Virus record (IMG/VR): IMGVR_UViG_3300021335_001660
Span: 1-41,571 of that record
Source of the DNA: a virus
Length of the DNA stretch: 41,571 nucleotides
Direction: 5' to 3' (one strand)
Every line of letters starts with the position of its first letter. Positions within the stretch are counted from its first letter, which is position 1. The notes beneath the pieces are model-generated. The model worked only from the letters and a program-made list of their open reading frames with translations, was not told the DNA's origin and made no database searches. Made by a program: the position numbers and the translations under genes. Below, piece by piece: positions 1 to 41,571 of this stretch.

Positions 1-2
1 TT

Positions 3-1064
3 GTGCAAATTAACGGTAATCATGCATATCATATGGATGCACATCTTGCAGGACAATATTTCAAAAAAGTTGCTACACATGCTGAACATATTGATAGTGA
101 AGTAGAGCATGTACAACTTGATAGTGAAACAGGTTTCGTTACTTCAGTAAAATTAAGTAATGGCAAGACAGTAGAAGGTGACATGTTTATTGATGCTACT
201 GGATTTAATAGAATATTAATTAATGCAGTTGGCGGGAAATGGAAAAGTTATAAGGATAATTTACCTGTAAACAGTGCATTACCATTCCATTTACCTTATC
301 TTGATGATGAAATTATCCAGCCAGTAACTAATGCTTGGGCACAAAATAATGGTTGGTGTTGGCAAATACCTACAAAGCATAGACGTGGTTGTGGATATGT
401 ATTCTGTGATGATTTTGTTACTCCTGATCAAGCACATGCAGAACTTGAACAAACAATTGGACGTAAAGTTGACCCAATTAGGCATATTAAATTTGATAGT
501 GGTAGACAAGAAAAACTTTGGATTAAGAACGTATTATCAATTGGCCTAGCTGGAGCGTTTGCAGAACCATTAGAGGCAACAAGTATTCATACAACAATAA
601 TGCAAATAAAACATTTTGTTTTTGGTTGCTTAGGAGCAACTAAAGAAGAGACCTGTAACACTGGAACTGTAGATGATTATAACAAAAAGAATGCTCATTT
701 ATACGATACAATGAAGGACTTTTTAGTAGCACATTATACATGCGGGCGTAAAGATACAGAATTTTGGAAGTATATTAACAGCGGTGCAACAGCTACTGAC
801 TTTGTAAAGTCTATGCATGAAGTTTGTAAACACAGAGTACCTAATGCAACATTATTCCCAAGACCAGAGGGCGGAGCAGGTTGGCCGTTGTGGAGTTATG
901 TACTTGCAGGTACCGGCAAACTAACAGCCGAAGTTGCTGAAAAAGAAATTAGATTTAACAATGATGAACAAATAGGTGACAGTGCATATACGTATCATAT
1001 TCAAGACTTTGATAACAAAAGTGAAGGCTTACCAGACAATACAGATTATATAAGGAATATGTAA
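3..1064 (+). CDS. Tryptophan-halogenase-like flavoprotein, 5' end missing (partial)
   Basis: This is the C-terminal 353 residues of a flavin-dependent halogenase (PrnA-like) protein; the FAD-binding GxGxxG end lies left of the window, so the GTG at the edge is not a real start. Seen here: FIDATGFNR (about residues 62-70), the halogenase signature WxWxIP as WCWQIP (118-123), and AFAEPLEATSI (185-195), whose Glu-191 matches the catalytic Glu of the family. It is a paralogue of the complete 485-residue protein at 13488-14945, which shares the ATGF/CTGF-R-LINAVG, HIKFD and EPLEA-SI blocks. By that comparison about 130 residues are missing. Its stop overlaps the hldE start by one base (TAATG), so the two are co-translated. 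Family members chlorinate or brominate indoles using FADH2; the real substrate is unknown. Confidence in the family is high, in halogenation moderate. Confidence 0.85.
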   Translation: MQINGNHAYHMDAHLAGQYFKKVATHAEHIDSEVEHVQLDSETGFVTSVKLSNGKTVEGDMFIDATGFNRILINAVGGKWKSYKDNLPVNSALPFHLPYLDDEIIQPVTNAWAQNNGWCWQIPTKHRRGCGYVFCDDFVTPDQAHAELEQTIGRKVDPIRHIKFDSGRQEKLWIKNVLSIGLAGAFAEPLEATSIHTTIMQIKHFVFGCLGATKEETCNTGTVDDYNKKNAHLYDTMKDFLVAHYTCGRKDTEFWKYINSGATATDFVKSMHEVCKHRVPNATLFPRPEGGAGWPLWSYVLAGTGKLTAEVAEKEIRFNNDEQIGDSAYTYHIQDFDNKSEGLPDNTDYIRNM

Positions 1065-2212
1065 TGAAAGTTTTAGTACTTGGCGATGTAATAATCGACA
1101 AATATATCTACGGGACATCGACACGTATCAGCCCAGAAGCACCTGTACCTGTAATAACTTACATTGATGAAAAAGAAACAAGAGGTGGCGCAGGACTTGT
1201 ATATGAAAATTTAAAAAGTCTAGGTGTTGATGTTGATATGTTTGAAACACCCGGAGACGTTAGTGTTAAAACTAGAATAATCTGTGACGGACATTATATT
1301 ACACGAATTGATGATGACGCACAAGCCAGCGGCGCAGACGTATTGGACCTTGTAAAATCAACAGACTTTTCACAGTACGATTATGTTGTACTAAGTGATT
1401 ATAACAAAGGTGTGTTAGACGAAGCAAAAGATATTATTGCACACATTAACAAGTACGATTGTAAAGTGATTGTTGATCCAAAAGAAAATTCTTGGTTCTA
1501 CGAAGGTGCTTGGTTGGTAAAACCTAACTACAGTGAATTTGAATCGTTGGAGTTTGACAATTGGCAAGGTAATATTATTACTACTAATGCCGGCGAAGAA
1601 GTTGTTGCTACTATTGATGGTAAAAGATATGAAGTACCTGTTGATAATTTAGAAGTAGCAGACGTTACAGGTGCCGGAGATTGTTTTTTAGCAAGTTTTG
1701 TATATGCACTTACTAAAGGGTATGATTACGAAAAAGCAATAAAGGTTGCTGTTCGTGGTTCAACAGAAAGTGTAAAACATGCTGGTACATATATTCTTAA
1801 AAAATCTGATTTAGAAGACGTAGTTGTATGGACTAATGGAGTGTTTGATATACTGCATATTGGCCATTTAAAGCTACTTAGACACGCACACAGCCTAGGA
1901 AATAGGCTTATAGTGGGTATTAACAGCGATGCAAGTGTAAAGCGTTTAAAAGGCGATTTAAGACCCATTAACGATCAAGACACCCGCAAGGAATTGCTCT
2001 TAGAGCTTGGTTTTGTAGATGATGTAATTATTTTTGACGAAGATACTCCGTTGGAAGCGATGACTGTTTTAGAGCCAGATATTATAGTAAAAGGTGGCGA
2101 TTATACGTTTGATACTGTAGTTGGAAATCATCTTGCTGAAGTTGTAATATTCCCTATAGTTGAAGGACATAGTACATCTGCAATAATTAAAAAGATTGAC
2201 AACAGTAATTAA
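1064..2212 (+). CDS. hldE: Bifunctional heptose-7-phosphate kinase / heptose-1-phosphate adenylyltransferase
   Basis: This is a two-domain HldE (RfaE) enzyme. The N-terminal PfkB-type kinase domain (about 1-245) has GDVIIDKY at 7-14, the substrate-binding PEAPVPV block at 24-30 and the catalytic GAGD at 203-206. The C-terminal cytidylyltransferase-fold domain (about 253-382) has NGVFDILHIGH with HIGH at 265-268, KGGDY at 343-347 and GHSTSAII at 368-375. In the known pathway it phosphorylates D-glycero-D-manno-heptose 7-phosphate at C1, then, after dephosphorylation at C7, transfers AMP to give ADP-heptose in the cytoplasm. At 382 residues it is about 95 shorter than the E. coli enzyme, mostly in the kinase half, but the key motifs remain. 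It overlaps the halogenase stop by one base and is followed by hldD. The assignment is confident. Confidence 0.93.
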   Translation: MKVLVLGDVIIDKYIYGTSTRISPEAPVPVITYIDEKETRGGAGLVYENLKSLGVDVDMFETPGDVSVKTRIICDGHYITRIDDDAQASGADVLDLVKSTDFSQYDYVVLSDYNKGVLDEAKDIIAHINKYDCKVIVDPKENSWFYEGAWLVKPNYSEFESLEFDNWQGNIITTNAGEEVVATIDGKRYEVPVDNLEVADVTGAGDCFLASFVYALTKGYDYEKAIKVAVRGSTESVKHAGTYILKKSDLEDVVVWTNGVFDILHIGHLKLLRHAHSLGNRLIVGINSDASVKRLKGDLRPINDQDTRKELLLELGFVDDVIIFDEDTPLEAMTVLEPDIIVKGGDYTFDTVVGNHLAEVVIFPIVEGHSTSAIIKKIDNSN

Positions 2213-2224
2213 AGATAGTATAAT
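2196..2224 (+). promoter_or_regulatory. Consensus sigma70 promoter upstream of hldD
   Basis: A perfect -35 box TTGACA (2196-2201) and a perfect -10 box TATAAT (2219-2224) are separated by exactly 17 bases. The promoter lies across the hldE stop codon and ends 17 bases before the hldD ATG at 2242, with an AGAGG ribosome-binding site between. Host housekeeping polymerase should read it without phage factors, so hldD and the cupin gene could be expressed early, apart from the late-promoter genes on the other strand. Confidence 0.8.
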
Positions 2225-2241
2225 AGTAAAAAGAGGTACAA

Positions 2242-3072
2242 ATGAAAATACTAGTAACAGGACATAAAGGATTTATTGGTAGCTATATTGCCAATTATCT
2301 ACAATCAAAAGACCACGAAGTTGAAGGCTTTGAATGGGTCGAACATGTAGTGCCAGACGTATCAGCATACGATTGGGTAATACATTGTGGTGCAATATCA
2401 GATACTACGGAAAGAGATGTAGATAAAGTTTGGGCTCACAATTATGAATTTACATTACGTCTATTACAAGTTTGCGAAAATTATAATACTAATATTCAAC
2501 TTGTAAGTACTTCTGCTGTTTACGGTAACAACACTAGTTTTAAGGAATCAGATCCTGTTTATCCGCAAACACCTTATGCATGGAGTAAGTATCTAATTGA
2601 TAAGTTCTTAAATGAAAATGGCTACGAAAACTTTGGTATGCTTGTACAGAACTTTAGATATTTTAATGTGTATGGTCCTGGAGAAGGACATAAAGGCGAT
2701 CAAATGAGTTTAGTTAGTAAATTCCAAAAGCAAGCAAGTCAAGATGGAGTAATTAAACTTTTCGAAGGTAGTGACAAATTTAAAAGAGATTGTGTAAGTG
2801 TACATGATGTTGCTGTAGTACATGAAAAAATGATGCACGAAACTGATACATGCGGTTTATTTAATTTAGGAACAAGTAAAGCAATTAATGTTGAAGAGGT
2901 TGCTAAATTAATTGCTAAAAGATATGATGCAAAAATTGAATACATTCCAATGCCAGATCATCTAAAAAGTCAATATCAAGAATACACTTGTGCAGATAAT
3001 ACAAAACTACATAATGTTATAGCAATGAGACATTGGCATACAATCGAGGAGTATATTAATGGAACCAACTAG
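2242..3072 (+). CDS. hldD: ADP-L-glycero-D-manno-heptose 6-epimerase
   Basis: This is an extended short-chain dehydrogenase (NAD(P)-binding Rossmann) sugar epimerase. TGHKGFIG (6-13) is the dinucleotide loop, STSAVYG is at 89-95 and the catalytic Tyr/Lys pair is YAWSK (112-116). RYFNVYGPGEGHKGDQ (139-154) and the later YQEYTCADNTKL block (245-256) match the HldD-specific motifs RYFNVYGPREGHKG and YQ-F-TQADLTNL, which separate it from general UDP-sugar epimerases. It converts ADP-D-glycero- to ADP-L-glycero-D-manno-heptose, the last step before heptosyl transfer. At 276 residues it is about 30 shorter than the E. coli enzyme. It directly follows hldE, has its own sigma70 promoter, and overlaps the cupin gene by 14 bases. 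Assignment is confident. Confidence 0.9.
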   Translation: MKILVTGHKGFIGSYIANYLQSKDHEVEGFEWVEHVVPDVSAYDWVIHCGAISDTTERDVDKVWAHNYEFTLRLLQVCENYNTNIQLVSTSAVYGNNTSFKESDPVYPQTPYAWSKYLIDKFLNENGYENFGMLVQNFRYFNVYGPGEGHKGDQMSLVSKFQKQASQDGVIKLFEGSDKFKRDCVSVHDVAVVHEKMMHETDTCGLFNLGTSKAINVEEVAKLIAKRYDAKIEYIPMPDHLKSQYQEYTCADNTKLHNVIAMRHWHTIEEYINGTN

Positions 3073-3499
3073 ACTAGAAGGTAAGGTAGACAAAGGCTGG
3101 GGTTACGAAATAATTTGGGCAACTAATGATTTATACTGTGGTAAAGTTATGGTATTTGCAAAAGTTGGCTCTAAGTTTAGTATGCACTTTCATAAAGAAA
3201 AAGATGAAACATGGTTTGTTAACAACGGACGTTTTCTATTAAATTATATTGATACAACTACTGCTGAGTATAAATCACAAGAACTTACAGAAGGTATGAC
3301 ATGGCGTAATCCTCCGCTAATGCCGCATCAATTAGTTTGTATGGAACCTGGAAGTAGTATTACTGAAGTAAGTACACCTGATAGCGTTGAAGATAATTAT
3401 CGTATTGCACCTGGTGATAGTCAGAAGCCTAAGCCACAAATGGAAACAGCACCATCCGAAGATAATGCTGTTGATGTAACTACTACCCCTAAAGATTAA
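3059..3499 (+). CDS. Cupin-domain protein
   Basis: This is a 146-residue single-cupin protein. Motif 1 is seen as HFHKEKDETWFVNNGRF, giving the HxH plus Glu metal ligands, and motif 2 as the PPLMPHQL segment. Residues after about 115 form a Pro/Ser/Thr/Asp-rich tail that looks disordered. Small cupins of this kind occur next to nucleotide-sugar genes as sugar isomerases or epimerases, or as the C-terminal module of mannose-6-phosphate isomerases; which applies here cannot be told. The start at 3059 overlaps the end of hldD and is preceded by GAGGAG, indicating co-translation. Its TAA stop overlaps the convergent stop of the 1979-residue virion gene by three bases (3496-3499 region), leaving no room for a terminator. 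Confidence 0.8.
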   Translation: MEPTRLEGKVDKGWGYEIIWATNDLYCGKVMVFAKVGSKFSMHFHKEKDETWFVNNGRFLLNYIDTTTAEYKSQELTEGMTWRNPPLMPHQLVCMEPGSSITEVSTPDSVEDNYRIAPGDSQKPKPQMETAPSEDNAVDVTTTPKD

Positions 3500-6400
3500 G
3501 CCTGAGCTTCACCCCATTTAATAATAATATTCGCATCTACTTCTGTTCCTGACGTTTTATAAACGTTCAGTGCAAGCACGTCTGGACCATTTGGGAAAGT
3601 ACCTCTACCACCTAGTGTAGTATTTGTAAGTTCTTTCAATTGTCCTAAATCCAATGTAGATCTTTCTCCAGGTTGAGCAATGAATGAGAACACTGTTTCT
3701 CCTGGCTGTGCGTATGGAGGTTGTTGGAATTTAAAGTTGTACAAGTCGCCTGGTTGAAGCGTTCCATTGAAACTGTTATTAAAGCTAACTCTATAGTATT
3801 CAATACCGCCACTACCTTGATTACCAAATAGTAATGGTCCTTCGATATTCGACACATAACTTGATGATGGCATAGTAATATCACTTTGGTTAGTTGGAGC
3901 TCCACCTGCATCACCAATTTCAGTACCTGATCTTGCACCAGCCGCGTCCCAAACACCTTTTAGGAAGAATGCAAAGTTTGAATTAGATAAGTCTCCACCT
4001 TTTTGGAATGTCTGCGTTGCGCCGTTACTTGAATTTGAATTTGAGTTACCTGAGAAGTAAACTAGATATCTTCCGTAAATACTTTGGTCAACAATCTGTT
4101 GAATTGTAGTACCTTGTGGGAAGTATTCGTTTCCTCCGCCATCTGCGTTAACCTGATCACCAACTGATAAGTTAGAAGATTCCCAACTGGTTGCATCAAA
4201 ATATGCGTAACTTCTATTTGTTCTAAATGACCACCATGGCATTAATTGTGCCGTTGTTGTAACCTGAGCCATAACTGCCGCTGTACTATATGTCGCTGTA
4301 TCACCACTGTTCCAGTTAACAGAACCACCTGATGCAACCTGTGCAAAACTTGGCTGTCCACCTTGTGCTAATCCTGACAATCCAGTCCAACCAATGTCTC
4401 CTGGGTTGAGTGGATAGTTCTGTGGATTCAAAATACCTTCAACAACAATACCGCCGTAAATCTTTGAATCATCTGTTGGATTTTGTCCATCTGATGTAAT
4501 CTCTAAACCTTGCATAAGCAACTGAGCTCTGTTTAATAGTTCTCTATCACCTAAGTCTCCAACAATAGCATTACTAACACTCGGTGCTAGTCTTAATAAA
4601 AACGCTGTTTGTCTTGTTGTACTAATGCTTAGACCTGTTTCTGTGTATGAGAAAATGTAACCTCTATCTTCATCAAATCCACCGTCTGTAATAAACGCTG
4701 AACCCCAGTGTGATATAAGTGGTGTAATACTATTACTAATTAAAATAACACCAGTACGTTGTGCGTGTCCACTTGCCGGACCTGCGTTGTACTGTCTAGT
4801 AGCACCAGCTTGGAAGTTTTGTAGTGTAGTTCCTCTAGTACAGTTTGTTAATCTTTTTAGTGTATGATCAATAGTTGTGTAACTAATAATTTCGTTATCA
4901 ATATATACTGTACCACTGTCTGGGAAGAATTTAGATTCTATAACCGGTATAAATGTTTGATCCGCAGTAATATCTGTAGCAAGTGAACTAAATGCTCCTT
5001 CATTTGTAACTTCGTAACGCACAGGCAAGTTACCTGAACGCATAAACGCTTCTGTGTTTACGTTTGAGTTACGCATTCTGTGACAGAATACAAAGTTACC
5101 ATCAGCACCACGTGCCATCCAGTCAATAAAACCAGCACCATACCAACTGTACTGAATACCAATCATCTGCATGTATCTAACATCCATATTGTATCCACTC
5201 TTACCAGTACCGTCCATTCTATCTAAGTTCCACTCTTCTTGTAAAACTTTCTTGTCTGTAATTAAGTTTACTTTACATGATGCAACATTGTTAACACCTC
5301 TGTAGTCTGGTGTTACTGTTATTTGTGTTTGTGAATCAACGTTTGCAACAACATGTGTCATTCCTTTAATAACAATTCTATCACCAGCTCTTAACTGATC
5401 TCTAAATCTTGTGTTATTACCTATAATTAAGTTTGAGTCAACTGTAACTTGTGCAGTACCTGCAATTTGCTTTGTACTTGTACGTTGTGCAACACTAATG
5501 TTAGAGCCATCAAACTCCCAATAAATTCCGTTTTGATCATCAAAGATACCTGAGCGTACTGTTGCTCCATGCCAACCAACGACTGTCAACTGTGCCGCAA
5601 AACCTAGTACAGCATTTGTTGTAGCTAGTCTACGTGTTGATAAACATTTTAATGTTCTTTCATCAATGATTTGTGTAACAGTATATTCACCGTTATAACC
5701 TGCTGATTCAACTCCAATAAGTCTAATCTTACCACCAACTTGTGCGCCGTGATCATTGTCATCTGTTACAATAGTAAGGATTGCTCCAATACCTGTACCA
5801 TCTGCTGTAATAGTCCTTATGTCGTAACTTGGAGCAAATAGAGCACCAGTTGTGTACATAATACCTTTACCTGACTGGTATCTAATATATTTTTTACTTT
5901 GTCTAATTGCTTGAGCACCGTGTTGTGGTCCGCCTGTTCCTAACTGCACACCACCATCATATGGTCTATGAATAAAGAATGAATCTGGACGCAAGTATAC
6001 GTTACCTTGGATTCTATCTTCTGTTGACGTACCGTCAAATTCACTAACAGAACCTGGAGCTCTTGTATTGTATCTAATCTTTTTACTTGTAGGAACATTA
6101 ATTGCAATAAACGATCCTGCCGCTAGTGCGTGATTGTTTGATCCCCCATCATCTGAGTTAACATCAACAACAAATGTATCACCTGGTACAATTCCGTGTG
6201 CATAAGGCCATGTAATTTCAATAGTCGATAACGCTTCAAAATTAACACTTGTTGCGGCATCAATTGTAGTTGTTGTAAAATCTGTTAGTGTAACACCGTT
6301 AACTAAACTTAGTCCACCGCCTGCTACTGCTGAACCTGTGATAGTTGCTGTGCTTAATCCGCCGCTTCCATCTTTTCCTGTTACTGTAACTGTTGCATCT

Positions 6401-9400
6401 TGTGCTGGAGTTGCGCCTCCTAGTGTGTTACCTGGAATAGTAATTACGTTACCAACTTCATATCCGCTACCACTTGCATTAATAGCAACACTATATGTAC
6501 CTGATGTTCTAGTTACATTAAATGTTCCACTTGTGCCTGCGTGTGCTTGGTTAACTCCTGCTTGCCCTGTAAACACTGTTGGTAATGCTGGAGCACTACC
6601 TGAAGCACTTGCTGTTGCAATAGCACCTGTTGTACCGTTTACACTATCAATTGTAATAGTACAATCATTAGCTGGAGTTGATCCTCCAATTAAATTACCT
6701 GCTACTACATAAGTTTGACCAGTGTGATAGTTTGTACCATTTGCTGTAACTGCTACAGTGTAGTTAGTACCGTCATTTGAAATATCAAATGTTGCGCCTG
6801 AACCAACTAAGTCTGTTAAAGTTTTACCTTCAAACACACCAGCATTAAGTGCTACTGGAACAGATGACTCATCTGATCCTTCTAGTCTTACATCAGTAAT
6901 TCCGCCTACACCGTCTGTTGAAACAACTCTCAAGTATACATCGTTGGCAGGACTTGCTCCGCCTAATAAAGTACCTGCACAAACTAAAGTATCTGCTGTT
7001 GTATATCCTGTACCTGGTACGCCTGTATATTGAATACTATAAGTAGTGTCGTTTACGTTAATGCCAAATTCAAATGCTGATCCTGATCCGCCTGTAAATG
7101 CTAGGTTCGATCCACCAAAGCTATAACTTCTTGTTTGACTTGGAGGTGTACCAATACTCCAACCGCCGTTATCTGGTACTAATGCAGTAATACTACCACC
7201 TGCGCCAACACTTGTAACTCTTGCAACAAAGTCATTACCACTAGCATTTTGGTTACCGTCTTGACCAACTCCACCCAATAACTGTGAACCTGTAATTCTT
7301 AATCTATCGCCAATTGCATATCCTGTTGTGTCGTTTGGAGAGTTAGCATCTACTGTGGTAAATCCGCCGCCAGCATAATTAACATCAAAGTTAGTTGTTC
7401 CAACTGTACCACCATTTTGTGTTAGTGTATTTGCTGGACCTGTGTATGTAATAGTTCCACTTAGTGCAGTTCCACTTACTGTTGCTGTTGTAACATTTCC
7501 TGTTCCACCAACTGCTGTAACTAATATTGTTGCATCATGTGCAGGTGTAGTTCCGCCTAAGTTATCACCTGTGACTAATAGTCTGTCGCCTGCTTTATAT
7601 CCTGATCCTGCTTGGCTAATTGCGTCTACTGCATATGCTGTGCCAGTTCTTGAAATTGTAAATTGTGCGTTTGTACCTGCTGGTGCTGTAATTGCTCCTG
7701 TAACACCTGTATATGTTTCTGTGTTTCTTGTAATTGCACTTGTAAATGCACCACTCATACTAATTGTAGTTCCTGCAATGTTGTTAACAAAAATAGCATC
7801 TCCACTACCGTTATCAGCCGCTAGTCCTACAACAATACCTGTTGTACTTGAAACTTCAATATCTGTATTTCCAATATTAATATCTTGTGTTAAATTTAGT
7901 GGTAACGCTGTTCCACCTGGTGTACTTGCAATCGCTGTAACCTGTGTTCCTGTTGGAAATGCCGCGTTAGCAATTGGAGCACCAACTTCTGGTACATCGC
8001 CTGTAAATGCTAATCTGTTTTCGCTAACTTGTGCCGCTAAACTTAGCGTCATAGTACCATTTGTACCATTACTAAAAACTGTAAACAATGGCTGTCCAAC
8101 ACTTGCACCAGTATAGAACGCACCTTTACGTAACTGTGTGTAAGATGTTGAAAGTACTTCACCGTTTGTTGTACCAACTTTTGCTTTAGCGTAGTATGTA
8201 AATGTTGTTGTAGTTGGAATAGCATCAATAATAAAAGAACCTTCTGATCTTGCCGCGCCGCCTACACTATCTTCTAGTGCTTTAATTGTAATCGGAGTAC
8301 CAGCTTCAAAGCCGTGTGCACCAATTGTTGTAACTGTAATTTTTGAAGCACCAATTCCTGCTGTACCTGCTGAAGCATCTGTAACAACACTTAGTACTTG
8401 TGTATCAGTACCTGGCAATTCGTATACACTTGGATAACCACGCATCATTCCAATAGCCGACCATTTAGTTGGCTGTAAGCCGTATTCAAAGTCAGCGTCA
8501 AGCATACTTAACGGAGGAGCAATACGCATACGTTCAATAGCGTCTGATCCAAAGTCATATGGTCTTGTTATTTGCTCTGGTGAATCAATAAAGATTTGTA
8601 ATTCGTCTGTTTCTGAATGTGCTGATGTATTATGTGTTAAATCTAATATTGTAACAGCGTCTGTTGTTTGTAAGTACTTAGGAAAGTCAGCATCTGCATT
8701 TTCATTTGATGATGTACTGTCATACTTAGGTACATATCCGCTTGAATCTCTTGGTGTAACATCATCTACTCTTGTTACTTTACCACCTTTAAGTGCATCT
8801 GTAAAGTTGTAGATAACTTCTGTTTTAGTTGTGTTAGTTACAATTAATAAATCACTAGCGTCATAGTTACCTTGGAATCTAACATGTCCTAGGCCTTTAC
8901 GCACAAATGTTGGTAATGCACTTGTACCAGTTGTTAATACGTCAATAACAATACCCGAAAGTGTTTGTATTACTGTACCTGCCGCATTTTCAGCGTTAGT
9001 ACTATTTGTTACTTGTGCAACATTTCCTTGGTATGGTGTTGACTGTGGACTGTTATTGAATACGTGATTAACAATTAAGTCGCGTGTAAATTCTTTTGCT
9101 TTTATTTCTGCTTGTCTGTCGCCGTCAACTTGTGCAACATCTTGTTCCCAATATGTTTTTGAAATTCTTGTTGTTTCTTCGTTACCTGTGTATCTTAAGT
9201 CGTGTGCCCATGCGTCAATGTTATAACCTGTATCTCTTTCGCATTTTGATTCGCTATAAGTATAACCTACAAACCCTGTTGCGTTATCGTTTACTTGTTG
9301 TAAAATCCATGCCGCTACTTCTTTTTGTATAAAGTCTTTGTTTAGGGTAAGTAATGCCCATGCATTTGGATATGTATTGTCGTTTAATCCAATTCCTGGG

Positions 9401-9435
9401 TAAAACTTGTAATTATAAATCTTTTTCTTAGCCAT
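3496..9435 (-). CDS. Giant virion structural (tail/fibre) protein, 1979 residues
   Basis: This is a very long beta-rich, Gly/Thr/Ser/Asn-rich protein. Residues about 30-110 carry the LNKDFI...KCERDTGYNIDAWAHDL block that recurs inside the 1613-residue protein (25928-30769), tying it to the same family of marine myovirus structural proteins. The middle (about 600-1020) holds five imperfect repeats of the form GSGYxxGDxLxIxGNxLGGxTPAxDxTVxVxxV, and there are further Gly-rich segments on either side. Towards the C-terminus (about 1300-1979) lie unique beta-rich blocks. There is no signal peptide or membrane segment. GGAG stands nine bases before the ATG, inside the end of the preceding gene, so the operon reads right to left. 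Its size and context suggest a tail fibre or baseplate-attached spike; the exact position in the virion is unknown. Confidence 0.8.
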   Translation of the reverse strand: MAKKKIYNYKFYPGIGLNDNTYPNAWALLTLNKDFIQKEVAAWILQQVNDNATGFVGYTYSESKCERDTGYNIDAWAHDLRYTGNEETTRISKTYWEQDVAQVDGDRQAEIKAKEFTRDLIVNHVFNNSPQSTPYQGNVAQVTNSTNAENAAGTVIQTLSGIVIDVLTTGTSALPTFVRKGLGHVRFQGNYDASDLLIVTNTTKTEVIYNFTDALKGGKVTRVDDVTPRDSSGYVPKYDSTSSNENADADFPKYLQTTDAVTILDLTHNTSAHSETDELQIFIDSPEQITRPYDFGSDAIERMRIAPPLSMLDADFEYGLQPTKWSAIGMMRGYPSVYELPGTDTQVLSVVTDASAGTAGIGASKITVTTIGAHGFEAGTPITIKALEDSVGGAARSEGSFIIDAIPTTTTFTYYAKAKVGTTNGEVLSTSYTQLRKGAFYTGASVGQPLFTVFSNGTNGTMTLSLAAQVSENRLAFTGDVPEVGAPIANAAFPTGTQVTAIASTPGGTALPLNLTQDINIGNTDIEVSSTTGIVVGLAADNGSGDAIFVNNIAGTTISMSGAFTSAITRNTETYTGVTGAITAPAGTNAQFTISRTGTAYAVDAISQAGSGYKAGDRLLVTGDNLGGTTPAHDATILVTAVGGTGNVTTATVSGTALSGTITYTGPANTLTQNGGTVGTTNFDVNYAGGGFTTVDANSPNDTTGYAIGDRLRITGSQLLGGVGQDGNQNASGNDFVARVTSVGAGGSITALVPDNGGWSIGTPPSQTRSYSFGGSNLAFTGGSGSAFEFGINVNDTTYSIQYTGVPGTGYTTADTLVCAGTLLGGASPANDVYLRVVSTDGVGGITDVRLEGSDESSVPVALNAGVFEGKTLTDLVGSGATFDISNDGTNYTVAVTANGTNYHTGQTYVVAGNLIGGSTPANDCTITIDSVNGTTGAIATASASGSAPALPTVFTGQAGVNQAHAGTSGTFNVTRTSGTYSVAINASGSGYEVGNVITIPGNTLGGATPAQDATVTVTGKDGSGGLSTATITGSAVAGGGLSLVNGVTLTDFTTTTIDAATSVNFEALSTIEITWPYAHGIVPGDTFVVDVNSDDGGSNNHALAAGSFIAINVPTSKKIRYNTRAPGSVSEFDGTSTEDRIQGNVYLRPDSFFIHRPYDGGVQLGTGGPQHGAQAIRQSKKYIRYQSGKGIMYTTGALFAPSYDIRTITADGTGIGAILTIVTDDNDHGAQVGGKIRLIGVESAGYNGEYTVTQIIDERTLKCLSTRRLATTNAVLGFAAQLTVVGWHGATVRSGIFDDQNGIYWEFDGSNISVAQRTSTKQIAGTAQVTVDSNLIIGNNTRFRDQLRAGDRIVIKGMTHVVANVDSQTQITVTPDYRGVNNVASCKVNLITDKKVLQEEWNLDRMDGTGKSGYNMDVRYMQMIGIQYSWYGAGFIDWMARGADGNFVFCHRMRNSNVNTEAFMRSGNLPVRYEVTNEGAFSSLATDITADQTFIPVIESKFFPDSGTVYIDNEIISYTTIDHTLKRLTNCTRGTTLQNFQAGATRQYNAGPASGHAQRTGVILISNSITPLISHWGSAFITDGGFDEDRGYIFSYTETGLSISTTRQTAFLLRLAPSVSNAIVGDLGDRELLNRAQLLMQGLEITSDGQNPTDDSKIYGGIVVEGILNPQNYPLNPGDIGWTGLSGLAQGGQPSFAQVASGGSVNWNSGDTATYSTAAVMAQVTTTAQLMPWWSFRTNRSYAYFDATSWESSNLSVGDQVNADGGGNEYFPQGTTIQQIVDQSIYGRYLVYFSGNSNSNSSNGATQTFQKGGDLSNSNFAFFLKGVWDAAGARSGTEIGDAGGAPTNQSDITMPSSSYVSNIEGPLLFGNQGSGGIEYYRVSFNNSFNGTLQPGDLYNFKFQQPPYAQPGETVFSFIAQPGERSTLDLGQLKELTNTTLGGRGTFPNGPDVLALNVYKTSGTEVDANIIIKWGEAQA
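6390..7620 (-). repeat. Fivefold imperfect repeat inside the 1979-residue protein
   Basis: Five copies of a protein repeat with the pattern GY-x-xGD-x-L-x-I/V-x-G-x-x-LGG-x-(T/S)PA-x-D-x(2-6)-V recur roughly every 80-100 residues. The first copies are best conserved (GSGYKAGDRLLVTGDNLGG and GSGYEVGNVITIPGNTLGG); the second copy has diverged to LLGGVGQDGNQNASG. Boundaries are approximate. Such modules suggest a stack of small beta domains along a fibre shaft. Confidence 0.7.
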
Positions 9436-9438
9436 TCT

Positions 9439-9996
9439 CTATGCTCCAAATGCTACAGCAAGGGCAGTTGCCGTTGCGTCTACATAACTTTTACTTGTTG
9501 CGTGGGTGCCTACAGTAGGCTGATTAGTTAGTACCACGTTGTTTGCGATATTTACATCGCCTTTTACTGATGCACCATTCATATTTATAGTCGATGCTGT
9601 ACTATCTGGATTAGCCGCCATATCAATTGTATGTACTCTAATCTGTGATGGAGTATTATATCCAATTTCTACATTGTCAATACTACCTGGGATAGCACCA
9701 ATACTGTTTATTGTTAGTCTGCCGTTAACTACTGACAATGCTGTATTACCTAAATAGTTAACTTTGAAAATTCCGCCTGTTACAGCAAGACTTTCAAAAC
9801 TATTTGATACTTGTGTGCCGGTATCATCGCCGCCATCGTCTTCTGGTGGAACGTAAGCAACAAAAGGAGTTCCATTAAGCAAAATACTTTGTACATCAAT
9901 TATAGGAGTAGTTAATTTACCAGTTCCGTCTACTGAAAAATTAGGACTCTCAAAACCGTGTTGTGCTTGAAACTTATCGTTAATTACTGTTGCCAT
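9439..9996 (-). CDS. Small fibre-like virion protein, 185 residues
   Basis: A beta-rich, Asn/Thr-rich protein with an acidic linker PPEDDGGDDTG at about residues 50-60. It ends with VGTHATSKSYVDATATALAV, a form of the short helical tail (A-T-K-x-YVD) common at the ends of phage fibre proteins. The start ATG follows GGAA, and the stop codon is three bases before the next gene, whose ribosome-binding site lies inside this gene's end. It belongs to the operon 12005 to 3496. No enzymatic motif is seen. A role as a fibre or fibre connector is inferred from composition and context. Confidence 0.7.
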   Translation of the reverse strand: MATVINDKFQAQHGFESPNFSVDGTGKLTTPIIDVQSILLNGTPFVAYVPPEDDGGDDTGTQVSNSFESLAVTGGIFKVNYLGNTALSVVNGRLTINSIGAIPGSIDNVEIGYNTPSQIRVHTIDMAANPDSTASTINMNGASVKGDVNIANNVVLTNQPTVGTHATSKSYVDATATALAVAFGA

Positions 9997-10010
9997 TTAT
10001 TTCTATTTCC

Positions 10011-11489
10011 TTATATTGCACTTAACTGTTTAACTACAATAGTACCTGCCATTGAACTGTGTACCGTACAAACATAAGCATAGTTACCACTAATATTTGC
10101 AGGAACTTGCCAATATAATGTTCCACTTGTTTTGCCTTGTGCAGATGATCCTGTTGTTTGTGTGCCATCTAATGCAACATGAACAAGTCCGTTATCATAT
10201 GCTGATCCACCACTTGTTTCAATTTGGAATGGATGGTTTGCTCCACTATTAATTTTAAATGCAATAGTTGCTCCAGCTAATGCATAGATTGTAGGATCTT
10301 CTGTATTACCATATTGGCTAAACTTGTATCCGTTATTACTATCTGCTGTTACTTCTAACATTGTCATTGCAGGATATGCAGTTTGATCAAATGTCTGTGG
10401 ACTGCGTACCCAATTAGTTCCGTTGTATACTAGTACACTTCCTGTAGTTATACCTGTTAAATCTGTATCAGATAAACTTGCAAATGTTGGAACTGTACCA
10501 TTAATAGTAACAGTGTCTCCTGTTACTGATGTAGTAATGTTTGTACCACCTGCAATAGTTAGTGTATCAGTTTTACTATCAGCTTCTGCTAGTCCAGTAT
10601 CTGCTTGTACGTTACTGAATGCGTTCTGGTTAGCTTCACCACTTAATGCATCACCACTGTAGTTAATTGTTACAGTGTCTCCAACAATACTAGTTGTAAT
10701 GTTTGTACCACCTGCAAGTGTTAATGTATCTGTTGTTGAGTTTGCAGTTGTTGTTCCTGTGTCAGCATCAACTGTTTGATAAATGTTCTGTAAACCACTT
10801 GCCGCTGGTGTAATAAATCCAAATGTTCCGTTGCCATTTGCCGCTAATACTTGTCCACTTGATCCATCTACAATACTTAAATCAGTCAACGAGCTAGGAA
10901 TGGTTGGCTTGTTGTTTAAGTTATTATAGTTTGTAAAGTATGAACTATCAAATCCGTCAAGTGTTCCAGCATCAACTGCCGCTCCGCCTGATGATACGTC
11001 AACTCCAGGTGCCCACTTGCCTCCGTCCCATTTAAGAACGTTACCAGCTTGTGGTGCTTGTGATACAGTATCAACATCTGATAAACTGTTTAAGTTTCCT
11101 ACGTATGCAACTGACTTTAAAGGATCTGTGTAATTTGTAATGGCTCCTGCACTTGCATCTAAAAGCATTTTGTGCCATGCACCTGCGTGTGCAACATATA
11201 CTGAACCACCTTCATGAACATGTAGCATTGCACCGTGATATGTGCTTGTGCTAATTGCGTTCATTTGGTTTAATGTTGCGGCATGAAATGCTACTTTGTT
11301 AATTTTGTTATCATCGTTTGGAATATCAAGTTCCAAGTTTGAGTTGACGATGTCTTTAATATTTGTTCCGTCGCCTAAAGCGTTATACAGCTCGTCGACG
11401 TTAGCATTAACCTTAGTAGCACCTGCTCTAAGATTATCACCAGTACCGTCGTTTGCGGCTGTACCTAAGTTAATTGTTGATTTTGCCAT
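10011..11489 (-). CDS. Tail fibre protein with C-terminal cupredoxin-like domain
   Basis: The N-terminus reads MAKSTINLGTAANDGTGDNL, a head typical of marine myovirus fibre proteins (NLGTxxNDGTGDxLRxGxxKxNxNxxELY). Two tandem copies of a TDTLTxAGGTNITTSxxGDTVTIN module occupy about residues 235-330. The last about 115 residues form a cupredoxin-like beta-sandwich: HPFQIE supplies one His, and YVCTVHSSMAGTIVV supplies Cys, His and Met in the spacing Cys-x2-His-x2-Met, followed by a typical final strand. These are the four ligands of a type 1 copper site, although the His-Met gap is two residues rather than the four of plastocyanin. Copper binding is possible but not shown; the domain could simply be an adhesion module. 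It lies between fibre genes in a late operon. Confidence 0.82.
   Translation of the reverse strand: MAKSTINLGTAANDGTGDNLRAGATKVNANVDELYNALGDGTNIKDIVNSNLELDIPNDDNKINKVAFHAATLNQMNAISTSTYHGAMLHVHEGGSVYVAHAGAWHKMLLDASAGAITNYTDPLKSVAYVGNLNSLSDVDTVSQAPQAGNVLKWDGGKWAPGVDVSSGGAAVDAGTLDGFDSSYFTNYNNLNNKPTIPSSLTDLSIVDGSSGQVLAANGNGTFGFITPAASGLQNIYQTVDADTGTTTANSTTDTLTLAGGTNITTSIVGDTVTINYSGDALSGEANQNAFSNVQADTGLAEADSKTDTLTIAGGTNITTSVTGDTVTINGTVPTFASLSDTDLTGITTGSVLVYNGTNWVRSPQTFDQTAYPAMTMLEVTADSNNGYKFSQYGNTEDPTIYALAGATIAFKINSGANHPFQIETSGGSAYDNGLVHVALDGTQTTGSSAQGKTSGTLYWQVPANISGNYAYVCTVHSSMAGTIVVKQLSAI
10015..10350 (-). other. Cupredoxin-like domain at the end of the 492-residue fibre
   Basis: This encodes the C-terminal domain with His in HPFQIE (about 10225-10240) and the Cys-x2-His-x2-Met cluster in YVCTVHSSMAGTI (about 10035-10080). 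Intervening strands include GTLYWQVP and GLVHVALDG. The order of the ligands (His, then Cys-His-Met near the C-terminus) is that of the cupredoxin fold. Confidence 0.65.
10500..10800 (-). repeat. Two tandem copies of a TDTLT-AGGTNITTS module
   Basis: Two adjacent units of about 48-50 residues in the 492-residue fibre protein share ADTGxxxADSxTDTLTxAGG, NITTS and GDTVTIN. DNA similarity between the copies is also visible (both contain gtaatgtttgtaccacctgc). This suggests a shaft module that expands by duplication. Confidence 0.7.
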
Positions 11490-11492
11490 TCC

Positions 11493-12005
11493 TTACACCT
11501 TATCAAATGTTATGTTTGTATTATCGAAATACGTAGTTGTTGCATCAAAAGTATTTACCCCAGATTCCTCTACACTGGATACATCTGCGACTATCGCAGG
11601 AGGAGTAAGCTGATGAATTGTTTTTGCATATGTTGCATGGAAGATTAACTTCGCACCAGCGTAAATATTTGACGTTGGACTAGCGTTAATTTTTACTATG
11701 CTTGCATCAACTGTGACAGATAAATTTACTAATTCTTGGTTAATACTTGAACGTCCGAATATATTTGCAACAGCTCTATCTGGTCTAGCAACTACTGATA
11801 ATTGCATAATCTCTTTTTCGTTTGAATCAAATTCTACTGTAATTTGATACACTGCACTACTGTATTCACCTAAATGAAATGAGTCTACAACAGTATTATA
11901 TTGCACCCCAATCCAGCTACCTCTATAGCTAAAACTCGATCTGTCTGGCAGATGAATGGTGTTATTTGCACCTTTACTGAAAAGATTTGTCAGAAGTTTA
12001 TTCAT
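11493..12005 (-). CDS. Virion-associated protein of unknown function, 170 residues
   Basis: I do not recognise a named family. The N-terminal about 125 residues form a beta-rich domain beginning MNKLLTNLFSKGANN, with the strands GSWIGVQYNTV, YQITVEFDSN and AGAKLIFHATYAKT; the C-terminal about 45 residues are Val/Ser/Thr-rich. There is no signal peptide or membrane segment. It is the first gene after a GATAAATA late promoter, and GGAG stands eight bases before its ATG. The next gene follows after three bases. The position at the head of the fibre operon suggests a small structural or connector protein; this is inference. Confidence 0.65.
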   Translation of the reverse strand: MNKLLTNLFSKGANNTIHLPDRSSFSYRGSWIGVQYNTVVDSFHLGEYSSAVYQITVEFDSNEKEIMQLSVVARPDRAVANIFGRSSINQELVNLSVTVDASIVKINASPTSNIYAGAKLIFHATYAKTIHQLTPPAIVADVSSVEESGVNTFDATTTYFDNTNITFDKV

Positions 12006-12023
12006 TGTTCATGCTCCATATTG

Positions 12024-12031
12024 TATTTATC
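12024..12031 (-). promoter_or_regulatory. T4-type late promoter motif before the fibre operon
   Basis: The minus strand reads GATAAATA 18 bases before the ATG at 12005, with GGAG between. It matches the T4 late core TATAAATA except at the first base. It would start the operon 12005 to 3496 and separates it from the tailoring cassette that ends at 12060. Confidence 0.6.
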
Positions 12032-12059
12032 GTTTTACAAAGATATGTAACAGTACAAT

Positions 12060-12623
12060 TTATGTTAAATCTACTAGGCTATGAGCAAATTGATTTAGAT
12101 TATCAAATATTTCTGTTTGTTTTTTAAGGTCTTTGTTAGCAAATGTATTTAACTTCTTAGCTGTTTCAGCGCCATGCCCTGTACGTACTAATATAGGCTT
12201 TGCTTTGGCTTTTACAGCGGCTTTTAAGTCGCTAATTTTATCTCCTACATACACACCATTCTTCCAATCAACGCCAATTTCTGCCGCGGCACGCTTAAAC
12301 ATACCTGTATTAGGTTTAGCATATACGTCTTCTTTTAAGTTAGATGTGCTATAATACAATCCGTTGATACTCCTACAACCTACATTCCAAAGTAGTTCTA
12401 ACATATAATTGTTAACAATGTCAACGTCTACAGGATCCATTATACCCTTTGTTATGCCTGCTTGATTAGTCAAAATAACTACATCATAACCTTTGTTACG
12501 TATCATCTTAACTGCTTCTAAACTGCCTTCAATAGGTGTAAACTGTTCAGGCTTTGTTACATATGTACCTATATCTACATTTATTGTTCCGTCTCTATCT
12601 AGTCCTACTACTGGGGTACTCAT
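12060..12623 (-). CDS. gmhB: HAD-family sugar phosphatase, GmhB-like (heptose 1,7-bisphosphate 7-phosphatase)
   Basis: This is a HAD-superfamily phosphatase of the GmhB/histidinol-phosphatase branch. Counting from the chosen start, LDRDGTIN (8-15) gives the nucleophile Asp-9 and acid/base Asp-11, LTNQAGI is at 51-57, AKPNTGM gives motif III Lys-103, and VGDKISD (126-132) gives the metal-binding Asp residues. The family's zinc loop (Cys-x-His ... Cys-x-Cys before the Lys) is absent: the stretch YYSTSNLKEDVYAKP has no Cys or His. In the heptose route it would remove the C7 phosphate between the two HldE reactions. The start at 12623 is preferred over 12656 because GGAG lies eight bases upstream and the SGNH gene stops two bases before it. 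Presence of hldE and hldD in the window supports the heptose role; a different sugar phosphate remains possible. Confidence 0.78.
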   Translation of the reverse strand: MSTPVVGLDRDGTINVDIGTYVTKPEQFTPIEGSLEAVKMIRNKGYDVVILTNQAGITKGIMDPVDVDIVNNYMLELLWNVGCRSINGLYYSTSNLKEDVYAKPNTGMFKRAAAEIGVDWKNGVYVGDKISDLKAAVKAKAKPILVRTGHGAETAKKLNTFANKDLKKQTEIFDNLNQFAHSLVDLT

Positions 12624-12624
12624 T

Positions 12625-13491
12625 TTAGGGTCTCCATCTATCGTCTGACCAGCCATGTATTTCAGAGTTAAACCAGTCTAATTCGTAAAGTTTTATTGAT
12701 TCTTCAGCTGTTAGTATTTGCTTCCATTTGTCAACAAAGGTTAATGTTTCGTCATTTAATTTGCATATATGTTCTTGTACAAAGTCTGCCGCTTCATGTG
12801 TAAGTGGATGTACTTCAGGCTGATGCAAATGTAAAAGTTCTGGATTAGGATCAGGTATACTAGTTGGTCTTGTTTTAAAAAACTCGTCGTCAACTCCAAA
12901 GTCTAGTGCATTAAGTATTGGTGGACATGTAGTTTTAATATCATCTTTATACTTTTCTAATATAGCTCTTACATCTTCTAATTCTAAATACTTATTTTTA
13001 GTATTAAATTCTTTGCTAAGTTCGTCCCAACCTTCAGTAGGTTCTCTAAATCCTGTTGATATAACTTTACATCCTAAACTTTCTAATGCTTTATGTGTAC
13101 TGCTTATTAATGCACAATCACGCATTGTAGCCCAGGCCATGTCAGCCCATTGCCACATAGACTCGTAACGCCAACTGTTAAGTACAAAAGGAATATCTTG
13201 TCCTACTGTTGCTTTACTAAAGTTACCTGGAGTGTGCCAGCCCTTGCCCATATGGAATCTATCTTCTCTAAAAAAACTAGACCACTGTAATAAAATAATA
13301 TCATCTTTAGTAAACTTATGTTCAGTATGTGCTTCCCATAGCCGAGTTGAAATATATTGATTACCTGCACCACTACGTCCCCAGTTCTCTCCAACTGTAG
13401 CGCCTTCTTGTTTATAATGATGTATTAGGATGTCAGCCCATGTAGGATAAAAATATTGTGTTAAGCTACAGCCAAAGGCAAACGCTCTCAT
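12625..13491 (-). CDS. SGNH/GDSL-like hydrolase-fold protein
   Basis: A 288-residue protein starting FAFGCSLTQYFYPTWADIL, where GCSLT takes the place of the GDSL nucleophile block. It is followed by ENWGRSGAGNQYI (block II, Gly plus block-III-like Asn) and DDIILLQWSSFFREDRF. Near the C-terminus DPNPELLHLHQPEVHPLTHEA contains His residues suitable for the catalytic His of block V. The family includes esterases and O-acyltransferases acting on sugars, so acylation or deacylation of a glycan would fit the surrounding cassette. Catalysis is not certain, because the block V pair is not canonical. Its start overlaps the halogenase stop by four bases (ATGA), and its stop is two bases before gmhB, so it is translationally coupled on both sides. 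Confidence 0.65.
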   Translation of the reverse strand: MRAFAFGCSLTQYFYPTWADILIHHYKQEGATVGENWGRSGAGNQYISTRLWEAHTEHKFTKDDIILLQWSSFFREDRFHMGKGWHTPGNFSKATVGQDIPFVLNSWRYESMWQWADMAWATMRDCALISSTHKALESLGCKVISTGFREPTEGWDELSKEFNTKNKYLELEDVRAILEKYKDDIKTTCPPILNALDFGVDDEFFKTRPTSIPDPNPELLHLHQPEVHPLTHEAADFVQEHICKLNDETLTFVDKWKQILTAEESIKLYELDWFNSEIHGWSDDRWRP

Positions 13492-14945
13492 GTTAGTCTC
13501 CGCAACAATTGAAGCATTAATTTGTGCGGAATAGTTTTTGTTTTATCAAAATCTAATTTATGTTGTATTGATTGTTCAACATGATCCTTTGCACCTTGTG
13601 GAATTGTTTCGTATTGTTTTAAAATACTATCATTATCGAATAATCCTAGTCCATGCATTACTAATGCATAATTGTATTCGTTAAACAAAACTTTTTTAGT
13701 ATGTGTAGTCATGTCGTCAGCAATTGGCATTCTATATTTCCACATACGTAAGTTTTTATCTAAACTATCTGGCAAAGGTGTTTCTGATACTGCTTTCCAA
13801 AAGGGTGTATCTCTTCTATCAGTAATATAATGTAGTGCAATAAAGTCTCTAATATTATCCATAATAGCAGTGACTTCAAGATTGTATCTATTAATTGTTT
13901 CTTGATTACAATTTATAAGACGTTGTGCTAATAGAAATGTTTGATTTATACTACTACCAATACTGCTTGCTTCTAATGGTTCTACAAAACTTTGACTTAG
14001 TCCGATAGCACACACATTACCTATCCATGCTTTGTCCAGTGTACCTGGATCAAATTTAATATGTTTTGCTACTTCAACACCGTGTCCTAAATATTTTTCA
14101 ACTTCAGTATGTGCTTGTTCAGCTGTAATAAAATCACTATCAAATATATAACCATTACCTGTGCGTCCTTGAACAGGTATACGAAACATCCAACCAGCGT
14201 CCATTGCTTTTGCAAGTGTCCAAATTGGTATTTCATCTCCTTCGGGTGTAGGAAATACAATAGCTTCTTTCATTTTAAGATACTTACTATAACTTTGCCA
14301 CTCTGCACCAACTGCATTAATTAGTAAACGTCTAAATCCTGTGCAATCTATATAGAAGTCATAGTCATATACTTGCTTTTCGCCTTGTAAAGTTGATATT
14401 GTATTGCCTTCTAATACATTTACGTCTATAATTTCATCATCAATAACATCAATGCCTTTGTCTATTGCAAACTTAGTTAGAAAGTCATTTAATTTAGCAG
14501 TATTAAAATGATATTGTGCTACGCCAGTGTCATTAGGACGTTCGTCCATAAATTTATTAAATGGTGTTTCGTTATTCCACAGGTATTCACCTGTTAGTTC
14601 TCTAGCATCTACTTTTTCACCAATTAACTTAGCATATGCAATTGGTGCACTTAGTTGTTCAGCAACATATGGCTCATGAACACTTTGTAAGTATGGTTTT
14701 TCAGACCAGTCTTCAAACATAATACCAGATTTAAAACTAGCATCACATTCATTAATAAGTTCGCCTGTATGAATACCAACAAAATCCATAAAGGCAGACC
14801 AATGTTCTGTTGAACCTTCACCTACACCGATAGTTCCAATCTTGGTAGATCGAACTACATCAATTTTAAAGTTTGGAAAACTTGTTTTTAATATTAACGC
14901 TGACACAAAGCCTGCTGTGCCACCACCTACTACTGCTATTTTCAT
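13488..14945 (-). CDS. Tryptophan-halogenase-like flavoprotein, full length
   Basis: This is a complete 485-residue flavin-dependent halogenase-like protein. GGGTAG (7-12) binds FAD, GVGEGSTE (40-47) matches the GVGEAT block, and ASFKSGIMF carries Lys-72 at the place of PrnA catalytic Lys-79. SFVEPLEASSI contains Glu-325 at the place of PrnA Glu-346. The WxWxIP signature is altered to WMFRIP (252-257), whereas its paralogue at 3-1064 keeps WCWQIP. Members of this family use FADH2, chloride or bromide and oxygen to halogenate tryptophan or other aromatic groups; homologues in marine phages have no known substrate. It lies in the tailoring operon, eight bases after a prolyl-hydroxylase-like gene and overlapping the SGNH gene by four bases. 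A flavin reductase is not seen in the window and could come from the host. Confidence 0.88.
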   Translation of the reverse strand: MKIAVVGGGTAGFVSALILKTSFPNFKIDVVRSTKIGTIGVGEGSTEHWSAFMDFVGIHTGELINECDASFKSGIMFEDWSEKPYLQSVHEPYVAEQLSAPIAYAKLIGEKVDARELTGEYLWNNETPFNKFMDERPNDTGVAQYHFNTAKLNDFLTKFAIDKGIDVIDDEIIDVNVLEGNTISTLQGEKQVYDYDFYIDCTGFRRLLINAVGAEWQSYSKYLKMKEAIVFPTPEGDEIPIWTLAKAMDAGWMFRIPVQGRTGNGYIFDSDFITAEQAHTEVEKYLGHGVEVAKHIKFDPGTLDKAWIGNVCAIGLSQSFVEPLEASSIGSSINQTFLLAQRLINCNQETINRYNLEVTAIMDNIRDFIALHYITDRRDTPFWKAVSETPLPDSLDKNLRMWKYRMPIADDMTTHTKKVLFNEYNYALVMHGLGLFDNDSILKQYETIPQGAKDHVEQSIQHKLDFDKTKTIPHKLMLQLLRRLT

Positions 14946-14952
14946 TTTGTTC

Positions 14953-15534
14953 CTAGTGGTCTAATGTATACCATCCGCTTATAATATACTTAACGCCTTT
15001 GTAGATAGGATTGCCTCGATGTGGATGCGTAAACGATGTAGGAAAGATAGCCAATCTACCAGGAGCTGGTTTAATTTTATGTCCTTGGTAAAGAAATTCT
15101 GTTTCGCCGCCTTCTTCGACACCATTTAAATATAATGTGTATGCTAACACCCGTGTGCTTGTTGGTACATCTGCATTTTCGCAATGCCAAGCGTGGTATC
15201 CTTGGTGCGGTTTTGTTTTTTGAACACTCATACCTTTTGCTGTATGTTGAAATAATAATCCTAAGCTCTCATATTTCTTTTTATACTTTTCTAAATACGT
15301 TTTGTTTAAGGTTTCAAAGAAAAATTTACATAAATCTTCGTCTGCATGGTAATGACTATTGTGGTTTGCCCAATCCATGTATATACGTTCGTCTTGATTT
15401 CTATCAATACCTTGCTGTTGTATTGCAGTCATCTGCATTGAAGACAATTCTTCAAATCTTTTGATTACTTGTTTACAAAAGTCAATTGGATATACGTTAT
15501 CATATACTTCTACTCCATCAAAATTATCATCCAT
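14953..15534 (-). CDS. Fe(II)/2-oxoglutarate oxygenase, prolyl-4-hydroxylase type
   Basis: A 193-residue protein with the jelly-roll iron site of the P4H family: GYHAWHCEN gives His-117-x-Glu-119, FTHPHRGN gives the distal His-172, and VKYIISGW provides the Lys that binds 2-oxoglutarate. TLYLNGVEEGGETEFLYQG and GRLAIFPTSF between them are family-typical strands. Hydroxylation of a protein proline or other carbon is the expected chemistry; the target is unknown. It is one of five oxygenases of this type in the cassette. The gene lies between the DUF6445-like oxygenase (nine bases upstream) and the halogenase. GGAG precedes the ATG. Confidence 0.88.
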   Translation of the reverse strand: MDDNFDGVEVYDNVYPIDFCKQVIKRFEELSSMQMTAIQQQGIDRNQDERIYMDWANHNSHYHADEDLCKFFFETLNKTYLEKYKKKYESLGLLFQHTAKGMSVQKTKPHQGYHAWHCENADVPTSTRVLAYTLYLNGVEEGGETEFLYQGHKIKPAPGRLAIFPTSFTHPHRGNPIYKGVKYIISGWYTLDH

Positions 15535-15543
15535 GCTATTCTC

Positions 15544-16263
15544 CTATATAAAAAACTGCTGATTCATTCTATAGTTATCACCTACAAACATGTCTGGCTT
15601 AACATATGCAGTATGTAATACTGCCTGATTGTATAATACCATCCTATTAAACTGCATTGGAATCATCCCAATCATTTCCCAATCATGCGAACTATCAGTA
15701 ATATATTCTGTTACTGGAATTTTTCCTTCAACATCCATAGTAACATTAAAGTCATTGTTTACTACTTCATCGGTGTAAAAGTGTTTGCCGCCAAATTCAT
15801 AAAAACTTGTGCCACCCGCAGACTCATTTTCATTGTTTAAATAAATTGTACTAGCAAGATTCATACCTGACCGATTGTCTTGATGCGGTGCAAGAGGTGG
15901 TAAATTATCAGTTTGCATGACATTAATCATAAATGTTGCATTCATAAAACTTCTATCCATATATCCTGGTTCGTATTGATACATTATCTCCGGAAAAAAC
16001 TCCGATGCTAAGTGATGGAATGGTTGGGCTAAACTTGATAGCTCGTAAAATGCATTAATTCGTAGTGCAGGATTACCTCCTCTAATACGTCTATTAACAG
16101 ATGCCGGAATATCTAAAGCAAGTTGTCTTACTAAATGTGGATTTTTATAAAAGTTATCAACTACTAATACATGTACACCTGCTTTTCCAAACTTGTGTAA
16201 TCTTGTGTCGTAGTCTTCGTTGACAGCAAATGTTTCTTCTTCGTTAATTGTGTTTTTAATCAT
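15544..16263 (-). CDS. DUF6445-type Fe(II)/2OG oxygenase-like protein
   Basis: About 239 residues from the preferred start. PHQDNRSGMNLASTIYLNN carries an His-x-Asp pair, GGTSFYEFG is the following strand, LYNQAVLHTAYV gives the distal His, and NYRMNQQFF gives an Arg that could hold 2-oxoglutarate. This pattern fits the DUF6445 family, which often sits beside tryptophan-halogenase genes, as it does here (the halogenase is one gene away). The start at 16263 is chosen over 16293 because CGGAG stands six bases upstream; it overlaps the previous gene by eight bases. The oxidative chemistry is inferred from the fold; the substrate is unknown. Confidence 0.78.
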   Translation of the reverse strand: MIKNTINEEETFAVNEDYDTRLHKFGKAGVHVLVVDNFYKNPHLVRQLALDIPASVNRRIRGGNPALRINAFYELSSLAQPFHHLASEFFPEIMYQYEPGYMDRSFMNATFMINVMQTDNLPPLAPHQDNRSGMNLASTIYLNNENESAGGTSFYEFGGKHFYTDEVVNNDFNVTMDVEGKIPVTEYITDSSHDWEMIGMIPMQFNRMVLYNQAVLHTAYVKPDMFVGDNYRMNQQFFI

Positions 16264-16855
16264 CTTGTTTCTCCGATAGTACAAAGTTAGCACTAATTGT
16301 TGACCGTACTTGGTCGCTAGTATTGTTAGATACGTAATGTTCTAGGTTACTAGGAAAAAATACAATATCACCTTCTTCTAACGGAGGGGTTACTCTGTTA
16401 TTGTATCTAAATGGTTGTGTCGACAATGCAGGAAGGCCTGATTGATGGAAAAAGTCGTAGGCTTTGTTATAGAATACAAAGTTACCACTGTCTTTTGGTG
16501 TGTGCATCATATAAGCACAACTAATTTGTGCAACTCCTACATGGTTATGTACTTCTTGATACGACCCTGGCTTGTACTTGTTAAGCCAACACTCAATCCT
16601 ATAGTCTAATGTTAAGTCTATACTAAAGTTTTCAAGATACTCATTCAATCCAGTAATTGCTGATCTAATAAATGTTTTAAATGGTAAGTTTGAAGCATCA
16701 GGGTTACCATATGTAGTATCTACAGGACTGTACCAAGAAGGTACTTTACTGAAATACTCTTCTTTATCAAGTATATCGGCAAAGTCTTGTTGTACTTGCT
16801 CATGCTCCGGTAGTTTTATCTTATATACTGGAATTGAATATAAGTTTACCAGCAT
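16256..16855 (-). CDS. Fe(II)/2OG oxygenase, TIGR02466/2OG-FeII_Oxy_5-like
   Basis: A 199-residue protein with the layout of the 2OG-FeII_Oxy_5 family: an N-terminal region MLVNLYSIPVYKIKLP, the metal pair in EVHNHVGVAQISCAYMM, SGNFVFYN, then EGDIVFFPSNLEHYVSNN with the distal His and VRSTISANF with the 2-oxoglutarate-binding Arg. Its ATG overlaps the carbamoyltransferase stop by one base (TAATG), so the two are translationally coupled. The family occurs widely in marine bacteria and phages without a known substrate. Confidence 0.82.
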   Translation of the reverse strand: MLVNLYSIPVYKIKLPEHEQVQQDFADILDKEEYFSKVPSWYSPVDTTYGNPDASNLPFKTFIRSAITGLNEYLENFSIDLTLDYRIECWLNKYKPGSYQEVHNHVGVAQISCAYMMHTPKDSGNFVFYNKAYDFFHQSGLPALSTQPFRYNNRVTPPLEEGDIVFFPSNLEHYVSNNTSDQVRSTISANFVLSEKQDD

Positions 16856-18684
16856 TAGTTCTTCATTTCAATTAGTTTGCCGTACTCAGGTAGGTAACAA
16901 TATTCCATCTCACTATTATAAAGTGTACGTACAGCATCATCTAGAGTTTCAACTAGTGGTTCACCACCTAAATTAAAACTAGTATTAAAAATAATTGGAA
17001 CACTTGTTTGTTTATAGAACTCTTCGATAAGCTCATAGTAGTGTTTATTCTGTTCTTTGGTTACAGTTTGAATTCTACAAGTGCCATCAACATGAATAAT
17101 GCTTGGGATCTTTTCTGCAATACCTTCTTGACAATCCATTGCATACATCATATGTGGTGTTTGTTCTAATCCACGCATGTCAAACCATTCATGTGCATGC
17201 TCTAACATAATTGTTCCAGCGAAGGGTCTAAAATACTCTCTACGCTTTACTTTGTTTACGTAATCCTTGCCGTCTTCGAACGTTGGGTCAAACAATATAC
17301 TTCTGTTACCTAATGCACGTGGTCCGTTTTCACTTTTACCTTGAAACATAGTAACAATATTTTTGTTTCTAATTAATTCTACAACTAATTCTTTATTAGC
17401 GTCAGTAATTGTAGCACCATACTTGTTTGCAGTGTCTTCAATTTGCTCATTAGTATATGTATACTCAAAACCTTCGTAGATTGTTTCTGCGTAAGGACGT
17501 ATAGTTTTATCTTTTGTAGTTTGATGATATACTAACATAGCCGCACCCATTGCTGTACCTGCATCATTACTAACAGGTTCAACGTATAACTTAATGCCTT
17601 CTTTGTTTAATTTATCGAGGTACCAGTAGTTTGCAACACAGTTAAGTGCATAGCCGCCACTTAGTACTACGTTTTTATTACCGGACATTTCAACTGCTTT
17701 AAAAATAAGGTTTAATACTTCTTGTTGTGATCCTTCTTGTACTGCATATGCTAAGTCTCTACGATTTTCTTGTGTAGTTAGGTCAGTATTACTATTAATC
17801 GTATCTTGTGATGTTTCTAAATACTCGTATTTTGCTTCATTTACTAATGCCGCATTTGGATATGTAGGAATAACAATGTTTCTATCACTTGTACGCCACT
17901 TACCACCATTGCCGTCAGTATAAATCGGAGGAATATTTAAATTTTTCTTACCATATGGAGCAAGCCCCATAGTTTTACCTGCTTCAATAGGTTGAAATCC
18001 ACAATATTGTGTTACTGCTTCGTATGCCTTAACAATACCTGCACTATCATCTAGTACAAGTTCGTGAAATCCTTCTTCACCTTCACGGTCTGATGGAATA
18101 TATGGAATACGTGTTCCCGGAAAAGGTCCGTTTCCTCCTTGGTGCTTATATAAAGTTTTAAAGTTATCAGGATATGCACAATTAAAGATACTTTCACATT
18201 CCCATGACATATATTCTTCGTTAAATACACCCATGTTAATGTTCATTGGTATAAATGTGCCTGCTCCATCAACAATAACACTTACTGCTGATTCAAATCC
18301 TGAACGATAAAATGCACATGCCGCATGTAATTTATGATGTATATGACTTAGGTCAATTACTTGCCTATGATTGTGTTGGCCATCTGCTGTGTAAGCATTA
18401 TCGTTTCTATCAATTAATCCTAGTTTCCTTGCTAGTCCTGTATACATATCACCACCGCTAAAGTCAATTCTGCTCGACTCTGCTAATGGTTGTGTATGTG
18501 CTACTACAAGATAATCTAATTTATCTGTATAATCAAGGAATTTAATCATTGAGGCAAGTGGTCCGCCGTCATATTTTTTACGAGTTAGACGTTCTTCTTC
18601 GATTGAAAATACAATTTCACCATCTTTTAATAATACGGCGCCGCCGTTGTGTCCTCTTGTGATTGCTCCAATCCACTGTGTCAT
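16855..18684 (-). CDS. O-carbamoyltransferase, NodU/CmcH family
   Basis: A 609-residue protein with the two-domain layout of O-carbamoyltransferases. The N-terminal Kae1-like domain (about 1-375) has GHNGGAVLLKDGEIVFSIEEERL, the metal-binding HIHHKLHAACAF and VSVIVDGAG segments, and VLSGGYALNCVANY. The C-terminal carbamoyl-transfer domain (about 400-609) has ENGPRALGNRSILFDP and FNTSFNLGGEPLVET. Family members use carbamoyl phosphate and ATP to carbamoylate hydroxyl groups on sugars or antibiotics. In this cassette a sugar hydroxyl on a glycan is a natural candidate, though modified bases or protein residues cannot be excluded. It is preceded by AAGGAAA and a 79-base gap from the upstream gene that holds a small hairpin, so a further promoter may lie there. 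It overlaps the next gene by one base. Confidence 0.93.
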   Translation of the reverse strand: MTQWIGAITRGHNGGAVLLKDGEIVFSIEEERLTRKKYDGGPLASMIKFLDYTDKLDYLVVAHTQPLAESSRIDFSGGDMYTGLARKLGLIDRNDNAYTADGQHNHRQVIDLSHIHHKLHAACAFYRSGFESAVSVIVDGAGTFIPMNINMGVFNEEYMSWECESIFNCAYPDNFKTLYKHQGGNGPFPGTRIPYIPSDREGEEGFHELVLDDSAGIVKAYEAVTQYCGFQPIEAGKTMGLAPYGKKNLNIPPIYTDGNGGKWRTSDRNIVIPTYPNAALVNEAKYEYLETSQDTINSNTDLTTQENRRDLAYAVQEGSQQEVLNLIFKAVEMSGNKNVVLSGGYALNCVANYWYLDKLNKEGIKLYVEPVSNDAGTAMGAAMLVYHQTTKDKTIRPYAETIYEGFEYTYTNEQIEDTANKYGATITDANKELVVELIRNKNIVTMFQGKSENGPRALGNRSILFDPTFEDGKDYVNKVKRREYFRPFAGTIMLEHAHEWFDMRGLEQTPHMMYAMDCQEGIAEKIPSIIHVDGTCRIQTVTKEQNKHYYELIEEFYKQTSVPIIFNTSFNLGGEPLVETLDDAVRTLYNSEMEYCYLPEYGKLIEMKN

Positions 18685-18724
18685 ATTGTTTCCTTTTATG
18701 TTTCTTTATATACTATATGTATTT

Positions 18725-18741
18725 GCAATCCCAGTGATTGC
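18725..18741 (-). other. Short inverted repeat upstream of the carbamoyltransferase gene
   Basis: GCAATC and GATTGC form a perfect six-base stem around a five-base loop in the only sizeable gap (18685-18763) within the tailoring cassette. No T-run follows on the minus strand, so it is not a standard terminator. AT-rich TATA-like sequence lies between it and the gene start. It might be an operator, an mRNA processing site or chance. Confidence 0.3.
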
Positions 18742-18763
18742 TGACAAGAACTGAACCTTATCA

Positions 18764-19369
18764 TTAGTTAATTTCTACATCGTATGTAAAGTCAACTACA
18801 AATACCTTTCTTTCTTCTAATGTAGGATATACTCCATGGTAAACTTTACCGTCCATAACTACTACATCGCCTGCTATACATTTTATCATATCACTTACTA
18901 GTTCACCTGTAACAGGATTCATAGTAATTGCTTTTAATTTACCATTTAATGGTGTTACTGTGCTTACTGATATTGTGTTTAAGAACATAACACATGTCAT
19001 TGTGCGTTGTCCTCTATCTTCATGTGTGTGCAATCCTGAGAAAGTATTCTCAGGGTATGTTAGCCACCAACATTTCTTAAATTTTACGTTTTTAAATTGA
19101 AACTTTTCTATAGATTTTTTAATCCACTCTAAATATATTCCTTGTTGGTCTACATTATACGGATATGAAAAATCATCATCGTTATATTGTATAATTGCAC
19201 CACCGTAATCTACATGCGACTTAGGCGGATTATCAAATAGTTCTAAAAATTTATTATAGTCTTGATACTTGTCTTTGCTAATCCAATAGTCGGGTATACG
19301 TCCATTAAAGCATAACCAGAAAAAGTCTTTATCACCTTGATATGCAGTATCTAAAGTTTCTATATCCAT
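18764..19369 (-). CDS. Fe(II)/2OG oxygenase-like protein, paralogue A
   Basis: A 201-residue protein with the iron-site pattern SGLHTHEDRG (His-x-His/Glu), a long linker of beta strands and a distal His in VVMDGKVYHGVYPTLEERKVFVVDF, whose Arg/Lys would bind 2-oxoglutarate. It is clearly homologous to the 200-residue protein at 19938-20540 (shared KKxWxxxYPxxxFSGLHxH, DGKVxHGxYPTLExRxVFVVDF and an N-terminal SxxxHVDYG block). The two flank the sulfotransferase gene, so a duplication with an intervening or inserted gene is likely. Its ATG overlaps the sulfotransferase stop by one base. The fold assignment is moderate to good; the substrate is unknown. Confidence 0.75.
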   Translation of the reverse strand: MDIETLDTAYQGDKDFFWLCFNGRIPDYWISKDKYQDYNKFLELFDNPPKSHVDYGGAIIQYNDDDFSYPYNVDQQGIYLEWIKKSIEKFQFKNVKFKKCWWLTYPENTFSGLHTHEDRGQRTMTCVMFLNTISVSTVTPLNGKLKAITMNPVTGELVSDMIKCIAGDVVVMDGKVYHGVYPTLEERKVFVVDFTYDVEIN

Positions 19370-19941
19370 TATTTTACACTTTCTGATTTGTTTACATATG
19401 GAAATGGCGAACTAGGAATGTCTCTGCCTAAAAAATTACAAAGCACTTTCCAACCGTCACCGTCACAAATGTTCATTTCTAAATATGTATTTGGTTTATC
19501 ATTAAAAAAATCTCGTATTTCGTTCTTTTTCTTAAAATAACGATCTACTTTACGCTTAAATGTGTTATGCTCTTGTTTAGTATCACGCTGAAATTTTCCT
19601 TGCGATCTTTCCATAGTTATTACACTTTTAATCCAATCTTCTGGAGCACGTATAGTAAGTATAAATTTGCTATTAGGATATTGATTATAAAGTTCTTTAT
19701 AGTACTTCTCTCCGTTAAAGTCACTAAAACCTTGATATATATGATCAAGTGTATGAAAGTAATTTAACCCTTGCTCTTTGTTTATATTTGCAACGACTTC
19801 TAGCTCTTTGTTGTTGTTTTTATGCCATCCAGATCCGTCTACAGAAAAGTGTATACTAGGAATTCCTAAGATGTTTAATGCATTAGTTAACGATGTAGTT
19901 CCTGATCTATTAAACCCGATATTAAATACATATTGGTTCAT
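19369..19941 (-). CDS. Sulfotransferase-family protein
   Basis: A 190-residue P-loop-like sulfotransferase. GFNRSGTTSLTNALNILG (9-26) is the 5'-phosphosulfate loop for PAPS, and KFILTIRAPEDWIKSV (92-107) is the 3'-phosphate-binding strand and helix with Arg and Ser. FLGRDIPSSPFPYVN near the C-terminus is the end block typical of the Sulfotransfer_4-like group. It would move sulfate from PAPS to a hydroxyl or amine of a sugar or small molecule; PAPS must come from the host. It is slightly shorter than usual family members (about 200-250), but all motifs are present. It starts with a four-base overlap (ATGA) with the upstream oxygenase and ends with a one-base overlap with the downstream one. 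Confidence 0.85.
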   Translation of the reverse strand: MNQYVFNIGFNRSGTTSLTNALNILGIPSIHFSVDGSGWHKNNNKELEVVANINKEQGLNYFHTLDHIYQGFSDFNGEKYYKELYNQYPNSKFILTIRAPEDWIKSVITMERSQGKFQRDTKQEHNTFKRKVDRYFKKKNEIRDFFNDKPNTYLEMNICDGDGWKVLCNFLGRDIPSSPFPYVNKSESVK

Positions 19942-20540
19942 ATTACACTTTCATATTCAAAGTCTACAACAAATACATGTCTATCTTCTAGTGTAGGGTA
20001 AGATCCGTGCCATACTTTACCATCTAAGATTACCAACTTACCTTCAATAGGCTTATGTGTTAAGTAAGTAATTTCACTGTCTGTTGGCTGTAGCGTAGTT
20101 AAACATCCTGCTAAAGGATATTCTACACTTGGCTTTGGAGTGTCTAAAAATAACACACTAGTTAGTTGTTTTCCAGGTTGATGCGAATGTAATCCGCTAT
20201 ATGCACCTGGTGGATATTTTACACCCCATGCTTTTTTAAAATCTTTAACACGGATAGGCAAATTTTGTAACTGAAACTTAATAAACGCTAAGTACTCTTC
20301 TTTTGGATCTATATCTGTAGGGTAAGACATATCCTTTTTGTAATACAAAGTACCGTTACCATAGTCGACATGTCGTTCGCTAGAAGTATCAAATAAATTT
20401 AAAAACTTTTTATATCCCGGATAAAATAAATCATCTACAACCCATGTATCAAGTGTTTGTATTTTTTCTACAGTAGGATCCATTACAGTTGTGATACCAC
20501 TTAAAAAACTATCAGGTGAAGTAAAGTTAGGATCGCTCAT
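19938..20540 (-). CDS. Fe(II)/2OG oxygenase-like protein, paralogue B
   Basis: A 200-residue homologue of the protein at 18764-19369. It keeps the iron-site segment SGLHSHQPGKQLTSVLFLD and the distal His/Arg segment LVILDGKVWHGSYPTLEDRH, and it starts with a Ser/Thr/Asp-rich N-terminal 15 residues. Here the residue two after the second His is Pro rather than the Asp of paralogue A, so the exact metal ligand set differs from the classical His-x-Asp. Its ATG comes directly after the glycosyltransferase stop with only a weak ribosome-binding site, suggesting translational coupling. Likely an oxygenase acting on the same kind of substrate; not proven. Confidence 0.75.
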   Translation of the reverse strand: MSDPNFTSPDSFLSGITTVMDPTVEKIQTLDTWVVDDLFYPGYKKFLNLFDTSSERHVDYGNGTLYYKKDMSYPTDIDPKEEYLAFIKFQLQNLPIRVKDFKKAWGVKYPPGAYSGLHSHQPGKQLTSVLFLDTPKPSVEYPLAGCLTTLQPTDSEITYLTHKPIEGKLVILDGKVWHGSYPTLEDRHVFVVDFEYESVI

Positions 20541-20541
20541 T

Positions 20542-21603
20542 TTACTGCCCAGTATGACCTAAGATTTTTGCTTGTTGTTTATTGCCGTGTGATGCACCAT
20601 CTGCATGTACTACTCCATGGGTTGGACAAACTTCGCCTTGTTCTTGTTGCGGTTTGTAGTTTCCGGTATAACTTCTCGGTTTCCCCAAACGCTTGCGAGC
20701 ACTTGTAATAATTTTTTTAAAACTTTCATCATCTAACTCCATAACTTCATCGTTAAATCGTTCAATTGAATCTTCCATTGTAAGTCTAATAGGACTAAAC
20801 TTACGCTTACCTTCTCCTAAGTCAATAATATCAAAGTCAGGAGAATTAGGATAAGAAATATTAATAGGATATGTACTGCCAATAACACTTGTGCATGTTG
20901 TACCTAGTGCTTTTGCCATATGTTGTCCTAGACTATCACAACCGATAAAATGATCTGCAATTTGAATAACGCTTGACCAAACTCTTACATCTGGAATTTG
21001 TGGAACTGCTACAGGAACTTTAGTATTTTCTTCAACTACAACAGGGAATTCGCTCATTAAAATTACAGCATAATCATCACGTAAGTCTTTACAAATGCGT
21101 ATAACATCATTTAAATGAAAACTTCTACTAGTACCATCAATTACAAAGTCGCCCATGTTTTCAGCTGTACGACCAAATGGTTGAAACACCACTACTTTGT
21201 CTTTGCCTGTAACTGCTTTAATTTCTTCAACAACTTTATACCCTTGTACAAGCTCATGTTTGTTCATATGTATAGTTGGGTCAGGTAAATCTCTTATACC
21301 TTTGTTATTAATTGCAATATCAAATGCTTGTGCTAAACTACACTTTTGATTATAATATTCCCAAATCCGATAAGGTTCTGGAGAGTAACAATCTCTGTCT
21401 TTAATGTAATCTTTAAATAGGTTTTTATGCCAATTATCATATGCTAATTCATGTAGTTGTGGATGTCCTTTATAAAAGTCCATTCCGCCTTCACAAACAA
21501 TAATAAAGTCTTGATCTGTTTCGTAGAGTTTTTCAAACGCTGGAATACTTGCAACTGTTCTGCCTGCTCCACCGTTGATAAAATATGCTTTTTTGCGTTC
21601 CAA
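20542..21603 (-). CDS. GT9-like glycosyltransferase (heptosyltransferase-type)
   Basis: A 353-residue protein with the GT-B layout of GT9 heptosyltransferases. The N-terminal domain starts KKAYFINGGAGRTVASIPAFEKL, comparable to the GDxxxxxPxxxxL start of the family. The C-terminal domain has VVVFQPFGRTAEN (137-149) in place of the IxPG block, and IADHFIGCDSLGQHMAKALG (215-234), which matches the GT9 hallmark of a DSG-x-x-H-x-A-x-ALG type. A Gln/His/Gly-rich tail (about 315-353) is unusual. GT9 enzymes transfer heptose from ADP-heptose, the product of hldE and hldD seen at 1064-3072. The start codon is TTG, with AGGAG six bases upstream and no in-frame ATG nearby. It is the first gene of the cassette, 24 bases after an AATAAATA motif. 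Family confidence is moderate. Confidence 0.7.
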   Translation of the reverse strand: MERKKAYFINGGAGRTVASIPAFEKLYETDQDFIIVCEGGMDFYKGHPQLHELAYDNWHKNLFKDYIKDRDCYSPEPYRIWEYYNQKCSLAQAFDIAINNKGIRDLPDPTIHMNKHELVQGYKVVEEIKAVTGKDKVVVFQPFGRTAENMGDFVIDGTSRSFHLNDVIRICKDLRDDYAVILMSEFPVVVEENTKVPVAVPQIPDVRVWSSVIQIADHFIGCDSLGQHMAKALGTTCTSVIGSTYPINISYPNSPDFDIIDLGEGKRKFSPIRLTMEDSIERFNDEVMELDDESFKKIITSARKRLGKPRSYTGNYKPQQEQGEVCPTHGVVHADGASHGNKQQAKILGHTGQ

Positions 21604-21626
21604 TGTTTTCTCCTGTATAGTACAAA

Positions 21627-21634
21627 TATTTATT
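21627..21634 (-). promoter_or_regulatory. T4-type late promoter motif before the tailoring cassette
   Basis: AATAAATA stands on the minus strand about 23 bases before the TTG start at 21603, followed by AGGAG. With the terminator at 21671-21694 just upstream, this marks the start of a separate transcription unit running to 12060. Confidence 0.55.
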
Positions 21635-21670
21635 GGTAGGATACTTTACATGACGCTGATCTGGTAGTCA

Positions 21671-21694
21671 TAAAAAAAGGGCCTAATGGCCCTT
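21671..21694 (-). terminator. Rho-independent terminator after the tail-chaperone-like gene
   Basis: AAGGGCC and GGCCCTT form a seven-base stem around the four-base loop ATTA; on the minus strand the stem is followed by a run of T residues (21678-21672). It lies 26 bases after the stop of the gene ending at 21720 and is the clearest terminator in the window. Confidence 0.88.
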
Positions 21695-21719
21695 AATTTA
21701 TTAATTTATAATGCTAAAT

Positions 21720-22511
21720 TTATTTTTTACCTGCAACCTTTTGAGCGGCAACTTCTACGTCAACGGCAAATGCACCTTCTCTATACGGATCTGCAGGATC
21801 TGCTGATGTGTCTGGATCACGCATATCTTTTGGTACAGTTGGAAACATCATAACTGCTTGCCACGGCTCATATCCAGCCGCTTGTGCCCAAGCTGGTAAA
21901 TCTCTTAGTCTTTGTCTATAATCTTTCCAAGTCTGTTGGATAGCTTCAGGAGCGTCTGTCTGTCCAACTTTAGCGTCAGTATCGTGCAATGCCGAATCTC
22001 TAACATCTCTAAGATCTTGCCATGTTAGGTCCATTTTTGCACCTGTAGCTTCCCAATCATGGATCCCAATATTAAATGTTTCTGTAGCAAAATCATATGT
22101 GATATTTTGTTCGTCGTATACATCACGCGGTTCTAATTCATCTGTGTACTCTACATCCATATAACCGTCTGGAGCGTCCCAAAGAACTTTCCATTCTCTT
22201 TGACGTCTTAGTAATACACCTTCTTCTTTACCATCATCATTACCGATTTCGCAAAGTAAAGGGTTTTCTTTACAATCAACTGTTATTCTTGTTATGTCTT
22301 TGCCGGCTGGACGTTCTAAATCCATTTTTTCCCATAGACACCAACCAGATTCTTTTTGGTAGTTGTCTGTATCTGCAGGGTCATTGCCTATTTCAAACGT
22401 TAAAAACTCAGGGCCTTTATAAGTAAAGGTGCCGGTTCTTCCGTTTTCAAAACTATTTTTTCTCCACTCGTCCCAAATTGGGTAAGTAAATGTTTTTTCA
22501 ATTTTTCTCAT
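21720..22511 (-). CDS. Tail-fibre assembly-chaperone-like protein, 263 residues
   Basis: An acidic, Trp-rich protein with no signal peptide. Its C-terminal third holds QQTWKDYRQRLRDLPAWAQ followed by AVMMFPTVPKDMRDPD, which resembles the W-x2-YRQ-LR-x-LP ... FP-x-x-P pattern of phage tail-assembly chaperones. The N-terminal two thirds (MRKIEKTFTYPIWDEWRKNS and a Gly/Asp-rich middle) are not recognised. It follows the three Cys/Gly-rich genes, as adhesin chaperones often follow adhesin genes in T-even phages. It has its own GATAAATA late promoter and GGAG, and it ends in a strong terminator. The chaperone role is inferred from motif and context. Confidence 0.62.
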   Translation of the reverse strand: MRKIEKTFTYPIWDEWRKNSFENGRTGTFTYKGPEFLTFEIGNDPADTDNYQKESGWCLWEKMDLERPAGKDITRITVDCKENPLLCEIGNDDGKEEGVLLRRQREWKVLWDAPDGYMDVEYTDELEPRDVYDEQNITYDFATETFNIGIHDWEATGAKMDLTWQDLRDVRDSALHDTDAKVGQTDAPEAIQQTWKDYRQRLRDLPAWAQAAGYEPWQAVMMFPTVPKDMRDPDTSADPADPYREGAFAVDVEVAAQKVAGKK

Positions 22512-22530
22512 GTTATTCAGCTCCTAAAAC

Positions 22531-22538
22531 TATTTATC
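22531..22538 (-). promoter_or_regulatory. T4-type late promoter motif before the chaperone-like gene
   Basis: GATAAATA on the minus strand lies about 20 bases before the ATG at 22511, followed by TTTTAGGAG. The same motif, position and order are found at 12024 and 30797. Confidence 0.58.
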
Positions 22539-22540
22539 AT

Positions 22541-23380
22541 TTACATGAATGTTATTCGAACAACGCCTGAGCCACCTTGTCCAGATCCACCTGCACAGCA
22601 CTTAGCCCAGTTATTACAATATGAACTAACGCCTGGCATTCCACCGCCTGCTGGCCACTCAATGTGACAACCGCAGTTACACCATGCTTCGTTAGTTACT
22701 GATACTGTCATTTTACCAATTAATGGAGGTTGTCCTGATCCTGAATACTGATACACACAGTGACAGTAACCATGTCCTGGTTCCCATCCTGTTGTTCCCA
22801 TCATTCCAAAATCTGCTCCAAAAATTCCACATCTATTACAGTTTTCACAACCAAAGTGAGTGTGTCTTGGACCCCATGCGTCTCCATTACACATCCATCC
22901 ACCACAGCCGCCTACTGTACAAAAATTACTTAGATTATGTCCGTTTACATAACTCTTACAACCCATACCTGCACCACAAGTATGTGCTTTACCACATGGC
23001 CAAGCACCACCAGCACATACACTGTACTGACATCCTGGAGATGTAGCAATAGTCTTAGACCCGTAATTGCCTCCTGCGCCGCCAATTGCAAATGAACAAC
23101 AATTACAACATGTATGTCCTGGGCCTCCGCCGCCGCCTGACCAAATTTCAAATGTTACTGTACTTACACCATCTGGTACACACCAGTAACAGCATTTTCC
23201 GTTTGCTTGTTGACAACAACCTGATTGTCTAGCACACTGATGACATTGCATGCCACGTTCATTGTAAATCCATTGTACGCCCATGTTGTTACCATTACCG
23301 TGTGCGATATCAGCGGATGTAATTGTTCCGTTAACTATACTGTCATTTGCTACTTTTTTATAACTTGCGTATGTTGCCAT
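22541..23380 (-). CDS. Cys/Gly-rich putative adhesin, copy 1
   Basis: 279 residues with 30 cysteines (about 11 percent) and many glycines. A short N-terminal region (MATYASYKKV) is followed by paired-Cys motifs (CHQC, CC, CCYWC), a VTFEIWSGGGGGPGHTCCNCC core, and the well-kept block HTCGAGMGCKSYVNGHNLSNFC. It ends with WCNCGCHIEWPAGGG and CCAGGSGQGGSGVVRITFM. The VPxxVxxVTFEIWGGGGGG frame is that of Gly-rich fibre-tip proteins in marine phages; the load of cysteines is unusual and suggests metal binding or disulfide knots. It is one of three tandem paralogues. The segment about 195-235 differs strongly between copies. No signal peptide is seen. Role as a receptor-binding tip is inferred. Confidence 0.75.
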   Translation of the reverse strand: MATYASYKKVANDSIVNGTITSADIAHGNGNNMGVQWIYNERGMQCHQCARQSGCCQQANGKCCYWCVPDGVSTVTFEIWSGGGGGPGHTCCNCCSFAIGGAGGNYGSKTIATSPGCQYSVCAGGAWPCGKAHTCGAGMGCKSYVNGHNLSNFCTVGGCGGWMCNGDAWGPRHTHFGCENCNRCGIFGADFGMMGTTGWEPGHGYCHCVYQYSGSGQPPLIGKMTVSVTNEAWCNCGCHIEWPAGGGMPGVSSYCNNWAKCCAGGSGQGGSGVVRITFM

Positions 23381-24826
23381 TTCTTATCCTTACTATGCGA
23401 ATGTTATTCTTACCATGCCTGAACCACCCATATTGCCACCTGCACAACATTTTGCCCAGTTACCACAATATGAACTCTGTCCTGTTTGTCCGCCACCTGC
23501 AGGCCAGTTAACATAACATGCACAGTTACACCACGCTTCTGCGTTTGCACCTGCACTGTGTTTACCTACAAAAGGTGCTGATCCTGACATTCCCCAGTCT
23601 GCTGATTTACATTGACATCCACCGTGTCCACCTGTTACACCGGTTGATCCCATAATTCCAAAGTCTGCTCCAAAAATTCCACAAATTAAACAGTTAGCAC
23701 ATGTTTGTGTATGGTTTGGTCCCCATGCACCACCGTTACACATCCAACCCGGACATCCACCTACTGTACAAAAATTACTTAGGTTGTGACCATTAACATA
23801 ACTTTTACATCCCATACCTGCTACACAAGTATGTGATTTACTACAACGCCATGTTCCGCCTGCACAAATTGAATATGTACAACCTGGACACGTACTAATA
23901 GTTTTTACTGCATAGTTACCACCTGATCCACCTGCTGAGTGTGTACAGTTGTTACAGCAAGTAGCGCCTGCGCCACCGCCTCCACCTGACCAAATTTCGA
24001 ATACTACTTTTGAAGTGTTAGCTGGAACTGTCCAGTAACAACACTTACCATTTGCTTGTTCACAACAGTCGCCAGCATCTGAACATGCATGACATTTAAT
24101 GCCACGTTCATTATAGACCCACCAAACACAATATTTGTTACCAGCACCTGCACCTAGTTTAGCCGCCGTAATACTATTGTCTTGGAAGTTGTCTGCTGTT
24201 AATGTTTTATAACTTGCGTATGTTGCCATTATTTTCTTTCCTTATACAAACGTTATTTTTACTATGCCAGATCCACCTTGACCTGAACCACCTGCACAAC
24301 ATTTTGCCCAGTTACCACAGTAACTAGATGTTCCTGGAACGCCGCCACCTGCTGGCCAAACAATATGACATCCACAAGCACACCATGCTTCGTTAGTAGT
24401 TGTACCACCGTAAGTTCCAATACCTGCGGCCGCTCCTGTCCAACCTGTTTGTCCGTGACATCTACAAGTTGTTGTACCTGCTTTAATACCCATACCGCCC
24501 ATCATTCCAAAGTCGTGTCCAAAAATTCCACAAATCAAACAGTTAGCACAGTTTGTTACAGCATGTCTTTGACCCCATGCATCTCCATTACACATCCAAC
24601 CGCCACAAGCACCAGTAACACAAAAGTTACTTAGATTATGACCATTAACATAAGATTTACATCCCATGCCTGCTGAACATGTATGTGATTTACCACATGG
24701 CCAACTACCGCCAGCACAAACACTATATTGACATCCTGGATTAGTGTTGATTGTTTTAATTGCATAGTTTCCGCCTGCGCCGCCAATTGCAAATGAACAA
24801 CAATTACAACATGTATGTCCTGGGCC
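23073..24826 (-). repeat. 53-base exact match between adhesin copies 1 and 3
   Basis: Positions 23073-23125 and 24774-24826 are identical over 53 bases, while flanking codons differ. They encode the CCNCCSFAIGGAG region. Copy 2, which lies between, does not share the exact match. Only the two end segments are repeated, not the interval between them. Confidence 0.8.
23393..24229 (-). CDS. Cys/Gly-rich putative adhesin, copy 2
   Basis: 278 residues with 30 cysteines. It shares the frame of its neighbours: NERGIKCHAC, CCYW, VVFEIWSGGGGG, ATCCNNC, MGCKSYVNGHNLSNFCTVGGC, GIFGADFGIMG, and the end block NWAKCCAGGNMGGSGMVRITFA. It is the most different of the three: it has TVPANTSK in place of CVPDxV, and a different stretch STGVTGGHGGCQCKSADWGM before NAEAWCNCAC. 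GGAAAG and AGGAT ribosome-binding sites precede the copies, which are separated by only 11-12 bases, so all three are read as one unit. Divergence in fixed windows between invariant cysteines is what selection on a receptor-binding loop would leave; function is not proven. Confidence 0.75.
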   Translation of the reverse strand: MATYASYKTLTADNFQDNSITAAKLGAGAGNKYCVWWVYNERGIKCHACSDAGDCCEQANGKCCYWTVPANTSKVVFEIWSGGGGGAGATCCNNCTHSAGGSGGNYAVKTISTCPGCTYSICAGGTWRCSKSHTCVAGMGCKSYVNGHNLSNFCTVGGCPGWMCNGGAWGPNHTQTCANCLICGIFGADFGIMGSTGVTGGHGGCQCKSADWGMSGSAPFVGKHSAGANAEAWCNCACYVNWPAGGGQTGQSSYCGNWAKCCAGGNMGGSGMVRITFA

Positions 24827-25081
24827 GCCACCTCCGCCGCCCCAGATTTCAAATGTTACTTTGTAAACATTGTCTGGTACACACCAGTAACAACATCTAC
24901 CATTTGCCTGTTGACAACAGCCACTATGTCTAGCACACATATGGCATTGCATACCGCGTTCGTTGAACACCCATTGTGTTCTACGACAAGCGCCAGCTCC
25001 TGGTTGCAGTTTAGATCTAGTAATAGATCCATCTGGTATACCTTCTGACGTAACCTTTTTATAACTTGCGTATGATGCCAT
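24242..25081 (-). CDS. Cys/Gly-rich putative adhesin, copy 3
   Basis: 279 residues with about 31 cysteines, closest to copy 1. Both have CVPDxVxxVTFEIW, GPGHTCCNCCSFAIGGAGGNY and NPGC/SPGCQYSVCAGG. An exact 53-base DNA match with copy 1 (24774-24826 and 23073-23125) points to recent duplication or gene conversion. Its private segment is GIKAGTTTCRCHGQTGWTGAAA. The final domain ends CCAGGSGQGGSGIVKITFV. Transcription is probably from the CTAAATA motif at 25918, through the two small genes before it. Confidence 0.75.
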   Translation of the reverse strand: MASYASYKKVTSEGIPDGSITRSKLQPGAGACRRTQWVFNERGMQCHMCARHSGCCQQANGRCCYWCVPDNVYKVTFEIWGGGGGGPGHTCCNCCSFAIGGAGGNYAIKTINTNPGCQYSVCAGGSWPCGKSHTCSAGMGCKSYVNGHNLSNFCVTGACGGWMCNGDAWGQRHAVTNCANCLICGIFGHDFGMMGGMGIKAGTTTCRCHGQTGWTGAAAGIGTYGGTTTNEAWCACGCHIVWPAGGGVPGTSSYCGNWAKCCAGGSGQGGSGIVKITFV

Positions 25082-25101
25082 TTACGTTTCCTTAATAATT
25101 C

Positions 25102-25551
25102 TTATACAGTAAAGATACGCCATCCGTAGCTATCGCCCGAATAAACAATATCAAATGCCGCGCCTTCTGTACTAACAGTTAAATCTGCACTATCACCTTG
25201 GATTAGCTTACCGTTTCTACCAATTGTCAAAGCATTGGAATCAAAAGTTTTTCTTAAGTCGAAGAATCTTATGATATCACCTGTTGCTGGACTGCCTGGT
25301 AAAGTAACTGTAAAGCCGCCACCGTTAGTGTCACAGAACAACTGTTGTCCTGATTGTGCCGAAAATGTTGTTGTTACTGTCACGCCATTAAGAACACCAA
25401 CTGGTAACCAAGCTGTACCATTGTATAATTCTAAGTTTGTTAACTCAGTATTAAACCTTAGTGCGCCAGCTCCTGCGTCTGTTGTTCTTTGTGCCGTAGT
25501 TCCAAAAGGGACAGTTAAACCTGGTGAACCTACTGATAATCTTCTTCCCAT
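25102..25551 (-). CDS. Small fibre-type virion protein with GTTAQR module
   Basis: 149 residues. The N-terminus carries PFGTTAQRTTDAGAGALRFN followed by LELYNGTAWLPVG, a module that recurs in the 1238-residue protein and in the partial gene at 40967. The C-terminal half (TLPGSPATGDIIRFFDLRKT, then NALTIGRNGKLIQG and a final GWRIF) is a beta-rich domain common at the ends of phage fibre and fibre-adaptor proteins. There is no enzymatic motif. It lies between a 108-residue gene and the Cys-rich adhesins, so it may be an adaptor for them. This role is inferred. Confidence 0.72.
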   Translation of the reverse strand: MGRRLSVGSPGLTVPFGTTAQRTTDAGAGALRFNTELTNLELYNGTAWLPVGVLNGVTVTTTFSAQSGQQLFCDTNGGGFTVTLPGSPATGDIIRFFDLRKTFDSNALTIGRNGKLIQGDSADLTVSTEGAAFDIVYSGDSYGWRIFTV

Positions 25552-25571
25552 TGCTTTATCCTATCCTTATG

Positions 25572-25898
25572 TTATGCCGCCGGTACGGCTGTTTCAATAC
25601 CCATAACCATTGAGGTTACAGATGCTTGAGATGATCTTACCACAACTTTTTTAGTTGCGTCAATTACAATACCTGTTCTCTCAAGTACGCCATTTGGACC
25701 AACGGATACATCATACTCTAAGTATTCTGCCGCTCCTGGTGTATCTCCAGTACTTGTTGATAATCTAATGTTTGCTGTGTTTGTACCTCTATTACAAAAG
25801 TTCACAGTAATAACACTATATGTATCAGCTGGTACTGTATAGATCGTAGTATTTGTATTTGCTGAAAGATCACTTGATCCTAATATTCCTGATGCCAT
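25572..25898 (-). CDS. Small virion protein, beta-sandwich type, 108 residues
   Basis: The protein has the pattern YTVPADTYSVITVNFCNRG, then VGPNGVLERTGIVIDATKKVVVRSS. The same order of blocks occurs in the 109-residue protein at 36772-37101 (YTTPAATSTTVIGMNIANL, LPPNTAM, KIVLDASNTLYVTSD), suggesting that the two are distant paralogues. Proteins of this size and pattern are common in marine myovirus structural clusters, but their role is not known. It follows a CTAAATA late motif and AGGAG. Confidence 0.7.
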   Translation of the reverse strand: MASGILGSSDLSANTNTTIYTVPADTYSVITVNFCNRGTNTANIRLSTSTGDTPGAAEYLEYDVSVGPNGVLERTGIVIDATKKVVVRSSQASVTSMVMGIETAVPAA

Positions 25899-25917
25899 TT
25901 TATTACTCCTATGTTAG

Positions 25918-25924
25918 TATTTAG
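25918..25924 (-). promoter_or_regulatory. T4-type late promoter motif before the small-protein/adhesin operon
   Basis: CTAAATA on the minus strand, about 19 bases before the ATG at 25898, with AGGAG between. It overlaps the gap just after the 1613-residue gene. It probably drives 25898 to 22541. Confidence 0.58.
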
Positions 25925-25927
25925 CCA

Positions 25928-28900
25928 TTATGTTTTACTTGTTAAAAAGTAAGCAAATGCAACTGGACTTCCACTTACACCGCCGTTAAAGTTCATTCCC
26001 GTAGTTACGGTAATTGGACTATTATCAGTAGTACCTATTGTATTACCAGTAATATTTATTTTACCTGCTGTAACTGCGTTAACGTTCAGAGAGCTACTAC
26101 CTCCACCAATCTGTGAATTGATATATGTAATAATTGCCCTTTGTGTCGGAACAACGTTATCTGAATTAGCACTAAATGTACCATCTGTACTAAATTCATT
26201 AATAACAGCGCCGCCTTGTCCTAAGCCAACTGCACCTAGTGACAATTCTTGTAGTCCTGCTAAACTAAATGCACTTGTATTCAAGCTCGCAGATCCTGTT
26301 GACTGTTCAACGTTGAACAATCTACCAACTCTAAAGTTACCATCTTGGTCAGTACTTGTGTAGAATATTCTACCTCCGCCTGATTCTTGAACTTCATCGT
26401 TCGGATCGTTAGCAACAGACGGTGTTCCTGGGTAGTTAGTACTTGCAAAGTTACCTGTACCAATATCTAGGAAGTCGTGTCCTGTTAATCTTACTTGACT
26501 AAATCTCTTTCTTATTGTAATGTTAGTACCATGCTCTGGAGCAGTTTCAACTCCTAAGTCTGGTGATATTTGTAAGTTAGCAGTATAGTTACCTGCACTA
26601 CCTAACAATTCTCTAACAAACACAATTTTAAAGAATCTATCGTCGCCATCGAGTTGTAAGTTTGCACCTTCAGTTGGAACGTCACTCATTCCGTAAACAT
26701 TCATAAACTGTGCTGATTGATACAAGTCAGCATATCCATCGCCGCTTACTGTTCCACCAGCTGTTTCAAAGTCTATACCTCTTGATGTCCATGTAGGCTG
26801 TGTTAGTACACCGCTACCAATTCTACACTGCCACGGAACTTCAGTAGTTTCGCTTGGGTCTGTAATTGTTAGTGTTGGAGTACTTGTATAACCGCTACCT
26901 GGATTAACAATGTAGAATTGTGTAATTCTTCCAGTAGTTACACCAGCTCTAACTTGTGCCCCTGATCCGCCGCCGCCAATAACTTGGATTCTTGGCTCAA
27001 TACTGTATGCTGATGTAGCATCAAGTGTTGCCGCGATACCGTTAGTTGGATGCCATGTTTCCCATCCTGCCGCGTTATCACTTTCTTTTGCAATACTTGC
27101 AACTTTAGTACCTGGATTGTATGCACTAATAAATCCATACTGTCCTGCACCTGTACCTGCTGTAATTACAACTCTCATACCAATGTATTTTGTACTGTTA
27201 GCTGTTTCAGTGTTTGATAATGTAATAGAAGTTGTGTTACCACCCTGTGCAGTATTTTCACTGCTTGAGTAACCTCTACCACCAATTGAATCAGCGTCAT
27301 TAAACAGTCCGTCACTGTTAGTATCTTTTTCGTTATAACTAGATCCGTCATCTGGGTTACGTAATCTAACTTCAAACAATCCGTTATTAACAACGTTTGC
27401 GTTAGCAACTACAGCACCATAGCCGTCTCCACTAATTGTATATGTTGCACTTGTATAGTTGTTACCAGCGTTAGTATATTCAAAGTGAATAATTTGACTT
27501 CCGTCTGTTAATGCTCTACCAATTTGTGCTTCAAGTTTTCTGTTGTTTACACCACCGGTTGTTGGAATCTCAGTAACGTCAATAAATTCTGATACTGCAC
27601 CTTTGTCACCGTATGAACAGTTACCATTAGTACCACGTATCTTACCGCCGTTTTCTGCAAGGTATCCAATATGAGCATAGTATGAGAATACTGAAACAAG
27701 TTCTGCTCTACCTAAGTTAGTTACCCATGCACCAATACCATCACTTAAGATTTGTGTAAAGTCGTTAGCAACAATCGAATCGTTACCACCGTTGTGTATT
27801 GATCCGTCTACTTTTAGTCCAATACATGCTGTACCAAAGTTTGTTACACCTTGTACATATGGTGAACGTGATGTAATCCATACACGATCGTCATCTGGTC
27901 CCCACCCTGGATCTAGTGAACAATATGCTCCTGCTGATGGACGTTTAGTTCCGTAAGCGTTTGCACTTCCTAATGTTCCTGTTAATCCACCTAGTGTTTG
28001 GTTTCTAATACCTGTACCATCTCTTAGTAAGTACATATTCTCTGTTGCAGATCCGTTTACACCATTACCATAGTATAGACCCATCATTAATGTTGCATAG
28101 TTACTTCCTTCACCTGTTCCGTGAATTAAGTCATAAATGAAAGCATCTACATAATAACCTACATCTCTTTCACATTTTGCTTCGTTAAATGTGTATGAAG
28201 GATAGTTTACATTAATGTATTTTGTAACATCACGTCCGATAAACGCTTTGTTTAAGTGTAATATTCTAGCCGCCGCAAACTTATCTTGGTCATCTACTCT
28301 TGCATTTACACCTCTAAATGTTGGTGCAGTACTATCGCCTGATGCTCCGTTAACTTGATAATCAACTTGATCATATAGTTCTTGTGCTAAGTTTGTTACA
28401 TATGTAGACGAAGCTGAAGTACTCCAAGGCTTACTAACATTCTGTGTAAGTGTGTTACCAGTTTGTCTTGTAATACTTGTACCTTCAATTATGTCATCAA
28501 GTATTGATTTCATATGTAAAATACCAGCTAGTGAATATGTTGTATCACTTGACTGTGTTTGTTGACCTGCTGGTTCAACTCTTGTACTACGTAATTCGTC
28601 ACCAACAATAGCTGTTAGTTCCGGAACTCTAATAGGTAGTACTTCGGTATATGTTCCTGTTTTAACATAGATAACTTTGTGTGTTTTCTTTGCTGTAGGA
28701 ACTGTATAACCTGCACCTAGTGAAACAGCTGATGTAATAATAGCCATACTTGCTGTTAATTCTGCTAATGCACCTGGTTCTTCAACTCTTGTAGCGTCTT
28801 TGATTTGTAAGTATCTATCACCTGATGCAACACTATCTAAATCTTGATAGTCTGCCGCTGGAGTAGCACTGTCTAGTACATCTTCTACTAGAGTAATTAC

Positions 28901-30769
28901 AAAGTTAAGTGCCGCAACGTTTTGTGCTTCCGAACCTGTTGTAAAGTAATCTGGACTTACATTGTCTTTCATTGCTTGTGCAACTCTAACAGTATGTACA
29001 TTTCCACCTTTTTTAAGATCTAATACAATACCGTCTAGAGCAAAACCTGCTAGTCTTTGGAACTTAGCTTCATCAAAAGCAAAACCAATAAAGAATGGTG
29101 ATGTCTGTGTAATGATTTGTCTCTTAGCCCATTTAGCAGTTTCATATGCTATAAACATTCTGTTTTCTTCTAACAGTGATGCCGCATTTGGATTTTTAGG
29201 TCCGTTTTCAATTGCCTCACAAGCGTAACGAATTGATTTCCAAGGACGATCAAGTGTTGCGCCAGCTGTTGGGAATTTTTCGCTTGCACCATTAGTTGCA
29301 ACATAGTAAACATCTGGTGTTAATCCAAAGTCTTTCCATTCAGGTATTCCACTTGCACTTACACTTAGTACTTGACCTTCTGAGCCAATTGGTAATCTTG
29401 CAGGTCCTGATCCTGAACGATAAAGTATATCACCTTCAGTAGTAATTGCTGATTCTTCAGCACCACTTGCTAGTGTGTTCCAATATGTACCATCATCTGC
29501 AGATGGTTTATTTGAACCGCTTGATGTGTGTGCTAGAATACAAATGTAACTTATTAAGCCTTCACGTACTGTGTCACCTGCATCATATAATGTAGCAGTT
29601 GTCCACCCGTTTTTCCATTCAATACCTTGGTTAAGTCTTGACCAATAAGTAGAGTTTGGTGGGCGTTGTGCTTGGTTGTCAGCAATAGCTAGGTAAGTAT
29701 AACCACCTAGTCTAACAACGTCACCAATTCTATAATCTTGGTTAGATGAATCTTCTCCCCAGTCGCCTCTATTATTAAATCCTGAAGTTACAAGATCGTA
29801 CTTACTGCTTGATGCTGGATTTTCTGCGTAAACATTATCGTTAGCAACATATTGGTTACCACCGTAAGTTACAAAGTCACCTGGTTGATATCTTTCATAT
29901 GGATTCCAAGTGTTTTCAAATTCTAGTCCTGGAACAAAAATTTCCCAATTTGCAATATCAGCTTGTAGTGTACCTAATTGTGAATCTGGATTTGTAGCAA
30001 CTGATGTATGATGAGTTGTACAAATATAAAGTGTAGCACCAAACATAACAACGTCATTAACTTTATAGCGTGTTACATTAGTCCATTCACCTAAGTAATC
30101 AAACCCTTTGTTTAGATAATCCCATTTTGATTGATCTGCTTCAAGGCCGTTTGCGGCTGTAGCATTTGAAGTATGTCCGGTGTTACAAACATAAAGTGTT
30201 CCACCATACTTAATAATGTCATTAACTTTATAACGAGTTGATACAGCCCAATTCTGTTTCCAGTCTTGACCTTCTGAGAACAAATCCCATTTTAAAATAT
30301 CTTGTTCAAGTCCAAGTGCATTACTAGCCGCGGCAGTGTGACCAGTGTTACACAAGTAAATGTTACCACCATATTTTACCAAGTCGTTTGCTTTATAAAC
30401 TGTTCCAGCTACCCAATTATCTTTCCAGTCAATTGATGTAGCAAACTGATCCCATTTTGATTGATCAGCTTCTAGTGTTGCTTGTGCTGTGTGGCCAGTG
30501 TTACAAATGTAAATAATACCACCGTATCTTACGATGTCATTAATTTTATAAAATGTTGCTGTTGACCAATCACTTTGCCATTTTGTACCATCACTGAATA
30601 AGTTCCAATGTGATGCATCTGTGTAGAAGTCAGCACTGGAAGTGTGTCCCTTCACTGCAACGTAAGTACGTCCACCGTATCTAATTACGTCATCTTTTAG
30701 GTACGCCGTGCCTGTAGTCCACGAGTCCTTCCAAATAAATCTAATTCTACCTAGCTTAAATTCTGCCAT
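25928..30769 (-). CDS. Giant virion protein with N-terminal carbohydrate-binding-like repeats, 1613 residues
   Basis: Residues about 1-435 hold eight repeats of about 50 residues of the pattern W-x-T-x-Y-x-x-ND-x-V-x-YGG-x-x-Y-x-C-x-x-x-HTS, like small carbohydrate-binding modules of the CBM5/12 type. An LPIGSEGQVL linker leads to a pectin-lyase-like region starting YYVATNGASEKFPTAGATLD. About residues 800-900 carry LNKAFIGRDV...KCERDVGYYVDAFIYDL, shared with the 1979-residue protein. Next comes HNGGNDSIVANDFTQ...YYAHIGYLAENGG, and the end has RLTGHDFLDIGTGNF, FYTSTDQDGNFRVG and a VVPTQRAIITYI tail. The last blocks are shared with its 1860-residue neighbour, so the two are paralogues. The domains suggest a polysaccharide-binding or depolymerising fibre. 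No catalytic residues can be assigned from sequence. Confidence 0.83.
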   Translation of the reverse strand: MAEFKLGRIRFIWKDSWTTGTAYLKDDVIRYGGRTYVAVKGHTSSADFYTDASHWNLFSDGTKWQSDWSTATFYKINDIVRYGGIIYICNTGHTAQATLEADQSKWDQFATSIDWKDNWVAGTVYKANDLVKYGGNIYLCNTGHTAAASNALGLEQDILKWDLFSEGQDWKQNWAVSTRYKVNDIIKYGGTLYVCNTGHTSNATAANGLEADQSKWDYLNKGFDYLGEWTNVTRYKVNDVVMFGATLYICTTHHTSVATNPDSQLGTLQADIANWEIFVPGLEFENTWNPYERYQPGDFVTYGGNQYVANDNVYAENPASSSKYDLVTSGFNNRGDWGEDSSNQDYRIGDVVRLGGYTYLAIADNQAQRPPNSTYWSRLNQGIEWKNGWTTATLYDAGDTVREGLISYICILAHTSSGSNKPSADDGTYWNTLASGAEESAITTEGDILYRSGSGPARLPIGSEGQVLSVSASGIPEWKDFGLTPDVYYVATNGASEKFPTAGATLDRPWKSIRYACEAIENGPKNPNAASLLEENRMFIAYETAKWAKRQIITQTSPFFIGFAFDEAKFQRLAGFALDGIVLDLKKGGNVHTVRVAQAMKDNVSPDYFTTGSEAQNVAALNFVITLVEDVLDSATPAADYQDLDSVASGDRYLQIKDATRVEEPGALAELTASMAIITSAVSLGAGYTVPTAKKTHKVIYVKTGTYTEVLPIRVPELTAIVGDELRSTRVEPAGQQTQSSDTTYSLAGILHMKSILDDIIEGTSITRQTGNTLTQNVSKPWSTSASSTYVTNLAQELYDQVDYQVNGASGDSTAPTFRGVNARVDDQDKFAAARILHLNKAFIGRDVTKYINVNYPSYTFNEAKCERDVGYYVDAFIYDLIHGTGEGSNYATLMMGLYYGNGVNGSATENMYLLRDGTGIRNQTLGGLTGTLGSANAYGTKRPSAGAYCSLDPGWGPDDDRVWITSRSPYVQGVTNFGTACIGLKVDGSIHNGGNDSIVANDFTQILSDGIGAWVTNLGRAELVSVFSYYAHIGYLAENGGKIRGTNGNCSYGDKGAVSEFIDVTEIPTTGGVNNRKLEAQIGRALTDGSQIIHFEYTNAGNNYTSATYTISGDGYGAVVANANVVNNGLFEVRLRNPDDGSSYNEKDTNSDGLFNDADSIGGRGYSSSENTAQGGNTTSITLSNTETANSTKYIGMRVVITAGTGAGQYGFISAYNPGTKVASIAKESDNAAGWETWHPTNGIAATLDATSAYSIEPRIQVIGGGGSGAQVRAGVTTGRITQFYIVNPGSGYTSTPTLTITDPSETTEVPWQCRIGSGVLTQPTWTSRGIDFETAGGTVSGDGYADLYQSAQFMNVYGMSDVPTEGANLQLDGDDRFFKIVFVRELLGSAGNYTANLQISPDLGVETAPEHGTNITIRKRFSQVRLTGHDFLDIGTGNFASTNYPGTPSVANDPNDEVQESGGGRIFYTSTDQDGNFRVGRLFNVEQSTGSASLNTSAFSLAGLQELSLGAVGLGQGGAVINEFSTDGTFSANSDNVVPTQRAIITYINSQIGGGSSSLNVNAVTAGKINITGNTIGTTDNSPITVTTGMNFNGGVSGSPVAFAYFLTSKT
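29465..30769 (-). repeat. Eight carbohydrate-binding-like repeats at the start of the 1613-residue protein
   Basis: Each unit has a Trp about 7 residues before a Tyr, then (N/D)D-x-(V/I/L)-(R/K)-YGG-x-x-Y-x-(C/A) and HT(S/A), and a Trp about 10-15 residues later. The third and fourth units are close copies (DLVKYGGNIYLCNTGHT and DIIKYGGTLYVCNTGHT); units six to eight are more diverged. Boundaries are approximate. Confidence 0.75.
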
Positions 30770-30796
30770 TTTTTGCTCCGTTCTTGATATTATACA

Positions 30797-30804
30797 TATT
30801 TATC
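30797..30804 (-). promoter_or_regulatory. T4-type late promoter motif before the 1613-residue gene
   Basis: GATAAATA on the minus strand about 27 bases before the ATG at 30769, followed by a TATAAT and ACGGAG. It lies in the short gap after the 1860-residue gene. Confidence 0.55.
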
Positions 30805-30805
30805 A

Positions 30806-33800
30806 TTATCCGTTAAAGTCATCTCGTTCAGTTCTGCCCGACATAAACATATTTAATGCGGCTAAACCACCGCCTAGTGGTCCGTTAACAGTCATATCAA
30901 CCAATACACTAGCCTGTGAATCTGGATTATTTACTCCAGCTGTGTTTGACCATGTAGTGTCTTCGAATACTAACTGACCTGCTGTTAGTTTGTTTGTAAA
31001 CAAATTAGATCCACCACCGTTAAATCTGTTTTCAATATACAGTTTTAATGCCCTTTGTGTTGGAATAATATTGTCTGAATTAGCAACAAAAGTGTTATCA
31101 GTACTAAATTCTCTAATAACAGCCTGTGTGCCACCAACTCTAATTCCACCAAGTCTTAACTCGTCTAGTCCTTCTAAGTCAAAGAAGTCTGCACTTAGAG
31201 TAACGCCGCCTTGTGCCTGTGAAACTCTAAATAGTTCTCCAACTCTATAGTTACCATCTTGGTCTGTACTTGTGTAGAATACTCTTCCGCCATTTGATTC
31301 AACAACTTCGTTTGATTGTCTTGTTTCGTTAGCGGCTGTTTGTCCAAATACGTAAAGTCCTGGATAGTTAGTATTAGCAAAGTTACCAGTACCAATATCT
31401 AGGAAGTCATGTCCTGTAAGTCTACAGCTACTATAACGTTCACGTATAGTAACTCCAGTACCGTGTATAGGTGCTAATGCTCTTCCTAACACCGGACTAA
31501 TTTGGAATGTAATTTCAATGTTTGGTGCTACACCACTTGATGATGTAACTTTAACCAATCTGTAAATTGTATCACTACCTGTAAATCTTACGTTTGCTCC
31601 AGGTCCTGGAATAATACTCAATCCACTAATTTTCATAGTGTTACCAATTTGCAATTCTTCTCCAAAACCATTACCAGCTATTGTTACAATCGCACTTTGA
31701 TAACCTGTACCTCTGTTGTAGAATGTAGGTTGCGGTAACACACCGTTATTAATATCAACAACATAATACGGCTCGCCATACTCTTCAGGATCTTCAACTG
31801 TTACTGTCGGTGGAGTAATGTATCCACTACCTGGATTGTAAATATTAAACTGACTTAGTTTTCCGTTTACAACTTCAACTCTAACAAATGCTGTTGCACC
31901 ACCAGTAATAATATTACCAACTGATCCTGCATTTGATAAACCTACCCAAGCTGGCAAGTTATTTCTAAGTCCGCCAGCAATAGCTGTTAAGTTTCCTGTA
32001 ACTTCTCTTATAGTCCATCCATATCCGTTGTCAGAACTAAGTGTAGTTCCTGTAGAACTTACTGCTAAGAATGCACCTTGTGTATAACCTACTTTCCAGT
32101 TTTCTCTACCTGAGTCTCCTACTAATTGTGAGTCTGACCAAGTAGTACCAGTATCACTGTAGATGATTCTATCTGATTGATTCATTGTAGCAATCCAACA
32201 GTTGTTGCCATATACTAAGCCGCTGTATACTTCTGGTGCTGACGGTGTTACCGCCGCTCCTGTTGTCCAAGTTATACCGTTGTCTGTTGAAATAACTGTA
32301 GTACCATCTTCAGCGATTGCAATCCATTTACCTGCTCCGTATGCTAGTCCTACCCAAGTAGTTGCACTTCCGCCTGTTGCTACTGTAGTCCAACTGCCTG
32401 ATGGAACTTGTGTACTATCGCCACCTGTTTCTAAAGTGTTTTTATAGATGTTTGCACTGCCTGTTGCCAATGCCATAATAGTGTTTCCGTTGTCACCGCC
32501 TATCGCAACATGCTTCCATGTTGTGCTTGCAGGAAGTGTCGAATGGTCAAAGTTAATACCATCATTTGAAAATACTAATTTGTCTGTTCCGTCTGCTACT
32601 GCCGCTATAAGCGAACCAGTTTTAGCAAAACCTGACCAACTTAAACTGTAGTCTGGTAAATCTCTAAGTGTCCAAACTGCACCATCTGTTGAAACATAAA
32701 AGTCGTTTGTTCCGCTAGGAGCATAATACCACATACTAAGTGCATCACTGTATCCCATATCTAGTGCACCTGTTTGTACGCTTGTATTTGTTTTAGAGAA
32801 TGTTGGACTTGATACACTAACTCTTGGCTCGTAAAAGTAAACTGTAGTTGCTGTTAATGCTGTTACGTTTAATTTTCCAGGAACAATATTGTCCCAACCA
32901 GGTTGGTTAGTTGATTCTTTGTATACTGTTGCTGTAAATGTTGCTGGATTATAATTTTGGATCCATCCATATTGACCAGCTCCAATACCTTCAGTAATAA
33001 CAATACGCATTCCTATCAACTGTGCCGCAGTTCTTACTTCTGAAGCCGCTAAAATAATACTTGATAAATCTCCGCCTTGTGCTGAGTTACCAAAAGACTT
33101 AAATCCTCTACCACCAACATTTGTACTGTCATCTGGTAATGATAAGTCAATTTTTGAAATAGCACCTTGTCTAAACTCATCAAATTGCATATTTAATCCA
33201 ACACCTGATGCTTGTGTAGTTGATGCTGTTGCTTGTGTATAAGTTTGTCCTGTGTTTTTGTATGCTAGTGCAAGTATAGAACTACCTGTTGACCAAACTT
33301 CGTCTACTGTTGCTTCTCCACTTTGGTTGTTAACTGTTGCAGTTTGTGGAGTTTCTGTAGTATCAAATCCTTCAGCAACACTACCAAATGTTCCGTAAGA
33401 GTTGTTACCATTTGTTGCACGTAAAATACCGCCATTCTCTGCTAGATATCCAATGTGTGCGTAATAGGTAAACACTGATACAAGCTCTGAACGTCCTCTG
33501 TTTGTTGCCCAGTAACCAATACCATCACTTAGTACTTGTGTAAAGTCGTTAGCAACGATTGATCTATTACCGCCGTTGTGTAGTGAGCCGTCAATCTTCA
33601 TACCAACACAGTTGTCACCAATTGTTGTAACACCTTGTACATATGTTGATCTACCGCCTGCAATTCTTTTTAAGTTTACAGCGCCTGCTGTTGCACTTAC
33701 AAATGTGTGTGCTGATGTTTCAGAACTAATTCCAACATTCATTGTAATAACATTACCATTTACATTTGTAATTAAAATGTTTTTCTGATAGTATGGATCT

Positions 33801-36388
33801 GTGCTTCTTGGATGAGAAAGTTGTGTTGCATTTCCATCACTTGCACATGTCCATGTTAAACTTTGATCGTCTAATGTAATAGTATTTCCTATTTTAATAT
33901 TGTGTGACCAATTTACTGCGTTAGCTGTAGCAGATTGAAATCTATGTTCATATGCTCCGTCTGGATTTACTCCAACATTAATTGTAATGCTTGTGGCTGT
34001 GGTTGCAATAATTTTACGTGTTTCTCCGTATATAGGATCAGTTATTCTTGGATATGTATGATCAGTAGCAAAATTATCTTTTGCACATTTAAAAGTTAAA
34101 CTACCGTTATCTAAACTTACTTCTTCTCCTACTGCTAATCCATGTGCCGTACCTAATTCCATTGTCATAATACCAGTTGCAGGATTGTATGTTGTTCCTG
34201 TTGTTGGTGTGTATTGTGCAGTTGGTAATGTTAGTGTCATTACACCTGTTACAGGATTATATGTACCTGCTGTTGGTGTGTATTGCATGTTATTTACGTT
34301 TGCAATCCAAACACTTGTGTCATCTGGGCCAGTTCCTGGATCTAATGAAACAAACGCTCCGCCTGTTGGGCGACTTGTTCCGTAATCATTTGGTCCAACT
34401 AACACTCCTGTTAATCCTTTTAGTGTACAGTTTCTAATTCCGCAACCGTTTCTAACATAAAACATGTTTGATAAGTTGTTAGCTGATGGAATAATTAATG
34501 GAAGTTGTGCTTGTGGAACACCATGTAAGTAAGTTTTTTCTCCTAACACAACATCTTGGCTTTGTATAGCTGGTCTAATTGTAGTTGTTCTAAGTTCTGC
34601 ACCTACTAGTGCAACTTTACTTGGAATACTAATTGGAAGTATTTCAGCAAACTCGCCTGACATACACTTAACTGTTGCTCCGTTACCAACTCTGTTAGGT
34701 TCGTCTGCTAATAAGTAATTCATTGCAAATCTAACAGTTCTAAATGGAGCATTTATTGATCCGCCTGCTGTTGCATCGTCAACACCGTTGAGCGAAACAT
34801 AATATAATTTTTGTTGGAAATCTAAAGTGTCCCAAGCTGGCATTCCGTTAGTTGCTCTTAGTGCTTGTCCTGTTGCACCAATTGGTAAACGTAATGTATC
34901 GATTGCTGTAGAATCTTGATCTTGGAATGTTTTTAAATCACCTTTTCTTGCTAACTTGTTAGTTAGTGTACCAAGTACTGCAACTTTCCAATAGTTTTGA
35001 TCTGGTTGTTCTACATCTAAATCTGGTCTTGATGCTGATTCACTTGAACGATGGTATTGTAAACAAGTATAGGAAGATCCTTCCCAGTTAACCATATCAC
35101 CTTTAAAGTATTCAATGTTGTCTTCCCAATAGTCACGCCATTGTCTGCCATCAATAACTAGTTCCCAATATGCAGGCCATGCATCAGGCTGTAAGTTTGT
35201 ACTATCTTGAATAGCAATGTATAAGCTACCTGAATGACGTACTAAGTCACCTGTTTTATAATCTATAAATGAACTTGCTCCATCTTCACCGTTCCAGTCA
35301 TCTCTAAAATTGTAACCTTCAAAAGTAACATTCCAATCAGTACCGTATTGACTTGGCTTTAAAGCTACATTAAATGTAACTGCTTTATATATGTAACCAC
35401 CGTAAAGTACAGTGTCGCCTGGTTGGTAGTAAACATTGTCTGCCCAAATATTTTCATATTCTGAACCTGGTAAAAATATTGACCATCTACTTGCGGCATA
35501 GTCTGTATTAAATCCGCCAGCGCCGGTTGTTGATGTGTGTCCAATTAAACACTTCATTAAATTTCCGCCACGCTTTACAATATCGTTCTTTTTATATCTA
35601 TATTCTGCTTGCCAGATACCCTGGATAGTTTCAACACCATTTTCGTCTGTGTATACTTTTGTTACATATTCAATACCGTCAACTTGTACTGTCCATTTAG
35701 CTTGATCTTCTTCTAGTCCAAGTGTGATTGAGTCTGCTGATGTGTGTCCTTGAACACACTGATAAACAATACCACCGTACTTAACAATGTCATTAACACG
35801 ATAACGTGTACCAATTGACCATGTAGCTCTCCATGTGTCACTGTCTGATAATACAGTCCAATCTGCTTGGTTAGCTTCAAGTCCTAATAGCGTAGTTGCG
35901 GCAGAAACATGCTGATTAAGTGCTTTATAAACTTTACCGTTGTAACGTACAAGGTCGTTCGTTCTATATAGTGTATTGATTGTCCAGTTGTATTTCCAGT
36001 CAGCGGATGAAACAGCAACTAGTGTCCATTTTCCGATGTCAGCAACTAGTCCGTCAGCTCCTGAACTAAATGTAGCGGCAGATGTGTGAGATTCAGTACA
36101 TTCGTAAATACTAGCACCATACTTAACAATGTTACCTACGGAGTAATGTGTGCTTACAGTCCAAATGTTTTTCCAACTTTTACCTTCTGATTGTTTAATC
36201 CATTTTGGTTCAGCTGGTGTAACGTCTGTACCTGCAACATCATTATAAAAAGTTCCTGCTGTATGTGTTTTTAATGCCACATACGTAAAACCTTGGTATT
36301 GTACCATATCATCAACGATATAATCACTACCACCGGACCATTCACCTTTCCAGTTAAATCTAATTCTACTAAGTTTAAATTCTGCCAT
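30806..36388 (-). CDS. Giant virion protein with carbohydrate-binding repeats, inserted repeat module and BNR-like propeller, 1860 residues
   Basis: A paralogue of the 1613-residue protein. Residues about 1-480 hold eight divergent W...YxxxDxVxYGGxxY repeats. A linker LRLPIGATGQALRA leads to YYVSLNGVDDATAGGSINAP and RPTGGAFVSLDPGTGPDD. About 697-912 is an inserted double repeat (YTPTxGTYNPxTGxMTL, HTFVSATAGAV). HNGGNRSIVANDFTQ and YYAHIGYLAENGG follow. About 1194-1495 is a second insert of five or more Asp-box motifs (STDGAVWT, SNDGINF, STDNGITWT, YSDTGTTWS, SSDNGYGWT) typical of a BNR/sialidase-like propeller. The end matches the paralogue (RLTGHDFLDIGTGNF, FYTSTDQDGNYRVG, IIPTQRALKLYI). The protein may bind or cut host surface glycans; no sialidase catalytic set is claimed. 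Confidence 0.83.
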   Translation of the reverse strand: MAEFKLSRIRFNWKGEWSGGSDYIVDDMVQYQGFTYVALKTHTAGTFYNDVAGTDVTPAEPKWIKQSEGKSWKNIWTVSTHYSVGNIVKYGASIYECTESHTSAATFSSGADGLVADIGKWTLVAVSSADWKYNWTINTLYRTNDLVRYNGKVYKALNQHVSAATTLLGLEANQADWTVLSDSDTWRATWSIGTRYRVNDIVKYGGIVYQCVQGHTSADSITLGLEEDQAKWTVQVDGIEYVTKVYTDENGVETIQGIWQAEYRYKKNDIVKRGGNLMKCLIGHTSTTGAGGFNTDYAASRWSIFLPGSEYENIWADNVYYQPGDTVLYGGYIYKAVTFNVALKPSQYGTDWNVTFEGYNFRDDWNGEDGASSFIDYKTGDLVRHSGSLYIAIQDSTNLQPDAWPAYWELVIDGRQWRDYWEDNIEYFKGDMVNWEGSSYTCLQYHRSSESASRPDLDVEQPDQNYWKVAVLGTLTNKLARKGDLKTFQDQDSTAIDTLRLPIGATGQALRATNGMPAWDTLDFQQKLYYVSLNGVDDATAGGSINAPFRTVRFAMNYLLADEPNRVGNGATVKCMSGEFAEILPISIPSKVALVGAELRTTTIRPAIQSQDVVLGEKTYLHGVPQAQLPLIIPSANNLSNMFYVRNGCGIRNCTLKGLTGVLVGPNDYGTSRPTGGAFVSLDPGTGPDDTSVWIANVNNMQYTPTAGTYNPVTGVMTLTLPTAQYTPTTGTTYNPATGIMTMELGTAHGLAVGEEVSLDNGSLTFKCAKDNFATDHTYPRITDPIYGETRKIIATTATSITINVGVNPDGAYEHRFQSATANAVNWSHNIKIGNTITLDDQSLTWTCASDGNATQLSHPRSTDPYYQKNILITNVNGNVITMNVGISSETSAHTFVSATAGAVNLKRIAGGRSTYVQGVTTIGDNCVGMKIDGSLHNGGNRSIVANDFTQVLSDGIGYWATNRGRSELVSVFTYYAHIGYLAENGGILRATNGNNSYGTFGSVAEGFDTTETPQTATVNNQSGEATVDEVWSTGSSILALAYKNTGQTYTQATASTTQASGVGLNMQFDEFRQGAISKIDLSLPDDSTNVGGRGFKSFGNSAQGGDLSSIILAASEVRTAAQLIGMRIVITEGIGAGQYGWIQNYNPATFTATVYKESTNQPGWDNIVPGKLNVTALTATTVYFYEPRVSVSSPTFSKTNTSVQTGALDMGYSDALSMWYYAPSGTNDFYVSTDGAVWTLRDLPDYSLSWSGFAKTGSLIAAVADGTDKLVFSNDGINFDHSTLPASTTWKHVAIGGDNGNTIMALATGSANIYKNTLETGGDSTQVPSGSWTTVATGGSATTWVGLAYGAGKWIAIAEDGTTVISTDNGITWTTGAAVTPSAPEVYSGLVYGNNCWIATMNQSDRIIYSDTGTTWSDSQLVGDSGRENWKVGYTQGAFLAVSSTGTTLSSDNGYGWTIREVTGNLTAIAGGLRNNLPAWVGLSNAGSVGNIITGGATAFVRVEVVNGKLSQFNIYNPGSGYITPPTVTVEDPEEYGEPYYVVDINNGVLPQPTFYNRGTGYQSAIVTIAGNGFGEELQIGNTMKISGLSIIPGPGANVRFTGSDTIYRLVKVTSSSGVAPNIEITFQISPVLGRALAPIHGTGVTIRERYSSCRLTGHDFLDIGTGNFANTNYPGLYVFGQTAANETRQSNEVVESNGGRVFYTSTDQDGNYRVGELFRVSQAQGGVTLSADFFDLEGLDELRLGGIRVGGTQAVIREFSTDNTFVANSDNIIPTQRALKLYIENRFNGGGSNLFTNKLTAGQLVFEDTTWSNTAGVNNPDSQASVLVDMTVNGPLGGGLAALNMFMSGRTERDDFNG
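31905..32810 (-). other. BNR/Asp-box propeller insert in the 1860-residue protein
   Basis: About 300 residues lie between EPRVSVSSPTF and NIITGGATAFVRV. The paralogue goes from EPRIQVIGGG directly to VRAGVTTGRITQF, so it lacks this block. At least five S-x-D-x-G-x-x-W-type Asp boxes are spaced about 45-60 residues apart, as expected for the blades of a beta-propeller. Confidence 0.72.
33655..34300 (-). other. Inserted YTPT / HTFVSATAGAV repeat module in the 1860-residue protein
   Basis: About 215 residues stand between SVWIANVNN and GGRSTYVQGVT. In the paralogue the corresponding segments (RVWITSRS and PYVQGVT) are directly joined, so this is an insertion. It has two YTPTxGTxYNPxTG units followed by two copies of a unit with SLTF/SLTWxCAxD, H-x-YPR/HPR-x-TDP and INVGV/MNVGI. 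Confidence 0.75.
34990..36388 (-). repeat. Eight carbohydrate-binding-like repeats at the start of the 1860-residue protein
   Basis: Repeats of the form W-x(4-6)-Y-x-x-x-D-x-V-x-Y-x-G-x-x-Y-x-C/A-x-x-x-H, matching the set in the neighbouring paralogue. They include NIVKYGASIYECTESHTS, DIVKYGGIVYQCVQGHTS and DTVLYGGYIYKAV. The unit near 35610-35690 carries an extra EYVTKVYTDENGVETIQG stretch. Confidence 0.75.
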
Positions 36389-36405
36389 TTTCTTTACCTT
36401 TTACG

Positions 36406-36412
36406 TATTTAG
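36406..36412 (-). promoter_or_regulatory. T4-type late promoter motif before the 1860-residue gene
   Basis: CTAAATA on the minus strand 17 bases before the ATG at 36388. It lies at the very end of the preceding 119-residue gene and is followed by AAAAGGTAAAG. Confidence 0.58.
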
Positions 36413-36772
36413 TTATACTCCTGTTGGGTATGTATAATCCTCGTTAATTCTTGCTACTAGATTTCCGCTATCATCAATATAGTAACTAATGCTTCTATTA
36501 TCCCATCTAAACTGCTCATAATTTAGATTTGTATAAACTCTTTTATGGTTTACATCTCTACCTTCAAGAAAGTCTTCACCTTGTTGAAAATCTTCAAAGT
36601 TTTCTGCAGGGTCTCCCTCTACATTAATTTGTATGCTTTCGTGACTTTTTAATTGATCAACTTTTGCAATAAACAATTCACCTTCTGTCGTTCTACGCAA
36701 ACCGTAAAAATATCTCGAGTCGGTTTGGTTAACCATATCTGAAAGACTTTGTCCTAAACTGGTATCACTCAT
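36413..36772 (-). CDS. Conserved marine-myovirus protein of unknown function, 119 residues
   Basis: An acidic protein with the blocks YFYGLRRTTEGELFIAKVDQL, NFEDFQQGEDFLEGRD, LNYEQFRWDNRSISYYIDD and a final YTYPTGV. I recall the same pattern in the structural clusters of marine T4-like phages, where it is annotated only as a conserved or virion protein. There is no membrane segment or catalytic motif. Its ATG overlaps the stop of the 109-residue gene by one base (TAATG), so the pair is coupled. Its role is unknown. Confidence 0.75.
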   Translation of the reverse strand: MSDTSLGQSLSDMVNQTDSRYFYGLRRTTEGELFIAKVDQLKSHESIQINVEGDPAENFEDFQQGEDFLEGRDVNHKRVYTNLNYEQFRWDNRSISYYIDDSGNLVARINEDYTYPTGV

Positions 36773-37101
36773 TATACTATCTCCACTAAGCTAAGAATCA
36801 CATCAAGTGAGTCTGTTGTGTCCGATGTAACATACAACGTATTGCTTGCATCAAGGACAATTTTTTCACCTTTACCTATAGGCTTCATTGCAGTATTTGG
36901 TGGAAGGGGCATCCCCTTAATCATATACCCAATGGAACTTGCTTCATCACCAATTTCAATATCGACATTTACCATACTACCTGTTAAGTTGGCAATATTC
37001 ATACCAATAACTGTAGTACTAGTTGCCGCTGGTGTTGTATACACTGCTACTCTCTGAGTACCAATTTCTTTGCCTATAATATTTTTAAAATTAGTTGCCA
37101 T
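36772..37101 (-). CDS. Small virion protein, beta-sandwich type, 109 residues
   Basis: This has the same order of blocks as the 108-residue protein at 25572-25898: VYTTPAATSTTVIGMNIANL, a short loop with LPPNTAMKPIGKGEKI, then VLDASNTLYVTSD. It lies nine bases after the 1238-residue gene and is coupled to the next gene by a one-base overlap. The two small proteins sit beside different giant proteins, as if each served as an adaptor. This is inference. Confidence 0.72.
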   Translation of the reverse strand: MATNFKNIIGKEIGTQRVAVYTTPAATSTTVIGMNIANLTGSMVNVDIEIGDEASSIGYMIKGMPLPPNTAMKPIGKGEKIVLDASNTLYVTSDTTDSLDVILSLVEIV

Positions 37102-37110
37102 ATTTCTTTC

Positions 37111-40100
37111 CTAAATTGTTAATGCAAGTTTAATCGCAATTTCCTCTGCATCGTTAAATGTAACAGCACCAGTAGCACCTGCAACTGAAACCCAGTTATT
37201 ACCTACATCGTATATTTCAACTCTGTCTTCAACAGTGTTGTAACGCATCATACCAAGTTCTGGACTAGGATGTCTATTTGCGTTATTACCAACTGGAATA
37301 ACAAAACCGCCTGTGCCCTGTACCTTAAAGTAACCTGAGCCTTGTTGTTTTAGCTCAGTGACTGCACCATCTACAGTATTAGTTATCTGATTTCCGTTAA
37401 AACTAAAGTTTTCAATTGCTACATATCCGCCGCCATTTGCACGTAAAAGTAAGTTTTGATTAGTTGTAATTGTTTCTAAAACATTGCCGTGTATAGCAAT
37501 ATCGTCAACTTCTAAGCGTTTTGCATCAAATCTTTGTGCAGTAACGTCAGCTACTAGTGATCCGCCAGCATAAAAGCGTAATGTATCATCATCTGCGCCT
37601 GGTGTTACCTCTGGTGTAATATAAGTATCTCTATCAAGATCGTATACACCACCTAGTGTATTCCAGGTATTTGTATATGCTTCAAATACCGAAGTATCTG
37701 TGTTGTAACGTATCATACCTGCTGTAGGTGATCCTGGTCTTTGTGCTGTAGTACCTTTTGGTAATGTTAATGCTCCTGTACCGCTTATTGTTACAGTTTG
37801 ACTACTTGGATCTAAAACAATATCTCCGCCTGGATTAGCAACAGTATTACCGCTTAACTGAATGTCGTCAATAATAACTTGGCCAACACCGTTAGTTGTA
37901 ATATTAATATCTCCATTACTTGCTGTAGTAGTAATTGTATCGTTATCGATAATAATATCATCAACAAATACTTTACCAATGTTTGCTTCTGACCAGTTTA
38001 ATAATGCTGTACCTAATTTGTAAGTATCATCAACATTAGGTACAATATCACTATCAATTCTTGCATTAATATTAATTGTATCTGTGTCTTCGTCACCTAG
38101 TGTAATATTACCACCAACTGTTACATTTCCTGTAACATCTAAGTTACCTGTAATATTAACATTATCTTGTAAATTAATTGTGCTTGTTGAACTGTTAATA
38201 TTAATATCGCCGCTTGTACTACTAATAGTATTTCCGCTTATTCTAATATTTCCACTTTCAACTTTTGTTCCGTCGATTATTGTTGTGTTTGAGCCGTCAG
38301 TAAATGTAATACCTTGATTATTATTAAACAAGAACTCTGCATTTGTAAATGTAACTTCACCTGTGTCTTGATTAATTCTAAACAAGTCACCAACTCTAAA
38401 GTCACCTTTGTGGTCAACTGTACTAAAGTAAACGTTTGCATCACTATTAGCAACTACTTCGTTTGCTTGTATTACTGCTGTGTTATCGTTTGTTACATCT
38501 TTGCCAGTGCCAATGTATGCTAAGTTCATACCAATTGCGTATACAATACTTCCGCTTCCTGTACCATGAATACCATAGTTACCGTAAACACTTGCACTTG
38601 CAATACTTCTGATTTCTCCGCCAAAATCTGAATGATCAATAAGTGTTAGTCCTGTTGCTGTGCCGCCACCACTGAAGTCAATGTCTTGAATAAATGTATC
38701 ATCATCAACTAAAATTTGTGAACCGTTGTCACCGTTGAAATCTAATTTTAAAACTGTATACTGATCTACAACAGTTGGTGCTGTAGGGTTACTAAATGCA
38801 TTTGTTACACCTACGCCTTTTCTAACTCTAAAGTCATCAATACGTCCGTTAAATCCTTGTGTGCCTGCGTAGTTGTTACCAATTACTAATGGCTTAGTAG
38901 TACCTAAGTTTGTATTGTTTGATGTTGTTGCTTGTACTGCGCCGTCTACAAATAATTTAATTGTAGTTCCTACTCTTGATATCATAATATGGTAGAAAGT
39001 AGTGTTTATTAAAGTAATTGCAGGAGCCATAATTTCTGTATTACCTATGTATACTTTAGGTTGTCTGTCAACTGTATAAAAATGTAAAGCGTTGTCTGTA
39101 TCTGATCCTGCTCTAAAATCAAATTTACTTTCTGTTCCAGTATCATCTGCAATGTAAATTACACATTCAACACTAAAGTCGCCAGTTCCAAAACCAAAAT
39201 CACTTGCTGTTGTTAATGTAAATCTATCATCAGTACCGTCAAACAGTCCCATACCTGTGCCGTACTTGACTGCGCCAGCTGTTGTTATTTGTGCATTACC
39301 AACTGCTGTTACTGTTTTCTTTGCTCTACTTAATGGAGTAATAAATCCGTTTGCTCTGCCGTCAATAATTACTTCATTAGTTGCAACACTTTCAATAGTT
39401 GACTGTGCTAATTGTGTTCCGCTTGCATCTTTAAGTGTAATTGTTTGTCCAGCGGCAGGAGTAGTTCCTGATAGTCCACTATACTTAATTCTTGTTTTAC
39501 CATCGCCTTTAAGACCAGTTGTACCTTCGAGTATTTCAATACCTTTGTCTGCAAAGTATGTAAAACAGTTTAACCATTCTACTCTTGCACCGTTAGTAAC
39601 TTTTAGTCCGCTTGCATTTGGTGTAATAAATGTTACGCTGTGGAAAAGCATACTTGCTTCACGTGAGTCTACGTGTGCAACGCTACCATCTAAGTATGCT
39701 CCACGTCCTGCATCACCTGCCGCAAATCCTCTTGGATCTGTATTAGAAGTTGTTGTGCCTTTTGTAATTACACTTACATTTCTGATGTATGGTGATCTTT
39801 CATAAACTCTAAAGTTGTTTGCAAAACGGAAAGCATGTCCTGTTACTGCTCCACTATTATAATAAAAATCTTTAATAGTAACGTCTTCAACTGCTGAGTC
39901 ACCGTTCATCACAAATGCATCATTACTTTGTGTTCCGCTTGTTGGTGCAATTTCAACTGCACGTAAACTGTGTCCTCTTACTGTAACACCTTGTGGTACT
40001 GTTAATGGAAATGCTTCTTGATATTGTCCAGGATAAATGTAAACTGTGTCGTGTAATCCTGCAAGCTCTAATCCTTTTGCAATAGTTGCAACTGGATCTT

Positions 40101-40827
40101 GTGGGTGTGTTCCTGTTCTTGCATCACTACCGTTTGTTGATACGTAAATGATATTCCCTGGTATACTGATCAAATCAATAGCACCAAAGTCTAGATCGTT
40201 TGTTGTTAGTGTGTTTGTTGTTACGTTAGCAAAGTTTCCTGTTGCCCAACGCTTTGTTGCAGTACCAATGTTATAAGTGTTATGCACATCAGGCATAATA
40301 TCACTTGCAATGTCTGCATTAATAAAAATGTTATCAGTGTCGCTATCACCAATTGTAATATTTCCGTCTGCACTAATATTTCCTGTAGCGTGTAAATTAC
40401 CAGTAACTGTTGTGTTACCTACAATGTTAATTACGCCAGTACCGTTAGCACGTATATACAAATCATCATTTGTATTTGTGTTTTCAATAAATGTATTATT
40501 AATTTCTAAGTCGCCTACAACAACTCTATTACCAACAATAGTATTGTCAGCAGTTGCAATAGCAAATTCTTGTGCGGAAGTTGAAATAGTGCTAGTTGCA
40601 CCATTAATAGTTACGTTTCCAACTTGGAAAGTAGTATTTGTAATTTCTAGATCTGTTACTCTGGCAACGCCTGCAACATCTAATGCGTATTGAGGATTGG
40701 TAGTTTTAACACCGATTCGACGGTTTGTTACATCTAAGTATAATAAGTCTGTCTCAAAGGCTAAATCCGTCCCATTACGTAGGAGGTTTTCCTTTAAGAG
40801 AGGACCCGATATGCGACCAATTGCCAT
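37111..40827 (-). CDS. Large virion fibre protein with LamG-like lectin domain, 1238 residues
   Basis: The N-terminus MAIGRISGPLLKENLLRNGTDLAFETDLLYLDV is a head region typical of marine myovirus fibres. Repeated shaft segments follow (NITIGDSDTDNIFINADIASD and NITLGDEDTDTININARIDSD). A pectin-lyase-like segment starts IYVSTNGSDARTGTHPQDPVATI. About residues 510-700 is a concanavalin/LamG-like domain (LFDGTDDRFTL, FSVECVIYI, KLFVDGAVQA, FNGRIDDFRVRKGVG). Next is VYFSTVDHKGDFRVGDLF, shared with the two giant proteins. Near the end are two GTTAQRP / GNNANRH modules. GGAG overlaps the stop of a 25-codon gene just upstream. It probably binds glycans as a long or short tail fibre. Confidence 0.82.
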   Translation of the reverse strand: MAIGRISGPLLKENLLRNGTDLAFETDLLYLDVTNRRIGVKTTNPQYALDVAGVARVTDLEITNTTFQVGNVTINGATSTISTSAQEFAIATADNTIVGNRVVVGDLEINNTFIENTNTNDDLYIRANGTGVINIVGNTTVTGNLHATGNISADGNITIGDSDTDNIFINADIASDIMPDVHNTYNIGTATKRWATGNFANVTTNTLTTNDLDFGAIDLISIPGNIIYVSTNGSDARTGTHPQDPVATIAKGLELAGLHDTVYIYPGQYQEAFPLTVPQGVTVRGHSLRAVEIAPTSGTQSNDAFVMNGDSAVEDVTIKDFYYNSGAVTGHAFRFANNFRVYERSPYIRNVSVITKGTTTSNTDPRGFAAGDAGRGAYLDGSVAHVDSREASMLFHSVTFITPNASGLKVTNGARVEWLNCFTYFADKGIEILEGTTGLKGDGKTRIKYSGLSGTTPAAGQTITLKDASGTQLAQSTIESVATNEVIIDGRANGFITPLSRAKKTVTAVGNAQITTAGAVKYGTGMGLFDGTDDRFTLTTASDFGFGTGDFSVECVIYIADDTGTESKFDFRAGSDTDNALHFYTVDRQPKVYIGNTEIMAPAITLINTTFYHIMISRVGTTIKLFVDGAVQATTSNNTNLGTTKPLVIGNNYAGTQGFNGRIDDFRVRKGVGVTNAFSNPTAPTVVDQYTVLKLDFNGDNGSQILVDDDTFIQDIDFSGGGTATGLTLIDHSDFGGEIRSIASASVYGNYGIHGTGSGSIVYAIGMNLAYIGTGKDVTNDNTAVIQANEVVANSDANVYFSTVDHKGDFRVGDLFRINQDTGEVTFTNAEFLFNNNQGITFTDGSNTTIIDGTKVESGNIRISGNTISSTSGDININSSTSTINLQDNVNITGNLDVTGNVTVGGNITLGDEDTDTININARIDSDIVPNVDDTYKLGTALLNWSEANIGKVFVDDIIIDNDTITTTASNGDINITTNGVGQVIIDDIQLSGNTVANPGGDIVLDPSSQTVTISGTGALTLPKGTTAQRPGSPTAGMIRYNTDTSVFEAYTNTWNTLGGVYDLDRDTYITPEVTPGADDDTLRFYAGGSLVADVTAQRFDAKRLEVDDIAIHGNVLETITTNQNLLLRANGGGYVAIENFSFNGNQITNTVDGAVTELKQQGSGYFKVQGTGGFVIPVGNNANRHPSPELGMMRYNTVEDRVEIYDVGNNWVSVAGATGAVTFNDAEEIAIKLALTI
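38760..39310 (-). other. LamG/concanavalin-A-like lectin domain in the 1238-residue protein
   Basis: The region encodes the order of strands of a LamG_3-type jelly roll: GMGLFDGTDDRFTL, FSVECVIYIADDT, FYHIMISRVGTTIKLFVDG, GFNGRIDDFRVRKG. The segment interrupts the fibre sequence between GRANGFITPLSRAKKTV and the LDFNGDNGSQI region. Confidence 0.72.
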
Positions 40828-40835
40828 CTTCTCTC

Positions 40836-40913
40836 CTAATACGGGGATCCTGTCCCTCTAGCCAAATTTTCAACATATTGTTCTTTGCCGGCTAACCACA
40901 GTTTGTCCAGCAT
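40836..40913 (-). CDS. Possible 25-residue small protein upstream of the 1238-residue gene
   Basis: A short open frame from ATG (40913) to TAG (40836) encodes MLDKLWLAGKEQYVENLARG followed by TGSPY. Its stop codon overlaps the GGAG ribosome-binding site of the next gene (TAGGAG), the same arrangement used between other genes here. It lies in the longest gene-free stretch of the window (40828-40966), which is richer in G and C than its surroundings, and downstream of a CTAAATA promoter. GAGGG stands 13 bases before the ATG, which is rather far. It would be a charged amphipathic peptide with no signal or membrane segment. It may be a leader peptide, or part of a structured 5' leader read by chance. 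Confidence 0.45.
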   Translation of the reverse strand: MLDKLWLAGKEQYVENLARGTGSPY

Positions 40914-40938
40914 CGGGTTGGTCTACCCTCTGTGATGC
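40910..40938 (-). other. Inverted repeat in the leader of the 1238-residue gene
   Basis: GCATC/GATGC (five bases) and an inner GGGT/ACCC (four bases) form a nested stem over 29 bases, with an unpaired TCTGT bulge on one side. It overlaps the start codon of the possible 25-codon gene. No T-run follows on the minus strand. It could shape translation of the leader; the stem may be chance. Confidence 0.35.
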
Positions 40939-40946
40939 GTTACTAT

Positions 40947-40953
40947 TATTTAG
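40947..40953 (-). promoter_or_regulatory. T4-type late promoter motif with a long leader
   Basis: CTAAATA on the minus strand, preceded by TTTTTAAG, about 119 bases before the ATG at 40827 and about 33 bases before the possible 25-codon gene. That second spacing is like the spacing at the other six sites, which supports a gene beginning at 40913. Confidence 0.52.
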
Positions 40954-40966
40954 CTTAAAAAGAAAA

Positions 40967-41571
40967 TTAGTCTAGTATAAGGTTGAATACGTAGGCTAAT
41001 TGTTCAACGTCAGATGATTCGATACTTTCAACTTCTCCAGCCGCATTAATCCAGTTAGATCCGTTCCAAGTTTCGAGATATTCTAGTGTTAAATTGTACC
41101 TAGTATGCCCAACTTCTGGTGATGCAGGACGCTGTGCTGTAGTACCTTGCGGTACAACCATACCGCTTGTGTTGTCAATTTTTAAGAAAGCATTACCTGT
41201 TGTATTAGTTAAGTTTAAAGTAAAGTTATTAGCGGAAGTATTCCAAAGTTCACTATCTCTAAATTTTATCTGTTCAATTTCGGTAAATCCAGTACCATTA
41301 GATCTAAGTACACTTGTACCGTTAACCTCATCACTTGACACTATATTTCCATCAATACTAAATTTATGATCTGAACTAAAGCCTCCTGATTCAATCAATG
41401 TTCCGTTAAGTGTATGATTAGTTTGTCCTGCTGTAACAAAATTAAATTGATTATTACTAAGATCTAAATACGTATCTCTGTCAGTATCGTAAATACCATC
41501 AAGTGATACACTACCAGCAACTTCTAATCCTTCTAACGTATTAAATGTACTGTTATATCTTAATCCACCTT
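40967..41571 (-). CDS. Virion fibre-like protein, C-terminal part (partial)
   Basis: The reading frame is open from the right edge of the window to the stop at 40967, about 201 residues; the ORF start at 41398 is a TTG with no support and is not the real start. It begins GLRYNSTFNTLEGLEVAGSV and then has DTDRDTYLDLSNN, matching the DLDRDTYITPE segment of the 1238-residue protein. The C-terminus has VVPQGTTAQRPASPEVGHTR, LETWNGSNWINAAGE and a final EQLAYVFNLILD. These modules tie it to the other fibre proteins, and the 5' end lies outside the window. Confidence 0.75.
   Translation of the reverse strand, partial: GGLRYNSTFNTLEGLEVAGSVSLDGIYDTDRDTYLDLSNNQFNFVTAGQTNHTLNGTLIESGGFSSDHKFSIDGNIVSSDEVNGTSVLRSNGTGFTEIEQIKFRDSELWNTSANNFTLNLTNTTGNAFLKIDNTSGMVVPQGTTAQRPASPEVGHTRYNLTLEYLETWNGSNWINAAGEVESIESSDVEQLAYVFNLILD

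Follow-up and report, generated by a model that had tools for sequence, protein, structure and literature searches.

Bacterial autotransporter heptosyltransferases (BAHTs), such as TibC and AAH acting on TibA and AIDA-I, are a known route to sugar-decorated adhesins. TibC heptosylates adhesins with ADP-heptose as donor, has an N-terminal β-barrel at residues 1–97 and belongs to a family defined with a four-cysteine iron finger (PMC4358343; PMC numbers here refer to parts of the papers concerned). Among phages, the Pam3 fibre gp24 folds with its chaperone gp25, and the sections of PMC9608196 drawn on here mention no modification enzymes. Glycans are carried by mycobacteriophage virion proteins, on capsid and tail tube (via PMC12619734, in part). 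Phage virion proteins are also the acceptors that we propose below, but as adhesins rather than capsid or tail tube. To our knowledge, mycobacteriophages have no set of heptose, carbamoyl and oxygenase genes for this purpose.

Two phage gene groups come closer. In the cyanophages P-SSM2, S-SSM7 and S-CAM3, the T4-GC 302–308 genes stand, as here, after fibre and adhesin-like genes and include a homologue of the GT9 enzyme described below (45–60%), a carbamoyltransferase, a nucleotidyltransferase, a kinase, a cupin, an epimerase and a small protein annotated as phosphoheptose isomerase. However, they are annotated singly as hypothetical or metabolic, HldE is split into two genes, and P-SSM2 and S-CAM3 lack most of our oxygenases, the halogenase and the SGNH gene in that stretch. 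An interchangeable module is also found in the Campylobacter phages CP220 and CPt10: it combines radical SAM genes, sugar-transferase domains and an amidinotransferase (25.9% identical to that of L076) and lies about 3 kb from a baseplate-lysozyme gene, although no GT9 or carbamoyltransferase is annotated in the stretch compared.

Here we describe a tailoring cassette in IMG/VR record IMGVR_UViG_3300021335_001660 (41,571 nt, analysed whole and called the window). The phage is marine and T4-like, and the record is probably a fragment of a larger genome because relatives reach 262 kb; one relative of 262 kb has a head protein nearest to those of jumbo phages of heterotrophs.

A late-type unit next to fibre genes

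All 11 cassette ORFs are present on the minus strand at 12060–21603, as a sequence-only reading had proposed (Table 1), with spacings of −38 to +79 nt between neighbours. Purifying selection is seen in ten of the eleven, that is, in all those examined (dN/dS 0.008–0.237, with some dS values saturated). The listed start of OxB (GTG, 16293) probably lies ten codons too far upstream, with the ATG at 16263 favoured because M11 is invariant in alignment A4, and the true GmhB start may be the 12th codon of its ORF. A hydropathy scan of the cassette proteins found no convincing membrane helix, the top peak being 1.70 in the FAD-type halogenase and all others at most 1.24.

Table 1. Positions of the cassette genes, neighbouring genes and motifs in the window.
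Feature	Position	Strand	Basis
HldE-like heptose kinase/adenylyltransferase	1064..2212	+	PRK11316 HldE; aligned with E. coli HldE
HldD-like ADP-heptose 6-epimerase	2242..3072	+	TIGR02197 216 bits (cut-off 274.6)
Cupin accompanying heptose genes	3059..3499	+	weak Cupin_2 and WbuC-type matches
Late-type motif GATAAATA, starts next unit	12024..12031	-	18 nt upstream of f170
GmhB-like HAD phosphatase (D-glycero-manno-heptose-1,7-bisphosphate 7-phosphatase type)	12060..12656	-	PRK08942.1
SGNH-hydrolase-like protein	12625..13491	-	motif only
Flavin-dependent (tryptophan-type) halogenase homologue hal1	13488..14945	-	PF04820 3e-98
2OG-Fe(II) oxygenase OxA, prolyl-4-hydroxylase type	14953..15534	-	PF13640 (2OG-FeII_Oxy_3) 3.1e-13
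DUF6445 2OG-type oxygenase OxB	15544..16293	-	PF20043 1.7e-21
2OG-Fe(II) oxygenase OxC	16256..16855	-	PF13759 (2OG-FeII_Oxy_5) 1.5e-15
NodU/TobZ-type O-carbamoyltransferase	16855..18684	-	PF16861 3.1e-57, PF02543 6.2e-25
2OG-type oxygenase OxD, paralogue of OxE	18764..19369	-	phrog_81 8.2e-8
Sulfotransferase	19369..19941	-	PF17784 (Sulfotransfer_4) 7.5e-31
2OG-type oxygenase OxE	19938..20540	-	phrog_81 2.9e-9
GT9-fold glycosyltransferase, heptosyltransferase-like	20542..21603	-	phrog_8954 3.9e-141, 472 bits
Late-type promoter motif AATAAATA of cassette	21627..21634	-	23 nt upstream of GT9 start
Intrinsic-terminator-like hairpin between chaperone and GT9	21677..21694	-	7-bp stem, 5 GC pairs, then T run
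Tail-fibre assembly chaperone	21720..22511	-	PF16778 7.4e-7; PHROG tail fibre assembly families
Late-type motif before chaperone gene	22531-22538		
Glycine/cysteine-rich fibre adhesin 1	22541..23380	-	phrog_4205 1.3e-33; paralogue of adhesin 2, 64%
Glycine/cysteine-rich fibre adhesin 2	23393..24229	-	Pam3 fibre 7ypx Z 16.9 over 191 residues
Glycine/cysteine-rich fibre adhesin 3	24242..25081	-	paralogue of adhesin 2, 62%
1613-aa fibre protein upstream of adhesins, seven CBM5/12 stretches	25928..30769	-	PF02839 9.2e-41

Judged by its architecture, the cassette looks like a single late transcription unit. The motif upstream of GT9 recurs in 37 of 42 distinct upstream regions from set A (80 partly redundant loci with 44 distinct full-length GT9 proteins) and is almost never found upstream of the inner cassette genes of relatives, while the motif of the next unit is kept in 23 of 23 distinct set A regions upstream of f170. 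Six exact NATAAATA copies occur, all on the minus strand and four of them 18–27 nt upstream of a listed gene start, and their position is conserved in relatives. Single-mismatch TATAAATA sites are not above chance (104 found versus 121 expected), and terminator-like sites as a whole are about as numerous as chance predicts (9 versus 9.2). Gene order is identical in all 45 set A loci that reach from the chaperone to f170, barring the presence or absence of single genes.

The cassette follows genes for fibre proteins. The 1613-aa protein matches proteins annotated as phage tail fiber-like in S-SSM7 and P-SSM2, and a model of adhesin 2 (pLDDT 69.6, medium confidence) matches the Pam3 fibre with Z-scores of 16.9 and 16.2, the next match being the Bxb1 tail tip at 11.2. 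The adhesins resemble Pam3-type fibre adhesins, which combine a TNF-like plus glycine-rich fold with a chaperone of their own; as in Pam3, they are glycine-rich and a chaperone gene follows, but the window has three cysteine-rich paralogues (about 11% Cys). Of the loci retrieved with an adhesin query, 51 continue for more than 2.2 kb past the last adhesin, and all 51 have the chaperone and GT9. In set B, where upstream matches use P-SSM2 queries, so that the adhesin role reflects weak local similarity and the chaperone role is without homology support, the 1.5 kb upstream of GT9 contains no recognised adhesin-type gene in 8 of 42 loci. The PF16778 chaperone family was found for S-SSM7 only among P-SSM2, S-SSM7 and S-CAM3. 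The earlier claims of a late-type unit and of a tie to adhesin genes thus stand, although the linkage could merely reflect a shared late module.

The GT9-fold enzyme and the heptose genes

The glycosyltransferase is predicted to have a GT9/heptosyltransferase (GT-B) fold. Its model (pLDDT 75.5) matches 3tov (Z 20.7, 276 residues aligned, 3.8 Å), WaaF (18.4), WaaC (16.6) and TibC (16.4 over 259 residues); three plant NDH-PSI chains also match (17.2–18.0), the following rows reach at most 11.7, and Foldseek TM-scores are moderate (TMq ≤0.55). Sequence profiles are less telling, with no Pfam match up to E 0.1, 17.2 bits against NCBIfam TIGR02201 heptosyltransferase III (cut-off 170.2), and 35 columns at E 0.048 in a local hhalign comparison with a WaaC/WaaF/WaaU profile, whose global alignment was uninformative. 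An invariant GGAGR forms the N-terminal motif. By our reading of the N terminus, R15 occupies the place of what we take to be the catalytic Asp of WaaC, so the chemistry may differ. We rejected classification as a BAHT: the four-cysteine iron finger is absent from 27 sequences (C37 and C326 are invariant and C222 nearly so), and model residues 1–310 align with TibC 91–391, leaving no N-terminal β-barrel. The likeness to BAHTs lies instead in the related fold and would extend to an ADP-heptose donor and an adhesin target, and the window adds many tailoring enzymes.

The sugar is probably ADP-heptose because of the heptosyltransferase fold, the GmhB-like phosphatase and the HldE-like, HldD-like and cupin genes at 1064–3499. 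The best NCBIfam models for HldE, epimerase and GmhB are these enzymes, with every score under its curated cut-off (HldE-like, PRK11316 276 bits against 521 and rfaE domain II 156 against 181.5; GmhB-like, PRK08942.1 135.7 against 178 and TIGR00213 92.9 against 149.6). The YxxxK and GHKG motifs of the epimerase align with E. coli HldD; the phosphatase, alignable with E. coli GmhB except for a missing Cys/His stretch, has its DxD, K and D conserved in 35 of 35 distinct sequences. On these matches the window appears to encode the ADP-heptose set HldE, HldD and GmhB, the HldE and epimerase genes lying on the opposite strand from the cassette without a late motif. The SIS-type isomerase GmhA (PF13580) was found neither among window genes nor in 14 related virus records, possibly all fragments. 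The host may supply this step; the cupin, whose homologues adjoin kinase/epimerase genes in three isolates, is our guess at a candidate isomerase.

An HldE-like match is present in all 14 related records, one being merely a nucleotidyltransferase-like piece, and 38 of 44 set B loci have at least one heptose gene. Within set A stretches, HldE, epimerase and cupin occur together in only 2 of 80 and GmhB in 58 of 80. Heptose genes share an island with the GT9 set in S-SSM7, P-SSM2, S-CAM3, L072 and L081 and, by annotation, lie in the island in Sf-FS3; in Sf-CH8 their neighbours are other glycosyltransferases, and the 17 kb compared contains no annotated tail gene.

Tailoring enzymes and their exchange

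The carbamoyltransferase has both domains, matches 7xb6 (6.2e-54), GdmN, TobZ and a novobiocin enzyme in the PDB, and keeps HHxxH (H116/H117/H120) in 62 of 62 sequences, its HxxxH presumably being the metal motif. Among loci that extend far enough, it lies within 4 kb after GT9 in 75 of 75 from set A and in 35 of 36 from set B. The halogenase hal1 belongs to the family of VirX1 (3.3e-41) and the tryptophan halogenases, matching solved halogenases down to 1.2e-60, and GxGxxG, K72 and E325, the latter two of which we take to be catalytic, are kept in 42 of 42 sequences. In contrast to that family, F replaces the second W of WxWxIP in all 42; hal2 (3-1064) carries WCWQIP. The canonical HxD/E...H...R/K triad is found in OxA (HxE, H, K, 30/30; prolyl 4-hydroxylase in the PDB, 1.5e-5) and OxB (HxD, H, R, 45/45), whereas OxC (44/44), OxD (invariant across 25 sequences, alignment A5) and OxE (30/30) have HxH, H, R. 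The SGNH-like protein retains S9 and N44 (36/36) and H228 (35/36) but has no Pfam, PHROG or NCBIfam match, nor any sequence match in the PDB below E 0.5. The gene identities first proposed from sequence alone are supported by profile or fold for GT9, sulfotransferase, carbamoyltransferase, oxygenases, halogenase and phosphatase, and by motif only for SGNH.

The expected co-occurrence in related phages held in part: GT9, carbamoyltransferase and heptose genes recur, but radical SAM, FkbM, oxygenases, halogenase and sulfotransferase are swapped among relatives. The sulfotransferase is a rare insertion (2 of 80 GT9 loci, each 100% identical to the window), and variant loci hold SPASM radical SAM enzymes. 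Cyanophages of three genera retain fibre and adhesin-like genes, GT9, carbamoyltransferase and heptose genes; by sequence comparison, the core set is already present in long-sequenced cyanophages.

Candidate targets of the modification

Given the gene identities, conserved active sites, late-unit architecture and adhesin linkage, and the predicted GT9 and adhesin folds, we interpret the cassette, with a probability of about 0.55, as a late-expressed island that modifies the phage's own tail-fibre adhesins. In the scheme that we infer, as to expression, the actual sugar, step order and, above all, the acceptor, HldE, GmhB and the HldD-like epimerase would make ADP-glycero-manno-heptose, with the first isomerisation performed by the host or the cupin. 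The GT9-fold enzyme would transfer heptose to newly made fibre or adhesin protein while the chaperone is still bound, and the TobZ/NodU-type enzyme would carbamoylate that sugar, a combination with a precedent in Pseudomonas LPS. Further marks, probably borne by side chains, would come from the halogenase and the 2OG oxygenases, of which one is of prolyl-4-hydroxylase type, with the sulfotransferase as an optional extra. Because the tailoring genes are exchangeable, the fibre surface could vary by chemistry as well as by sequence. The original proposal of modified virion adhesins or a phage-made glycan is thereby kept in outline, its glycan part refined to a heptose route.

Late modification of a host surface glycan such as LPS, barring progeny from re-adsorbing to debris or excluding other phages, is unlikely but the most serious competitor: WaaC and WaaF match the GT9 fold as well as TibC does, and carbamoyl-heptose has a precedent in the Pseudomonas LPS core, with WapO (PMC8005017, in part). 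However, the cassette has no flippase or convincing membrane protein, and its late-type motif stands beside fibre genes. It also holds a P4H-like oxygenase and a halogenase, and its variants SPASM radical SAM enzymes, all unusual for glycan synthesis.

The published accounts consulted here treat such phage genes as metabolic. Oxygenases that consume 2-oxoglutarate could steer host nitrogen control, as proposed for cyanophages (PMC3037559, in part), with halogenase and carbamoyltransferase acting on host metabolites; the CP220/CPt10 radical SAM–amidinotransferase module has been read analogously, as host metabolism (PMC2853527, in part). We consider this improbable for a late-type unit fixed in position after adhesins and chaperone, in which several oxygenase families are adjacent and each conserves its active site. 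No psbA/psbD-type gene was found in the 14 related records (possibly fragments), so cyanobacterial NtcA control may not apply. Somewhat more doubtful still is a cluster for a soluble small molecule or glycan whose scaffold would come from the host or from another part of the phage genome. The combination of enzymes is reminiscent of antibiotic tailoring, as the carbamoyltransferase matches illustrate, but a diffusible product would not require so strong a linkage to fibre genes and, as claimed at the outset, no PKS/NRPS scaffold synthase family is matched in Pfam among the 31 listed window genes. DNA-modifying phage glycosyltransferases are known (PMC12619734, in part), yet DNA hypermodification with a decorated sugar is very improbable for a late-type unit next to fibres with a heptosyltransferase-type fold and no base-modifying partner recognised among the scanned window genes.

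Extending the adhesin-modification reading, we tentatively suggest that many T4-like marine phages have exchangeable, RiPP-like sets of tailoring genes that diversify receptor-binding fibres chemically, a host-range or stability layer outside the fibre sequence; such sets might combine a heptosyl/carbamoyl core with oxygenases, halogenases, a sulfotransferase and radical SAM enzymes. The proposal is directly testable in the cultured isolates S-SSM7, P-SSM2 and S-CAM1/3. If it is true, carbamoyltransferase, tryptophan halogenase, 2OG oxygenases and rfaE, listed as cyanophage auxiliary metabolic genes, would be virion-modification genes, at least here, and would offer enzymes for adding heptose, carbamoyl, hydroxyl or halogen groups to proteins. 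Analyses of fibre sequence would then miss chemistry on which adsorption and host range could depend, and viruses would have a means, so far little explored, of altering their grip on the host.

Gene content and transcription of the cassette

The list of eleven genes proposed in the sequence-only reading held up. The start of OxB should probably be shortened, and that of the GmhB-like gene perhaps as well.

Features of the window (OxA to OxE, 2OG-type oxygenases; GT9, heptosyltransferase-fold glycosyltransferase)
Feature	Position	Strand	Comment
Second halogenase homologue	3-1064	+	Cut by the window edge; canonical WCWQIP; upstream of HldE, epimerase and cupin
HldE, HldD-like epimerase, cupin	1064-3499	+
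170-aa protein and gp9/10-like baseplate protein			Downstream of the cassette
11-gene cassette	12060-21603	-	Tightly packed; the window is the whole of a 41,571-base virus record; order: GT9-type glycosyltransferase, OxE, sulfotransferase, OxD, carbamoyltransferase, OxC, DUF6445 OxB, prolyl-4-hydroxylase-type OxA, halogenase homologue, SGNH-like protein, GmhB-like phosphatase
Hairpin, GC-rich, with T run	21677-21694		Between chaperone gene and cassette
Fibre-assembly chaperone			Directly upstream of the cassette; PF16778
Adhesins 1-3	22541-25081	-	Three paralogous glycine- and cysteine-rich proteins; upstream, with the chaperone
1613-aa and 1860-aa fibre-like proteins	25928-36388	-	Seven CBM5/12 stretches each
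1238-aa protein	37111-40827		Laminin_G_3 domain

Catalytic or metal-binding residues are invariant or nearly so across each family, in alignments of 30 to 62 distinct homologues. Values of dN/dS were 0.008-0.237 for 10 of the 11 genes (three relatives each) and are rough, because several dS values exceed 1 and one value could not be computed; the sulfotransferase, which is without a divergent relative, was left out. Judged by sequence, the cassette enzymes look active. HxH replaces the usual HxD/E in OxC, OxD and OxE, and the cassette halogenase carries WxF at the site of WxW in the characterised enzymes; the reactions of these four may differ from the usual ones. Comparing SGNH, DUF6445 and adhesin profiles with PDB sequences gained little. 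In one lineage an additional gene separates OxA from the halogenase (locus L026, 14741-15136); it codes for 131 aa, hydrophobic at the N-terminus.

We take the motif NATAAATA to be the late promoter of phages of this kind. Its six copies in the window are all on the minus strand, and four of them stand 18-27 nt ahead of a gene start, namely those of the 1613-aa fibre gene, the chaperone, GT9 and f170, the gene after the cassette. We tallied it over distinct upstream regions in set A (L002-L081, the best 80 of 497 relatives found with GT9), where the background is 2.7% per 121-nt window. It stands before GT9 in 37 of 42 regions; the corresponding counts are 32/33 for the chaperone, 23/23 for f170, 18/20 for the 1613-aa fibre gene, 6/10 for the gp10-like gene and 6/26 for gene f108. 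Among the inner cassette genes, only the halogenase (1/30) and OxB (1/37) have it. The hairpin before the cassette, the motif at GT9 and its near-absence from the inner genes point to a single late-type unit, as the sequence-only reading had proposed. Sigma-70 promoter sites were about as many as chance predicts (62 found, 64.9 expected). PMC3037559 quotes the late sequence of T4.

Predicted heptose enzymes and the GT9 fold

The kinship of GT9 to heptosyltransferases is hardly visible to sequence profiles alone, and a phmmer search of PDB sequences gave a best E of 0.23. An AlphaFold model (27-sequence alignment, pLDDT 75.5) matched a GT9 structure (Z 20.7), WaaF (18.4), WaaC (16.6) and TibC (16.4), as well as three plant NDH-PSI chains (17.2-18.0), with the next matches at or below 11.7; Foldseek TM-scores were moderate (best TMq 0.55). 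We rejected membership of the bacterial autotransporter heptosyltransferases, of which TibC is one, as GT9 has neither of two defining features, the four-Cys iron finger and the N-terminal beta-barrel, although it could work like one of these enzymes.

The predicted kinase/adenylyltransferase, epimerase and phosphatase of the heptose route, the last encoded by the cassette's final gene, align motif by motif with their E. coli counterparts. The HldE, HldD-like and GmhB-like proteins are classed as divergent family members because all three score under the NCBIfam cut-offs. An HldE-like match is present in all 14 related virus records, in one of them as a nucleotidyltransferase-like piece only, and the SIS isomerase GmhA was found in 0 of the 14; as a guess, the cupin is a candidate for the missing GmhA step. 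Carbamoylated heptose has a precedent in Pseudomonas LPS, with WapO (PMC8005017).

Conservation and variation of the island

The phage is T4-like: the window encodes a gp9/10 N-terminal domain, and gp23 is present in six of seven related records. For the major head protein (gp23) of one 262-kb relative, the nearest of eight records listed belong to jumbo phages infecting heterotrophs, with Sinorhizobium phage Phosso best (71.5%) and further close matches to Vibrio phage 2.275.O, XaC1 and PA5oct. A cyanophage origin was not adopted in view of this affinity and of the absence of PF00124 (psbA/psbD) from all 14 related virus records. A scan of genome contigs for GT9 gave five loci (L238-L242), all on MAG contigs binned as Euryarchaeota and Neomarinimicrobiota; we suspect misbinned phage DNA and did not accept a bacterial origin.

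Loci in the following counts overlap and include near-identical contigs, so the counts are not independent. An adhesin query found 71 loci. Chaperone and GT9 are both present in every one of the 51 that extend more than 2.2 kb past the final adhesin; the 20 short loci have neither (12), the chaperone only (6) or both (2). Where a locus has room for it, a carbamoyltransferase is found no more than 4 kb after GT9, in 75 of 75 cases in set A and 35 of 36 in set B (L186-L229, P-SSM2-type query). The sulfotransferase is present in 2 of 80 set A loci, with a sequence identical to that of the window in each. The 1.5 kb upstream of GT9 contain an adhesin- or chaperone-type gene in 59 of 60 set A and 34 of 42 set B loci, the latter count relying on P-SSM2 proteins locally like the window adhesins (about 38% over 105 residues) and on a P-SSM2 gene chosen as a chaperone query, 12094-12771 of L118, that had no Pfam match. 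All 45 set A loci that cover chaperone to f170 share a single gene order, in which individual genes come and go. GmhB is present in 58 of the 80 stretches fetched for set A and HldE, epimerase and cupin together in only 2; of the 44 set B loci, 38 contain at least one heptose gene. In 8 of these 44 P-SSM2-type loci (L220-L223, L225-L227, L229), a GT9 copy stands on either side of the carbamoyltransferase.

An island of the same kind occurs in true cyanophages. In S-SSM7 (Lipsvirus), P-SSM2 (Salacisavirus) and S-CAM3 (Charybdisvirus), fibre-like and adhesin-like genes are followed by GT9 and carbamoyltransferase and then by a nucleotidyltransferase, a kinase, a small annotated phosphoheptose isomerase, a cupin and an epimerase. 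The isomerase annotation (L117 22708-23043, L118 18024-18368 and L119 17930-18250, respectively) appears doubtful, because the proteins are without a SIS domain and HAD-type matches are weak in P-SSM2 and S-CAM3 and absent in S-SSM7. Of the three, only S-SSM7 gave a match to the PF16778 chaperone family; S-CAM3 has a weak BLAST match (2e-4). S-TIM4, from a further cyanophage genus, combines within a single stretch (L253, 4434-17590) genes for a fibre, a protein of the Gly_rich_2 family (1.6e-13), a carbamoyltransferase, a 2OG oxygenase and a leprecan-like protein.

Three set A loci (L073, L075, L076) keep the order fibre, adhesins, chaperone, GT9, oxygenase and carbamoyltransferase. They then diverge: a different oxygenase follows, along with radical SAM enzymes and an amidinotransferase-like protein. 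The radical SAM gene is also found in L080, 74% identical to the L076 copy, but there no OxE-type oxygenase separates GT9 from carbamoyltransferase; the radical SAM identity was confirmed for L073, L075 and L080. L078 has an FkbM methyltransferase and a second carbamoyltransferase-like gene. The pattern is one of a fixed GT9/carbamoyl core, usual heptose genes and replaceable tailoring enzymes. Distant GT9-like proteins occur in a Vibrio N4-like phage, between tail fibre and tail genes, and in an Aeromonas phage (L231 8998-9732 and L230 8998-9921). A radical SAM/amidinotransferase/sugar-transferase module in Campylobacter phage CP220, about 3 kb from the baseplate-lysozyme gene (L251, 8774-15805), may be an analogous island.

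Acceptor and proposed role

The most economical reading is that the cassette decorates the tail adhesins with carbamoyl-heptose and with side-chain oxidation and halogenation. Its weakest part is the acceptor, which we infer. For a model of the middle adhesin (pLDDT 69.6) the best match was the fibre of cyanophage Pam3 (Z 16.9, 191 residues), ahead of the tail tip of Bxb1 (11.2) and the ALK glycine-rich domain (9.4); PMC9608196 describes Pam3 gp24 as a receptor-recognising fibre assembled by the chaperone gp25. The CBM5/12 and Laminin_G_3 domains of the neighbouring proteins hint at polysaccharide binding. The adhesins contain about 11% cysteine, with 20 Cys columns invariant in 43 aligned adhesins, a content unusual for cytoplasm-assembled proteins.

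The association with adhesins is possibly that of a shared late module, and the target may also be the host surface or the product free and phage-made. Peptides are common substrates of SPASM radical SAM and P4H-type enzymes, and this speaks for protein as the target. A collagen-type substrate of the P4H-like enzyme was rejected, the longest G-x-y run being 5 in the 31 listed window proteins.

A metabolic role is possible too, and it is how the published accounts consulted treat such genes: as 2OG control of nitrogen signalling (PMC3037559), as auxiliary metabolic genes including halogenases and rfaE (PMC10452541) and, for a radical SAM module, as host metabolism (PMC2853527). The passages of PMC12619734 that were consulted do not mention 2OG, halogenase, heptose or carbamoyl. 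Among the matches listed from open-licence PMC literature, we found no description of the island as adhesin modification; subscription papers could differ.

If the cassette does decorate the adhesins, carbamoyl-heptose would be put on these tail proteins, their side chains would be oxidised or halogenated, and the modification would be carried out late, beside its substrate.
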